Below the pieces are notes generated by a model. The model worked only from the letters and a program-made list of their open reading frames with translations. It had not been told where the DNA came from and did no database searches. A stretch of 55,781 nt of DNA from Bacilli bacterium (GTDB taxonomy: Bacteria; Bacillota_I; Bacilli_A; RF39; UBA660): contig JAFQQQ010000008.1 in assembly GCA_017410525.1 (NCBI GenBank), positions 1 to 55,781 of the forward strand, in the 5' to 3' direction. The translations under genes and the position numbers were made by a program. Numbering within the stretch: position 1 is the stretch's first letter; every line of letters begins with the position of its first letter. Below, one piece after another: positions 1 through 55,781 of the stretch.

Positions 1-549
1 ACCATGTCCCGGATCTATAGTTATATCATATATATTATTTGGAAGTATTGTTTTCTTTATTTTTAAGTTTAAATAATTTTTATTTTTATAATTATTAAAA
101 TCAATATTTATTTTATTATTAGAATTATTTTTAGTAATAGTATAATACTCTATATTTTCATATTCTGTATTATTTTTTAAGTTATAATATTTATCATTTT
201 CTTTTACTAATAATAAAAACTTACCTAATTTTAATTCATCTAAATTTATTCCTTCGTTATTTTTATCTGATAAATGAAAACAAGTTTTATTCTCTTCTAT
301 ATTTAATTCATGATCTACTAAGATTTCTTCTTTTGTATTTTTTAATACAAGAGAAATATTACCCTTTAATTTTTTATCTATACAAGCACTTATATTTAAA
401 TGAGTTCCAAATACTGTATATCTATCTACATAAAAAGATTCTTCTTCTGTTATTTCTACTATTCTTTTCAAATCGTTTAAATAAATAAAATAATAATAAC
501 AAAATCCACTTATTATCAATAATAAAAGAAATATAAGTTTATTTTTCAT
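1..549 (-). CDS. N-acetylmuramoyl-L-alanine amidase (Amidase_3), N-terminal part, runs off the left edge
   Basis: The frame is open from an ATG at 549 to the window edge (183 codons) and ends in YDITIDPGHG, the opening motif of Amidase_3 (LytC/CwlD-type) zinc amidases, whose His is the first metal ligand. These enzymes cut the bond between N-acetylmuramic acid and the stem peptide. Residues about 4-23 form one hydrophobic segment (signal anchor), so the enzyme should be exported and membrane-tethered. About 150 residues without a recognisable domain separate the anchor from the catalytic start. GGTGGTAG precedes the ATG. It follows mraY by about 35 bases, past a terminator. The catalytic domain itself lies outside the window, so the call rests on the DPGHG motif and context. 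Confidence 0.75.
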   Translation of the reverse strand, partial: MKNKLIFLLLLIISGFCYYYFIYLNDLKRIVEITEEESFYVDRYTVFGTHLNISACIDKKLKGNISLVLKNTKEEILVDHELNIEENKTCFHLSDKNNEGINLDELKLGKFLLLVKENDKYYNLKNNTEYENIEYYTITKNNSNNKINIDFNNYKNKNYLNLKIKKTILPNNIYDITIDPGHG

Positions 550-572
550 ACTACCACCTATTTAATTATATC

Positions 573-596
573 AAAAAAGTATGGTTAATACCATAC
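573..596 (-). terminator. Intrinsic terminator after mraY copy 1
   Basis: On the minus strand, GTATGG and CCATAC form a 6-bp stem around TATTAA, followed by TTTTTT. The stem overlaps the mraY stop codon. The amidase gene starts only 24 bases further on, so it needs read-through or a promoter inside mraY. Confidence 0.6.
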
Positions 597-1577
597 TCCA
601 AATACAATAGCTGCCATACTAAGAACTAGCCCTATACACCAGAAAGTTATTACTATATCTCTTTCTTTCCATCCTAACTTTTCTAAATGATGGTGAAATG
701 GTGTCATTAAGAAAACTTTCTTGTGTAAAAACATCATGCTCCCTATTTGTATCAAACAAACTAAAGTTTCAAATATAAATACACCTGCAACTATTATGAA
801 TGTTAATTCGTGTTTAGTTATAATAGCTATTGTTGCCATTGTAGCGCCCAAAGCTAAACTTCCTGTATCTCCCATAAATACTTTTGCTGGTCTTGAATTA
901 AACGCAAGAAATCCAAGCAAACATCCAACAAGCACAAAACAGAAAACCGCTATATCACCTGTACCTGTAATTGCTGGAGAATTCGCACTTATTAAAGCAA
1001 ATGTTAAGAATGCAATTAATGAAAGACCTCCTGCAAGGCCATCAAGTCCATCTGTAATATTTACTGCATTTGAACTTGCCACTAACATAAAAAGTAAGAA
1101 TATTCCATAGAACCAACCAAGATTTATTTCTATACCTAATGTATACACTTCAACAATAGGTTCTGCACCACTCTTCATATATATAAAGAAGAATGTAAGA
1201 GCGATTAATATTTGCCCCGCCAATTTTTGAAATTCTGTAAGTCCTACATTATTTTTTCTTTTTATAATTAAAAAGTCATCTATAAATCCCAATAAACCAT
1301 AAGCCAAGAATACAAATAAGACTATAAATAAATTTGATGAAAATTCTATTTTATTCCAAAGAAGTAATATAGTAATAGCTACTACAGTTGGAATTATAAA
1401 TATCAAACCTCCCATAGTAGGGGTTCCTTCTTTTTCTTTATGATTTTTAAATAAATAACTACTTAACGATTGTTTTGCTTTTAATTTTTTTAAGAGTGGT
1501 ACTAATATTACACCAAATATAATTGATATTATAAATCCAATCATTAGTGCAAGTACACCTCTAGTTAGTTGATACAT
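585..1577 (-). CDS. mraY: Phospho-N-acetylmuramoyl-pentapeptide transferase (MraY), copy 1
   Basis: Integral membrane enzyme that moves phospho-MurNAc-pentapeptide from UDP to undecaprenyl phosphate, making lipid I. Family signatures are all present: the DDFLIIKRKNN loop, NAVNITDGLDGLAGG, FMGDTGSLALG and the cytoplasmic PFHHHLEKLGW motif with all three histidines. About ten hydrophobic segments fit the family topology. A longer frame begins at a GTG at 1586, but that GTG is part of the GAGGTG ribosome site. The ATG at 1577 (330 aa) is correctly spaced and begins just after the murE stop. It is co-transcribed with murE. A second MraY of the same length lies at 36423-37415 and lacks the third His, so this copy looks like the standard enzyme. 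Confidence 0.93.
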   Translation of the reverse strand: MYQLTRGVLALMIGFIISIIFGVILVPLLKKLKAKQSLSSYLFKNHKEKEGTPTMGGLIFIIPTVVAITILLLWNKIEFSSNLFIVLFVFLAYGLLGFIDDFLIIKRKNNVGLTEFQKLAGQILIALTFFFIYMKSGAEPIVEVYTLGIEINLGWFYGIFLLFMLVASSNAVNITDGLDGLAGGLSLIAFLTFALISANSPAITGTGDIAVFCFVLVGCLLGFLAFNSRPAKVFMGDTGSLALGATMATIAIITKHELTFIIVAGVFIFETLVCLIQIGSMMFLHKKVFLMTPFHHHLEKLGWKERDIVITFWCIGLVLSMAAIVFGVWY

Positions 1578-1582
1578 ATATT

Positions 1583-2914
1583 TCACCTCAAATATTTTAT
1601 TACTTTCTGTTTATCACTAAAAGGAATCTTTTTATCTTTTATAATTTGATAATCTTCATGTCCTTTTCCTAACAATAATAGTATATCATTTTTTGATAAC
1701 ATTTGTATACTCTTCTTTATCGCTTTTTCTCTCTTTACAATAATTTTATAATTTTTAGTGTCAAGTTTACACACTATATCTTTAAGTATTCTTTTAGGTT
1801 TCTCATTTCTTGGATTATCACTAGTAAAAATTACATAGTCTGAATATTTAGTAGCAATTTCACCCATTATACTTCTTTTAGTCTTATCTCTATTTCCACC
1901 ACAACCTACCATTGTTATTATTCTATTGTGTGATATTTTTTTTACATTAGTTATTATTTTTTCTACTGCATCAGGTGTATGTGCGTAATCTATTATTATA
2001 GTATTATCTTTATGATGTATCATATCCATTCTACCATTAGGTGAATCTAAACTACTTATTATCTCTCTTATATTTTCAACATCTAATAATTTTAATAATA
2101 TTATTACGATAGTTACATTATAGATATTATATTCACCAATTAATTTAGTAAAATATTCTTCATCATTCAATTTAAAATTAGATCCTTTTATAGTGGATTT
2201 AATATGACTTATTTTATAATCATTACTAGTTTTACCATAAGTTATATTTTTATTATCTAAAATAAAATAATCTTTATATTTATCATCACTATTTATAATA
2301 GCATAACTATTATTAGTCATATTAAATAATTTTTGTTTTTCTAATACATAATTATCAATTGTACCATGGTAATCTAAATGATCTTGTGTTAAATTAGAAA
2401 ATATCACATAATCAAAAATAAGAGTATCTACTCTCCCCATAGATAAACCTTGACTACTAACTTCCATAACTACATATTCATAACCTTTTTGTACACATTC
2501 TAATAACATTTCATATAAATTATAAAGGTTGGGAGTTGTATTATTTAAAGTTCTTTGTTCGTCAGTTAAATAAAAACCTAAAGTACCTATATAAGCACAT
2601 TTCTTATTTAATTTATTAAGCGCTTGATATATAAGATAACAAGTTGTTGTCTTGCCATTAGTTCCTGTCATTCCAATCAATTTTAACTTTTTTATCTCAT
2701 CATAATAATTATTTTCTAAATATTCTTTTAAATATTCTTTAGTATCTTTAACTAGTATAGTGTTAACACTATATTCTCCTTTTTCTACTATTACTGTAGT
2801 TGCTCCGTTTTCTATTGCATCATTAACATATTTATGACCATCATTATTTATTCCTCTTAAAGCAATAAAAGTATCACCTATATTAACTTTTTTAGAATCA
2901 ATTTTTATATTCAT
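1583..2914 (-). CDS. murE: UDP-MurNAc-tripeptide ligase (MurE), copy 1, with DNPR motif
   Basis: Cytoplasmic ATP-dependent Mur ligase adding the third stem-peptide residue. The ATP loop TGTNGKTTT lies near residue 85, substrate-binding NNTTPN follows, and the central domain has EVSSQG and the DHLDYHG segment. The C-terminal domain has DYAHTPDAVEK, GCGGNRDKTKR and SDNPRNEKP. In characterised MurE enzymes DNPR marks meso-diaminopimelate specificity, while lysine enzymes carry DNPA, so this copy is predicted to add meso-DAP. At 443 aa it is slightly short for the family. It is followed directly by mraY. A second MurE with a different specificity motif sits at 4610-6046. Confidence 0.92.
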   Translation of the reverse strand: MNIKIDSKKVNIGDTFIALRGINNDGHKYVNDAIENGATTVIVEKGEYSVNTILVKDTKEYLKEYLENNYYDEIKKLKLIGMTGTNGKTTTCYLIYQALNKLNKKCAYIGTLGFYLTDEQRTLNNTTPNLYNLYEMLLECVQKGYEYVVMEVSSQGLSMGRVDTLIFDYVIFSNLTQDHLDYHGTIDNYVLEKQKLFNMTNNSYAIINSDDKYKDYFILDNKNITYGKTSNDYKISHIKSTIKGSNFKLNDEEYFTKLIGEYNIYNVTIVIILLKLLDVENIREIISSLDSPNGRMDMIHHKDNTIIIDYAHTPDAVEKIITNVKKISHNRIITMVGCGGNRDKTKRSIMGEIATKYSDYVIFTSDNPRNEKPKRILKDIVCKLDTKNYKIIVKREKAIKKSIQMLSKNDILLLLGKGHEDYQIIKDKKIPFSDKQKVIKYLR

Positions 2915-2995
2915 AGTATCACCTCAATATATTTTATGAATAATATATGTGTTGGTGTTTTCAAAAAATTATTATACAAATAATCAATGTTTTTG

Positions 2996-3025
2996 TTGAA
3001 ATGTGTATTAGAAGTTTGCTATAAT
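2996..3025 (+). promoter_or_regulatory. Promoter of the small hydrophobic toxin mRNA
   Basis: TTGAAA (2996-3001), an 18-bp spacer and TATAAT (3020-3025), with TG one base upstream of the -10 (TGCTATAAT, extended -10). Predicted start near 3032, giving a leader of about 60 nt. Confidence 0.75.
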
Positions 3026-3061
3026 ATATATGGATACGTTTGAAAATATCAGATTGTTTTC

Positions 3062-3084
3062 CCTTTCTTGAAAAAGAAAGGTGG
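3062..3084 (+). promoter_or_regulatory. 5' UTR hairpin hiding the toxin ribosome site
   Basis: CCTTTCTT (3062-3069), a GAAA loop and AAGAAAGG (3074-3081) form a perfect 8-bp stem. The 3' arm contains the first half of the Shine-Dalgarno AAAGGTGG (3077-3084) of the 25-codon ORF starting at 3094. Hiding the ribosome site this way is typical of type I toxin mRNAs, which are made in a translationally inert form. Confidence 0.7.
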
Positions 3085-3093
3085 TAGTTAATT

Positions 3094-3171
3094 ATGACAA
3101 AAAGAGAATTATCTCAATTTATTATAATTCTACTATTATTTTTTATAGTAATCACCTTACTATTTAAATAA
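3094..3171 (+). CDS. Candidate type I toxin: 25-aa hydrophobic peptide
   Basis: An ATG at 3094 opens a 25-codon ORF ending TAA. It has a short polar N-terminus (MTKRELSQ), then an unbroken run of about 15 Ile/Leu/Phe/Val, and a terminal Lys: one membrane-spanning helix. GGTGG sits 9 nt upstream, partly inside a hairpin. The gene has its own extended -10 promoter, a structured leader, its own terminator and a convergent antisense RNA from a consensus promoter. This is the layout of type I toxins such as Fst, TxpA and BsrG, which depolarise the membrane when not silenced. I do not recognise a specific family from the residues. The call rests on gene architecture, and toxicity is inferred. Confidence 0.7.
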   Translation: MTKRELSQFIIILLLFFIVITLLFK

Positions 3172-3177
3172 TAAAAA

Positions 3178-3209
3178 CATCTGATTTCAACAACAGTTGA
3201 TTTCAGATG
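3178..3209 (-). terminator. Terminator of the antisense RNA
   Basis: Arms 3178-3191 and 3196-3209 pair over 12 of 14 positions with an AACA/TGTT loop. On the minus strand the hairpin is followed by TTTTTATTATT. Confidence 0.7.
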
Positions 3210-3227
3210 CCTATCCGTAAAGGGTTT

Positions 3228-3266
3228 ACATCTGATTCTCGCAATCAAATGTATCCTTTTTATTTT
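3228..3266 (+). terminator. Terminator of the toxin mRNA
   Basis: ACATCTGATT (3228-3237), loop CTCGC and AATCAAATGT (3243-3252) form a 10-bp stem with one C-A mismatch, followed by ATCCTTTTTATTTT. The structure lies inside the region transcribed in antisense. Confidence 0.65.
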
Positions 3267-3289
3267 ATGCAAGTTTCCTTGACATATTC

Positions 3290-3318
3290 ATTATAACAAA
3301 ATATATATATATTGTCAA
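3290..3318 (-). promoter_or_regulatory. Consensus promoter of the antisense RNA
   Basis: On the minus strand the -35 is TTGACA (3313-3318), the spacer is 17 bp and the -10 is TATAAT (3290-3295). It is the closest match to sigma-70/SigA consensus in the window. Confidence 0.8.
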
Positions 3319-3327
3319 TTTTATTTG

Positions 3328-3357
3328 TTGTAATATACATGTTCATTATGATATAAT
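3328..3357 (+). promoter_or_regulatory. Promoter of the deoxyribosyltransferase-like gene
   Basis: TTGTAA (3328-3333), an 18-bp spacer and TATAAT (3352-3357), followed by AGGAGGG and the ATG at 3376. It is divergent from, and nearly abuts, the antisense RNA promoter. Confidence 0.55.
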
Positions 3358-3375
3358 GACTTTAGGAGGGTTAAT

Positions 3376-4104
3376 ATGTTAACATATTTAAATTATAATA
3401 ATATCAATATAGATGAAGAACTTTTAAAAATACAAAATACCAAAAGTGCTGAAATAGTATTAGAACCTACTAATAAAAAATGTTTATTTATTTTAGGAAT
3501 GCTATTTGCATATGGAATTAAAATAAAACTTTTAAATGAAAAAGAATTAAATCTAGCAGAAACAAATAAATCTTTTTCTATGATGCCTTATGTATGGAGT
3601 AAAATTGGTGATAATGGATTTAACTATTCTAATGTTGTAACAGAAATGGATAAAAGAATTGAAAATATAAAAAGAATCGGAGTTAATGTTGAAAAAATAA
3701 ATAGTAATCCAATTAATAATAAAATATTTTTAATTTGTCCTGTAAGGAATGCTACTGAAAGTCAAAAGAAATGGATTGAAGAATTTGTTAAAGAAAAAAT
3801 TAATGATGGATATGTTATACATGCACCACACCTTCATACAGTACAAAGCGATTTATTTGGTGGGTATGCTATCTGTAAACAAAATGCTAATGCGGTTGCT
3901 ACTTCTGAAGAAATAGATATTTATTATGATCAATCAAGTACTGGTAGCGTTTTTGATTTAGGTGTAGCATATGCTTTAAATAAACCGTTAGTAATTTTAA
4001 ACAAAGATGAAATTATATTTGATGATAATAATTTTGTTGATTCAATAGTAAAATCCTGGGTCTATAAAAAAGAAAACCAAAAAGTATTACAAAAAAAACA
4101 CTAA
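3376..4104 (+). CDS. Nucleoside 2-deoxyribosyltransferase-like protein
   Basis: A 242-aa soluble protein. The C-terminal half (from about residue 118) has features of the nucleoside 2-deoxyribosyltransferase/DUF4406 fold: a strand IFLICPVRNAT, a middle segment GYVIHAPHLHT, and a late STGSVFDLGVAYALNKP helix like the catalytic-site region that binds the deoxyribose. Such enzymes transfer or hydrolyse the N-glycosidic bond of deoxynucleosides. The N-terminal ~110 residues are not recognised. AGGAGGG stands 7 nt before the ATG and it has its own promoter. It is monocistronic, ending in a bidirectional terminator. The exact substrate cannot be told from the sequence, and a non-enzymatic nucleotide-binding role is possible. 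Confidence 0.6.
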   Translation: MLTYLNYNNINIDEELLKIQNTKSAEIVLEPTNKKCLFILGMLFAYGIKIKLLNEKELNLAETNKSFSMMPYVWSKIGDNGFNYSNVVTEMDKRIENIKRIGVNVEKINSNPINNKIFLICPVRNATESQKKWIEEFVKEKINDGYVIHAPHLHTVQSDLFGGYAICKQNANAVATSEEIDIYYDQSSTGSVFDLGVAYALNKPLVILNKDEIIFDDNNFVDSIVKSWVYKKENQKVLQKKH

Positions 4105-4120
4105 ATAGTGTTTTTTATTT
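4093..4120. terminator. Bidirectional terminator between convergent genes
   Basis: AAAAAACACTA (4093-4103) and TAGTGTTTTTT (4106-4116) pair perfectly, giving U-tracts on both strands. It serves the + gene ending at 4104 and the - gene ending at 4115. Confidence 0.75.
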
Positions 4121-4600
4121 TTTATCTAAAGTTTTTTGTTTATCTGTTGTTTTAACAAAAACATATTTATAAGGGCCAATTAATTCTCCGTTTTCATCAA
4201 GTATACCCGCTCCTTCAAGTTTTTCTTGTGAATATTCTTTAGCAAGTTCAGGGCATTCCTTTGCTAATATTTTTAATCCTTCTAATTCTTCTTGTTGTCT
4301 TTTTAAAAAATCATCAATATCAATAGTTTTACTTACTACTTTTTCATTTATTTCAAGATATTTTAACAAGATATCTTTTTTAGTTAACATTAAAGGATTT
4401 AATATTTGACCATTTTTATAGGTAGCTACTGCTAATATAGAATAATATCTAGTTAAAGATTTAACTTTATCATTTTCTTCTAATACTAATTTTTCTTTTG
4501 TTAAAACTTCTCTATATTCGTTATCTATTATATTTTCACATATAAATTTATGTGCTTCTTTTTCTATAACGTACAAACAAAATACATTATATTTTTTCAT
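4115..4600 (-). CDS. Uncharacterised 161-aa cytoplasmic protein downstream of murE copy 2
   Basis: No family recognised. The protein is soluble, with no signal peptide or membrane segment. It is rich in Lys/Glu and has a likely helical stretch around residues 95-135 (IDIDDFLKRQQEELEGLK). The C-terminus has a DENGELIGPYKYVFVK segment that looks like beta strands. The ATG at 4600 is preceded by GGTGG. It starts 10 bases after murE copy 2 stops and ends at a shared terminator, so the two form a two-gene operon. The tight coupling suggests a role linked to the second MurE, but nothing in the sequence identifies it. Confidence 0.6.
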   Translation of the reverse strand: MKKYNVFCLYVIEKEAHKFICENIIDNEYREVLTKEKLVLEENDKVKSLTRYYSILAVATYKNGQILNPLMLTKKDILLKYLEINEKVVSKTIDIDDFLKRQQEELEGLKILAKECPELAKEYSQEKLEGAGILDENGELIGPYKYVFVKTTDKQKTLDKK

Positions 4601-4609
4601 AAAACCACC

Positions 4610-6046
4610 CTATCTATTAGTTACTTTAAGTCTATCACTCAAATGTTTTTTACACTCTTCTATATCGTTAAAGTAAATTACTTTGTCTTTTAATTTTTCA
4701 TAAGTTTCATTACCTTTACCAAGAACCATAACCATATCTCCTGGTCTTGCTACATCTATAGCTCTTTTAATTGCTTCACTTCTATCTATTATTATTTCAT
4801 AATTATTTCTATCTTTTATATTTTCTATCATCATTTCTATGATATCTCTAGGATCTTCTGATCTTGGATCTTCATATGTAAATATAGCAAGGTCACAATT
4901 TTTAGAAACTATTTCACCTACAGTTTTTCTTTTGTAAGGATCCCTTTCTCCTGCTTGACCAATTACTACTATACTTCTTTTTACTGGAAGTAATCTCACA
5001 TATTCAAGTAATTTTGTTATACCATTTGGAGTATGAGCATAATCAACCATTACATAGAAATCTTGTCCCATATCTATCATTTCTAATCTACCACTTACTT
5101 TTAATAGCGGTATTCTAGATTCTATATAATCAAAATCATAACCTAGTGCGAATAAAGTAAGTATAGCCGCACTTAAATTATATATATTGAATAATCCAGC
5201 CATAGGACTATCTATTTCATACTCTTTATCTTTATAAACGATTGTAAATAAATTTCTTCCTGGATATAATCTAATATTTTTAAAATATAAATCGTTATCT
5301 ACACCTTCACCGTAAGTTAAAACTTTTCCATTACTTGATGCTTTTGCTTGTTCAAAATGTTCATCATCTTTATTTAATATACAAAATCCAGAGTTTTTAG
5401 TTTGACCAAATAATTTACACTTATCAGCAATATAATTTTCTAAAGTACCATGTATATTTAAGTGTTCACTAGTTATATTCGTTAAAATTGATACATCATA
5501 TTCTATGTTTTTAACTCTACCTCTCATTAAAGCTTCACTACAAACTTCCATAGCACAATATTTACAATCAGCATCAACAAACTCTCTTAAATATCCATAA
5601 AGTTTATCTGCATCAGGAGTTGTATTATTTGTATCTTTATTAAATTTAGCACAACTATATCCATTAGTTCCAATATAACCACTATTTTCTAATCCTAATA
5701 AAGTTTGGACCATAGTAGCAACACTAGTTTTTCCATCAGTTCCAGTAACACCTATCATAGTAAGTTTAGATTCTGGCACATCATAAAACTTAGATTCTAT
5801 TATAGGAAGTATCTCATTTGGATTTTTTACTTTAATTATAGGTACACTTTTTTCTCCAACATCTCTCTTTACAATTACAGCTACTGCACCTTTTTCTATC
5901 GCATCATCTATAAAATCATGTCTATCTAAAGTACCCATATCAGTACAAACAAATAAATCTCCATTTTCTATTTCTCTACTATTTATTTTTATTCCTGTAA
6001 TTTCTACATCATAATTACATTCCATTAGTTCATTTAATCTTTTCAT
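4610..6046 (-). CDS. MurE-like Mur ligase, copy 2, with EDPR in place of DNPR/DNPA
   Basis: A 478-aa ATP-dependent Mur ligase with the whole MurE layout: N-terminal UDP-binding domain (EITGIKINSREIENGDLF), TGTDGKTSV ATP loop near residue 102, NNTTPD, EVCSEAL, the SEHLNIHGT segment, DYAHTPNGITK and the C-terminal GQAGERDPYKR. At the specificity position the sequence reads YEDPRSEDP, where meso-DAP enzymes have DNPR and lysine enzymes DNPA. The ATP loop also has Asp where copy 1 has Asn. These differences suggest another amino acid substrate or a specialised role. It forms a two-gene operon with the unknown gene at 4115 and starts after GTGGTGATAAT. Whether it complements murE cannot be judged from sequence. 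Confidence 0.8.
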   Translation of the reverse strand: MKRLNELMECNYDVEITGIKINSREIENGDLFVCTDMGTLDRHDFIDDAIEKGAVAVIVKRDVGEKSVPIIKVKNPNEILPIIESKFYDVPESKLTMIGVTGTDGKTSVATMVQTLLGLENSGYIGTNGYSCAKFNKDTNNTTPDADKLYGYLREFVDADCKYCAMEVCSEALMRGRVKNIEYDVSILTNITSEHLNIHGTLENYIADKCKLFGQTKNSGFCILNKDDEHFEQAKASSNGKVLTYGEGVDNDLYFKNIRLYPGRNLFTIVYKDKEYEIDSPMAGLFNIYNLSAAILTLFALGYDFDYIESRIPLLKVSGRLEMIDMGQDFYVMVDYAHTPNGITKLLEYVRLLPVKRSIVVIGQAGERDPYKRKTVGEIVSKNCDLAIFTYEDPRSEDPRDIIEMMIENIKDRNNYEIIIDRSEAIKRAIDVARPGDMVMVLGKGNETYEKLKDKVIYFNDIEECKKHLSDRLKVTNR

Positions 6047-6130
6047 ATTATCACCACAATATTATTATATAACAAACTTCAACTCTTTTACAATTAATTT
6101 ACTTATTTTCTTTGTAATTTCTTTAATTTC

Positions 6131-6159
6131 TTGACATTATTTCTTAATTCATTTATCAT
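6131..6159 (+). promoter_or_regulatory. Promoter of the arginase-family gene
   Basis: TTGACA (6131-6136), a 17-bp spacer and TATCAT (6154-6159), followed by AAAGGTGATTGT and the ATG at 6181. Confidence 0.65.
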
Positions 6160-6180
6160 GATTGTATTAAAGGTGATTGT

Positions 6181-7032
6181 ATGAAAGACATTAATTTTAT
6201 AAGTGCGTGTTCTGATTTAGGAGTACATGTATGTGGGAGCGATAAAGGCCCTGCTGTTTTAACTTCTAATTTCAGTATTAAAAATTATATATTAGAAAAA
6301 GAAAACATAAACAAAAGCTTTGATCCTAATGATTTAAGAAAAAACGAAAAATATATAAATAATTTTACTAAAAAAGTATTTGATACAGCTCTAAATATTT
6401 TAAATGATAATAAAACACCATTACTTATTGGTGGTGATCATAGTACGGTTATTGGGAGCGCTTTAGCCAGTCAAAAATACCACAATAATATAGGTATTAT
6501 TTGGGTAGATGCACATGGAGATTATAATACTTTTGAAACTACTAAATCAGGTAATATACATGGGTTGCCTCTTGCTTCTATTACAGGTTATAAGTGTAAA
6601 GAACTAACCTATTTTATAACAAATAATTTTATAAATCCTAAGAACTGCGTTGTGGTAGGTGCAAGAAGTATTGATCCTTGGGAAATTGGAAATATGGTTG
6701 ATGCAGGTGTTACTATATTTACAACTAAAGATGTCAAAAATGAAGGTGCAGATGTAATTATGAAAAAAGCAATTGATATTGCTTATAATAATACTAATGG
6801 AGTACATATAAGTTTAGATTTAGATGTAATAGACCCTATTATAGCACCTGGTGTTAGTATACCAGAAGATAATGGTATAAGTGATACTGAAATGTATTTA
6901 ATAGTTGATGAGATACTAAAACATAAAGACATAGTTAAATCTATAGATTTAGTTGAATTAAATCCAGAACTTGATATAGATAATAAAACTAAAAACATCG
7001 CGCTTAATATATTGAATAAATTAACAAAATAA
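6181..7032 (+). CDS. Arginase/agmatinase-family ureohydrolase (probable arginase)
   Basis: A 283-aa protein with the binuclear manganese site of the ureohydrolases: GGDHSTVIGS (first His ligand), VDAHGDYNT (Asp/His/Asp ligands) and SLDLDVIDP (last Asp pair). Arginase gives ornithine and urea, while agmatinase gives putrescine and urea. The arginase-like features are the N-terminal GVHVCGSDKGPAVL start and APGVSIPEDNGIS near the end, but formiminoglutamase cannot be fully excluded. It is monocistronic with its own TTGACA promoter and a strong 10-bp terminator. It is one of the few plus-strand genes among cell-wall genes on the other strand. Confidence 0.82.
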   Translation: MKDINFISACSDLGVHVCGSDKGPAVLTSNFSIKNYILEKENINKSFDPNDLRKNEKYINNFTKKVFDTALNILNDNKTPLLIGGDHSTVIGSALASQKYHNNIGIIWVDAHGDYNTFETTKSGNIHGLPLASITGYKCKELTYFITNNFINPKNCVVVGARSIDPWEIGNMVDAGVTIFTTKDVKNEGADVIMKKAIDIAYNNTNGVHISLDLDVIDPIIAPGVSIPEDNGISDTEMYLIVDEILKHKDIVKSIDLVELNPELDIDNKTKNIALNILNKLTK

Positions 7033-7060
7033 GCACATTAATTAATTTGTGCTTATTTTA
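7028..7060. terminator. Bidirectional terminator
   Basis: AATAAGCACA (7028-7037) and TGTGCTTATT (7048-7057) form a 10-bp stem, then TTATTT on the plus strand. It separates the arginase gene from the convergent gene ending at 7042. Confidence 0.8.
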
Positions 7061-7668
7061 TTTATATTATTATAATTTATTTCTACTATATATTTATATC
7101 CATAATAATTACTTAAATCTATTAAAACATGACTAATGTAATTATCTTTCTCTACAGTTATAGGTACATTTATAATAGTACAGTCTATTATACTACAATT
7201 ATTTATTTCGTTTAATAAAGTAAAATACTTAACTATATTCATATTATAAACTATTTTACTACTATCAGTATATGTAGTTTTAGAATCTGAATTTTCAATT
7301 AATAATTCTATATTTTTATATTTATATCTATCTACATCAAAATCAAGCGTTACTTGAGTATTATTTAAATATACTAATCCTTCTTTTTTTACATAATTAA
7401 GTCCATTATAATTAAATATATCTTCGTTGTTATTTACAGTTCCTGTTATTTGATTTATAATTTCATTATTGTTTATTTTATAAATGTATTCATAATTCAT
7501 AACTTCTTTATTTGTCTCTTCAGGAACATAGTTAGGAGTACTAGAATTATCTCCTATACTTATAAAAATAAATACAAACACAAAGAATATAGCATATAAA
7601 CTTAATTTAGTTAAAGCCTTCTTTTTAGGATCTCTTAACCATTCTCTTACTTTTTTTATAAAATTCAT
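7042..7668 (-). CDS. Uncharacterised membrane-anchored protein, 208 aa
   Basis: No family recognised. There is a basic cytoplasmic N-terminus (KKVREWLRDPKKKALTK), one membrane helix at about residues 24-40, and then an extracytoplasmic region of about 165 residues rich in Asn, Tyr, Ile and Thr with a predicted beta pattern. A single cysteine pair (CSIIDC) lies near residue 165. It follows fmt by 9 bases and is probably translated from the same mRNA. The shape is that of a single-pass surface protein. Its function is unknown. Confidence 0.6.
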   Translation of the reverse strand: MNFIKKVREWLRDPKKKALTKLSLYAIFFVFVFIFISIGDNSSTPNYVPEETNKEVMNYEYIYKINNNEIINQITGTVNNNEDIFNYNGLNYVKKEGLVYLNNTQVTLDFDVDRYKYKNIELLIENSDSKTTYTDSSKIVYNMNIVKYFTLLNEINNCSIIDCTIINVPITVEKDNYISHVLIDLSNYYGYKYIVEINYNNINKISTN

Positions 7669-7677
7669 ACTATCACA

Positions 7678-8637
7678 CTACCCTATTATTTTACCTATTA
7701 ACGATTCTTTTAAACCATTTAAGTAATCTTTAGCATTCATTCTTGATTTACCTTCTGGTTGAATAACTGTTAAAACAATTACCCCATTATGCGTTTTAAC
7801 ACCTATTCCTTCTTTATATATTTTTACTATTTCGCCATCTAATTTATTTGGAAAATATTCATCTATTATAATAGACTCCCATACTTTAAATCTCTTACCT
7901 TCTAACATAAAATAAGCTCCCGGAAAACTATTTAATCCTCTTATTTGATTATATACTTCTTTGCTAGTTTTACTAAAATCAACCTTTTCATCAATTGGTT
8001 TTATTATAGGTGCGAACGTTACTTGTCTCTCATCTTGTTTAATTCTTTTATTAGTACCTTCTATTATACTAGGTAAAGTTTCTATTAAAAGTTCACTACC
8101 TAATTTACTTAATTTATCGTGTAATGTACTTGCAGTATCAGTATCAGTTATTTCAACTTCTTTTTGACTTATAATATCTCCATCATCCATACCAGGAGCC
8201 ATATACATAATTGTAACGCCTGATTTACTATGTCCTTCTATAACTGCCCTATGGATAGGTGCTCCACCTCTAAGTTTAGGAAGTAACGAAGCATGTACAT
8301 TAATACACCCTAATCTTGGATAATCCAAAAGTTCTTTAGGCAGTATTTGCCCATAAGCACAGGTAACAATTAAATCTGGATCTAAATCAATTATTTCTTG
8401 ATATTCTTCTTTAATTTTATTTAATTGTATAACTACTATATTGTTTTTTTCTGCAAGTATTTTTATTGGAGGTTTAGCAACCTTACCACTTCTACCTACT
8501 TGCTTATCGGGTTGTGTTACTACTGCTTTTACTTTATAATTTTTTATTAAAACATCAAGTATAGGTACACTAAAATTAGGAGTACCCATAAATACTATTC
8601 TTAGTGGCCTTTTTGTTTCAATATCTTCAATATTCAT
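7678..8637 (-). CDS. fmt: Methionyl-tRNA formyltransferase
   Basis: Formylates initiator Met-tRNA using 10-formyltetrahydrofolate. The 319-aa length is normal. The N-terminal Rossmann-like domain has IVFMGTPNFSVPILD, the active-site region has NVHASLLPKLRGGAPIHRAVIEG and MDDGDI, and the C-terminal tRNA-binding OB domain begins near residue 210. The start is an ATG after GGTGATAAC. A TATAAT box just upstream (about 8655) suggests its own promoter. def is not adjacent. The neighbours are the carboxypeptidase gene upstream and an unknown membrane-protein gene downstream. Confidence 0.93.
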   Translation of the reverse strand: MNIEDIETKRPLRIVFMGTPNFSVPILDVLIKNYKVKAVVTQPDKQVGRSGKVAKPPIKILAEKNNIVVIQLNKIKEEYQEIIDLDPDLIVTCAYGQILPKELLDYPRLGCINVHASLLPKLRGGAPIHRAVIEGHSKSGVTIMYMAPGMDDGDIISQKEVEITDTDTASTLHDKLSKLGSELLIETLPSIIEGTNKRIKQDERQVTFAPIIKPIDEKVDFSKTSKEVYNQIRGLNSFPGAYFMLEGKRFKVWESIIIDEYFPNKLDGEIVKIYKEGIGVKTHNGVIVLTVIQPEGKSRMNAKDYLNGLKESLIGKIIG

Positions 8638-8692
8638 GTTATCACCAATAACATTATACTAAAAAAAAATAGAAAAATCTATCTTTTTATTA

Positions 8693-9853
8693 TTAACTAT
8701 TCTTAAACTTTTTAACTTTTATAAATATAACTAAAAACAATATAAAACCTGTTCCTATATATAAAGGATAATTATAATATTTTATTTCTACATCTAAATA
8801 AACATCAAAAGAATATAAAATATCATAATTATTTAATATAGTTACTGTACCTATTTTATCACCTTTTTTTATATCTCTGTTTAACTTTTCTATTCCTTCA
8901 TATTTATAAGTTAATTTATCTTTAGTAATTGTTTTTTCTAAATATAATTCTTTATCTTCAGGGGACTTAATATCATAAGCTTTAGTTTTACTATTTTTTA
9001 CTTCTATTGTTTTTAATAATTCATTTTTACTTAATATATTTATATAACCATAATTAGTAGAATAATATCCATATATATTTATTGTATCTTTTAAGTTATT
9101 AATTGTTCTTACATCTGCACCTAAAGTTATAAGTAAATAATCTACTCTATCTATAGATGTTGTACTAGCAAGACACATCCCAGCACCATATGTAAAACCC
9201 GTTTTAGAACCATCAATAATAGATGTATCTAAATTATATAGATTACTTGTTACCGTTAATGTTTTTTCTATTTTTTTATTAATACTATTTATAGTGTAAT
9301 AATTAGTATTAAATATTGTTTTAAATGTTTCATTTTCTAAACTATATATTAATATTTTAGCTAAATCAGAGGCAGTAGAATAATTATTTTCACTATCCAT
9401 ACCTATTGGATTATCAAACTTAGAATTAGTTACTCCAATTTCTTCGACTTTTTGATTCATTAAATTAGCAAACGATTCTATACTGCCACTAATATCTATT
9501 GCGAGTGCTTGAGCAGCATCTGCTGCACTAGGTAACATTAAAGCATATAAAAGGTCCATATAAGTTAGTTTATCTCCTACTTTAAATCCAGCTTTAACAT
9601 AACCATCTAATCCTTTTAACATTCTACTAGTTATTGTAACTTCTTTTTCTAAATTATCTGTATTTTCTATTACTGTTATAGCAGTTACTATTTTAGTGAG
9701 TGATGCAATCTGTACAATATCTTGACTATTTTTTTCATATATAATACTTTTATCATTCATATTATATAAAATAGCATTCTTTGAATTTATTTCTAATCCT
9801 TTAACATTTATAAATAGAAATAAAGTAATAATTAAAAGTATTAGTTTTTTCAT
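8693..9853 (-). CDS. D-alanyl-D-alanine carboxypeptidase (DacA/DacF family)
   Basis: A low-molecular-weight PBP trimming the terminal D-Ala from peptidoglycan stems outside the cell. The 386-aa protein has a signal peptide (residues 1-20), the active-site SLTK (near 51-54) and DGSKTGFT. The second motif reads PSAADAAQA, so Ala replaces the usual Asn of the SxN/SGN triad. The C-terminal domain ends in a hydrophobic helix (about 365-380) followed by KVKKFKNS, which would hold it in the membrane. The ATG follows GGTGATTAT. fmt follows in the same direction after a weak hairpin. Confidence 0.87.
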   Translation of the reverse strand: MKKLILLIITLFLFINVKGLEINSKNAILYNMNDKSIIYEKNSQDIVQIASLTKIVTAITVIENTDNLEKEVTITSRMLKGLDGYVKAGFKVGDKLTYMDLLYALMLPSAADAAQALAIDISGSIESFANLMNQKVEEIGVTNSKFDNPIGMDSENNYSTASDLAKILIYSLENETFKTIFNTNYYTINSINKKIEKTLTVTSNLYNLDTSIIDGSKTGFTYGAGMCLASTTSIDRVDYLLITLGADVRTINNLKDTINIYGYYSTNYGYINILSKNELLKTIEVKNSKTKAYDIKSPEDKELYLEKTITKDKLTYKYEGIEKLNRDIKKGDKIGTVTILNNYDILYSFDVYLDVEIKYYNYPLYIGTGFILFLVIFIKVKKFKNS

Positions 9854-9899
9854 ATAATCACCATAAATATTATACCTTAATTATAATTTTTTAGAAATA

Positions 9900-9920
9900 G
9901 AAAAAGATAGAAATGCTATC
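9900..9920 (-). terminator. Terminator after yebC-family gene
   Basis: On the minus strand GATAG and CTATC pair around a 5-base loop and are followed by TTTTTC. Confidence 0.55.
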
Positions 9921-10634
9921 TTATAATTCTACATTGTGATATACATTTTGTACATCATCTACTTCATCTAACATAGTAAGTAATTTATTAAATGTTTCTA
10001 AATCTTCACCAGTTAAAGTTACTCTATCTTTTGGTAATAAACTTATTTCATCAACAGTAAATTCTATATCATTTTTGATACTTAATATTGCTTCTTTAAT
10101 TTTAAATAAATCATTAGGATTACCATATATTAAAGTATTACCATTATCATTTTCCATATCAACAAAATCAATATCATTCATAATTAATGCATCCATAATA
10201 GATTCTTCATCTATACCAGTAAAACCTACTATACATAAATTATCATACATATAAGCAACACTACCCATAGCACCCATTTTAACTTTGCATTTATTAACTA
10301 CTGTTCTAACATCGCTTACACTTCTATTTACATTATCTGTTAAACATTCTACCATTAGTGTAGATCCATTTGGACCAAATAATTCATAAGTTACTACTTC
10401 GTAGTTTTCACCTGCACCACTATTTACTTTATCTATAGCTCTTTTAATTACATCACCAGGTACTTGTTCTTTTTTAGCTTTTTCAATTAACCTTTTCAAA
10501 GCCGGATTCCCTTCTGGAGTAGTACCACCATTTTTAGCTACTTGATATATTTCTTTAGCATACATACCATATAATTTTCCTTTAGCTGCTCCTGTCTTAG
10601 CTTTAGCAGCTGCTATATTCGGAAATCTTCCCAT
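9921..10634 (-). CDS. YebC/PmpR family protein
   Basis: A 237-aa member of the YebC family, with the conserved N-terminus GRFPNIAAAKAKTGAAKGK, PEGNPALKRLIEKAKKEQVPGDVIKRAIDK, and YELFGPNGSTLMVECLTDNVNRSVSDVR. Members were described as transcription regulators, and some are now linked to relief of ribosome stalling at proline-rich sequences. The frame can be extended to 10664, but AAGGAGGAGAATTAAT directly precedes the ATG at 10634, which also gives the family N-terminus. It lies immediately downstream of rnc and ends at a hairpin. Confidence 0.9.
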   Translation of the reverse strand: MGRFPNIAAAKAKTGAAKGKLYGMYAKEIYQVAKNGGTTPEGNPALKRLIEKAKKEQVPGDVIKRAIDKVNSGAGENYEVVTYELFGPNGSTLMVECLTDNVNRSVSDVRTVVNKCKVKMGAMGSVAYMYDNLCIVGFTGIDEESIMDALIMNDIDFVDMENDNGNTLIYGNPNDLFKIKEAILSIKNDIEFTVDEISLLPKDRVTLTGEDLETFNKLLTMLDEVDDVQNVYHNVEL

Positions 10635-10635
10635 A

Positions 10636-11319
10636 TTAATTCTCCTCCTTGTTAAAATCACCATTTTGTGCTTTTTTTAAAGCATCATGCGCGGCTATTT
10701 GTTCTGCTTCTTTTTTACTGTGAGCAGTTCCTTGTCCATACACTATATTATCTATTTTTACTTCTACTGTAAATGTTTTATCATGAGCAGGACCAGTTTC
10801 ATCAATAACAACATACTCTAAACTCTTTTTATCAGTTTGAACTAATTCTTGTAATACTGATTTATAATCATCAAAGAAATCAACAGTTTTATCTTCTATT
10901 AAAGGGATAATGTGTTTGTAAATAAACTTTTTTACTTCTTCAAAACCTAAGTCTAAGTACATTGCCCCCATAAATGATTCAAATATATCAGCAACTATTG
11001 CTTTTCTATATTTACCACCACGTTCTTCTTCACCATGCCCAAGCCTTAAATATTCATTTAATCCAAGTCTTGATGAATATTCAAAGTTAGCATTCTCACA
11101 TACATAATGACTTCTATATTTAGTCATCTTACCTTCTTCATGTTCTGTATTTTTATATAAATATTCACTTATTACAAGTTCAAGTACAGCATCTCCCAAG
11201 AATTCTAACCTCTCGTAACTCTTAACATCATTCTCATTTGCATAACTTGTATGAGTTAAAGCTCTTTCATATAATTTAACGTTTTTATAAGGTATTTCTA
11301 ATTTTTCTAATAATTCCAT
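10636..11319 (-). CDS. rnc: Ribonuclease III
   Basis: A double-strand-specific endoribonuclease for rRNA and mRNA maturation, 227 aa. The catalytic domain has the signature YERLEFLGDAVLELVISEYLY with the metal-binding Glu/Asp residues, and KAIVADIFESFMGAMYLDLG carries the second set. The C-terminal double-stranded RNA-binding domain covers about residues 150-220 (YKSVLQELVQTDKKSLEY ... KKEAEQIAAHDALKKA). The stop codon overlaps the ribosome site of yebC. It starts after GGGTGGTATAA and is divergent from yidD. RNase III cleaves toxin mRNA:antisense duplexes in several type I systems, which is relevant to the locus at 3 kb. Confidence 0.95.
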   Translation of the reverse strand: MELLEKLEIPYKNVKLYERALTHTSYANENDVKSYERLEFLGDAVLELVISEYLYKNTEHEEGKMTKYRSHYVCENANFEYSSRLGLNEYLRLGHGEEERGGKYRKAIVADIFESFMGAMYLDLGFEEVKKFIYKHIIPLIEDKTVDFFDDYKSVLQELVQTDKKSLEYVVIDETGPAHDKTFTVEVKIDNIVYGQGTAHSKKEAEQIAAHDALKKAQNGDFNKEEN

Positions 11320-11371
11320 TTATACCACCCATACCATTATATCAAAAAATTAGAAAAATAGAAATTCTTAT

Positions 11372-11400
11372 TTTACTTTTTATATATTTTCTAGTATAAT
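11372..11400 (+). promoter_or_regulatory. Promoter of yidD and the metal-binding lipoprotein gene
   Basis: TTTACT (11372-11377), a 17-bp spacer and TATAAT (11395-11400), followed by GTGGTG before the ATG at 11416. Confidence 0.65.
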
Positions 11401-11415
11401 TATAGTGGTGTTAAA

Positions 11416-11646
11416 ATGAAATATATACTAATAGGTTTAATTAGAGTATATCAATTACTACCATTTAAGTGTCATTCGTCTTGTAAATTCATACCTACTT
11501 GTTCTAATTACGGTATTGAAGCAATTAAAACGTATGGTAGTATTAAAGGTACTTATCTAACTATTAAAAGAATAATAAGGTGTAATCCACTAAGTAAAGG
11601 TGGATATGATCCTTTAACAAAGGAGAATGTTTATGAAAAAAATTAA
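11416..11646 (+). CDS. yidD: Membrane protein insertion efficiency factor YidD
   Basis: A 76-aa protein with the UPF0161/YidD signature: IRVYQLLPFKCHSSCKFIPTCS followed by NYGIEAIKTYG, three Cys, a later RCNP, and GGYDPL at the end. The amphipathic N-terminus binds the membrane near YidC/Sec, where YidD helps insertion of membrane proteins. It is the first gene of a two-gene operon, and its 3' end overlaps the start of the following lipoprotein gene, including its AAGGAG site. Confidence 0.9.
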   Translation: MKYILIGLIRVYQLLPFKCHSSCKFIPTCSNYGIEAIKTYGSIKGTYLTIKRIIRCNPLSKGGYDPLTKENVYEKN

Positions 11647-12496
11647 AACTTTAATTATAGCAATTATCTTAATAAGTTTAACTGGTTGTTTAAAAAAAGA
11701 TTCTATGGAAGATATAAAGATAGTTACCTCTTCATACCCTATTGAATATGTTGTTAATGAACTTTATGGTGAACATAGTACTATAACTAGTATTTATCCT
11801 AAAGATGATGAAACTATTAGCTTTGAAGTTACTGATGTTTTATTAGAACAATATAGCGATAATGAACTTTTTATATTTAATGGTCTATCTAAAGAAAAGC
11901 AATATTTAAAACAAATGTCAAAAAATAATAAAGAGTTAATGTTAATAGATTTTGTAGGAGATGACATTAAATTAGAAAACATTAATGCTATGGAAGAGTT
12001 ATGGTTGGATCCAAATAATTTACTTGCTATAACAAATAATATAAGAAAAAGATTTAAAGGATATATTGATAGTACTTATTTAATTAATGAAATAGATTCT
12101 AATTATGAAAATTTAAAAATTAAATTAACTAGTTTAGATGGTAAATACTACTCTATTGGTAAAAATGCTAGCGCTAACACTATAATCGTTAGTGATGATG
12201 CTTTCTTATTCTTAAAGAAATATGGCCTTAAAGTTATTTCTATAGATCCTGATACTGCTAAAGATAAGACTATTGACGAAGCAAAAAGATTACTAAGTAA
12301 TGGTACTTGTAAATATTTATTTATAAAGTATTTGGAAGATGATGAAACTATAAATACATTCATAAATGAAACTGGTGCACAATCTTTACAACTATATACT
12401 ATGACTAACTTAAAAAATCTAAATGTAGAAAAAAATAATTATATTACTTTAATGGATCAGAACTTAGAAACATTGAAATTAGAATTATATAAATAA
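11633..12496 (+). CDS. Metal-binding ABC-transporter substrate-binding lipoprotein (ZnuA/SBP_bac_9 family)
   Basis: A 287-aa lipoprotein: KK-rich N-terminus, hydrophobic h-region and lipobox LTGC (Cys near 19), so membrane-anchored outside. The mature part follows ZnuA/TroA-type proteins: VTSSYPIEYVVNELYG at the start, LLEQYSDNELFIFNGL, a long linking helix, and YLFIKYLEDDETINTFINETGAQSLQL late on. These proteins normally deliver Zn or Mn to an ABC permease. Few of the usual metal-binding histidines are visible and there is no His-rich loop, so metal specificity is doubtful. An upstream in-frame ATG (11627) lies inside the ribosome site, and AAGGAG is correctly spaced for 11633. No permease or ATPase gene is adjacent. 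Confidence 0.72.
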   Translation: MKKIKTLIIAIILISLTGCLKKDSMEDIKIVTSSYPIEYVVNELYGEHSTITSIYPKDDETISFEVTDVLLEQYSDNELFIFNGLSKEKQYLKQMSKNNKELMLIDFVGDDIKLENINAMEELWLDPNNLLAITNNIRKRFKGYIDSTYLINEIDSNYENLKIKLTSLDGKYYSIGKNASANTIIVSDDAFLFLKKYGLKVISIDPDTAKDKTIDEAKRLLSNGTCKYLFIKYLEDDETINTFINETGAQSLQLYTMTNLKNLNVEKNNYITLMDQNLETLKLELYK

Positions 12497-12504
12497 ATAA
12501 AAAA

Positions 12505-12535
12505 GAAGAATTAATTTTCTTCCTTTTTATTTTTC
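12505..12535 (+). terminator. Terminator after the lipoprotein gene
   Basis: GAAGAA (12505-12510), loop TTAATT and TTCTTC (12517-12522) precede CTTTTTATTTTT. The sequence also encodes the last residues of the convergent 59-aa ORF. Confidence 0.65.
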
Positions 12536-12690
12536 ATTAATAAGATTCCAGATATAATTGTAAAAGGAGTTAACATAATTCCTATACTCTGGAAAAACTT
12601 ATTATTTATTGTAAGCAATATTTCACATATAAAAACCAAACTGAATAAAGTCCAAAAACAGTTTTTCTGCTTACTTATAAACTTTTTCAT
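12511..12690 (-). CDS. Small two-helix membrane protein, 59 aa
   Basis: An ATG at 12690 with AGAGGAAATT directly upstream opens a 59-codon ORF that ends at the convergent terminator. The protein starts MKKFISKQKN and has a first hydrophobic segment at about 11-28 (FWTLFSLVFICEILLTI). A second lies at about 36-52 (SIGIMLTPFTIISGILL), and the charged tail is KNKKEEN. The good ribosome site, positive N-terminus and two membrane helices support a real gene in what would otherwise be a 260-base gap. No family recognised. Confidence 0.55.
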   Translation of the reverse strand: MKKFISKQKNCFWTLFSLVFICEILLTINNKFFQSIGIMLTPFTIISGILLMKNKKEEN

Positions 12691-12755
12691 AATTTCCTCT
12701 TTTCTTTGGACAAGATGTATTATAACACACTACAAGAAAAAAGTAAAATTATTAA

Positions 12756-12965
12756 TTACATATATTTTGTCATAGATTTCATCATTTGATTAACTTGCTT
12801 TTGACTTGGAGTTCTACCCATTTGCATCATCATAGCTTTAATCATTTGTTCATTTATAGGAGGATTCTTTTTTAAGTATTTTTTCATATAAAACCTAGCT
12901 AAGAAAAAACCTAAAACTGCCCCTACTATTAATCCAATTAATATATATAATATATCCATCCACAT
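12756..12965 (-). CDS. yneF: YneF family protein (UPF0154)
   Basis: A 69-aa protein with one N-terminal membrane helix ([21 protein letters not shown]), a basic stretch [13 protein letters not shown], and the conserved cytoplasmic motif [23 protein letters not shown]. This is the UPF0154 pattern. Function in the family is not established. A longer start at 12974 leaves no spacing to AAAGG, so the ATG at 12965 fits better. In Bacillus subtilis yneF lies beside sirA (yneE). The same pair occurs here with the SirA-like gene at 13015-13392. Confidence 0.87.
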
Positions 12966-13014
12966 ATTAACCATCCTTTCACTTATAATATTTTACTATA
13001 TAATAACTTATTTT

Positions 13015-13392
13015 TCAAGTAAATTTATCTCTTAACCAAAAATATTCATTAGTATCAAAGTTACATATAAATATATTTTTATTATAAATATAAAATATAC
13101 AAAGTATCTCTTTTAAATATTTATCATTATTTATTACACAACAACTTTTCCTAACTTCAAAATAATTATATTTGTCCAAATAAAATTTATTATTATTATA
13201 TTTTAAATTTGTTTTCGTTTTAATATAATGTTTTAATGTTTTTACATCAAATAAATTACAAATATTGTAATATAAACTTATTCCATAACTATAATTTTCC
13301 TTATGCATTGTCTTTAATTTATATAATATATCAAACAAATACTCTTTGTTGTTTTTAAAATAATTATCTTTTATTATAAATAGATAGTACAT
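13015..13392 (-). CDS. SirA-like protein (sporulation inhibitor of replication)
   Basis: A 125-aa soluble protein starting MYYLFIIKDNYF, like the MERxYYxYLIKEEFA start of SirA. It ends in an FDTNEYFWLRDKFT segment that matches the closing part of SirA (FKAQKYGWL...KF). In B. subtilis SirA is made under Spo0A control and binds DnaA domain I to stop new rounds of replication at the start of sporulation. The middle of the protein is divergent and rich in Asn, Lys and Tyr. The adjacent yneF gene matches the Bacillus order (yneE/sirA-yneF), which strengthens the weak sequence match. The GTG at 13401 is part of the AGGTGAG ribosome site, so the ATG at 13392 was chosen. Confidence 0.6.
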   Translation of the reverse strand: MYYLFIIKDNYFKNNKEYLFDILYKLKTMHKENYSYGISLYYNICNLFDVKTLKHYIKTKTNLKYNNNKFYLDKYNYFEVRKSCCVINNDKYLKEILCIFYIYNKNIFICNFDTNEYFWLRDKFT

Positions 13393-13471
13393 ACATCTCA
13401 CCTAGTTTATTATAAAACATATTTCCCAAAAAAAATGTAGAAAAAAGAATATCAACTGTGAAGTGATATTC

Positions 13472-15847
13472 TTAATTTGGTTTAATATTTCCAAGTAATA
13501 CTTCTAATTTTGATTTTTCATCCACTTTAGTACCTTTTTTAATACTTTGACTGGCAACATATCCATATCCATCAAATGAATATTCCATGCCTATAAATTC
13601 ACATAATTTTATAACATCATATCTTGACCAGTTCATAATGTTCGGCATAGTATAATCGTTACTATTGGTAAGTAAGAATATTTTATCTCCTGATATAACT
13701 GTTGTATTTTTAGATGGGTATTGATTAATTATTCTATTTCCGCTACCTATAACAACAACATCCAATCCTTTTTCATTTAATTGTTCTTTTACTTTACTAA
13801 CATCTTTATTGCTATAAGCAGATAATTTATAAGATATATCATCTTCATTGTTATTACTATTACTAAATATTTTCTTATACTTAGAAATATTTTGAACTAA
13901 TTCCCTTATGCTTGCTGGAAGAGCTAAATTAGCGTTTTTCTTTGGTCTTTTAGCAGCTGCATAAATAATTATTTGTGGATTATCTTTGGGATACATAAGA
14001 CCTATAGAAACTATATAGTCATTACTTCCTGTTAGGTATGCCCCATTTTCAAAAATTTGAGCAGTTCCTGTTTTACCTATTATATCAAATCCTTCAACAT
14101 AATATTTACTTCCTGTAGGACTATCTGGTTGAATAACACTTTCCATTAAATCTTTTATCTTATTTATTGTGGTGGTACTAACTAATTGTTCGCTTTTTTC
14201 TACTTTAGTTTTAATTTCTTCATTAGTTCTACCATTAACCATTTTACTAATTATATTAGGTTTTACCATTACTCCATCATTAGCAACTATAGTGAGTGCT
14301 TGAAGCTGTTGAATTGCAGTTGTTGAAATACCTTGACCAAACCCAGCAGACATTAACTCTGTTTCATATTTATAACTTATATTACCTTTCTCTTCATTTG
14401 AAAGTTCTATTCCTGTTTTACTATTAAATCCATAACTTTCTAAGCATTTTTTTAATTTATCTTTTGATAAATAATCTTTAATAATATTTATAATAGCGAC
14501 ATTTGATGAGTAACTAAATCCTGAATCATAACTTAAGTAACCCCATCCTTTTTTATCCCAGTCACCTATTTTATAACCATCTTCAAACTCATATGTACCA
14601 CTTAAATAAGTTTTTTCTCCATCATATAAGCCAGTCTCAATAGCACACATATATGTATATATTTTCATAACACTTCCTGGTTCATATGTATAGGAAACTA
14701 ATGGGTTTTGATAAGTCATATTATTTGGTAAACTATTGGGATTGTAAGATGGATTTGTTGCACTCGCATATATATCTCCGGTTTTCGCATCCATTACAGT
14801 TACTATAGTCCAATCAGGATTATAGTCTTCTTGTATATTATTAACTGCTGTTTCAGCAAATCTTTGTATATTTGAATCAATAGTTAAATAAATATCATAT
14901 CCATCAATCGAATTAATTTTTTCTTCTGGAGTATCTGGTATTTTAAAACCTTCTTTATCTTGTTGATACTTTATATATCCATCAGTACCTTGCAATTTAT
15001 TTTCATAATTACTTTCAATTCCAAGTTCTCCTACTATCGTACTATCCATGGTATTAAAAGCATCATATCCAGTAACATTTATAACTATATTAGCCAAAGT
15101 TTCTCCATATGTTTTTATCAATAAAATACTAGTACCTTTTTTCATCCCTTTTACTGTTGTATTACTTATTTTAATAATCTTATCATTAAAAGGTTCTATA
15201 GTTATGCCACCATAGTTATTAAAAAAATTTTGATAATAATTATATAAATCGTATTCTTCTCCTAATTTTATGTTGATTCTTGTATATTGTTTAGCATACC
15301 CAATTATATAAGAAGCAAAATCCCCATTAGGATAATATCTTTTTACTGTTTCACTAAAACCTATTCCAGGTAAATCCAATTCTTCTATAGCAAGTTTAGT
15401 AAGTTCAGTTAAATTTCTACCAACTTTACCAAACTCTACTTGTTTTGATTTTTTATTTAATCTTTCAAGTATATATTCATAATTATCTTCACCGAGTACA
15501 CTAGCTAACTTAGTAGCAGTATATTCTTTATCTACTACATGTTTTGGATTATCTTCATCTTTAGTTCTATTGGAATCAAGATGAGCTATCAAAGTGTAGG
15601 AAGAAATATTTTGTGCGAGAACATTACTTTCTATATCATAAATAGTTCCTCTTTCAGCAATTAATATATCTGTTACAGTTTGTCTATTAGCAGCAAACTT
15701 TTGCATATCAATTCCATATACTTTTTTAGATAATCCTAAATAACATAACTGTATAAATAAAATCAACATAATTACAAAGAAAGTAATAAAACAAATAATA
15801 GGCGCATTCCACTTAGGACGTCTAGGTTTAACGTTTTGATTATTCAT
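13472..15847 (-). CDS. ftsI: Division transpeptidase FtsI/PBP2B-type class B PBP with two PASTA domains
   Basis: A 791-aa class B penicillin-binding protein making septal peptidoglycan cross-links. It has a short basic cytoplasmic tail, a membrane helix at about 14-36, a PBP dimerisation domain (about 55-280) and a transpeptidase domain. The catalytic motifs are complete: EPGSVMKIY (SxxK), SYSSNVAI (SxN) and GKTGTAQIF (KTG). Two PASTA domains follow (from about residue 675: ISYKLSAYSNKDVSK and YTMPNIMNWSRYDV). It follows ftsL in the mraZ-rsmH-ftsL operon, which identifies it as the vegetative division PBP. The ATG has AAAGGAGGTAAAA in front. The interrupted SpoVD-like gene at 40274-41137 is its paralogue. 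Confidence 0.93.
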   Translation of the reverse strand: MNNQNVKPRRPKWNAPIICFITFFVIMLILFIQLCYLGLSKKVYGIDMQKFAANRQTVTDILIAERGTIYDIESNVLAQNISSYTLIAHLDSNRTKDEDNPKHVVDKEYTATKLASVLGEDNYEYILERLNKKSKQVEFGKVGRNLTELTKLAIEELDLPGIGFSETVKRYYPNGDFASYIIGYAKQYTRINIKLGEEYDLYNYYQNFFNNYGGITIEPFNDKIIKISNTTVKGMKKGTSILLIKTYGETLANIVINVTGYDAFNTMDSTIVGELGIESNYENKLQGTDGYIKYQQDKEGFKIPDTPEEKINSIDGYDIYLTIDSNIQRFAETAVNNIQEDYNPDWTIVTVMDAKTGDIYASATNPSYNPNSLPNNMTYQNPLVSYTYEPGSVMKIYTYMCAIETGLYDGEKTYLSGTYEFEDGYKIGDWDKKGWGYLSYDSGFSYSSNVAIINIIKDYLSKDKLKKCLESYGFNSKTGIELSNEEKGNISYKYETELMSAGFGQGISTTAIQQLQALTIVANDGVMVKPNIISKMVNGRTNEEIKTKVEKSEQLVSTTTINKIKDLMESVIQPDSPTGSKYYVEGFDIIGKTGTAQIFENGAYLTGSNDYIVSIGLMYPKDNPQIIIYAAAKRPKKNANLALPASIRELVQNISKYKKIFSNSNNNEDDISYKLSAYSNKDVSKVKEQLNEKGLDVVVIGSGNRIINQYPSKNTTVISGDKIFLLTNSNDYTMPNIMNWSRYDVIKLCEFIGMEYSFDGYGYVASQSIKKGTKVDEKSKLEVLLGNIKPN

Positions 15848-15938
15848 TTTTACCTCCTTTTAATATTCTACTATATATCCATTATAACATTTATATTTTT
15901 ATAAGTAAATTAAAAACATATAAGTTTTTACTTATATG

Positions 15939-16244
15939 TTATTTTACAACTATTATATTGTCGTTATTGTAAGCAAGACCCATTTCTTTTAAAACACTAC
16001 TTAAGTTTTCATATGAAGTGAGTTCGTTTACCTGCATTACCAAACTCTGATTTTTCTTTTCTTGGCCATCTATTTGATATGAAATTTTTTCTATATCCAT
16101 TTTAAGGTTACTTATACTAGCACTAGAAAATACCTTGATAAAAACTGTTAAAATTGCGCAAAAAACACCTAATGTATATAACATTTTTTCACCTTGTGTT
16201 AATCTTGCTACCTTTCTAGTACTATTTTTCATATTATCTACCAA
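15939..16244 (-). CDS. ftsL: Cell division protein FtsL-like
   Basis: A 101-aa bitopic protein. A basic N-terminus (NSTRKVARLTQGEK) is followed by one membrane helix (about 21-41) and an extracellular coiled coil (about 45-85, MDIEKISYQIDGQEKKNQSL), the FtsL/DivIC shape. Sequence identity is always low in this family. Position between rsmH and ftsI is the conserved place for ftsL and the main evidence. The protein is part of the FtsQ(DivIB)-FtsL-FtsB(DivIC) complex that activates FtsW-FtsI. The start overlaps the end of rsmH by 11 bases; an ATG four codons later is possible. Confidence 0.82.
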   Translation of the reverse strand: MVDNMKNSTRKVARLTQGEKMLYTLGVFCAILTVFIKVFSSASISNLKMDIEKISYQIDGQEKKNQSLVMQVNELTSYENLSSVLKEMGLAYNNDNIIVVK

Positions 16245-17154
16245 TTCTTTCTATTATTCTAAGTTTAGCACTTCTTGCTCTACTGTTTATTTCTAATTCA
16301 TTTTTACTTGGGTCTATAGTTTTTATAACTTTAAACTTAGGTAAATATTCTAAAGGAACTATAGGTAAATGTTTTAAAGAATCATCTACTTTACTTACAC
16401 TATTAAATATATTTTTGCATATCTTATCTTCTAATGAGTGGAATGTAATGACACATATTCTTCCTCCCACATCTAGAAGTTCTAATGCATCTTTTAAACT
16501 GTTTTCAAATACATTTAATTCATCATTAACTTCTATTCTTATAGCTTGAAATACTTTTCTCGCGGGATGTTTATCCCTTTTATATTTTTCTGGAACATTA
16601 TTCTTTATTACTTCTACTAATTCTAAGGTAGTAGTTATAGGTCTAGAATTGATAATTCCTTTTGCTATACTGGAAGCATATTTTTCTTCTCCATATTTAT
16701 AAAATATATTAACTAAATCTTGATAACTATAAGTGTTAACAACTTTGTACGCATCTAAATTTTTTGATTTATCCATTCTCATATCAAGTCTAGCATCTTG
16801 ATGAAAACTAAATCCTCTATCTCCTTCATCTAGTTGCGGACTAGATACCCCAAGATCATATAGTATTCCATCTACTTTACTTATATTTCTTTTATTTAAT
16901 TCTTCTTTTATATTTACAAAATTACTTTTTATAATTTCATAATTATTACCTATTTTATTAAGCCTTTGTGAGCTTGATAAAATAGCATCGTTATCTTGGT
17001 CAAAGGCGAATAAAAACCCCTTTTTTATTCTTTTTAAAATCTCGCTACTATGTCCACCATAACCTAAAGTACAATCAACTATTACACCATCTTCTTTTAG
17101 TTTTAAGTTGTCTATACATTCCTGCAATAATACTGATATGTGTTTATTATCCAT
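16234..17154 (-). CDS. rsmH: 16S rRNA m4C1402 methyltransferase RsmH (MraW)
   Basis: A 306-aa SAM-dependent methyltransferase. It opens [13 protein letters not shown], with SAM motif [21 protein letters not shown], and [22 protein letters not shown]. Later come [14 protein letters not shown] and [12 protein letters not shown], all RsmH hallmarks. It modifies N4 of C1402 in the ribosomal decoding centre. It overlaps mraZ upstream by 8 bases and ftsL downstream by 11, showing translational coupling in the mra operon. Confidence 0.95.
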
Positions 17155-17581
17155 AATAATTACTTGTGAAAAGACTATCTGCTATATCTGATAAATTTTC
17201 TTCATTATTAGCAATAAATTCTTCCCATCTTTCCTTACTCCAAATTTCTAATTTTTCATCTACACCGATTATAATACAATCTTTTTCTAACTTAGCAAAT
17301 TCAATTAAAGGATTTGGAATGTTGATTCTACCTTGCTTATCATATTCACATATAGTAGCGCCAGATAAAAAGATTCTCATAAATTGTCTCTTATCTTTTG
17401 TGTCAGGTAACTCTTTATACTTATTTATTATTTTATCCCATTCACATTTAGGATATAAAAACAAACATCCATCAAGGCCACGAGTAACTATAAAATTTTC
17501 ACCTAAATCATCACGAACTTTAGATGGAACAATGATTCTTCCTTTAGCATCTATACTGTGATGATACTCCCCCATAAACAT
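17147..17581 (-). CDS. mraZ: Transcriptional regulator MraZ
   Basis: A 144-aa protein with two AbrB-like SpoVT/MraZ repeats: [22 protein letters not shown] at the start and [22 protein letters not shown] in the second half, each with the DxxGR signature. MraZ forms ring-shaped oligomers and binds direct repeats at its own promoter, controlling the division/cell wall operon. Four GTGG/GTGA boxes spaced exactly 10 bp lie between the -10 and the start codon here, so autoregulation is very likely. It is the first gene of the operon mraZ-rsmH-ftsL-ftsI. Confidence 0.95.
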
Positions 17582-17590
17582 AGTTATCTA

Positions 17591-17624
17591 CCACCTTCTA
17601 CCACTTTTTGTCACCTTGTACCAC
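17591..17624 (-). promoter_or_regulatory. MraZ-binding boxes: four GTGR repeats with 10-bp period
   Basis: On the minus strand, reading toward mraZ, GTGG (17624-17621), GTGA (17614-17611), GTGG (17604-17601) and GTGG (17594-17591) recur every 10 bp. The fourth ends 9 bases before the mraZ ATG. Evenly spaced short G-rich boxes beside the promoter are the known MraZ operator type. One helical turn per repeat suits a ring oligomer contacting one DNA face. Confidence 0.85.
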
Positions 17625-17625
17625 T

Positions 17626-17654
17626 ATTATACCCCTTTTATAAATATTTGTAAA
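17626..17654 (-). promoter_or_regulatory. Promoter of the mraZ operon
   Basis: On the minus strand TTTACA (17649-17654), a 17-bp spacer and TATAAT (17626-17631). The first MraZ box follows the -10 after a single base, so bound MraZ would cover the transcription start. Confidence 0.8.
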
Positions 17655-17701
17655 TAGTTTTTACTACTTTTTTTAAATATTTTACATTTATTTTTTAAAA
17701 C

Positions 17702-17729
17702 AAAAAAAGGATTATTTTTTAATCCTTTT
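17702..17729 (-). terminator. Terminator after the ABC transporter gene
   Basis: AAAAGGATTA and TAATCCTTTT (arms 17705-17714 and 17720-17729) form a 10-bp stem. On the minus strand it is followed by a run of seven T. It overlaps the stop codon. Confidence 0.75.
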
Positions 17730-20157
17730 ATTCTGTTCGTAAAGCAATTACTGGATCCTTTTTACTTGCTACTTTAGAAGGAATCAAGCCTGCTATTATA
17801 GTTAATAATGTACTAATAATTATAAGTATTATTGCACCCATTATTGGTAATTGTGCAGTTACTATTACTCCAGTGATATTTTTAATAATTATATTTATAA
17901 GTAAATTTAATATACAAGTTATAATTATGCCTATTGCCCCGCTTGTTAATCCTACTATAAATGTTTCAGCATTAAATACTCTAGATATATCCTTTTTACT
18001 TGCACCTATACTTCTTAGTATTCCTATTTCTTTTGTTCTTTCAAGGACAGAAATATAAGTAATAATACCTATCATTATACTAGAGACTATTAATGATATT
18101 GAAACAAACGCGATAAGTACATAACCTATAACATCTACTATAGTCGTAACACTACTCATAAGCATTCCTACATAATCTGTATATTCTATTTTATCTTCTT
18201 CTTTCCCTTCTCTTATTTTTAAATCATTATATTCTTTAATTATTTGTTCTATTTTATCTTTAGATTCAAAATCTTTTGGATAAAGGTTTATAGCATATGG
18301 ATCTTCTAATTGAACTACACCCATATTTGATAAATTATTTTCTAAAGATTCTAAACCTGTAAATGGTTTATTAGTAAATACATTTATATCTTTATTTTCT
18401 AATTGTTCTTTTGCAATTTCACTATTATTTATTTGATTTATAACATACTCAGTTAATCCTTTAGTATAACCTATGCCATTAGTAACTGATAGTTTACTTC
18501 CCTCTTTAGGTTTAATTATACCTACTATATTTAAATCTATTCCATTATTTACTAGTTCACTTATATAAAATAAATCATTACTTTTATCTACCCATACACC
18601 ATTTTCTAATTTATAATAATCACTATTTAATACAAGTTTATAATTAGTATCTAATATATCTTCATATGAATATTTAGTTTGTTCAAAATCTTGAATTTCT
18701 TTACCTTGCATCATATTCATCATTGTTTCTTGTATTTCTTTTTGATCTTTTATTCCTATTGCATATAATACATAATCTACTATTTCATTATTTTCATCTA
18801 CTATTAATACCATTTCATCATACTTTTCAGGCATTTTACCTTTTATTACTTCATATTGACTATTAAGTAATTTAGTATTTGTTGTTAATTCATTAAATAT
18901 TTGTACTCCACTAGACATATTAGTTTGATTATTAGAAACAGCAGGATTAAACATACTCATCATATTACTTGGATTTACTTTTAAACTATCTTTAGTATAT
19001 ATTTGTAAATTTAAATTATATGTATATTTAATATCATTTGTATATTGTTTTAATTCTTTATTATTCTCAATATATTTTTTAAATTCAACTAAGTTATTAG
19101 TAGTAATACCACCATACATTGTACTAATCATATCCGTCATTATATTATTTGAATATATAGCATCTAAATCGTGTTCTTTACCACTACCTTTACCCATAAA
19201 TGAAGTCATAAGAGTTGCAGTATCTACTGTATTTTTTTCTATCATCAAGGGATAACTTGTTAAGGTATCTTCTTGAATTTTAGCTATATAATTATTAACT
19301 CCGTTTGATAAAGAAAGTATTAGAGCAATACCAATTATACCAATAGAACCAGCAAAAGAAGTAAGAAGTGTTCTACCTTTTTTAGTCATTAAATTATTAA
19401 GTGACAAAGAAAGCGCGGTAAGAAAACTCATGCTAGTTTTTTTATCCTTACCTTGTTTTGATTTTATTTTTTCTTTACCATCATATGGATTAGTATCATT
19501 TGTTACTTCTCCATCTTTTAAACTTATTATTCTGTTAGAGTATTCATTAGCTAAATCAGGATTATGTGTTACCATTATTACTAATTTATCTTTACTTATT
19601 TTCTTTAATAAATTCATTATTTGAACACTAGTTTCGGAATCGAGGGCACCCGTTGGTTCATCTGCTAAAAGTATATCTGGATTATTTATAAGAGCTCTTG
19701 CAATAGCAACTCTTTGCATCTGTCCACCACTTAATTGATTTGGTCTTTTATGAATATGATCTGAAAGACCTACTTCTTTAAGTGCTTTTATTGCTCTTTT
19801 TTTTCTTTCTTTTTTACTTACACCAGATAGTGTAAGCGCAAGTTCTACATTTGATAATACCGATTGATGTGGGATTAAATTATAACTTTGAAATATAAAC
19901 CCTATTCTATGGTTTCTATAAGTATCCCAATCTCTATCTTTATATTTCTTAGTTGAAATTTCATTTATTATTAAATCACCACTATCATATTTATCAAGAC
20001 CACCTACTATATTAAGTAAAGTTGTTTTTCCAGATCCAGATGGCCCAAGTATAGATACAAACTCATTTTCTCTAAAATTAATACTAACTTTATTAAGTGC
20101 TTTTTGAGTAAAAGTACCTGTTTTATATATCTTTGTTATATTTTTTAATTCTAACAT
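17728..20157 (-). CDS. MacB-type ABC transporter, fused ATPase and FtsX-like permease
   Basis: An 809-aa protein. Residues 1-225 are an ABC ATPase of the LolD/MacB class: GPSGSGKTTLLN (Walker A), IFQSYNLIPHQSV (Q-loop), LSGGQMQRVAIARAL, ILLADEPTGALD (Walker B) and VTHNPDLA. A membrane helix at about 265-285 is followed by a large extracytoplasmic MacB periplasmic-core-like domain (about 290-660). Three C-terminal helices carry the FtsX signature (ISVLERTKEIGILRSIGASKKDISRVF). MacB-type machines use ATP to do work outside the membrane, for example on lipoproteins or antimicrobial peptides; the substrate is unknown. AAGGAGGTTTT precedes the ATG. It is a single-gene unit. Confidence 0.87.
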   Translation of the reverse strand: MLELKNITKIYKTGTFTQKALNKVSINFRENEFVSILGPSGSGKTTLLNIVGGLDKYDSGDLIINEISTKKYKDRDWDTYRNHRIGFIFQSYNLIPHQSVLSNVELALTLSGVSKKERKKRAIKALKEVGLSDHIHKRPNQLSGGQMQRVAIARALINNPDILLADEPTGALDSETSVQIMNLLKKISKDKLVIMVTHNPDLANEYSNRIISLKDGEVTNDTNPYDGKEKIKSKQGKDKKTSMSFLTALSLSLNNLMTKKGRTLLTSFAGSIGIIGIALILSLSNGVNNYIAKIQEDTLTSYPLMIEKNTVDTATLMTSFMGKGSGKEHDLDAIYSNNIMTDMISTMYGGITTNNLVEFKKYIENNKELKQYTNDIKYTYNLNLQIYTKDSLKVNPSNMMSMFNPAVSNNQTNMSSGVQIFNELTTNTKLLNSQYEVIKGKMPEKYDEMVLIVDENNEIVDYVLYAIGIKDQKEIQETMMNMMQGKEIQDFEQTKYSYEDILDTNYKLVLNSDYYKLENGVWVDKSNDLFYISELVNNGIDLNIVGIIKPKEGSKLSVTNGIGYTKGLTEYVINQINNSEIAKEQLENKDINVFTNKPFTGLESLENNLSNMGVVQLEDPYAINLYPKDFESKDKIEQIIKEYNDLKIREGKEEDKIEYTDYVGMLMSSVTTIVDVIGYVLIAFVSISLIVSSIMIGIITYISVLERTKEIGILRSIGASKKDISRVFNAETFIVGLTSGAIGIIITCILNLLINIIIKNITGVIVTAQLPIMGAIILIIISTLLTIIAGLIPSKVASKKDPVIALRTE

Positions 20158-20212
20158 AAAACCTCCTTATTTAAACATATATAATTATATCATTTTTATG
20201 AAAAAAAGTGAA

Positions 20213-21325
20213 TTACTCACCTTTAATCGCTTCAGTAAGTTCTATTGTTGTTTCTCCTATTTTGTTTTCTCTATAGTACTTAACTTTTATTTTATCTCCT
20301 AATTTGTGCTTATAAAGTATATATTTAAAGTGGGATACATCCTCTACTTTACTTCCATCTACTTCAATGATTACATCCCCTACTTTAAGACCTGATTTAG
20401 CAGCAGGCATATTTTCCTCTACAAAAGATAAAACTGCTCCAAACTCTACATCACTACCTATTCTTAGATTATAATAATACTGTAAAGCAAAAGTATTTGT
20501 TAAATCTACAAGTTGTACTCCTAAATATGGTCTTTCAAGTGTACTTCCGCTTTCTATGTTGGTAAGTATTTCATTAACCGAATTGATAGGAATAGCAAAT
20601 CCCATACCTTCTACACCGCTACCTACAAGTTTAGATGATGTTATACCTATTACTTCACCTTTAATATTACAAATAGGTCCACCACTATTACCACTATTTA
20701 TAGAAGCATCTGTTTGTATAACTTCCATCAAGTAATTATTACTTACAGATACCATTCTATTTATACCAGATACTATACCTTTTGTTATTGTTCCCATATA
20801 TTCTTTACCTAATGGAGCACCTACAGTAAATACAGTATCTCCCAGTTCAAGATTAGAGGAATCTCCTAAAGTAGCAACTTTTTTCACTTTATCTTTAGTT
20901 AATTTTAAAACTGCAATATCGTAATACTCATCTCCACTCACTAAACTGGCCTCTGAATCAGTTCCATCTGAGAATGTTATTACATATTTTTTGCCACCAT
21001 CTATAACGTGATAATTAGTTAAAATATATCCATATTTATCATCTGTTTTGTAAACAAATCCAGATCCAGAAGAAGATGTTCTATCCCCTGTTACTTCTAT
21101 ATATACAGCTGCTTCATAAACATTGTTTATAGCGTTTTTTAAATCACTTATTTCTTCTACTGTAGTTGTTTTAACATTTTCGCTAGTTACTCTTTGAACT
21201 AATACATTTCCATTATTTCCTATAGCTATAAAGCAATACATAAGTCCTGCGCCTACAAAAAATGAAACTATTGTTAAAAATATTTTAGATGTTAAAAGTT
21301 TTTCCGTTTTTATTTTGTTTTTCAT
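20213..21325 (-). CDS. HtrA/DegP-family serine protease with PDZ domain
   Basis: A 370-aa envelope quality-control protease. There is a cytoplasmic Lys-rich start, a membrane anchor at about 14-33, a trypsin-like domain with TNYHVIDGG (His), EYYDIAVLKL (Asp) and NSGNSGGPI (catalytic Ser), and a C-terminal PDZ domain (about 275-365, ENMPAAKSGLKVGDVIIEVDG). This matches Bacillus HtrA/YkdA/YyxA. The ATG follows GGAGGAAAAT. No two-component system is adjacent. It lies next to the MacB-type transporter but is separated by about 55 bases, so an operon is uncertain. Confidence 0.92.
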   Translation of the reverse strand: MKNKIKTEKLLTSKIFLTIVSFFVGAGLMYCFIAIGNNGNVLVQRVTSENVKTTTVEEISDLKNAINNVYEAAVYIEVTGDRTSSSGSGFVYKTDDKYGYILTNYHVIDGGKKYVITFSDGTDSEASLVSGDEYYDIAVLKLTKDKVKKVATLGDSSNLELGDTVFTVGAPLGKEYMGTITKGIVSGINRMVSVSNNYLMEVIQTDASINSGNSGGPICNIKGEVIGITSSKLVGSGVEGMGFAIPINSVNEILTNIESGSTLERPYLGVQLVDLTNTFALQYYYNLRIGSDVEFGAVLSFVEENMPAAKSGLKVGDVIIEVDGSKVEDVSHFKYILYKHKLGDKIKVKYYRENKIGETTIELTEAIKGE

Positions 21326-21399
21326 ATTTTCCTCCCAACTATAATTAGTTTATACCCATTTTAAGAAAAAAAATATCATTTTTTTGATTTTTTAGTGAT

Positions 21400-21585
21400 C
21401 TAATGTATATATAGTGTCAAATATTCTTCTATTATTTTTTCTCCATAATGCTTACCAGCTTCACTTAATAACTTACCAACATTATAACAGGCATTTAAAT
21501 CACTTCTATTTTTACTATAATCTTTTACTCTTTTATATATTTCGTTATTTATTAATTCTTCCTTTATTTGATTGTAATAATTCAT
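21400..21585 (-). pseudogene. Orphan DUF1016 N-terminal fragment, 61 aa
   Basis: The ORF from the ATG at 21585 (after GAGGAGGTTATT) encodes NQIKEELINNEIYKRVKDYS, NRSDLNACYNVGKLLSEAGKHYG and EKIIEEY, the start of the DUF1016/YhcG N-terminal domain, and then stops. Full proteins are about 330 residues and have a C-terminal PD-(D/E)XK nuclease-like domain, absent here. The strong ribosome site suggests the peptide may still be made. The likeliest reading is a remnant left by gene decay. A retained short DUF1016-N protein cannot be excluded. Confidence 0.6.
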
Positions 21586-21678
21586 AATAACCTCCTCACT
21601 TTTACACTTTATCATAGTTAAAAATATTAATCAAACGCACATTTTTCTTAAATTGTTATTTTATTTTTACAGGAATAA

Positions 21679-21715
21679 AAAAACTACATACAGTTATTTA
21701 ACTTCTGTAGTTTTT
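21679..21715 (-). terminator. Terminator after the YcxB-like gene
   Basis: AAAAACTACA (21679-21688) and TGTAGTTTTT (21706-21715) pair perfectly over 10 bp. On the minus strand the hairpin is followed by TTTTTTATT. Confidence 0.6.
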
Positions 21716-21764
21716 GCTATTACTATTTTATTAAAACTGTAGTTTTCAAAAAAAAGAAAAAATT

Positions 21765-22232
21765 TTAATTAATTTTTTCTTTAAACATTTTAATTGCTTT
21801 AGTATATTCTTCTTCAGTAAAGAATTTCTTTTCAAAAGTTAAATAATCTCTTCCTTTTTTAAACTTAATTTCAAAACAATTTTTTCTTTCTTTTATTCTT
21901 TTCACTTGACTATATTTATAATCTGTTTTATTTTTATTTATTGTTATTGAAAATTTATTGGAAGTAAGTTCTAAAGTATATTTGCCAAATGTATTATAAT
22001 TTAACATCTCATTAACTTTTAATTGTGCGAATATATATAATTTATTTAATAAAAATATAACTACTAATAATCCTACTATAAATAAAGGTAAATAAAGAAG
22101 TGATATTTTATTTAGCGTAAAATATAAATATATACCTAAACCAATCACAAATAAAACTATATTACTTAGTAATCTCCCTTTTAATAAAAATTTTTTATAC
22201 TCTTCTTTTGTATATTCAAAATTTACTTTCAT
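21765..22232 (-). CDS. YcxB-like membrane protein, 155 aa
   Basis: Residues 18-36 and 42-62 form two membrane helices (NIVLFVIGLGIYLYF and LYLPLFIVGLLVVIFLL). They are followed by a cytoplasmic beta-rich part, GKYTLELTSNKFSITINKN and YSQVKRIKERKNCFEIKF, in the pattern of the YcxB-like domain. The function of that domain is not known. The ATG overlaps the uvrA stop codon (ATGA type), so it is translationally coupled to uvrA, and it ends at a strong terminator. Confidence 0.6.
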   Translation of the reverse strand: MKVNFEYTKEEYKKFLLKGRLLSNIVLFVIGLGIYLYFTLNKISLLYLPLFIVGLLVVIFLLNKLYIFAQLKVNEMLNYNTFGKYTLELTSNKFSITINKNKTDYKYSQVKRIKERKNCFEIKFKKGRDYLTFEKKFFTEEEYTKAIKMFKEKIN

Positions 22233-25036
22233 TTTAACATCCCTTTCAAAAATTGTCCTGTATAACTTTCTTTAACTTTTACTATTTCTTCAGGTGTCCC
22301 TGTAGTAACAATTGTACCACCACCACTACCACCTTCAGGACCTAAATCAATTATATAATCAGCAACCTTTATAACATCAAGGTTGTGCTCTATTACTATA
22401 ACTGTATCTCCATTATCTACTATTCTATTTAATATTTCAAGTAGTTTCTTTATATCGTGTGTATGAAGTCCTGTTGTAGGTTCATCAAGTATAAATAAAC
22501 TTTTACCTGTAGGTTTCTTTTGTAGTTCTTTAGCAAGTTTTACTCTTCCTGCTTCTCCGCCTGATAATGTTGGTGCGCTCTGTCCAAGTTTTATATAAGA
22601 TAAACCTACATCCATCATAACTTGTAATTTATCTTTAACTTTTGGAATGTTTTTGAAGAATTCTAGTGCTTCTTCTACATTCATTTCTAAAACATCATAA
22701 ATGCTTTTACCTTTGTATTTTATTTGTAACGTTTCTCTATTATAACGAGTTCCATGACATACTTCACACGGAACATAAACATCTGGTAAGAAATGCATTT
22801 CTATTTTCTTAACACCATCTCCCCAACAAGCTTCACATCTTCCACCTTTTACATTAAATGAAAATCTACCTTTATCGTATCCCCTCATTTTTGATTCTTT
22901 AGTTTGAGCGAATACATCTCTAATATCATCAAATACTCCTACATAAGTTGCGGGATTACTTCTTGGAGTTCTTCCTATTGGAGTTTGTGATATATCTATA
23001 ACTTTATCTATATTTTCTAAACCTATAACTTTTTTACATTTTCCAGGTTTAACTTTTGTTTTATAAAGATTACTAGCAACTGTTTTATAAAGTATTTCAT
23101 TTACTAAACTACTTTTACCACTACCAGATACTCCTGTTACACATATAAATTTACCAAGTGGGAATTTAACATTAATATCTTTTAAGTTATTTTCTTTAGC
23201 ACCTTTTATTTCTATATATTTTCCATTACCTTTTCTTCTTTCCTTTGGTACTTCTATTTTTAATTTACCGCTTAAATATTTACCAGTTAAACTGTTATCA
23301 TTTTCCATAACTTTTCTAGGAGTACCAAAAGCAACTACTTCTCCACCATGTATACCTGCAAATGGACCTATATCAACAAGATAATCAGCAGCTAGCATAG
23401 TATCTGTATCGTGCTCTACTACTACTAATGTATTTCCTAAGTCTCTCATTTCTAAAAGTGAATTTATTAATCTTTGATTATCTCTTTGATGAAGTCCTAT
23501 ACTTGGTTCATCGAGTACATATAATACACCAGTAAGGCGTGAACCTATTTGAGTAGCAAGTCTAATTCGTCCCGCTTCTCCACCGCTTAAAGTTCCAGCC
23601 ATTCTATCCAAAGTTAAATAGCTAAGACCTACATTTATTAAGAACTTCAATCTATCTTTAATTTCTTTTAAAATAAGTTCAGCTATTTTTAATTGTTCTT
23701 TATTAAGTTTAAGATTTTCTAAAAACTCATATAAATCGAGAGTAGACATAGTAGTCATTTCATAAATGTTTTTCTTATTTATTTTTACTGATAATACAGA
23801 TTCATTAAGTCTAGCACCATGACAAGTTGTACAAGGAAGTTCCATCATAAACTTATCTAACCACTCTCTAATCCAGCCACTCTTTGTTTCTATATATCTT
23901 CTTTCTAGATTGTTTATTATTCCTTCAAAATAATCAGTTGTATTTCTTGTATTACCATTACTTGATATATAATTAAACTCTAATGGTTCATTAGATCCAT
24001 AAAGAATTAAATCTAACTCACTTTTCTTTAAATCTTTTATTGGTTTAGTTAAATCAATATTGTAATGTTTAGCAAGAGTCACTATCTGAGTATATGAAAT
24101 TGATGCATCCATATTGAAAGCTACAATACCACCATCCATAATACTTTTTTCTTTATCAGGCATTATTAAGTCTTCATCTATTTTTTGTTTAAACCCTAAC
24201 CCATTACAATCAGGACATGCGCCGTATGGAGCATTAAAACTAAACAATCTTGGTTCTAACTCTGGCAAAGAAAAATCACAATCAGGACAAGCATATTTTT
24301 CACTCATCAATATTTCCTCTCCACCAATTATATCAATAACACATTTACCTTTACTTAGTTTTACAGCAAGTTCTATTGCTTCATTTAATCTACTTCTAAT
24401 ATCTTCTTTTATAATTAATCTATCAATTACTACATCTATATTATGTTTTTTAGTTTTTTCTAAATTTATTTCATCATTTAATTCATATTCTTCATTATCT
24501 ATTCTTACTCTAGAATATCCATCTTTTTTTAAATCATCCAATAATTCTTTATGAGTTCCTTTCTCTCCATGAATAACCGGACTTAATACTCTAATCTTAG
24601 TACCTATTTCTAGATCAAGTATTTGATTAGTCATTTCTTCTATACTTTGACTTGATATAGGTTTATTATGATTAGGACAATATGGAACACCTATACGGGC
24701 AAATAAAAGTCTAAAATAATCATATATTTCAGTAACTGTACCAACTGTACTTCTAGGATTATTATTAGTAGTCTTTTGATCAATACTAATGCTTGGGCTT
24801 AAACCTTCAATACTATCTACATCAGGTTTATCAGTACCCCCTAAAAATTGTCTAGCATAGGCACTTAAACTTTCTACATATCTTCTTTGTCCTTCAGCAT
24901 AAATAGTATCAAAAGCTAAACTACTTTTGCCACTACCTGATACACCAGTCATTACTATCAATTTATCTTTAGGTAACTCTATATTAACATTTTTTAAATT
25001 GTTTTCTCTAGCACCTTTAATTATGATTTTATCCAT
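22229..25036 (-). CDS. uvrA: Excinuclease ABC subunit A
   Basis: A damage-recognition ATPase of nucleotide excision repair, 935 aa as expected. There are two ABC modules: first GVSGSGKSSLAFDT near 30-45, then GVSGSGKSSLVNEIL around 630. The two signatures are TLSGGEAGRIRLATQIG and TLSGGEAGRVKLAKEL. Zinc modules are visible as CPDCDFSLPELEPRLFSFN...CPDCNGLG and CEACWGDGVKKIEMHFLPDVYVPCEVC. The ATG at 25036 follows GGTGATTTGT; the longer frame to 25048 lacks a ribosome site. uvrB is not in the window. The downstream YcxB-like gene is coupled. Confidence 0.96.
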   Translation of the reverse strand: MDKIIIKGARENNLKNVNIELPKDKLIVMTGVSGSGKSSLAFDTIYAEGQRRYVESLSAYARQFLGGTDKPDVDSIEGLSPSISIDQKTTNNNPRSTVGTVTEIYDYFRLLFARIGVPYCPNHNKPISSQSIEEMTNQILDLEIGTKIRVLSPVIHGEKGTHKELLDDLKKDGYSRVRIDNEEYELNDEINLEKTKKHNIDVVIDRLIIKEDIRSRLNEAIELAVKLSKGKCVIDIIGGEEILMSEKYACPDCDFSLPELEPRLFSFNAPYGACPDCNGLGFKQKIDEDLIMPDKEKSIMDGGIVAFNMDASISYTQIVTLAKHYNIDLTKPIKDLKKSELDLILYGSNEPLEFNYISSNGNTRNTTDYFEGIINNLERRYIETKSGWIREWLDKFMMELPCTTCHGARLNESVLSVKINKKNIYEMTTMSTLDLYEFLENLKLNKEQLKIAELILKEIKDRLKFLINVGLSYLTLDRMAGTLSGGEAGRIRLATQIGSRLTGVLYVLDEPSIGLHQRDNQRLINSLLEMRDLGNTLVVVEHDTDTMLAADYLVDIGPFAGIHGGEVVAFGTPRKVMENDNSLTGKYLSGKLKIEVPKERRKGNGKYIEIKGAKENNLKDINVKFPLGKFICVTGVSGSGKSSLVNEILYKTVASNLYKTKVKPGKCKKVIGLENIDKVIDISQTPIGRTPRSNPATYVGVFDDIRDVFAQTKESKMRGYDKGRFSFNVKGGRCEACWGDGVKKIEMHFLPDVYVPCEVCHGTRYNRETLQIKYKGKSIYDVLEMNVEEALEFFKNIPKVKDKLQVMMDVGLSYIKLGQSAPTLSGGEAGRVKLAKELQKKPTGKSLFILDEPTTGLHTHDIKKLLEILNRIVDNGDTVIVIEHNLDVIKVADYIIDLGPEGGSGGGTIVTTGTPEEIVKVKESYTGQFLKGMLK

Positions 25037-25234
25037 ACAAATCACCAAGCAATATTATATCATTATTTTTATTTTTATAAAAGAAAAAATAGTAATTACT
25101 TACTATTTAAAAAATTGATTGTATGGTAATATGCTTTTTTATCCTTTTCACTATTACCAATGACTTTACAAATAGTCATATTTTTAGAATAAAAATATAC
25201 AAATATATCTTCTATATCTATGCACGTTATGTAG

Positions 25235-25837
25235 CTAATAACAAGATTTTATAAAATATTTAAATATATTATTCTGTTTTTTATCATAACTAATCATATT
25301 TTCGGGGTGCCACTGCACTCCTATAAAAAACTTTTTACTGATATCTTCTAACGCTTCTATATACCCGTCATTGCTTATACCTACTACATTTAAATTAGTA
25401 TTTTTAATAATAGATTTATGTCGACTATTTACTTTTATAATATCATGCTTATAAATATTATATAATTTAGAATTTCTTTTTATTTTAACTTTATGTGCAT
25501 AATTTAATATCTTTTTATGATTTTCTATATCTAACATAGTACCATTAAATAATACGCCCATTAACTGCATACCCAAACATATTCCAAGTACAGGTTTATC
25601 TATATCATAAATGTATTTTAAAGTTTCAATATCATGTTTTTCAAAGTTATCACCACCTTGAAAAATAATTCCATCACATAAATTAACTAATTCCTTATAA
25701 TTATCATTTAAAATAATTCCTATACTTATACCACCATTACTTACTATGCTTTCAACTATATCTTCATAAATAATATTTATATTATGATTTTCTTCACTAA
25801 TGCTTTTTCTGGTTATAATACCTATAATAGGTTTCAT
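25235..25837 (-). CDS. Class I glutamine amidotransferase, gamma-glutamyl-GABA hydrolase-like (peptidase C26)
   Basis: A 200-aa GATase1 protein. It has PIIGIITRK at the N-terminus, DGIIFQGGDN (oxyanion region), nucleophile elbow GICLGMQLMG with the catalytic Cys near residue 95, and GVQWHPENM carrying the catalytic His and Glu. This matches the PuuD/C26 family, which hydrolyses gamma-glutamyl bonds. It is about 40-50 residues shorter than typical PuuD. It lies 13 bases downstream of an unknown gene in a probable two-gene operon. The true substrate cannot be told. Confidence 0.8.
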   Translation of the reverse strand: MKPIIGIITRKSISEENHNINIIYEDIVESIVSNGGISIGIILNDNYKELVNLCDGIIFQGGDNFEKHDIETLKYIYDIDKPVLGICLGMQLMGVLFNGTMLDIENHKKILNYAHKVKIKRNSKLYNIYKHDIIKVNSRHKSIIKNTNLNVVGISNDGYIEALEDISKKFFIGVQWHPENMISYDKKQNNIFKYFIKSCY

Positions 25838-25850
25838 CCAATCACCTATT

Positions 25851-26279
25851 TTAGTGTATTGCTTTTATTAATTCTTTATTCCTTTCATTAACCATTTTAT
25901 CCACAATATGTCCATTACACCTATTAAACTCTTGTATTATTTTTTTGTTTAATAGATAATCTAAATTAGATTCTATAGAATCAAAACTAATTTCATTAAA
26001 TAAATCAACGAAGTATTTGTTATAAAGTTGTATATAATCGTCTCTTTTTAATAATTCAGGATTACAATTAAAATTAATACTAAATTTTATTCCATTTTCT
26101 TTTAAATATAAACTTATTCTATTTTTACTGTTGATTATACCTAAATATAAAGATAAATATTTTTTATCTTCTAAACTAATATCTTCTCTATTTATACTCA
26201 TATCATAATCTTTAATTAAATTAAAGATTGCCATACCTGCATATACTGATATTTTCACTTCTTCAAAATTTTCTTTCAT
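25851..26279 (-). CDS. Uncharacterised 142-aa protein
   Basis: No family recognised. It is soluble and mainly helical by composition, with EEVKISVYAGMAIFNLIKDYD at the start and many Asn, Lys, Ile and Glu. There is no signal peptide and only two Cys. It is probably the first gene of an operon with the glutamine amidotransferase 13 bases downstream. A TTTATA-like stretch and AGG precede the ATG. Confidence 0.55.
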   Translation of the reverse strand: MKENFEEVKISVYAGMAIFNLIKDYDMSINREDISLEDKKYLSLYLGIINSKNRISLYLKENGIKFSINFNCNPELLKRDDYIQLYNKYFVDLFNEISFDSIESNLDYLLNKKIIQEFNRCNGHIVDKMVNERNKELIKAIH

Positions 26280-26355
26280 ATAAACCTCCAGTTTTAATAA
26301 TATTTTACTACTTTAATATTATTACACTCTTATATGTCGAAATATGATGAATAAA

Positions 26356-26384
26356 AAAGATCTTTAAAACTCATAAAGATCTTT
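26356..26384 (-). terminator. Terminator after the hybrid kinase gene
   Basis: AAAGATCTTTA and TAAAGATCTTT (26356-26366, 26374-26384) pair perfectly over 11 bp and are followed by T-rich sequence on the minus strand. Confidence 0.75.
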
Positions 26385-26423
26385 AAAAAATATTAATAGA
26401 ATTTTACTCTATATTTTTTATAA

Positions 26424-28538
26424 TTATTTTTCTTTTAAAAACTTCTTTAATACTCTAGATAATTCTACTTTATCTATTGGTTTAGATATATAATCATTAA
26501 AACCGCTTGCTAAATATTTTTCTTTTTGTCCTTCCATAGCATCTGCAGTAAGTACTACTATTGGCGTGTTAAAATTTTCTATTTCTTTTAATTTATTCAT
26601 AGTTGTTGTACCATCTAATCCAGGCATCATTTGATCCATTAATATTAAATCAAAATTATTTTGTTCTTTGACAAGTCCTATACATTCTTCTCCACTTTGT
26701 AAAAGTGTGATATCAAGTTCATATGCTGTTAATAATCTATTTGTAACTTTTAAATTTAGTTCATTATCATCTACTATTAATACTTTTTTGCCTTTTAAAC
26801 TAAATTCTTCAGCAATCTTATTGTTGTGCATCATCTCTCTTACTTTATTATCTTCAACTATTTTTTGCATAAATGTAGTTGTAACTTTAGTAAACTGTCC
26901 TACTTTGCTTTCTATTTCTAGTTTACCGTCTAATAACTTCATTAGGTTTTTGACTGCACTTATACCTTTATTAGAATTATCGTTCATAATAGTATTTAAT
27001 TTATCTTCTTCAATACCGCTTCCAGAATCTATTACTTCTACGATTAATTTAACTTTATCAAAAACTTTTTCTCCTCTAACATTTATATCTATAACACCTT
27101 CATCTGTATATTTAATAGCATTATTTATTATTTCATCTAAAGCCTTTACTATCCTTCTAGCATCACCAAATAATATAACAGGTAGATTATTGTCCATGTT
27201 AATATTTATTTTAATAGGTTTTTCCCCTTTATATTCTTTAGCATTCATTTCTACTCTTTTAAACATTTTTAAAAGACTATATTGGGTTTCATTTTTTTGT
27301 ATAATTCTTCTTTCTATTTTAGATATATCTAATAAATCATCTATTATATATAGCATCTCATTAGAAGAATCGTTAATATTTTTTATATCTTCTTTAATAC
27401 TATCTTCTAAAGTTTCGTGTAATAACGAATCGCTTAACCCAACTATATTGGTTAAAGGTGTTCTTATTTCTCTAGATATTGTAGAAATTAATTCTGTTTT
27501 AGTTTTATTCATTAACTTAGCATCATTTAAAGCATTTTGTAGCATTACATTTTGCTCTCTAATACTTTCAGCACTCTCAGTAACATTCTTAGTTAAAATA
27601 GATACCACATTTTTTTGTCTAGCAGTTATAAAGAATATTGTACTTTCTAACCAAGTATTATTTTTTACTTCATTACCTATTCTATATCTAATAACCACAC
27701 TATCTAATTCATATTTAGTAAAGTGTTCTTTAAGTGATTCTATGTTTAAATTAGAATAAACTAATTCTCTATCGTTTTCATTTATATATTCTAAAAGTTT
27801 TTTTAATTCTTCTGTATATTTACCCCGTTTTTCTTCACCAAAATATAAGTTATCTTTCTTAAAATACTTTAATTCATAAGAATTGAGTGTTAAATTTATG
27901 TTCATTTCTAAATCGTAAGACTTAGTTGTTATTTGATTTAAAATACTTTCATGAGATTTTATATCTGCCGCTTGAGATATTAGAAGGTGCTGTCTTTTAT
28001 GTTCTTTAGTAGCATCTAATATTCTTATAACATAGTACTCTTCATTTTTTTCTTTATAAACAAATATCTTAACTTTTATCCACATCTCATGATTATATTT
28101 AGGATTATCATATGCAATCATTTGACTTACATATTCTGTATTTCTATCCCAACTATTTAATTCATTTTTTATTGTGGGAATATTGATTACTCTAAATACA
28201 ATATCCTCTTCACTTTTATTACCTATATTTATACCTAATACTTCTTCAACATTTTTTGATAAATAAACTACTTTTTTACTTTTAGCATGTACTAAAATGT
28301 AAACAGAATCTGGACTTTGTACTAAAGAATTGAATAGTTTATCTTTAGAGGTAAAATCTATTTTATTTATTTTTAAAGCAAATCTAAGTATTATTATTCC
28401 TATAATAAATATTAAAAATAACATTATATAATCAAGTAATATATATTCATGAAAAATATCAGTAAACATACGCAATCCAGAATATATTAAAACTACTATT
28501 ATAAGTACACTTATTATTATCCCTTTTTTATCTTTCAT
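26424..28538 (-). CDS. Hybrid sensor histidine kinase/receiver protein with His-to-Arg change in the H-box
   Basis: A 704-aa membrane protein. Two membrane helices (about 8-26 and 36-54) are followed by a PAS-like region (about 70-180), a second possible sensor region and a dimerisation helix. The helix reads STISREIRTPLTNIVG where the family has S-H-E-I/L-R-T-P, so the phospho-accepting His is Arg (residue 356, codon 27471-27473). The ATPase domain keeps the N-box DEIINNAIKYT and G1 box DSGSGIEED. A C-terminal receiver (about 580-700) is intact: VDDNELN, phospho-acceptor Asp in LILMDQMMPGLDG, LTADA and SKPID. It is unlikely to autophosphorylate. It may act as a ligand-responsive scaffold, accept phosphate at its receiver from another kinase, or act as a phosphatase. 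It is monocistronic. Confidence 0.85.
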   Translation of the reverse strand: MKDKKGIIISVLIIVVLIYSGLRMFTDIFHEYILLDYIMLFLIFIIGIIILRFALKINKIDFTSKDKLFNSLVQSPDSVYILVHAKSKKVVYLSKNVEEVLGINIGNKSEEDIVFRVINIPTIKNELNSWDRNTEYVSQMIAYDNPKYNHEMWIKVKIFVYKEKNEEYYVIRILDATKEHKRQHLLISQAADIKSHESILNQITTKSYDLEMNINLTLNSYELKYFKKDNLYFGEEKRGKYTEELKKLLEYINENDRELVYSNLNIESLKEHFTKYELDSVVIRYRIGNEVKNNTWLESTIFFITARQKNVVSILTKNVTESAESIREQNVMLQNALNDAKLMNKTKTELISTISREIRTPLTNIVGLSDSLLHETLEDSIKEDIKNINDSSNEMLYIIDDLLDISKIERRIIQKNETQYSLLKMFKRVEMNAKEYKGEKPIKININMDNNLPVILFGDARRIVKALDEIINNAIKYTDEGVIDINVRGEKVFDKVKLIVEVIDSGSGIEEDKLNTIMNDNSNKGISAVKNLMKLLDGKLEIESKVGQFTKVTTTFMQKIVEDNKVREMMHNNKIAEEFSLKGKKVLIVDDNELNLKVTNRLLTAYELDITLLQSGEECIGLVKEQNNFDLILMDQMMPGLDGTTTMNKLKEIENFNTPIVVLTADAMEGQKEKYLASGFNDYISKPIDKVELSRVLKKFLKEK

Positions 28539-28809
28539 AACTACCTCCTAGTCTAGATACATTATAACACAGTTTTACTAATTTGTATATAAAAGAATTA
28601 TTGATTTATTATCTCCAAATTATCTAATTTTTCCATCTTGTATGTTTTTAACTAAGTACTTTAAACTCGCTTCCAGCTTACTCTATATATAAGATTCTCT
28701 ATTTTTATTTCTTCTAACATAATTACTCATTTTAGCAATTATATTAATAGAACATGTCTAAAATAAAATCAAAAGACAGTTTTTCCTTTTCTTCATATAA
28801 AAATTCAAA
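28539..28809. other. Gene-poor gap of about 270 bases
   Basis: No convincing gene. On the minus strand a TATAAT box (about 28563-28568) and AGGAGG precede the kinase gene. Further upstream are short minus-strand frames: a 12-codon ORF starting near 28797, and MSNYVRRNKNRESYI followed by a stop and, in another frame, a Lys/Leu-rich stretch. They may be debris of a broken small gene, but nothing is recognisable. Confidence 0.4.
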
Positions 28810-28833
28810 AAAATAAGTCAAAAGACTTATTTT
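28806..28833 (-). terminator. Terminator after SASP gene 1
   Basis: AAAATAAGTC (28810-28819) and GACTTATTTT (28824-28833) pair around AAAA and are followed by T-rich sequence on the minus strand. It overlaps the stop codon. Confidence 0.7.
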
Positions 28834-29030
28834 GTTCTATTATTAACATTAGCATAGTACTGCTTACCTAAATTAACTAATCTTTTAGTCATTTCTCCAC
28901 CGACAGTACCATTTAATCTACTTGATGTATCTGCTCCTAGTTGTATTCCAAGTTCTCTTGCAACTTCATATTTTAAATTTTCAACTGCTTGTTTAGATCC
29001 AGGAACTATTAATTTGTTTGTGTTGATCAT
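28827..29030 (-). CDS. Alpha/beta-type small acid-soluble spore protein, copy 1
   Basis: A 67-aa member of the alpha/beta SASP family, which coats and protects DNA in the dormant spore. Family features: NKLIVPGSKQAVENLKYEVA at the N-terminus and the DNA-contacting GxVGGEMTKRLV (here NGTVGGEMTKRLVNLG) near the C-terminus. At the germination-protease site this copy reads YEVAREL, while copy 2 has the classical YEIASEL. The ATG at 29030 follows GAGGTGAG; the longer frame to 29066 has no ribosome site. A CATACTA (29072-29078) upstream matches the SigG -10 consensus, but no good SigG -35 is visible. Confidence 0.93.
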   Translation of the reverse strand: MINTNKLIVPGSKQAVENLKYEVARELGIQLGADTSSRLNGTVGGEMTKRLVNLGKQYYANVNNRTK

Positions 29031-29071
29031 ATATCTCACCTCATTATTATTATTTGTAAAAAACAATTTAT

Positions 29072-29078
29072 TAGTATG
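29072..29078 (-). promoter_or_regulatory. SigG-like -10 element (CATACTA) of SASP gene 1
   Basis: On the minus strand CATACTA stands about 42 bases before the ATG, equal to the -10 consensus of forespore SigG promoters. The -35 position at 17-18 bp has TTTTCC/TTTTTC, a poor match to TGMATA, so this is partial support only. Confidence 0.4.
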
Positions 29079-29187
29079 AGAGTTTCTTCCAATTAGGAAA
29101 AATTAAACAAACTAGCATTTGCTAAACTACTAATTTCTACTATTAATATTATTTACTATTTAGATAAAAATAATAAAGGGAAAGCGT

Positions 29188-29250
29188 TATCCATTTTCTT
29201 ATTTCTTATAAAAAAAGATAGCACTTTATTTGCTATCCATTTTCTTATTT
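29188..29250. repeat. 17-bp direct repeat flanking the SASP gene 2 terminator
   Basis: TATCCATTTTCTTATTT occurs at 29188-29204 and again at 29234-29250. The second copy overlaps the 3' end of SASP gene 2. It is probably a small local duplication. Confidence 0.6.
29210..29237 (-). terminator. Terminator after SASP gene 2
   Basis: GATAGCA (29217-29223) and TGCTATC (29231-29237) pair. On the minus strand the hairpin is followed by TTTTTTT. Confidence 0.75.
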
Positions 29251-29451
29251 TGTATAAGTGCTTCCACCTAAATGTTGTTCACCCATTTGAACTAATCTCT
29301 TAGTGATTTCTCCTCCAACTGAACCATTAGCTCTTGAAGTAGCATCAGGACCTAAGTTAACTCCTAATTCACTAGCGATTTCATATTTCATTTTATCGAT
29401 TGCTTGTTTAGCTCCAGGTACAACCATTTTATTAGTTGATTTATTATTCAT
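29245..29451 (-). CDS. Alpha/beta-type small acid-soluble spore protein, copy 2
   Basis: A 68-aa spore DNA-binding protein: [20 protein letters not shown], the germination-protease site [28 protein letters not shown], and a short HLGGSTYTK tail. It is closest to the Bacillus SspA/SspB pattern. The ATG at 29451 has GGAGGTGAAAATA directly upstream, so the longer frame to 29505 is rejected. It has its own terminator and lies between thiI and SASP copy 1, all on the minus strand. The pair of SASP genes is the strongest evidence in the window that the organism forms spores. Confidence 0.95.
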
Positions 29452-29528
29452 TATTTTCACCTCCTGTACATTTATAATTTGTGTACAAAAGGTTTTTTTA
29501 TACAATTTTATTTTGGAAATTTTTTCTA

Positions 29529-30701
29529 TTATAAATATTCGTTATTTTCTTCTTGCTCTAAATTAATTATAACTTCTATATTATTTATACATTCATTAAT
29601 TAATGTTTCATAATCAAAATTAGATTCGTATAAAATACACTTATTTAAATGTGGATTTATTACTGGATGAGTTGGTAAAAATATTGTACAACAATCTTCA
29701 TAAGGTAATATACTTGTCTCATATGTATTTATTTTTTTAGATATATCTATTATTTCTATTTTATCCATACATGCAACAGGTCTAATTACTGGAAAATTGG
29801 TTACACTATTAATAACACTCATACTAGTTAAAGTTTGACTTGCTACTTGACCAATAGATTCTCCATTTATTATAACTTTACACTTATTTTTTAAACTTAA
29901 TCTTTCAGCTATTCTATACATCATTCTTCTCATAATAGTAATTACATAACTATCTGGAACATTCTTATATATAGCTTCTTGTAATTTAGTAAATGGTACT
30001 ACATTAACTTTTATATTACCAGAATATTCATTTATTATACTAGCTAATTTTATAACTTTATTTTTAGCTTGAACGCTTGTATGAGGTGGTGATTCAAAAT
30101 ATAAGCACTCCAAATCTACTCCTCTTTTTAAAGATAAATATCCAGCTACAGGAGAATCTATTCCTCCACTAAGCATTAACATGCCTTTACCTTGAACACC
30201 TACAGGATATCCACCTATTCCCTTTATTTCATTAGTATAAATAAATGTCCCTTCTACTCTTATTTCTATTTTCACTTCAATGTCAGGATTATGTACATCT
30301 ACCTTACAAGGAATATTCTTTAATACATGACCACCTATTATATTATTAAAATCCATACTATGTATTTCAAAAGATTTATCTGCTCTTTTTGTGTTTATTT
30401 TAAAAGTTTTAAAGTTTTCTTTATTTAATAAATCTAATACTTTAGCTTTTATATCTTCAATATTAGTATTTACTTTATGACATATAACTATACTATGTAT
30501 ACCAAATACTTTTTGTAATTTTTTTACTATTTCATAGGCATTATCGCATTCAATATACATTCTAACTCTGTCAAATCTTATACTAATATTTTCTCCTTTC
30601 AATATACATTTAACATTATTGGCAAGTAATTTAGTAAATGTATTTCTGTTTGCTTTTTTTGTAGTTAATTCACCATATTTAATTAATATTAAATTATTCA
30701 T
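29529..30701 (-). CDS. thiI: tRNA 4-thiouridine sulfurtransferase
   Basis: A 390-aa enzyme making 4-thiouridine at position 8 of tRNA and, in some bacteria, supplying sulfur for thiamine. The N-terminal ferredoxin-like and THUMP domains (about 1-165) begin [16 protein letters not shown]. The PP-loop [12 protein letters not shown] lies near 180-190. The C-terminal part has [12 protein letters not shown] with Cys residues. There is no rhodanese domain, as in Bacillus ThiI, where a cysteine desulfurase (NifZ/IscS-type, often adjacent) provides sulfur; none is adjacent here. The ATG at 30701 follows GGTGATTTTT. Confidence 0.93.
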
Positions 30702-30752
30702 AAAAATCACCAAAAAGATTATATCATAATTTTTTAAATATTAAAATATTAT

Positions 30753-31481
30753 TTATTCACTAACTATAGTATCTAAATATCCTCCAAAGTAATAACTAGG
30801 CACACTACCTTCCATTATTTTCATAATTATTGGTACATCTACATTTAATATAGTATTAGAAGAAACAAAGGGCATAAGTATTTTAACTTCTGCTTCTATA
30901 TTTATATTTACTTTTATTAAAGCATTATTTATTCCATATGAATCAACACTCGTTGTAAGTTTGGCAAGTACATTGCCTATTAAACTCATTTTTATAGGTA
31001 TTTTAGGTAGTATATTACTTAATAAAGTATTATTAAAAATAATACCACTTGGCAACTCATATATTATTCCATTTTTTAATTTTTGATTATCATAGTTACT
31101 AAGATTTAATTTATCTACTTCTCCCTTTTCTAAATATTTTAAATTTTGCTCCACTGACTTAGAAGAATTAACTAATATTTTATTTACTTCGTTAGAATTA
31201 AAATCTATACTTTGTATGTCTCCATTAGAGTCTTTTAAAGTTATAAATAGATCATCCATATTTATATTGTTTGTTATTTCTTGTGTAACAGTATTACTAA
31301 TAATATTAGATACTATTTTTTTTGTTTCTATTTCACTATAACTTATAAATTGTGGGAGTGCTTTTTCATTAAATATTTTAAATATATAAATAATACTGAC
31401 AATAAGTAAAATAACTATAAATATCATTTTATTTACAAACTTATTTTTTTTGTGCTTATATTTTTTTAATCTCATCCTCAT
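30753..31481 (-). CDS. yunB: Sporulation protein YunB
   Basis: A 242-aa single-pass membrane protein: basic N-terminus, membrane helix at about 18-36, then the conserved YunB start (YSEIETKKIVSNIISNTV). The DIQSIDFNSNEVNKIL middle and the ending LPSGIIFNNTLLSNILPKIPIKMSLIGNV ... GINNALIKVNINIEAEVKILMPFVSS also match. In B. subtilis yunB is a SigE-dependent mother-cell gene needed for efficient sporulation; its biochemistry is not known. It lies upstream of thiI and divergent from the CBS gene. The exact start is uncertain because no clear ribosome site precedes the first ATGs. Confidence 0.85.
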   Translation of the reverse strand: MRMRLKKYKHKKNKFVNKMIFIVILLIVSIIYIFKIFNEKALPQFISYSEIETKKIVSNIISNTVTQEITNNINMDDLFITLKDSNGDIQSIDFNSNEVNKILVNSSKSVEQNLKYLEKGEVDKLNLSNYDNQKLKNGIIYELPSGIIFNNTLLSNILPKIPIKMSLIGNVLAKLTTSVDSYGINNALIKVNINIEAEVKILMPFVSSNTILNVDVPIIMKIMEGSVPSYYFGGYLDTIVSE

Positions 31482-31545
31482 ATTAAATAATATGAATTAA
31501 CTGTATAAAATATATAGTTTAATCAATAATATAAATGGTGATTAT

Positions 31546-31995
31546 ATGATAAAAGATATTATGAGTAAAAAAATTATTTTTAGTAATATAGATAGTTCTA
31601 TTAAAGATGTGTCTAGTTTAATGAAAAAGAATAATATAGGATTTATTCCTATTAAAGAAAAAGATCACTATGCAGGAGTGATTACTGATAGAGATATATG
31701 TTTATCTATACCTACTTTAAAAAGTATTAATGATAGTGTGAAATCTTATATAAGCAATAATATAGTTTGTATAGGTGTTAATGATGATATAGAAACTGCT
31801 TTAAAGCTTATGGGTAAATATAAGGTTAAAAGATTGCTTGTAAAGGAAAAAGATAATACTATTGGAGTATTATCTCTATCTGATATATTAAATTATACTA
31901 ATGATAATAATTTAATTGATACTTATAAGAGTATATTTTATATACATGATAATCAAAATAAATTCACACCTGAAGTAGATGATTTCTATTTATAA
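31546..31995 (+). CDS. Tandem CBS-domain protein
   Basis: A 149-aa protein made of two CBS repeats: KDIMSKKIIFSNIDSSIKDV ... GVITDRDICLS (about 3-58) and VKSYISNNIVCIGVNDDIETA ... GVLSLSDILNY (about 65-122), followed by a short tail. Such Bateman modules bind adenine nucleotides and sense energy state. Similar stand-alone proteins occur widely in Firmicutes. GGTGATT stands before the ATG. It is divergent from yunB and convergent with the zinc-ribbon gene, whose stop codon adjoins. Confidence 0.82.
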   Translation: MIKDIMSKKIIFSNIDSSIKDVSSLMKKNNIGFIPIKEKDHYAGVITDRDICLSIPTLKSINDSVKSYISNNIVCIGVNDDIETALKLMGKYKVKRLLVKEKDNTIGVLSLSDILNYTNDNNLIDTYKSIFYIHDNQNKFTPEVDDFYL

Positions 31996-33630
31996 TTATT
32001 CTATAACACTTTTTTCTAAAAAACCACTTGTTTTAGTTTTAATGTCATAATAATATTCAATGCCTGTATAACCGCTCTCTACTGGCATTTTTTTGTCTTC
32101 TATTATTACACTAATTCTATCATCTATTTTTCTTGTTAAATTATAATAGAATACATTAGTGTTATCATCCCATACCTTTTCAAAAGTAACATACTCTTTA
32201 TCTTCTATATCCAAGAAAATTAAGTTGTTATCTTTTATAGCGACCACAAAATCTTCATATAGACCAAGCACTTTGTCATAAGTTTTACTATTTATTTGAA
32301 TATTCAATTCTTTATCATATATTTTAAAACTATTTTCAGTAGATAATAAGAAATTATCTTCTCCTATAATAAAATTTGTATATTCTTTTCCGTCAAAAAG
32401 TGCTTTACCATTACTATTATATATTTTATATTTATTATTTGAAGTTAAAGTAGTTATATAAACTATTTTATTTTTTTCTTTAAAAGACAAAATACTTTCT
32501 TTTATTGTATAACTAACATTACCTGTTTTTAAATTAACAAATTCATTTTTGTTATTATTAACTAATATTGCATAATTATATTTATACATTATCGTTGGAT
32601 CAAAACCCATGTCTTCAGGCAATAAGAATCCATTTATGTTTTTTAATGTTTTTCCTGTTTGAACATTATATATATTATTTGTATTTTCTATATTATAAAT
32701 AATTCCGTATAACGTATTATTATGGACTAACATATCGTATTCATTATTTAATTTAAAAGGTCCAAAAATTAAAGAATCATTTACGTAATCATATAAATAA
32801 TATTCTTTTTCTTCTTCTATCAACACATATTTATCATAAGCATCTATATAGGTACACTCTTCTGTTTTACAAGTAACTGTTCCAGCAAGCGTAGAAGAAG
32901 TTTCATTTATACCTGTATAAACTATAAATCCACTATACTCTAGTTTATATACATTAACTTTTTTACCTTCTTTTATCTCTTCTTTTAGAGTTCCATATGT
33001 ATAATTAGTCTTTTTATTATCTACTTTACACCCCGACAAATATATACTACCATCTTTGTAAACATTATGAATAGAACAATCCACTTCATATCTATCATAA
33101 TCTATTTTTTCTAGTATATATTGCCAAGTTGGAATTTCTTCATTTTCATCTAAATATTCTTCTATAATATCAGTAATATTATCTCCATAAGCATTTATTA
33201 CTTTTTCATAATCAATAACTACTTCTCTATTTTCTTCTGGCTTTTCTTTAATCAAAAGTGATACTAATAAAATAATTATACCTATTAAAAAAGCAGAAAC
33301 TACACTAATAGCTAAAATTAATTTCTTTTTATTGATATTTTCTTTTTTAGGTCTTTCTATTATTCCTTCTTGTTTCTCTTGATTATTAGTTTTTAAAACA
33401 ATGTTTTTATCTTCTAATACTTCTTGTTTTTCTATTTCTTCTGCTACTAACTTATCTAGATTAATTAATTCCTTAGTATTTTCTAAATCATTTAAACTTT
33501 TTTGTTCTTCTATCAATTGTTCTAATACTTGAACTTCACTTTTAGAAGGAAACTTCTTTAAATATTTTTTACAATCATTACAAAATATTTCTATTTCTTC
33601 TATTTCGCTACCGCATCTATTGCACTTCAT
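31996..33630 (-). CDS. Zinc-ribbon membrane protein with large extracytoplasmic domain, 544 aa
   Basis: The N-terminus has a zinc ribbon (CNRCGSEIEEIEIFCNDC), then a Glu/Lys-rich coiled-coil-like cytoplasmic stretch and one membrane helix (about 102-124). An extracytoplasmic region of about 415 residues has repeated short beta motifs (YDKYVLIEEEKEYYLYDYV, KIYNSNGKALFDGKEYTNF) that look like a propeller. It is reminiscent of WG-repeat or YvbJ-like proteins, but no definite family is recognised. The ATG at 33630 follows AAGGGG and overlaps the RDD gene by 14 bases, so the two are translationally coupled and probably work together in the membrane. Confidence 0.6.
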   Translation of the reverse strand: MKCNRCGSEIEEIEIFCNDCKKYLKKFPSKSEVQVLEQLIEEQKSLNDLENTKELINLDKLVAEEIEKQEVLEDKNIVLKTNNQEKQEGIIERPKKENINKKKLILAISVVSAFLIGIIILLVSLLIKEKPEENREVVIDYEKVINAYGDNITDIIEEYLDENEEIPTWQYILEKIDYDRYEVDCSIHNVYKDGSIYLSGCKVDNKKTNYTYGTLKEEIKEGKKVNVYKLEYSGFIVYTGINETSSTLAGTVTCKTEECTYIDAYDKYVLIEEEKEYYLYDYVNDSLIFGPFKLNNEYDMLVHNNTLYGIIYNIENTNNIYNVQTGKTLKNINGFLLPEDMGFDPTIMYKYNYAILVNNNKNEFVNLKTGNVSYTIKESILSFKEKNKIVYITTLTSNNKYKIYNSNGKALFDGKEYTNFIIGEDNFLLSTENSFKIYDKELNIQINSKTYDKVLGLYEDFVVAIKDNNLIFLDIEDKEYVTFEKVWDDNTNVFYYNLTRKIDDRISVIIEDKKMPVESGYTGIEYYYDIKTKTSGFLEKSVIE

Positions 33631-34297
33631 ATTTTTCCCCTTCATAAATTACTTTTGTATTTGCTACATAATCTTGCAATCCTCTGTGATCTTTAGTAAA
33701 TCCCATCATAAATATTATAGCTGTTTCTATTGCGTAATTAATCACATATATTATTTTGTTATAAATTAAATAATTGCTTTTAGATAGTGCAAATATCATT
33801 ATTATACTTAATGTATTTATTAAAACACTATTTAATATTAAACTTCTAATTAAATAATTTAATATACCTAATTTTTTATCGTTTTTACTAATTATCCTTA
33901 ATTTCATTATTTTTTTACCTATAGTTTGTCCATTAAAATAATATTGTATTACTACAAAATATAATAATATTACAAGTATACTAACTATTGTAGCAACAAT
34001 AGAAAGCTTAATAAGTTTATAATTATAATTTACATTATCTTCATTAAAACTATCATTTAATTTTTCTAATTTAATGTCATACTCTTGTTCTGTTATTGCT
34101 TCATATTCTAAAGCATCTTGCAGATTTATTTTTTCACTTTCATATTTATCAGATATATTTTCATATTCTTTATATGTATCCATATATTTATTATAATTTT
34201 TATTTATTAGTGTATTTGAAGTTATTAAAGAAGAAATTATCGATACAATTAATATATCTATCGCATAAGCAACAAATCTTTTTATAACTATTTTCAT
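33617..34297 (-). CDS. RDD-family membrane protein
   Basis: A 226-aa integral membrane protein. The first helix contains KRFVAYAIDILIVSIISSLI with the R-x(n)-D pattern of the RDD family. A charged cytoplasmic or loop coiled coil follows (about 40-90). Further helices come after it, with FNGQTIGKKIMKLRIISKND, the second family signature, and KDHRGLQDYVANTKVIY at the end. The role of RDD proteins is mostly unknown; some exchange Na+ or H+. The start was moved from a GTG at 34306, which is part of AGGTGAG, to the ATG at 34297. It overlaps the zinc-ribbon membrane protein gene. Confidence 0.8.
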   Translation of the reverse strand: MKIVIKRFVAYAIDILIVSIISSLITSNTLINKNYNKYMDTYKEYENISDKYESEKINLQDALEYEAITEQEYDIKLEKLNDSFNEDNVNYNYKLIKLSIVATIVSILVILLYFVVIQYYFNGQTIGKKIMKLRIISKNDKKLGILNYLIRSLILNSVLINTLSIIMIFALSKSNYLIYNKIIYVINYAIETAIIFMMGFTKDHRGLQDYVANTKVIYEGEKYEVQ

Positions 34298-34393
34298 ATT
34301 ACTCACCTATCCTATTTACATTATATCATGCAACTTTGATAAAATTAATAGTAAATATTAAAATAAGTTCTACAATTTTTTTAGGAAGTTTGT

Positions 34394-34399
34394 TATAAT
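34394..34399 (+). promoter_or_regulatory. Extended -10 promoter of the sortase gene
   Basis: TGTTATAAT (TG at 34391-34392, TATAAT at 34394-34399) with no good -35, 20 bases before the ATG and followed by TTAGGAG. Confidence 0.5.
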
Positions 34400-34419
34400 A
34401 TAATTTAGGAGTTGAAAGT

Positions 34420-35280
34420 ATGGAAAATACATCAATCAATAAAAAAAGAAAAAAAAGGAGAATTAGGTGGAATAATGTTATTCTTCTTATGTTTATATTA
34501 ATATTTTTAACAATCCTTATTATTAGTTCAATTAAAATAATAGATTGGATAAAAGATTCAAAAAGTTCAGAAAAAGAAATTACTAATATACAAGAAAATA
34601 CTGAAGTTATTGAAATTGAAAATAATCAACAAACCGAAATAATAGAAACATTTGAAGACGAAAATGAAATACCTAAAACTAGTCCTTATTGGACATACAT
34701 TGAAATGAATCTAATAGATGTAGACTTTGCGGAATTAAAGAGAAAAAACAGTGATACTGCTGGATGGATTCAAGTTAATGGAACAAATATTAATTATCCA
34801 TATGTACAGACAAACAATAATGAATATTATTTAACACACAGTTTCGAGAAAAAAAAGAATAGTTCCGGTTGGGTATTTATGGATTATAGAAACAACAAAT
34901 ATGATTTTGATAAAAATACTATTATTTATGCACATGGCAGAATGAATAATACCATGTTTGGAACACTCAGAAAAATACTTAAAAATGGATGGTTAAATAA
35001 CACTAATAATCATGTTATAAAACTTTCAACTGAAACGGAAAATACATTATGGCAAGTATTTAGTGTTTATAAGATACCTACTACAAATGATTACATACAA
35101 GTTAATTTTGTTAATGATATAGATTTTGTTAATTTTGGGGAGATGCTAACAGCAAGAAGCAATTATAACTTTAATACCACTATTTCAGCAGAAGATAAAA
35201 TATTAACTTTATCTACTTGTTATGATGATAATGTTAAAATTGTATTACACGCAAAACTTATTAAAAGAGAAAAAAAATAA
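34420..35280 (+). CDS. srtB: Class B sortase
   Basis: A 286-aa transpeptidase attaching surface proteins to the wall. Strongly basic N-terminus (KKRKKRRIRW), membrane helix about 19-40, an acidic linker, then the sortase barrel. Class B features: AGWIQVNGTNINYPYVQTNNNEYYLTHSF, catalytic His in IIYAHGRMNNTMFG, catalytic Cys in LTLSTCYDD, and a late basic KREKK. Its likely substrate is nearby: the protein at 37494-38606 ends in an NPNTG sorting signal. It has its own promoter and a shared bidirectional terminator. Confidence 0.92.
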   Translation: MENTSINKKRKKRRIRWNNVILLMFILIFLTILIISSIKIIDWIKDSKSSEKEITNIQENTEVIEIENNQQTEIIETFEDENEIPKTSPYWTYIEMNLIDVDFAELKRKNSDTAGWIQVNGTNINYPYVQTNNNEYYLTHSFEKKKNSSGWVFMDYRNNKYDFDKNTIIYAHGRMNNTMFGTLRKILKNGWLNNTNNHVIKLSTETENTLWQVFSVYKIPTTNDYIQVNFVNDIDFVNFGEMLTARSNYNFNTTISAEDKILTLSTCYDDNVKIVLHAKLIKREKK

Positions 35281-35306
35281 ATGGAAAAATATTTCCATTT
35301 ATTTTT
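35275..35306. terminator. Bidirectional terminator between sortase and FtsW-like genes
   Basis: Arms 35275-35287 and 35292-35304 pair perfectly over 13 bp around AATA, with U-tracts in both directions. Confidence 0.85.
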
Positions 35307-36390
35307 CATATCTAGATATATTTAATATTACACCAATACTTATCATAGTTATAAGTAAACTAGAGCCACCATAACTAAGAAACGGTAAGGTTACTCCTGT
35401 TACTGGAATAAGTCCAACTACCACACTTAAATTAAGTATAGTTTGAAATATAAGTCCAAAAGTAATACCAAATGATAAATATTTACCAAACAAGTCATTA
35501 CACTTCATACTTATTTTTAATGAGTTATAAAATATTATTATAAATAAAATTGATATTATTAGTATACCCATAAATCCAAACTCTTCTGATATAATTGAAA
35601 ATATAAAATCTGTTTGAGGTTCTGGTAAATAAAAATGTTTTTGTATAGAATTCCCAAATCCAAGGCCAAATAACCCACCTGGACCTATACTATATAAACT
35701 TTGAATAATTTGAAATCCACTACCCAAAGGATCGCTCCATGGATCTAAAAACGATAATATTCTTTTTAAACGATAAGGGGCAATTAGTATTAAACCTACT
35801 ACACCTATTAAAGCAACCACACCAAATTTTAAAAATATTTTTATATTTAATCCAGCAACAAATAATAAACCTACTATAGTCATTACAAGTATAGTACCTG
35901 TACCAAAATCGGGTTGTAACATAATTACACCAAAGATACCTATAGTAATTAAAAGTATAGGTAGTACTCCCTTTTTAAAATTATTCATACAATTTGGATT
36001 ATTAGATAAATATTTACTTGTAAAAATAATAAGCCCTAGTTTAGCAAACTCACTAGGTTGTATTCCAAAAGAACCTATACCAAACCAACTTCTTGATCCA
36101 TTTCTCACTGTACCTATTCCAGGTATTAATACAAGTATCAATAAAATAACACACAATAATAATATCTTATTCGCATACTTAAAATATTTTTTATAATCTA
36201 TTTTGCTTACTATAATCATTAAAATTATACCTATAATAAAAAATAAACCTTGATTTTTTAAATATTTATAAGGATCATTATATTTATATTCTGCCCATAT
36301 ATATGATGAAGAATAAATCATAATAACCCCAAATAAAGATATTATAATAACACTTATTAGTAAAGTTAATTCCAACCTTTTATTCTTCAT
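35299..36390 (-). CDS. SEDS-family peptidoglycan glycosyltransferase, FtsW/SpoVE-like
   Basis: A 363-aa protein with about ten membrane helices. SEDS features: MIYSSSYIWAEYKYNDPYKYLKNQ near the start, GIGTVRNGSRSWFGIGSFGIQPSEFAKLG (with the catalytic-loop region), MLQPDFGTGTILV, PEPQTDFIFSIISEEFGFMG and GVTLPFLSYGGSSLL. SEDS proteins polymerise lipid II with a class B PBP partner. Length and motifs fit FtsW/SpoVE better than RodA. It is encoded just downstream of mraY copy 2. A SpoVD-like PBP lies 4 kb away, so a SpoVE role is possible, but a vegetative FtsW role is equally so: no other SEDS gene is in the window. Confidence 0.88.
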   Translation of the reverse strand: MKNKRLELTLLISVIIISLFGVIMIYSSSYIWAEYKYNDPYKYLKNQGLFFIIGIILMIIVSKIDYKKYFKYANKILLLCVILLILVLIPGIGTVRNGSRSWFGIGSFGIQPSEFAKLGLIIFTSKYLSNNPNCMNNFKKGVLPILLITIGIFGVIMLQPDFGTGTILVMTIVGLLFVAGLNIKIFLKFGVVALIGVVGLILIAPYRLKRILSFLDPWSDPLGSGFQIIQSLYSIGPGGLFGLGFGNSIQKHFYLPEPQTDFIFSIISEEFGFMGILIISILFIIIFYNSLKISMKCNDLFGKYLSFGITFGLIFQTILNLSVVVGLIPVTGVTLPFLSYGGSSLLITMISIGVILNISRYEK

Positions 36391-36422
36391 TATATCACCT
36401 ATATAATTTTATTTTTTTATTT

Positions 36423-37415
36423 TTACAATATAACCCCAAATATAATAGATATCATACTAGCCAGTATTCCAACTAAACAAAATAATTTAACAATATCTCT
36501 TTCACTATAACCCTTCTTTTCAAATGAATGATGTATAGGTGTCATTAGAAATAATCTTTTTTTAGTAAATTTATAATATACTCTTTGAATAATACAAGTT
36601 AATGTCTCTATAACAAATACTATACCTATTAAAATTAGTAATATTTCATGTCTAGTTAAAATAGCAACACTTCCCATAACTGCACCTAAAGCAAGACTTC
36701 CTGTATCACCCATAAATACTTTTGCTGGATTTAAATTAAACAGTAAAAAACCTATTAAAGATCCACTTATAGAAAAACAAAATAAAGATACTTCTTCATA
36801 TCCTTCTAACCACCCTGTATTATAAGTGATTATTCCTAAAGTTAAAAAAGCTATTAAAGATAAACTTCCAGCAAGACCATCTAATCCATCTGTAATATTT
36901 ACTGCATTACTACTAGAAACAAGTACAAGTAATATAATCAATCCATATAAAAAACCAATATCAAGTTTTATTCCTAATGTATGAATCCAAAGTAATGGTT
37001 CATTACCACTCTTCATAAATAAATAGAAAAATATGATAGCAATTAATACTTGCAATATAAACTTAGAACTTTCACTTAATCCATTATTATTCTTTCTTTT
37101 TATGATTAAGAAATCATCTATAAATCCAATAATCGAATAAGATAAAAAAGTAAATATAACTATTAGGAGTGTTGTATTAAACTTTATCTTACCAAACAAA
37201 AACATAAATATCATAACTACTACTGTAGGTATTATAAATATTAAACCACCCATTGTGGGAGTTCCTTGTTTACTTTTATGTTTTTCTTCTAAGTATTCAC
37301 TTAACCTTTGTCCTGCTTTTAATCTTTTTAATAAAGGAATTAAAAAAGCACCTGTAATTATAGACAAAATTAAACTAATCATCATAACAAGTACTACTTT
37401 AGTTAATATAATCAT
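36423..37415 (-). CDS. MraY copy 2, with HHS in place of the HHH motif
   Basis: A 330-aa paralogue of the MraY at 585-1577 with the same length and the same main motifs: IDDFLIIKRKNNNGLSE, NAVNITDGLDGLAGS, FMGDTGSLALG. The cytoplasmic histidine loop reads PIHHSFEKKGYSERD, so the third His of the usual HHH is Ser. Those His residues line the uridine-binding side of the active site in known MraY structures. Copy 2 could be a less active or sporulation-specific lipid I synthase. The ATG at 37415 follows GTGAGGG. The FtsW/SpoVE gene follows 32 bases downstream, implying an operon that supplies lipid-linked precursor and polymerises it. Confidence 0.87.
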   Translation of the reverse strand: MIILTKVVLVMMISLILSIITGAFLIPLLKRLKAGQRLSEYLEEKHKSKQGTPTMGGLIFIIPTVVVMIFMFLFGKIKFNTTLLIVIFTFLSYSIIGFIDDFLIIKRKNNNGLSESSKFILQVLIAIIFFYLFMKSGNEPLLWIHTLGIKLDIGFLYGLIILLVLVSSSNAVNITDGLDGLAGSLSLIAFLTLGIITYNTGWLEGYEEVSLFCFSISGSLIGFLLFNLNPAKVFMGDTGSLALGAVMGSVAILTRHEILLILIGIVFVIETLTCIIQRVYYKFTKKRLFLMTPIHHSFEKKGYSERDIVKLFCLVGILASMISIIFGVIL

Positions 37416-37466
37416 AAAATCCCTCACTTAATTTTATTCCTACATTCATAAATTAGGACAAGAAAA

Positions 37467-37486
37467 AAAGTAGATTTCTCTACTTT
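37467..37486 (-). terminator. Terminator after the surface-protein gene
   Basis: AAAGTAGA and TCTACTTT pair around a GAAA loop (minus strand) and are followed by TTTTCTTG. Confidence 0.8.
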
Positions 37487-37493
37487 CTAATTA

Positions 37494-38606
37494 TTAAGCA
37501 TTTTTTCTTAATTTGTTTGAAGCATATCCAAAAGCTATTAAACTCATTAATCCAATTAAGATATATGTAACAACATTATCTCCTGTATTTGGATTTTCTG
37601 GAATTGATTCACCAATATAAGTAACACCATCAATTACTTTTGTTTCTAAATCTTCTGAAACGAATTTTTCATCAACTTTTCCAACAAATTCTCCACCTTC
37701 AATGAAGTTTTCTTTTGCATCACTGTAGATTGCATTTTCTCCATCATTTGTAGCTTCAAATTTACCACCAGTTACTTCTAAAGTAACTTTAGCAGCAGCA
37801 TCTTCACTATTATTTTCTGTATTGTTGTGATATAAAGCTGTGTAACCTTTTACAGTTCCACCTTCAACATTTGCAACTAAATTTAAACTAGTTGAATGTT
37901 GAACAATAGCAATACCAGCACCAGTTGTTGTTGTACCATTACCATTAGCGTTTGTTTCTGTTGGAACAGCAGTACCTATAATAGTTCCACCTTTAACTGT
38001 TAATTCACCAGCTCTCATTTCAATACCAGTTTTACCAGTAACTTCTCCACCATTTACTGTTAAAGCACCTGATTGTGGATGATAAATACCAGTTGTACCA
38101 CCTTTAACTAATCCACCGTTAATAGTTACATTAGTGTTTACACGATCTGGATTTCCGTTTCCAGAAATACCAAAACTTGTTCCTTCTAATGTTCCTGATT
38201 CTAATACTAATGTTGCTGGATTTTCATTAATAAATGCTGCAGTATTTCCTGCTTTTGACATTTTTACAGCAATACGTGCAGATGCATTTGTATTTGTAGC
38301 AGTAACACTACCTTCACCTTTAATTGTTAATGTTCCACCGTGTAAAACAATAATTAAAGAATCATCTGTCATACCGTCTTTAGCAACTATATCAAAACCA
38401 TTTAAGTCGATAGTTACTTTTTTACCAACTTCAAGTGAATGTGTTAACTCAACGTCAGCAGATAATTTACAAACATTTTCTGCTGTAGCAACACATGTTT
38501 CTAATGTTGCTTCATCTGCAACACTAACTTCAACTGCACTTACTTTAACTGTGATGGCAAATAGTAAAGCAAATGCTAGTGTAAATAAACCTAAACATTT
38601 TTTCAT
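37494..38606 (-). CDS. Sortase-anchored surface protein with beta-helix-like repeats and NPNTG signal
   Basis: A 370-aa secreted protein. It has a signal peptide (1-24, ending VSA), then repeated short strands of the type LTIKGEGSVTATN, LVLESGTLEGTSFGISGNG, LTVNGGEVTGKTGIEMRAG and LTVKGGTIIGT. These suggest a parallel beta-helix stalk. The C-terminal sorting signal is NPNTGDN followed by a hydrophobic helix (VTYILIGLMSLIAFGYA) and the tail KLRKNA. NPxTG-type signals are used by class B sortases in Firmicutes; srtB lies 2.2 kb away. G+C is visibly higher than in neighbours, perhaps from repeat-driven composition or transfer. It has its own promoter (TTGCAT-17-TATACT) and terminator. The ligand is unknown. 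Confidence 0.82.
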   Translation of the reverse strand: MKKCLGLFTLAFALLFAITVKVSAVEVSVADEATLETCVATAENVCKLSADVELTHSLEVGKKVTIDLNGFDIVAKDGMTDDSLIIVLHGGTLTIKGEGSVTATNTNASARIAVKMSKAGNTAAFINENPATLVLESGTLEGTSFGISGNGNPDRVNTNVTINGGLVKGGTTGIYHPQSGALTVNGGEVTGKTGIEMRAGELTVKGGTIIGTAVPTETNANGNGTTTTGAGIAIVQHSTSLNLVANVEGGTVKGYTALYHNNTENNSEDAAAKVTLEVTGGKFEATNDGENAIYSDAKENFIEGGEFVGKVDEKFVSEDLETKVIDGVTYIGESIPENPNTGDNVVTYILIGLMSLIAFGYASNKLRKNA

Positions 38607-38641
38607 TTTATCACATACCTTTCTTTCTTATTTACAAGTTT

Positions 38642-38670
38642 AGTATATCACTTAATTTTTTTAAATGCAA
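38642..38670 (-). promoter_or_regulatory. Promoter of the surface-protein gene
   Basis: On the minus strand TTGCAT (38665-38670), a 17-bp spacer and TATACT (38642-38647); AAAGG precedes the ATG at 38606. Confidence 0.65.
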
Positions 38671-38699
38671 CAAATTTTCAATTTTTGACAAAAAAATTA

Positions 38700-38720
38700 T
38701 GCACATTTTACATACGTGCA
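38700..38720 (-). terminator. Weak terminator after the lactate dehydrogenase gene
   Basis: TGCAC (38700-38704) and GTGCA (38716-38720) pair. On the minus strand AT AATTTTTTT follows. Confidence 0.45.
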
Positions 38721-38725
38721 CAAAA

Positions 38726-39631
38726 TTATATCTTATTTATTGCTTCTTTGATTACATTTATTGAATTTTTTATCTTTTCTGTTTCCTCTTGATTAAATGG
38801 AACAAATATCTTTTCTTTAACTCCACTATTGTTTACTATAGCAGGTGTTGAAATATAAATATCGTGTTCTTTATCGTATGCTGAAACAGAAAGTATTACA
38901 TTTTCATCACCTAATATTGCATTTGTGATTCTAACTAAGCACATACCAATACCATAATATGTCGCACCTTTTCTATTTATTATTTCATATGCTGAATTTC
39001 TTACATCATTTTCAATTTTTATCTTTTCTTCTTCTGTTAAATAATAATTTATATGTTTTAGTGCTATATTAGCATTACTCCATGGAACAAACTCTGAATC
39101 ACCATGTTCACCCATTACATAAGCATGAATATCTTTTGGACTTACTCCTACTTTCTCACTTATTAAATATTTTAATCTAGCAGTATCTAAGGTAGTACCT
39201 GTACCAAGAACTTTATTATGAGGAAGTCCTGAATATTTATAAGTTAAATAAGTCATTACATCCAAGGGATTAGTTGCAACTAAAAATATACCATTAAATC
39301 CACTATTCATAACACTGTCTACTATATCTTTAAATATTTTACTATTTTTCTTTATCAAATCCATTCTAGTTTCACCAGGATTTTGATTTGCACCAGCAGC
39401 AATTACTACTATTTTAGCATCCTTACAATCACTATAATCACCTAATTTTATATCTATTTTAGAAGGACTATACGCAAGACAATGATTTAAATCCATTACT
39501 TCTCCTTCTACTTTTTTTGCATTTATATCTATAAGTACAAGTTCATTTACATAAGTTCTTTGATTCATCAAAGCATAACAATAACTCATACCCACATTAC
39601 CACAACCTATTATAACAACTTTATTATTCAT
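38726..39631 (-). CDS. ldh: L-lactate dehydrogenase
   Basis: A 301-aa NAD-dependent dehydrogenase reducing pyruvate to lactate, so a fermentative metabolism is suggested. There is a Rossmann motif GCGNVGMSYCYALMN and LIDINAKKVEGEVMDL. The substrate loop region is ANQNPGETRMDLIKKN (Gln before the catalytic-loop Arg favours lactate over malate). TNPLDVMTYL is followed by GTTLDTARLKYLI and the active-site GEHGDSEFVPWSNA. The ATG follows GGTGATAAT. It is a single gene between the surface protein and the papain-like protein. Confidence 0.93.
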   Translation of the reverse strand: MNNKVVIIGCGNVGMSYCYALMNQRTYVNELVLIDINAKKVEGEVMDLNHCLAYSPSKIDIKLGDYSDCKDAKIVVIAAGANQNPGETRMDLIKKNSKIFKDIVDSVMNSGFNGIFLVATNPLDVMTYLTYKYSGLPHNKVLGTGTTLDTARLKYLISEKVGVSPKDIHAYVMGEHGDSEFVPWSNANIALKHINYYLTEEEKIKIENDVRNSAYEIINRKGATYYGIGMCLVRITNAILGDENVILSVSAYDKEHDIYISTPAIVNNSGVKEKIFVPFNQEETEKIKNSINVIKEAINKI

Positions 39632-39691
39632 ATTATCACCATATTTATTATATAATATTTTTTATTTTTGAACAATAAAAAAATTATAATA

Positions 39692-40222
39692 TTAATTATA
39701 ATTTCTTAATCTTCCTTTATATAATAATTCTAAATCATTATATTTCTTAAAATCTATAGGTTTTACTGTATTTGGTAAATTCATATCTATATCTGCTATA
39801 TCTATTAAATGTTTTACAAATTCAGCACAATAAAATCTATTATCTTTTGTATATCTATAATTTATAGCAGATAAAAATAATCCTGTTCTATTAAACTTAT
39901 ACTTTCTTCTATTATTTTTTATATTCTTTATTTCTTTTCTAATTTTATTATATTGTTCATTAGTTACTTCTACTTCATATATTTCTGCTTTTGTGTTTTT
40001 AAATCTTTTAAATGTACCTATATTTATTCCTTCATGAACGAATCCACCTATAAAAGGATTATATGGATTAAGTCTACCAAAACTATACATTTTATTTAAT
40101 CTTTTATCTAGTGATAAAGATACATGGCAATATTCAGCACCTGTATAAACTCTTATTATTTTAGATAGAATTGTTCCTGTATAAGTTAATACTACATATA
40201 TTTTTCTTGTTTTATTTTTCAT
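39692..40222 (-). CDS. YiiX/YebB-like permuted papain-fold protein (NlpC/P60 superfamily)
   Basis: A 176-aa protein with the permuted NlpC/P60 arrangement: His first (GAEYCHVSLSLDKRLNKMYSFG), Cys second (NRFYCAEFVKHLID). In between comes a FVHEGINIGTF strand. This resembles YiiX/C92-type cysteine peptidases or amidases, some of which act on lipid or peptide bonds. There is no signal peptide (the N-terminus MKNKTRKIYVVLTYTG is short), so a cytoplasmic role is likely. It has its own promoter, whose -35 abuts the end of the truncated PBP gene. Confidence 0.68.
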   Translation of the reverse strand: MKNKTRKIYVVLTYTGTILSKIIRVYTGAEYCHVSLSLDKRLNKMYSFGRLNPYNPFIGGFVHEGINIGTFKRFKNTKAEIYEVEVTNEQYNKIRKEIKNIKNNRRKYKFNRTGLFLSAINYRYTKDNRFYCAEFVKHLIDIADIDMNLPNTVKPIDFKKYNDLELLYKGRLRNYN

Positions 40223-40243
40223 ATCTTACTCCTACTAAATACT

Positions 40244-40273
40244 AGTATACAAGTTTTTTATATATTTTGTCAA
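40244..40273 (-). promoter_or_regulatory. Promoter of the YiiX-like gene
   Basis: On the minus strand TTGACA (40268-40273), an 18-bp spacer and TATACT (40244-40249). The -35 lies immediately after the stop codon of the truncated PBP gene. Confidence 0.7.
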
Positions 40274-41137
40274 TTATTCAGTAAGAAGTAATCTTATAGT
40301 TTCACCTTCGTAAACTTTCTCATTAGCACTTGGAGATTGATAAGTTACAATTTCTCCTTTACCAGTATATTCTATTTTAAATTTCTTTAATAATTTTACT
40401 GCTTCTTTAACACTCATACCTACTACATTGGGTACTTCAGCATATTGTTTATCTGTATATAAATATTCTCTTTCTATTTCATCTGTTCTTTCTTCTATAT
40501 TTAAAATATCTATAGCGCTAAGTAGAAAGTTTTTAGCAATAGGAGCAGCAACTGTACCTCCGTATTGTGTTATGCCTTTAGCATTATCAACAGCTATATA
40601 TATAACTATTTCTGGTTTATCAGCAGGTAAAAATCCTATAAAACTCGTTATATAATTGCCACTTAAATAAACTCCATCTTTTACTTTTTGAGCAGTACCA
40701 GTTTTACCACCTACTCTATATCCACCAATATAAGCATTATGTCCAGTACCACGCGCTACTACACTTTCTAGAGCATATCTAACTTTTTCACTAGTATCAT
40801 CACTTATTACTTTTCTAACTACTGTAGGATTATTTTCTAGTATTACACTATTAGTTTCTGGTTCATTTAAACTTTTAACAATGTAAGGTTTATATAAAAT
40901 ACCACCATTTATAGCCGCACTAACAGCTGTTATTTGTTGTATAGGAGTTACACTCACTCCTTGACCAAAAGCAGTCGTAGCAAGTTCCAAATCACCTATT
41001 TTATCTATATTAAATAATATTCCATTAGATTCTCCATTTAAATCTACTCCTGTTTTGATGCCGAAACCAAATAAATCTATATAATTAAATAAAGTTTCTT
41101 TACCAAGTTTAAGACCTAAGTTTACAAATCCAGGGTT
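40274..41137 (-). pseudogene. SpoVD-like class B PBP, 3' part, interrupted by the integrative element
   Basis: From 41137 the frame reads NPGFVNLGLKLGKETL, GFGIKTGVDL, ELATTAFGQGVSVTPIQQ, the KTG motif (GGKTGTAQKV), and one C-terminal PASTA domain (VPNVVGMSVKEAVKLLKK), ending at 40274: 287 residues. The first Asn is the last residue of the conserved SxN motif (SSN in the FtsI at 13472). Upstream of it the frame runs KQPR and soon a stop, all element sequence. The SxxK serine, membrane anchor and dimerisation domain are missing. The single PASTA domain and the ATTAFGQGVSVTPIQQ block are typical of SpoVD, the PBP for spore cortex synthesis. The 5' part should lie beyond the right end of the element. 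Confidence 0.85.
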
Positions 41138-42902
41138 CCTTGGTTGCTTGCAAGAGATACTTTGACCTTAAAAAATTACCCTCAAAGTCAAGGTTAATGT
41201 TATATTTTCTATTTGTTTTTAAGGTCAAAGCACCGTTTGCTATTTTGATTTCTTCATCAGCATTCGATCCTTTGTTATTTGGATTATTATAATTATTTGT
41301 ATCTATTTCTATTATCTCGTTAGGATTATTAAAATTAAATAAAACTTCTAACTTAATATGTTTTCTATCGTTGTTAATCTTACTAACAAAAACTTTATCA
41401 ACAAATGTATTAAAGTATCTTGATAAGTTCTCTTTTATATTCATCTTTGGCGATATAAATTCTTTTATTTGATTTACTATATTTTCATAATATAATGGCG
41501 ACTCTCTATTAGATTCCATTTTTATTAATTTAGTTTTTAATGTTCTAATCTCATCATCAAGTTTTTGATTTTTAGTTTTAAAGTCATCATCACTTATCAT
41601 ATTTCTTAATGACATATCTAGTAACCTATCTTTGAATGCTTGTTGCTCTGTTATTCTTTCTTTTATTGATTCTAGATCGTTTGTAGAGTCTGACTCCTTA
41701 ATCAACAATTTATAATCATTTAAAATTGTTTCTAATATTTCATCACTATTATCAACAAACTTTGATATTAAGTTGGAAAATATATCGTTTAAATGCTTTT
41801 CATATAATATAGGTGTTAAGCAACCTTTTATTCCGTGTCTTAAATATTCATTACATTGCCATACTGGGTTATCTTTTCTTTTACAATTTGCAGTTCTAAT
41901 AAATGTAGTATTATGTTCAGTACAAAATATTTTTGATGTATATGTTCTATTTTCTAAATAGAATTCTTTATTTAAAACTGTCTTTGCCCAATGGCTATTC
42001 CTTTGTTTATATAATTTATTTGCTCTATCCCATATTTCTTCACTTACGATAGGTGGTATTTTTCCAGTTGTATCCTTATATATAATCCATTCAGATTCAG
42101 GTTTAGGTACTTTTTTGTGTGTTTTGTAATCTTCTACCTCTGTTAAATTAGCAGTGTAAAATCCTTTGTATCTAGGATTATTAAGCATTTTCTTTAATGT
42201 AGTATCTGCAAAAACTTTTCCTTTTCTTGTGTAATAACCTCTACTTGCTAATATCTCGCCTATTTTTGCAAATCCATATTCTCCTGTTATATATAAATCA
42301 AATAACATTCTTACTGCTTCTGCTTCTTTTTCAATAATGGTTAATACACCATCTTTTTTTGAGTATCCGTATATTCCACCACCACCAAGTTTTCCATCTT
42401 TTATACTTCTCTTAACTCCAAACTTAACTCTTTCTGATAATTTACGCACTTCGTCTTGAGCCATTGAAGCCATTAGAGTTAATCTAAATTCACTATCTGG
42501 ATATATTGTGTTAATATTATCTGATATAAATAAAACTACTACTCCGTATTTTAATAATTGTTGAGTATAACTAATGCTATCGATTGTATTACGAGCAAAT
42601 CTAGATACTTCTTTTGTTAGTATAATATCAAACTTACCTAATCTAGCATCTTCTATCATCTGTAAGAATTGTTCACGTCTATAAACTTGTGTTCCTGATA
42701 TACCTTCATCACTATAACTTCTAATATGTGTCCAAGTCTTTACAGATCCAATTAAATCACTAAAATAATTTATTTGGTTTTCCAATGAATTTAACTGGTC
42801 ATCTTTATCAGTCGATACTCTACCATAATCTACAACTCGCAAATTCATATCGTAAATGGTTTTACCAAGCATAAGTTCTTGTCGTGCTTTAATGATATCC
42901 AT
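41109..42902 (-). CDS. Large serine recombinase (element integrase)
   Basis: A 597-aa site-specific recombinase. The N-terminal resolvase domain (about 22-170) has the catalytic Ser in YGRVSTDKDDQ (Ser30), then SYSDEGISGTQVYRREQFLQM and TKEVSRFARNTIDSI. A recombinase domain follows (about 190-300, YTRKGKVFADTTLKKMLNNPRYKG). Then come a zinc ribbon (about 322-360: FCTEHNTT, CKRKDN, WQCNEYLRHGIKGC) and a coiled coil. This is the type that moves Tn4451/Tn5397-like elements and skin-type elements. The last 8-9 codons (EPWICKLRS) are read from host PBP sequence, because the ORF crosses the left attachment site. A SHOCT-like gene with TTG start lies just upstream. Confidence 0.95.
   Translation of the reverse strand: MDIIKARQELMLGKTIYDMNLRVVDYGRVSTDKDDQLNSLENQINYFSDLIGSVKTWTHIRSYSDEGISGTQVYRREQFLQMIEDARLGKFDIILTKEVSRFARNTIDSISYTQQLLKYGVVVLFISDNINTIYPDSEFRLTLMASMAQDEVRKLSERVKFGVKRSIKDGKLGGGGIYGYSKKDGVLTIIEKEAEAVRMLFDLYITGEYGFAKIGEILASRGYYTRKGKVFADTTLKKMLNNPRYKGFYTANLTEVEDYKTHKKVPKPESEWIIYKDTTGKIPPIVSEEIWDRANKLYKQRNSHWAKTVLNKEFYLENRTYTSKIFCTEHNTTFIRTANCKRKDNPVWQCNEYLRHGIKGCLTPILYEKHLNDIFSNLISKFVDNSDEILETILNDYKLLIKESDSTNDLESIKERITEQQAFKDRLLDMSLRNMISDDDFKTKNQKLDDEIRTLKTKLIKMESNRESPLYYENIVNQIKEFISPKMNIKENLSRYFNTFVDKVFVSKINNDRKHIKLEVLFNFNNPNEIIEIDTNNYNNPNNKGSNADEEIKIANGALTLKTNRKYNINLDFEGNFLRSKYLLQATKEPWICKLRS
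41135..41140. other. Left attachment junction (element/chromosome boundary)
   Basis: The SpoVD-like reading frame is continuous up to the Asn codon at 41135-41137 and loses homology at the next codon (41138-41140, Arg, where PBPs have Ser or another SxN residue). The crossover lies within a few bases of this point. The precise core cannot be fixed without the right end. Confidence 0.7.
41160..41230. repeat. 15-bp perfect inverted repeat at the left end of the element
   Basis: CTTTGACCTTAAAAA (41160-41174) and TTTTTAAGGTCAAAG (41216-41230) are exact inverse complements about 20 bp inside the junction, within the recombinase 3' coding region. Between them a related string, CAAAGTCAAGG (about 41183-41193), looks like a variant half-site. 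Large serine recombinases bind such motifs at attachment sites, so these may be recombinase zinc-domain sites. Confidence 0.6.
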
Positions 42903-42919
42903 ATTTTGCTCCTTTCTTC

Positions 42920-43114
42920 TTATTCGATATTTTCTAAAATAATTTTATCCATCTTCTTTACTAATAATTTTTGCATTTTACTAAAAACTTCATAAGATAT
43001 TATTTTTGCTTCTAGTAATTCTTTATTTAAACTCATTCTTAATTGAAGAATAAGGTACTCTTTGGGTAATTTCTTTGAATCGCTATAAATTTGATAATCT
43101 AGATCTGTGTCCAA
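42920..43114 (-). CDS. SHOCT-like small protein upstream of the recombinase
   Basis: A 64-aa protein with likely start TTG at 43114, which has AAGGAG 7 nt upstream. A longer ATG frame to 43243 has no ribosome site and crosses a hairpin. The C-terminal half (LLEAKIISYEVFSKMQKLLVKKM) has the pattern of the SHOCT domain, short helices often found at protein ends. Small SHOCT proteins are common beside large serine recombinases in Firmicutes and may help recombination, but this is inference. It is 17 bases upstream of the recombinase gene in one transcript. Confidence 0.55.
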   Translation of the reverse strand: MDTDLDYQIYSDSKKLPKEYLILQLRMSLNKELLEAKIISYEVFSKMQKLLVKKMDKIILENIE

Positions 43115-43160
43115 AGTATCACTCCTTCCATTTAAAAATATTAAGTTCGTAAATAAAAAA

Positions 43161-43210
43161 GAACTCAAAATTGAGTTCCCAAATATTTTAAATACTGAAA
43201 ACTCAATTTT
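43161..43210 (-). promoter_or_regulatory. Attenuator-like leader upstream of the SHOCT-recombinase genes
   Basis: In the minus-strand RNA three segments occur in order. Segment 1 is AAAATTGAGTT (43210-43200), segment 2 AACTCAATTTT (43177-43167) and segment 3 TTGAGTTC (43168-43161), followed by TTTTTTATTTA. Segment 2 can pair with segment 1 (11 bp) or with segment 3 (8 bp plus U-tract, a terminator). This gives mutually exclusive antiterminator and terminator folds. What switches them is not evident. Confidence 0.55.
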
Positions 43211-43325
43211 TTTTAAATGGTAAAGAGTACCCCTGTAAGCCATTATTTAAAAATTAAGTTTTCAAATAACAGTTTACAAATATCTTCATATTGAATTCTC
43301 CAAATCTATTTTTTTAATCTATTTT

Positions 43326-43868
43326 CTAATCTACTATTTCATAAGGAAAATCTGTTTCCTCATTCCCTCCAAATATTCTATTTTTATAATCTTTTATATT
43401 TAAAGCTACATTAAATGCATCATCTTCTGATAATACTGGAAAATGGTAAAGTCCCTCAAATAATTCCTCATTATCATATCTAATTAATAACTCGCCGATT
43501 ACATCTATTTTTTCTGAAAAATCTAGTTTTTCAAAAGTAGATAGCCATTGCTTTGAGTCATCATCTAAATTAATAGTTAAAAGGTCATCACTTAGTTTTT
43601 GATGTGATTCAGTAAAGTTGTTCATAATTCCAAGTAATAACATACCTATTGAATGAGCAAAGTGTTCTGATAGACCAACATTTGTAGGTTTAAATATTTC
43701 AAAATCTTCATCAGTAGTAGATGGGTTAATTTCATTTCTTTCATTAATTAATCCATTGTTCCACTCTTCAAATAAGTAAATACATACCTCAAATTTGGTT
43801 GTATTTTTAAATTGTTCAAATCTTTCAAATAAATCTTTAACTTTGTTTGATGTGTTTGACAAATACAT
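43326..43868 (-). CDS. Uncharacterised element protein, 180 aa
   Basis: No family recognised. It is an acidic, soluble, probably helical protein (MYLSNTSNKVKDLFERFEQF near the start; many Asp/Glu in the last third, ending PYEIVD). The start was placed at the ATG at 43868, where AAAGGA is well spaced, rather than at 43910. It overlaps nothing and follows the 75-aa gene by about 20 bases. It is the last gene before the attenuator-like leader. Confidence 0.55.
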   Translation of the reverse strand: MYLSNTSNKVKDLFERFEQFKNTTKFEVCIYLFEEWNNGLINERNEINPSTTDEDFEIFKPTNVGLSEHFAHSIGMLLLGIMNNFTESHQKLSDDLLTINLDDDSKQWLSTFEKLDFSEKIDVIGELLIRYDNEELFEGLYHFPVLSEDDAFNVALNIKDYKNRIFGGNEETDFPYEIVD

Positions 43869-43887
43869 AATCATCATTCCTTTCTTT

Positions 43888-44115
43888 CTATTTTGGCAAA
43901 CTTTCAACAAATTCTTCTAATATTTTGTTGTCAACTTCAGCAGAGATTATTTCCTTATTAAAAGGTATTCCTTTTCCTTTAAGATATTTAACCATTTCAT
44001 TAATAGCAAATGTGTAATTAAATCTTTCAGGAGTTTCTTCTAAATCACTTTTCGCTACTGTCGCAAGTCCATCAACAATATATTCAAAGAAATCTTTGTC
44101 AAGCCCTGACTTCAT
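43888..44115 (-). CDS. Uncharacterised element protein, 75 aa
   Basis: A small acidic soluble protein (MKSGLDKDFFEYIVDGLATVA ... KILEEFVESLPK), not recognised. AGGAGG precedes two successive ATG codons; the second (44115) has the better spacing. It is the first gene after an extended -10 promoter at 44220-44225 and probably forms a two-gene unit with the 180-aa gene. Confidence 0.55.
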   Translation of the reverse strand: MKSGLDKDFFEYIVDGLATVAKSDLEETPERFNYTFAINEMVKYLKGKGIPFNKEIISAEVDNKILEEFVESLPK

Positions 44116-44176
44116 CATACCTCCTATTGTTTTTTAGCCATTTTAAGAGCTTTTTATTTTTTTGCAGACAAGTGCC

Positions 44177-44225
44177 TGACCGAACTAGTAAAGTCCCAAT
44201 ATCGAGATTTTAGTGGTCAATTATA
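44177..44225 (-). promoter_or_regulatory. Extended -10 promoter with overlapping inverted repeat
   Basis: On the minus strand ATGCTATAAT gives an extended -10 (44220-44225) reading toward 44115. Adjacent is an inverted repeat: TGACC-GA-ACTA (44177-44187) against TAGTGGTCA (44211-44219), 9 pairs with a 2-base bulge. This 60-base block is noticeably richer in G+C than its surroundings. It could be an operator, a structured leader or part of oriT. Confidence 0.5.
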
Positions 44226-44303
44226 GCATTTTTCTTGCACTTTATTAATCACTTAAAAAAATGGTTTTTGCAATAGTTTTTTTTAAATTTTTTCAATTTC
44301 TTT

Positions 44304-47300
44304 TTATTTGTCATTTTCAAGTTCATTTTCTTCATTTGTCATAGTATTTGAATCTTGTTTATCAAGATCCAATTCACTATCAATTCTTGCTTGTTCTTTT
44401 TGCAATTCTCTAATTCTATCTAAACTAGGGAAAGGTTTATCTAATTCTTCTTTAACACTTCCTAGTTCTTTTTCTATATAAGCAATTCTTTCTTCAGTAT
44501 CACTTATTCTTTTATCAAAACTTTTTAAAACATTTTCCATCTTATATATATTACCTATTTCTTGAGTATCACTAATTTCAACTTTATAACGTCCTTTGTT
44601 CTTCAAAAAAAGTTGTGGTTTTCCCCACAACTCATCTTTAATTCCAACTATATCAAATCCACTAATATTACCTATAATTGTTTCTTCACCAACTTTACAA
44701 ATTGAAAACATTTTGTAAAGCATTTCACTCGCTTCACTTCTAGACGTTAGGTTTACACCATTAAGTGTGATTCTAAAATTATCAGCACTTAAATCTTGAA
44801 TATCTTTCATATCCTCATTTAATAACGAAAGATAATTATTTGAATCTTTTAATTGATTAGGTAAACCTATTTGATATTTTTTTAATAAATCTTCTCTTGT
44901 TTTATCATACCTCTGCTTTGATAAATATAATTGTTTTAATTCGTTTTCTACTTTAAACTTTTCAAGTATTAAAGGATTACCACTCGCTAACGCTTTTACT
45001 TCTGCATAAGTAAGTGTATCTCTATCTAAATCTTCAGCACTTCTAACTCCATTTCCATTATTCCCCATTATTTGATTTATAAAGTTAGATTTAGTTTCTA
45101 TTAATTGATAAGAGTAAGCATCAAAACTACCTTCAGTAATATATCTATATATTTCTACTTCTTCGTTTTGATTTCCCTGTCTTAATATTCTTCCTTCCCT
45201 TTGTTCAATGTCAGATGGTCGCCATGGACAGTCTAAATGATGCAACGCTACTAATTTATCTTGAACATTCATTCCTGCTCCCATCTTTGCAGTACTACCC
45301 ATTAATATTCTAACTTTACCAGTTCTCATATCATTGAATAATTTAGTTTTTTGAGCATTACTTTTTGCATTATGTATATACTCAATTTCTTCTGCAGGTA
45401 TTCCCCTAGCAATTAATTTGTTTTTAATATCATCATAAGCATTAAATCCGCCATCATCTCTAGGAGTTGATAAATCACAAAATACTAATTGAGTTAATTT
45501 GTTTTCTTTATTCTTTAACCAAATACCATATATATTATCTACTGCTAAATTAATTTTTGAATTTGATATATCTTCATAAGTAGGATCTATCATTCTCATA
45601 TCAAGTGCTGCTTTTCTACCATCATTGGTTACTTTTAACATATTATCTTCAGTACTATGTACTTGACGATTTTTAATAAGTTCACTTCTATATGCTAAAT
45701 CTTGCACATAACTATCTAAATCTTCAGATTTAGGTGCAACTATTGTATTGTACTTTCCATCTTTTAATTTAGGAACAGGTAGATTTAACATTTTAGATGT
45801 TTTAATATCCGCTACTTCTTTAAATAAAGACATTAACTCTGGTATATTATAGAATTTTGAAAATCTTGCCTTTGTTCTAAAGCCACTACCATCAGGCGAT
45901 ATTTCAAAACTATTAACTATCTCACCAAAAGTACTCGCCCATTCATCAAAGTTAGATAATCCCAATTCTCTTAATCTATCTATTTGCAAATATTTCTGCA
46001 TTGCATATAATTCACCCATTGAATTAGATATTGGAGTACCAGTTGCAAAAACTGCTCCTTTACCATTATTGTTTTCTAATATATAACTAATCTTCATAAA
46101 AAGATCAGTTGCCTTTTGCGATTCAGTATTATTAATACCTGCTACATTTCTTATCTTTGAAAACATTGGTAAGTTTTTAAACATATGTGCTTCATCTACA
46201 AATAAAAAATCAACTCCAAGTTCTTCAAAGTTGACTGCATCATCTTTTTTAGTATCATCTAATAATCTTTTTAATTTTGCCTCTAGCACTTTCTTTGCTT
46301 GTTCTATTTTCTTAACACTTACACCATCTGCTTCTATATCATATTGTGCTTGTGTCAATTCATCTATTTGATTATTAATATGTTGTGTTTCATATTCCTT
46401 ACTAATAGGAATTAATCCAAAACTAGAATGAGCAATTACAACTGCGTCCCATTCACCTGTTGCAATTCGTGCCATTAATTTCTTTCTTCTTGTTTTTTCA
46501 AAATCTTTTTGTGAAGCAACTAATACATTTGCCATTGGATATAATTTTAAAATATCATTAGCCCACTGATTAATTAAATGATTAGGAACAACAAACATTG
46601 GCTTACTAACTATACCTAATCTTTTTAGTTCCATTGCACTTGCGATACACTCAAAAGTTTTACCAGCACCTACTGCGTGAGCTAATAGTGCATTACCACC
46701 ATATAAAACTCTTGCGACTGCATCTTTTTGATGCGGTCTTAATTCTATACTAGGATTCATACCATCAAATTTCAAATTGCTACCATCATACTCTCTTTGT
46801 CGTATACAATTAAATCTCTCATTGTATATTCTAACTAATCTTTCACGTCTACCTTCATCTTTCCAAATCCACTCTTTAAACTCTTGTTTAATAAGTTCTT
46901 GTTTTTCTCTTGCATTTGCAGTTTCAACAACATTAACAATTCTTCTATCATCATCTAACTTATCGTAGACAGTTACACTTTGTAAGTTTAATGAGTTCTT
47001 TATAATATTAATGGCGTCCATTCTATCAGTACCCCAAGTACTAGTATTTTTAGTAGTAGCACTATGTAAACCAGATGATTGAAATAACCATTGATTTGCA
47101 GTTGGTACATATTTGATTTTTAAATTACCCTCATAACGCCAAGATATATCTACAAGTTCACATACAAACTGGTGGTATATATCTTCAGGTATCCAAGTAC
47201 TACCAAGTTTTACATTTATTTCATCATATTGTAATGGTATAGGTTGCACTTGTTTTAATGCTTCAATATTTTTATCATATATACCATTTTGATTTTTAAT

Positions 47301-50300
47301 TTCGGCTATATTTAATTTTTCTTTTACATTACCACTTAAATATTCATTTGCTAAAACATAACCATTATTAAATTCATTTGTTTTTTGTGGATCTTGATAA
47401 ATTAGATTTCCAAGTTCTTCTATAATCTCTTCTTCAGTTTTATTATATACTGAACTCATATAACCGAAATCTACACAACCTCTAGCATTCATTGATAAAG
47501 CAAGTGCTTCTTCTGCAGTTTCTGCTTTCTCATTTTCTTTATTTCTTCTTATTGTTCTTTTATAAAAAACATCACCTTTTTCATAAACTGGTACTTCTTC
47601 ATCATCTTTACTAACCTTATTTTCTATTGATGAAATTAAATAATAATCTGGATCATCTTCAAATGCTCTTTGATTAGTAGTAGAACTAATAGCACCCATT
47701 TTCTTATAAAACTCATCATAAACTTTATGCAAGTTATCTTGTGTTATTTTTAATTCATCATCAGTACCATCATTTAACTGAACTCCAAAAACATTTTTTA
47801 AAGCAACTTTTACTTTACACATACCTTTTATTCGTTCAGCTGTCATACCACTTTGTAAAGTATAAGGAACAAGATTAGAATTAACTCGCTTATAAATAAT
47901 ATCTTGATTATCTATATTAACAATTACAAAAGCATTATTTTTAATATCATCATCACAATCTAATACTGGATAATCAAAACTTGCTTCTTCTATATCATAA
48001 CTTCCTTTTTCATATATCTTACTTGGCAAGTTATTTACTGCTTGTTCTAATAAAACATTTAACTTTTCATCTAAAGGATTAAGTGTTGACTCATTACCAT
48101 AAGGTCCACTCTTAATTTCAAACTTACCAAGCATCATATTTGGATTATCTATAAAATAATTATTTAGTTGAATATCATCTTCATAATAATCAGTATATAA
48201 CCATCTTTCATCAGATACATCTTTCTTTAATTCTTCTCTTTTCTTTAAAAAGATAATATCAGTTGTAGTACTAGTATTAGCATTACTTTTAAATGTAGTG
48301 TTTGGCAATCTTATTGCACCAATTAATTCAGATCGTTGTGCTATATATTCTCTAACAGTTTTATCTTTTTTATCCATAGTACCAGACGAAGTTATAAATG
48401 CAATAATTCCCCCTGGTCTTACTTTATCTAAAGTCTTTTGAAAAAAGTAATCGTGTACTAAAAAATGTGTTTTATATCTTTTATCTAATATTTGATAATT
48501 GCTAAAAGGTACATTACCTATTGCAACATCATACATATTATCTAGCAACTCAACATTTTCATATCCTTTTACATCTATCTTTGCATTTTGATAAAGTTGT
48601 TTTGCAATTCTACCTGTTATACTATCTAATTCTATTCCTCGTACATTTTTCATTTCAATAGAATTAGGTTTTCTACCAAAAAAGTTTCCTATACCACAGG
48701 ATGGCTCTAGAACTTTTCCATTTTCAAATCCAAATCTAGATAAAGAATTATAAATACTATCTATTACTTCATTTGGAGTATAAAAAGAAGTCAATACAGA
48801 TTCATTGGCTTCTTTATACTCTTTTTCATTTAACAATAATTTTAATTCTTCATATTCTTTACTCCAATTAGATTTAGTTTTATCAAATGCTTCACTTATT
48901 CCTCCCCAACCTACATATTTTGCTAAAACCTCTTGTTCATCTTTTGTAGCAAGTCTATCTTCAGACTCTATTTTCTTTAATAATTTTATAGCATTAACAT
49001 TATCTTCAAATCTTGTCTTTGCTCCAAAAAACTCATCTTCTTTATTAGGAATAATATAATCTATTTTTTCAACAGGTTTTATCTCTATTCTTTCATAACT
49101 TTCTTCGTGTTCTTCTTCATCTTCATAATCGTCATAATCATCATCTTCAAAACTATAATCATCAATTATATTTTCTTCTTCATAATCTATATAATTATCT
49201 TCTTGTTTTGTTCCACTATTTTTATCATTATTATTAGAATTAACTTTTATATTATCCAATGAATATTGTTTCTTTTCAAAGTTATGCCAATAAATATGTA
49301 TCATATCAGGAGTAAATGAAATTGAAAAATCTTTATCTTCATTTAATCTACTTAATAACGGATCATTTTCAATTCCACTATATAAAAGTTTTTCATCAGT
49401 CTTATCACTATTAAAATATGTAAAACTATTTTCTCTATCTGCTAAATCACTTATAATTGTACTTTTTAAATTAATGGTTAAAGTTTTATTTGGATTAGTT
49501 ATATGTGTCCATTTACTTAAATCTACTTTATTTAATACAAATGTATCTTTATATTTTGTATCAAAAGAATTAAATATTTCTAAAATCTTATTAGCCAATT
49601 CTTGTTCTCTTGGCTCAAATAAAGTTAATTGACTAACGCCAACACTTTTTTCTTCTACTGGATCATCTTCATATAATTCTTTACTATCTTCTTTCGTAAA
49701 CATTTCTTGCTCTACATCATAAAGATTTAACTTTTCATCTTCAGTTAAATATTCATTCATAAAACATAATGTTTGCACTCTATCTAATACTTCGTTCCAT
49801 TTTAAAGGTACATAAACATTACCAATTTCTACTTCAAAGTTTTTACCATAAGAACTCCAACCATATCTAATATCATCTATTACACTACCTGAATGACCTG
49901 CAAGACCATAAATATTTTTTATTCTTCTAATTTTTTCTTGATTAGAAAAATTGCCATTAACAATTAAATATATTCTTTCTTTTCCTCTATACTCACTAGG
50001 TCCTTCTTTAAGGACTATATTAATATATTTTTCTTTTGTTTCTTCAGATATTTCATTAGGTTGTATTTCATTTATTCTTTCAAGTTCTTTTTTGTATTCT
50101 TCACTTCTATAATCCATACTATAATAAGTCGTGTATTTTTCTTTTGAATTATCTAACACTAACTTATCTTCTAATTTATAATTAGGATCTTTTAACCAAA
50201 TCTTTTTAACTTTATTTTTATTATTAGTTAAATCTTCTATCATCATATTATATGGACATTTGTCGTAAGTGATATTAGTACCATTATAAAACTCTACATA

Positions 50301-51257
50301 AAATCTTAACTTTTCTTCCCTATCAAATTCAGTAAATAAATCTTCATCAATTACTTTATCATCTTTATCATCTATATCTTCTTTATCATTAAAAGGATCT
50401 TTTACTCTTTCTAATTCTTTGAAAGCATATTTACTATTATTATAAAAATCTCTTACTAATTCATTATTTATCTCATTTTCTTCAGCTATAGATATAAGTT
50501 TATTATCTATATCATTAAAATTAAAATCTTCTTGTGTATATTCATTTATTACTAAACTATCAATTTGTTTTTTCGTATTAGATAAAACATTAATATCATT
50601 TCTTACTTTCTTATACATATATAAAGATTCTTTATTTACAAGTTGAAGACATTTTAATTTATCTTCTAAATCAAAACTATTCAAATCTTTTAATGTTCCA
50701 TTATATGTTTCCATAATATTGAAACCAAACTTTGACATTGTAATATTTGCAACTGTGTCAGTTATAAATCTTTTTTCATCTAGCGTTAATGATGTATCAT
50801 ACTCTTGATTAATATGTTTACCAACTTGATTTAATATTGAAGTATATAAACTAGTTGATATATTCTTTTTACTATTATCAGTTTTTAATGGATAAAAATA
50901 ATAGTTTAAAAGTTCGTTATCTATCTTATGGTCATATTTCCATAAATAAAAAGACTTCCCGTGTGTTTGGGAAATCTCAAAAATATGTACTTTACTACCA
51001 TCTTTAATTATTGGTATACCTCTGCTTTGTGGTTTTATTCTTCTTTGTACTTTTGAACTATTCCACTCATCAAAAGTTGCAAATACACTACCTTTAGGAT
51101 TATAAGCATAAATATTAAGTAAATTATCAATGCTATATTGAACTACATTCTTTGACCAAAAGTTTAAAAAATTAAACCACTCTTGTTCACTCTCACTAAT
51201 ATAATTCAATGTATTATCTCTAATAGTGTTATACTCTTCTAAAAACTTTTTGTGCAT
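44304..51257 (-). CDS. Giant ArdC-like/DNA methylase/SNF2-type helicase protein, 2317 aa
   Basis: N-terminal ~120 residues resemble the ArdC-type single-strand DNA-binding/anti-restriction fold ([14 protein letters not shown], then [22 protein letters not shown]). Linker and acidic regions follow ([20 protein letters not shown] near 700). An N6-adenine methylase-like domain has [11 protein letters not shown] near 852 (SAM motif I) and [12 protein letters not shown] near 916, a variant of the NPPY motif. A superfamily 2 helicase has [12 protein letters not shown] near 1529, [10 protein letters not shown] near 1689 and [19 protein letters not shown] near 2022. A coiled coil ends the protein. 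Such giants are standard in Firmicute conjugative elements; roles in anti-restriction or element maintenance are assumed, not proven. The stop of the coupling-protein gene coincides with its start. Confidence 0.9.
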
Positions 51258-53257
51258 TATTTATTTACCTCCTGTTCTTTATCATTTTTCAAATAAATTT
51301 CTATCTTGCTACAACGATTTTTTCTATTAACTTTTTCTTGAGAAGATACTGCTAAATAACCAAAGTTATTTTGTTTTGATATCTGATCCAAACCACCTAT
51401 ATCCGATAAAGATAAAGGTGATGCTAAAAAGATATGTGCTTGATTAATTATATTTTCTTTTATATATTCAACATCATTATCTACGTTAGGAAATAGTTTT
51501 AATATTTCTTTTACATATATTTCTAATTTCTTTCTATTATTCTTTTCTAACTCTACACTTTGTACTGCTTTAGGGCTACCACTACTAGGAGGTGGAGTTT
51601 TTTTCTTTGCACTAATTTGTTCCACTGTATAATAAGTATCAACTAGTCTTTCAAGTGGTCTTATTTCTCTTTCTATTCTTCCACTTTTATAACAACTAAA
51701 CTTATCATAAGTAACCGTGTCCCTAATTATTGGATATCCTTTTGTAGGAAATATTATTGTTTTAAAATGTAATTGTTTTATTTCATCAGGTGTCATTAAA
51801 TTACGACTAATTAAAGAAGTATTTTGACTACCATTATTATTTGTAAAACTCATTGAATAATTTACTGATGAAGTTTGAACTCCTCTATTTCCGAGGCGTT
51901 TACTAATTTCTTCAGCAGTGGATTGTGTATTCGTTTTTAAAAATGCTAGTCCAGTATTATCTTGAATAATTTGACTTACTTCTCTACCATATAAATTATC
52001 TAATTGAGCAAAAGATTGTAAATAGAAATTAAATTGCATACCCCTACTTCTTGCTACACTTACCATTGTAGTAATATCTGCAAGTGGTGGTGTATTGGCA
52101 AATTCATCTAACATAAAAACTAGATCGTAAGGCAATCTTCTATTAGGTTGCTCATTACATAACAAAACAAGTTTCTTATATATTAAAGAAACCACTATTG
52201 AAATTAATGAATAATATATTTTTGATTCATCAGGTATACAACAATATAAGACTGTCGGACTTTTACCTAAAACATCAAAATCAAAATCTGAATTTGAAGT
52301 TACATTTTCAACATTAACATTATCATATAATGTCATTCTTTCATTAAATGTTGAAGTTATAGAACGATATGTTGTATCTGATATATTTAGTAAAGGTAAT
52401 AATTTATCTTTACTTTTCATATCATAAGTTTTTTGCTCCATATAATTTTTTAATAACTTATTATTAGTTTCTGTCATTGAACTATTTTGAAATTTCTTAA
52501 TTGAAGTTAAAGTTATCTTTTTTCTTTCTATCTTACCCTCTACATAATCTTCTAAAAATAAAAATATCAAACCATATAATAAATCACACGAACTATTATT
52601 CCAAAACTTTTCTTTGGCAGTTTCATCATTCATTATCATAGTTGATATATCATTTACAAATTCATTACATTGTGCAAAATGTGTAATAGATTTATTTTTC
52701 AAATCTATTTTCTTTTTCTTACTTTTTACTTTTTCACTTTCTCTTTTATATTTATCATATAATTCATATTCCTTTATAGCAGGTTCTAATAAATTGATAT
52801 GATTAGAATATTCTGGATTTCTAAAATCTAAAGTTAATACATTATAACCATTATCTTTAAATAATTTGCTTGTCGTATCAAATATCTCGCCTTTTGGATC
52901 TGTTATAAAAACACTCTTTTTAACTTGAGCTGTTGCTATAAAAGAACAATTAGGTATTACTGATGTTACTGATTTACCACTACCAGTACTTCCTAAATAA
53001 ATCCAATGAGGTGTTTTCATATCAAACCATACTTTCGTATTGTCTTTATTAAAATAAACAGGAAATCCATAATTTTTTATATTACTTATTTTTTCTTCTT
53101 TGAAGTTCTTTTTTATCTCACTAAATTTCGCCCATCTTGCACTTCCATGTTCTTTATTATCCTTAACTTTTTGTTTTGATATAAATGGCTCAACAAAATA
53201 TAAAAAACAAATCATCAATACTACGATAATTAAAATAATAACATATTCTGTTGGCAT
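51257..53257 (-). CDS. VirD4/TraG-type coupling ATPase
   Basis: A 666-aa type IV coupling protein, the ATPase that hands the relaxase-DNA complex to the conjugation channel. One N-terminal membrane helix (5-22), Walker [16 protein letters not shown] near 90, Walker [13 protein letters not shown] near 382, and the family motif [24 protein letters not shown] ... [13 protein letters not shown]. The C-terminal ~150 residues are charged and variable. Families with a single N-terminal helix and this layout belong to TraG/TcpA-like ICE proteins. It is immediately followed by the giant helicase gene and preceded by small element genes, all one transcription unit. Confidence 0.93.
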
Positions 53258-53258
53258 T

Positions 53259-53642
53259 TTATTTTTCTTCTACTTCGGTTGAAAAATATTTTTTATCATA
53301 TATATTTTCAAATCTATCAACACTATCATTATCATAATATCTTAATTCATCTAAATCTACTTTTACTAACTCATAACTTCCACTACTATGTCTTTTATAC
53401 ATTAATGTATCACTAATAATTTTTTTATCTTTTAAATAATCAATTAGTCCATCAGATATTTTATTATTAATATAAATATAATTCATTGCTATATTTGCCA
53501 TATCTTTGAAGTTGATAGTTATTTCATCATAAAGTTTACCTTCAGCATCTACCAAACCTAAATATAACGATTTATCATTTTCATAATTACCAATATCAAG
53601 ATAAATCTCTTTATTATTAATTTTTGCTATCGGTCTTTTCAT
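53259..53642 (-). CDS. Uncharacterised element protein, 127 aa (DUF4313-like pattern)
   Basis: A soluble, beta-rich protein: AKINNKEIYLDIGNYENDKSLYLGLVDAEG then EITINFKDMANIAMNYIYI. This resembles small DUF4313-type proteins found in Firmicute conjugative elements, but the match is from memory and weak. The ATG at 53642 follows GTGAGG; the longer start at 53663 has no ribosome site. It overlaps the 89-aa gene upstream by 26 bases and ends 1 base before the coupling-protein gene, indicating translational coupling. Confidence 0.5.
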   Translation of the reverse strand: MKRPIAKINNKEIYLDIGNYENDKSLYLGLVDAEGKLYDEITINFKDMANIAMNYIYINNKISDGLIDYLKDKKIISDTLMYKRHSSGSYELVKVDLDELRYYDNDSVDRFENIYDKKYFSTEVEEK

Positions 53643-53886
53643 TTTTTTCAACCTCACTTTCAACTAATGATTCTAAAAACTTATTTTCTTGTTTTATTGT
53701 TTCTATCATTGTTTTATATAAACTCTTTTCTACAATATTTTTTGATCCTTTAATTTTAGTATCATATTTTCCAATTTCTTTTAAATTGTATTTTATTCTA
53801 TTTTTTATTTCATTAACTTGATTATTATATTTAACAATCATAGTTTGCATATTCATAAACTCATTATTGAATTTTGAAAAATCCAT
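53617..53886 (-). CDS. Coiled-coil element protein, 89 aa
   Basis: An almost wholly helical, charged protein (MDFSKFNNEFMNMQTMIVKYN ... VEKSLYKTMIETIKQENKFL), probably a coiled coil. The start at 53886 has AAAGG 7 nt upstream. It overlaps both neighbours by short stretches. Function unknown. Confidence 0.55.
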   Translation of the reverse strand: MDFSKFNNEFMNMQTMIVKYNNQVNEIKNRIKYNLKEIGKYDTKIKGSKNIVEKSLYKTMIETIKQENKFLESLVESEVEKNEKTDSKN

Positions 53887-53893
53887 ATCATCA

Positions 53894-54646
53894 CTACCTT
53901 TCTCTTTCTTCATCTCTCATAATTTGTCTTAATTCAAAATCATCAAATTGATTTATCTTTAATTCGTTATGAATTAAATTAAAACCTACTGGTGGTATTT
54001 CTTGCTCTTTATTATATTGTTCATAACAATCTAACATTTTATTATAGAAATAGTCCACTCTATCCTTTTTAAAATCATCATAATTAACAATAAAATATTC
54101 AATATTAGTATCTTCTATATCTTCTACTAACCTTAATCTTTCATCCTCTTGTTTCCAAGCAAAATTAGTAATTACTTTATCATCAATTTTTTTCATTAAG
54201 AAATAATCCGCATAACCATCAAAACCTATTGGATAAGCATAAACAATATTATCTTTTATATCTTCTAAATTATAATTGCTGCTTAAATATGTAGGAGTTG
54301 ATTTATTTAATATTGGAGTGTCTTGTTCCAAGACCATACTAATACTATCATTTTCTATTGCATCAAACATATCAGTATAATGTATCTCACCTAATTCATC
54401 TAATGTAATATCATCATCTAAATAATGAGTACTAATAAAATCTGCAATTCTAGGTACTGAAAAATGCCATTGACTATCTTCTGTATAATAATCAATTATT
54501 ATTTCTTTTAAATCAGTAACAACTTTATCGTCCAATGTAATATTTCTATTTCTCGCACAATCATATATGGATTGATATGCTAAATAATCATTTAAATATA
54601 AATTATCTTCTCTTGATAATTTTTTATATAATTCTAGACTTTTCAT
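53894..54646 (-). CDS. Uncharacterised element protein, 250 aa
   Basis: An acidic soluble protein, no family recognised. A predicted helical N-terminal third (ELYKKLSREDNLYLNDYLAY) is followed by a more mixed middle with IVYAYPIGFDGYADYFLMKKI. The C-terminus is rich in Asp/Glu. The ATG is preceded by GAGGAGGAAAGATTAGAAA, which is itself coding for the end of the 41-aa membrane protein, so the two genes overlap by 23 bases and are coupled. Confidence 0.55.
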   Translation of the reverse strand: MKSLELYKKLSREDNLYLNDYLAYQSIYDCARNRNITLDDKVVTDLKEIIIDYYTEDSQWHFSVPRIADFISTHYLDDDITLDELGEIHYTDMFDAIENDSISMVLEQDTPILNKSTPTYLSSNYNLEDIKDNIVYAYPIGFDGYADYFLMKKIDDKVITNFAWKQEDERLRLVEDIEDTNIEYFIVNYDDFKKDRVDYFYNKMLDCYEQYNKEQEIPPVGFNLIHNELKINQFDDFELRQIMRDEERER

Positions 54647-54749
54647 TTTCTAATCTTTCCTCCTCTCTAGAACATCTACTTGATATTTTTAAAATTGGAT
54701 ATAAAAAAAATAATAGCAATGCTATTATCAATAAAATTATCATAATCAT
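54624..54749 (-). CDS. Small single-pass membrane protein of the element, 41 aa
   Basis: The ATG at 54749 follows GGTGAAAAA. The 41-residue product begins MIMIILLIIALLLFFLYPIL, a single membrane helix, and then has a highly charged tail (SSRCSREEERLENEK). It overlaps the next gene by 23 bases and carries that gene's ribosome site, which argues that it is translated. It also explains the otherwise empty stretch between two element genes. No family recognised. Such peptides often assist the conjugation channel, but that is a guess. Confidence 0.5.
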   Translation of the reverse strand: MIMIILLIIALLLFFLYPILKISSRCSREEERLENEKSRII

Positions 54750-54761
54750 TTTTTCACCAAA

Positions 54762-54790
54762 AAAGGAATTATCTTTTAAAAACAATTCCT
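54762..54790 (-). terminator. Terminator after the 203-aa element gene
   Basis: AGGAATT (54764-54770) and AATTCCT (54784-54790) pair and are followed by TTTTTT on the minus strand. It overlaps the end of the 54789-55400 gene. Confidence 0.6.
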
Positions 54791-55400
54791 ATCTTTCCAT
54801 TTCTTCTTTCTTTTCTACTGACTTTAATTTATCTTTAACAAACTCTATAATCTCTTGAGCTTCTTTGTATAAATAAAAATAATCTTTATAGTGTTTACCA
54901 AATGCTTTGCAATTATAAAAGTCATCATAATCCATCTCGGATATTTCTTCATAATAATTTTTATCAGCATCATAAGTTCCATTTTTCTTATAATACGAAG
55001 TTAACTGATCATATATAGTTTCAGTGAAGTAATCATTAAAACGATCACAATGACGCATAAAAGTTGTTAACATATATTTTGGATCTTCTTTACACTTTTG
55101 AGCTAAATCATCTAAAGGATTTTCTTTATCTAATCCTTTCCAAAGAAATGCACCACCTCTATCTTCTACTTGCATTCTAGCAACCATTTTACCCATATCA
55201 AGAGTTCCAATAATTTCACTTGCATTCTCAATCTCTTTTTCGTAAAATTCATCGGCTTTTCTTGTCCATTTAAAATATTTTTTAATTATATCTTCTTCTT
55301 CGAAATATGCTTTATAAAGATTTTCATCTATTTCAATTTTTAATTTTTCTCTTAAAATATCCAATGCTTCTTTATAAAATTCTTTTGGAAATTGACTCAT
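54789..55400 (-). CDS. Uncharacterised element protein, 203 aa
   Basis: A soluble, strongly charged, mostly helical protein (MSQFPKEFYKEALDILREKL; YFKWTRKADEFYEKEIENASEII). It has an aromatic-rich middle, DDFYNCKAFGKHYKDYFYLY. No family recognised. The ATG at 55400 follows AGGAGGAATATT; the longer frame to 55418 has no ribosome site. It ends in a terminator and begins 20 bases past another hairpin, so it is probably its own transcription unit. Confidence 0.55.
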   Translation of the reverse strand: MSQFPKEFYKEALDILREKLKIEIDENLYKAYFEEEDIIKKYFKWTRKADEFYEKEIENASEIIGTLDMGKMVARMQVEDRGGAFLWKGLDKENPLDDLAQKCKEDPKYMLTTFMRHCDRFNDYFTETIYDQLTSYYKKNGTYDADKNYYEEISEMDYDDFYNCKAFGKHYKDYFYLYKEAQEIIEFVKDKLKSVEKKEEMER

Positions 55401-55419
55401 AATATTCCTCCTTTTCAAA

Positions 55420-55441
55420 AATAAAACGGTGTATTAAATAC
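55420..55441 (-). terminator. Probable terminator after the 77-aa element gene
   Basis: On the minus strand CGGTTGTATT and AATACACCG fold with one bulged T and are followed by TTTTATTTTTG. Confidence 0.5.
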
Positions 55442-55456
55442 AACCGCTTCGTATAT

Positions 55457-55690
55457 TTACCTTATATTAATAATTCTATGAGCATTCGCTCTAATACTTT
55501 CTCCGAATATATAGTGATTATCTAATAAATAATTTAAATCTGGATAATGGTTCTTTTGATTAGAATATTCTATCGCACAAATAGTACAACCTGTTTCAGT
55601 TTTTTCTATTTTATAGTCTAAACTATATAATTTAAATTCAACACTACCATTTTGATTATAAAGATTTTCTAATGTACTTATATTATCCAT
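55457..55690 (-). CDS. Uncharacterised element protein, 77 aa
   Basis: A small soluble beta-rich protein (SVEFKLYSLDYKIEKTETGC, CAIEYSNQKNHYPDLNYLLD) with two Cys. It is reminiscent of small proteins found in Firmicute mobile elements, but no family is recognised. GGTGGTTTT precedes the ATG. It ends at a weak hairpin. Confidence 0.5.
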   Translation of the reverse strand: MDNISTLENLYNQNGSVEFKLYSLDYKIEKTETGCTICAIEYSNQKNHYPDLNYLLDNHYIFGESIRANAHRIINIR

Positions 55691-55739
55691 AAAACCACCA
55701 CTAATAATAGTATATCATAAAAACAAACAAATGTTATAT

Positions 55740-55781
55740 TTATCTTTCTAATTCTTGTTTTTTTCTTTCGTTAAATATATC
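55740..55781 (-). CDS. C-terminal end of an element gene entering from the right edge
   Basis: Thirteen codons (DIFNERKKQELER) and a TAA stop are visible. The charged tail gives no clue to function. Confidence 0.4.
   Translation of the reverse strand, partial: DIFNERKKQELER

Follow-up and report, generated by a model that had tools for sequence, protein, structure and literature searches.

Does the mobile element that splits a sporulation gene in this DNA simply disable that gene, or is it removed when the gene product is needed? The window (the whole stretch of DNA that was analysed, 55,781 bp in length) is the entire contig C7 of assembly G000, which is 1.04 Mb long in 10 contigs, is 95% complete and has relatives that are nearly all metagenome-assembled genomes. 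In this contig, a PBP gene has an uninterrupted frame between its stop (40274) and the SxN Asn codon (41135-41137); the translation reads NPGFVNLG... from that codon onwards, and on the other side of the codon element sequence takes over. The coordinates of the features are reported in Table 1.

The sequence-only reading had described a SpoVD-like gene split exactly at the SxN Asn codon by a serine-recombinase element with conjugation-type genes, and the open frame, the adjoining recombinase and the coupling protein agree with this description. The 5′ part of the PBP, which was expected just past the right end of the element, was indeed found on the element's other side, but this places it on another contig (C10:105672-106716), and not directly beyond the right end of the window. 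It contains PBP_dimer and the SxxK motif (here STFK) and ends in ...VVENSCN, after which element sequence follows; in a Pfam search of the same genome, C10:105831-106721 matched PBP_dimer and transpeptidase positions 4-105, i.e. precisely the portion that C7 lacks. An exact overlap of 118 bp, which lies inside the element, joins the 3′ end of C10 to the reverse-complemented end of C7. Precise excision in silico restored the frame, as had been anticipated, giving 635 codons free of stops, and the restored protein of 635 aa scored 708.6 bits on TIGR02214 (stage V sporulation protein D; NCBIfam cut-off 688). The same reading required that no intact second SpoVD be present, and the G000 assembly contains none, its other class-B PBPs scoring 323 and 153 bits on TIGR02214. 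The interrupted gene is SpoVD, a sporulation gene located beside spoVE, and the element sits within its coding sequence.

Table 1. Features of the window, with strand and the evidence used for each of them
Feature	Position	Strand	Evidence or remark
pbpB-like class-B PBP, main dcw cluster, intact (control)	13472..15847	-	open frame; TIGR02214 323 bits
spoVE (SEDS partner), host flank, downstream of spoVD	35299..36390	-	TIGR02615 451.4 bits, cut-off 448.8
Second mraY, host flank, between spoVE and spoVD	36423..37427	-	TIGR00445 306.9 bits
L-lactate dehydrogenase, host flank	38726..39631	-	TIGR01771 386.9 bits
spoVD 3′ piece, SxN Asn codon to stop	40274..41137	-	translation; PF00905 positions 103-298
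Large serine recombinase, 597 aa; final codons and stop within host spoVD	41109..42902	-	PF00239 7.5e-28, PF07508 6.1e-21
attR core AACCC; crossover dinucleotide AA = bases 1-2 of the Asn codon	41133..41137	-	attP dyad; G002 has AA likewise
Right part of the element, 14.6 kb	41138..55781	.	118-bp exact overlap; remainder = C10:106716-145191
Small ORF immediately preceding the recombinase; candidate directionality factor	42920..43243	-	position and upstream alignments; putative function
Hairpin with a T run after it, immediately before the small ORF/recombinase operon	43150..43178	-	sequence
SNF2/helicase protein, 2317 aa	44304..51257	-	PF00176 3.4e-12, PF00271 2.8e-8
Type IV coupling protein	51257..53257	-	PF02534 3.1e-61
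Small element ORFs without assigned function	53259..55418	-	ORF list

The joined element is 53,002 bp long and has the 5-bp core AACCC at both ends. Its attP shows dyad symmetry (17/25) centred on A|A, hence the crossover falls on the AA of the SxN Asn codon. The recombinase has Resolvase and Recombinase domains and a weak Zn-ribbon match, which together with the attP dyad define it as a large serine recombinase, and its position near one end of the element that it belongs to is that of an intervening element. In the circle form the recombinase would read through into a DUF5655 ORF (806 aa in total), but this was discarded as a general feature, since the other elements have either a different extension or none. 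The small ORF in front of the recombinase also precedes the recombinases of the relatives' elements, a position that makes it a candidate directionality factor; the upstream alignments show conservation of its 3′ part across the site-A elements, and hairpins similar to that of the window are found upstream of both site-A and site-C recombinase operons. The remaining genes include a strong coupling protein match, a VirB4-like P-loop ATPase (TraG, DUF87), a relaxase-like protein just under the Pfam cut-off (24.1 vs 24.6) and, as further cargo, an M23 peptidase, a sortase and a SpaA-domain protein. Judged by its genes, the element is most likely an ICE.

The splitting of spoVD is not confined to this genome. 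We found 80 loci with an essentially complete spoVD among the relatives' contigs, the nearest being 96% identical, and nearly all were labelled as uncultured Bacilli, Bacillota, Tenericutes or Erysipelotrichaceae. Within the genus, spoVD was split in 7 species out of 16 and at three positions: the SxN Asn codon (position A; G000, G001, G002), the SxxK Lys codon (position B; G004, G015) and the first Gln codon of TPIQQ, i.e. TPI|QQ (position C; G009, G011, G015), with G015 carrying two elements in spoVD (B and C). Across 386 species genomes of the family, about 118 looked abnormal, of which follow-up left about 100 (26-27%) split, with breaks at A, B or C only; contig breaks were excluded from this count, and many splits were judged from alignment limits, about two dozen being read base by base. 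Six genomes first counted as splits (G012, G016, G086, G101, G134, G141) turned out to be contig breaks. Genes with two insertions are common, and in G251 and G070 all three positions are occupied. By contrast with spoVD, the paralogue resembling pbpB was a single long open frame wherever it was listed.

Junctions were mapped by motif anchors, and both the motif and the frame were checked after rejoining. Every junction readable on both sides rejoins in frame at the motif; for G167 the automatic offset was wrong, and attL and attR aligned by eye fit the same crossover. The bases shared at the junctions shrink to AA at position A (G002) and to CA at position C (G035). Whenever the element end was assembled, the recombinase abuts the junction, at the right one for A and C and at either one for B, and the elements elsewhere in the family are 3.5-15 kb in size. 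The same SxN codon is interrupted in dozens of other species, so insertion at this codon is not due to chance. The earlier proposal that an active-site codon offers a conserved target in many hosts is therefore correct as far as it goes, but the extent is larger, with three spoVD positions used family-wide and other genes hit as well. As it appears in these genomes, the splitting of spoVD by mobile elements is site-specific, reversible-looking, placed at fixed codons and recurrent across the family.

In a tree of 49 recombinase sequences, three clades corresponded exactly to the three sites (A, n = 17; B, n = 13; C, n = 15), each with support of 99-100 and one change on the tree, and the window recombinase fell in the site-A clade. 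Recombinases can be 0.96-0.99 identical where the spoVD 3′ pieces are 0.51-0.66 identical, as for G065 and G282 (98.9% and 55%, respectively), and the two identities are uncorrelated (Spearman -0.05 for A, 0.03 for C). Near-identical recombinases in hosts with divergent spoVD indicate that the elements cross genera and return to the same codon, so that their horizontal spread is what this comparison of recombinase and spoVD identities points to.

Recombinases of the same group also split other genes, several of these splits being read on the 3′ side alone. We found spoIVA split near residue 400 (G095, G198, G205), and D,D-carboxypeptidase genes split either at SxN (G014, G176, G336, G351) or at SxxK (G040, G043, G148). 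The gene for an ABC-transporter binding protein is split in G094, G104, G165, G234 and G124; since this is not a sporulation target, it weakens any argument from target choice alone.

According to these sequences, three large-serine-recombinase lineages, each carried by mobile elements, use three conserved codons of the spoVD transpeptidase domain as attB; insertion splits spoVD with no loss of bases, and precise excision rejoins it in frame. Because SpoVD is presumably needed only in sporulation, the split gene should have a small cost in growing cells. The elements would then be excised in sporulating cells, probably in the mother cell, and we assign a probability of about 0.6 to the reading that excision at sporulation rebuilds spoVD. 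Three observations speak for excision: spoIVA is retained, assemblies branch at the crossover, and some recombinase operons have boxes of sporulation type. A broader version, in which spoVD is routinely in pieces in the family and one to three independent recombinases reassemble it every time a cell sporulates, spoIVA and the carboxypeptidase genes being treated likewise, is tentative and falls somewhat short of even odds. If it were true, sporulation in these bacteria would ordinarily include programmed DNA elimination, to which the elements would have tied their own excision or transfer.

An artefact of assembly or binning could be suspected, given that all these genomes are metagenome-assembled and that the window case joins two contigs, but it is hardly credible: many independent assemblies (G034, G035, G050, G059, G064, G111, G137 and others) have the complete insertion within one contig, with identical crossovers and with the recombinase at the junction whenever that end was assembled. 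A more serious alternative, which we still consider unlikely, is that of a tolerated knock-out, in which spoVD would be a convenient conserved target, dispensable for growth in the gut, the cortex would be abolished or impaired, and the element would be removed only through its own loss or by selection. The elements arrived recently by horizontal transfer, spoVD is altogether missing from some family members, the same recombinases enter the transporter gene, and the window's own element has no sporulation box, all of which would suit a knock-out. On the other hand, spoIVA, the single sporulation marker tested family-wide, is retained in 32/32 split genomes and in 24 of the 26 with intact spoVD, vs only 8 of the 22 without spoVD (split vs spoVD-absent, p = 1e-7, an optimistic value since the genomes are related); the window's own genome has spoIVA as well and, by this marker, keeps a gene set for sporulation. 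Two or three elements in one spoVD, as is common, would also be unexpected for a mere knock-out, and so would the state of the halves, since 129 spoVD fragment loci contained one frameshift (G252) and no internal stops away from the junction. The dN/dS of the split halves is about 0.10, equal to that of intact genes; we dropped it as a proof of function after insertion because the recombinases show recent transfer, and with many insertions being recent both the intact halves and the dN/dS may reflect selection before insertion. Finally, the branches that assemblies show at the crossover speak against a knock-out. In G283 the left contig stops exactly at the crossover (...TGTAA) and has a 77-bp overlap with a contig intact across site A; in G106 an 87-bp overlap links a contig on which site A is intact with one beginning exactly at the Asn codon; and in G308, G336 and G176 contigs begin exactly at the crossover. 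Such branches are the output of an assembler for empty and filled sites, or for different elements, coexisting in the sample, and in a metagenome coexisting empty and filled sites can be due either to excision or to a mixture of strains.

The intact site A found alongside a crossover branch in G106 and G283 would also fit a stochastic switch, with excision and re-insertion occurring at a low rate in growing cells outside the control of the sporulation programme, so that a minority with intact spoVD could sporulate (bet-hedging); yin, an element in yabG, was found excised at all growth stages (PMC10747680). We regard this as quite improbable, less so than an artefact and more so than a knock-out, because sigma-E-like boxes on two recombinase subclades suggest regulated use. 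In addition, excision by serine recombinases normally requires a directionality factor. Upstream of spoVD itself, a CATATAnTT box lies 22-28 nt before most starts (79/80 loci with the anchor relaxed), and 42 of the 80 loci matched the stricter pattern CATA[CT]AnT vs 4.3 expected; we take this box to resemble the -10 of sigma-E and sigma-K of B. subtilis. Among the recombinase operons, four of B type and three of A type have either CATACACTT or CATACAATT immediately ahead of the small ORF's ribosome site. Clade-wide, box counts were modestly above those in shuffled sequences (A, 4/17 vs 1.7; B, 4/13 vs 1.6), the matches being related by descent, and no box was above chance in the site-C operons. 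A weight-matrix scan for sigma-E-like boxes over all recombinase operons gave no whole clade above shuffled sequences, and only the two subclades stood out.

Elements of this kind are known in sporulation genes: skin (sigK), SPbeta (spsM), vfbin (spoVFB), gin (gerE) and yin (yabG) (PMC5595907, PMC10747680). As in our case, a serine-recombinase element interrupts a sporulation gene, the two junctions share a short core and precise excision restores the frame, and gin, like the window element, has its crossover at AA and is non-phage (PMC5595907). Unlike in those systems, the target here is spoVD (plus spoIVA and carboxypeptidase genes), one gene is entered at three codons by three separate recombinase clades and can contain as many as three elements, the window element is conjugative, the hosts are uncultured gut Bacilli with reduced genomes, and excision is a prediction from sequence. 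In cyanobacteria, genes that only the differentiated heterocyst requires (nifD, fdxN, hupL) are split by elements that are excised during differentiation (PMC4874684); lineage and genes are different, and XisF, the fdxN recombinase, is among the models resembling the window recombinase, yet with 96 bits vs a cut-off of 375. Serine-recombinase ICEs and SCC cassettes (TnpX/TndX type, CcrABC) likewise have a large serine recombinase at one end and conjugation genes, but the elements described here are specialised for conserved codons within a sporulation gene. Among NCBIfam models, CcrC and CcrB come nearest to the window recombinase, which at 110 bits vs a cut-off of 900 for CcrC is not an equivalog of CcrABC or of XisF. 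In the open-access literature, which is part of the whole, we found no match for spoVD as target of an intervening element. As far as checked, the kind of system is known, whereas its target, its multiplicity, its scale and the presence of three dedicated lineages of recombinases are new.

The known rearrangements of sporulation genes are isolated cases in few cultured spore formers, whereas here about one quarter of the sampled species of an uncultured gut family is concerned, often with more than one split; if excision accompanies sporulation, this would be a widespread natural example of bacterial genes being assembled in a programmed way. The finding also matters for predicting from a genome whether its host sporulates. 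In one survey, spoVD was reported to be reduced or missing in the order RF39 (PMC10868615); if the family lies in RF39, part of this result may be due to split genes that do not pass full-length models. Site-specific recombinases with known natural targets are, moreover, useful tools. A scan of IMG/VR returned relatives of the recombinase and no spoVD pieces; a search of 395 genomes of the class with the recombinase profile gave close matches in 21 genomes belonging to this family and in one from another family.

Large serine recombinases of the group associated with elements that split spoVD also interrupt other genes among the family relatives (see table). One of these targets is spoIVA, and G095, G198 and G205 each carry both a split spoIVA and a split spoVD. 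Recombinases of the same group adjoin the split D,D-carboxypeptidase genes, in which the break falls at one or the other of two active-site motifs, SxN or SxxK. The gene for an ABC-transporter substrate-binding protein is interrupted by the same group as well, and this target lies outside the sporulation genes.

In the excised circular form of the window's element, the recombinase ORF is predicted to remain open through attP (the joined ends of the element) and to be fused with the left-end ORF, giving a product of 806 aa. This extension across attP is different or absent in other elements.

Features of the window's element and genes split by the same recombinase group
Feature	Location	Genome or contig
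Recombinase ORF, minus strand	41109-42902	window
ORF with DUF5655, left end of element	L016:1725-2372	contig C10
Run of paralogues encoding secreted or membrane proteins, N-terminus MDQNNNFN...	L016:4196-14731, within element	contig C10
spoIVA, break near residue 400	L270-L275	G095, G198, G205
D,D-carboxypeptidase, split at SxN	L147/L396; L399; L318; L310	G014; G176; G336; G351
D,D-carboxypeptidase, split at SxxK	L305; L307; L425	G040; G043; G148
ABC-transporter substrate-binding protein, interrupted	L415-L419	G104, G094, G234, G165, G124

Among the split spoVD fragments, the sole frameshift was found in L244 (genome G252), at about codons 89-103. The G180 assembly contains the spoVD 3′ piece twice, in near-equal copies (C23:22029-22892 and C24:5919-6782), which possibly represent two element variants within the sample.

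Within the window's element, small lipoprotein genes are interspersed among the MDQNNNFN... paralogues. By the appearance of their sequences, the small elements of two relatives carry a candidate AbiE-type toxin-antitoxin pair (G011, L142:678-2122) and a candidate Fic-domain protein (G015, L145:5247-5996). The window itself, a single contig, has a pair of mraY genes as well as a pair of genes for MurE-type ligases (regions 585-6046 and 36423-37427 taken together), and a CATATATT box is located upstream of the gene at 1583-2914.
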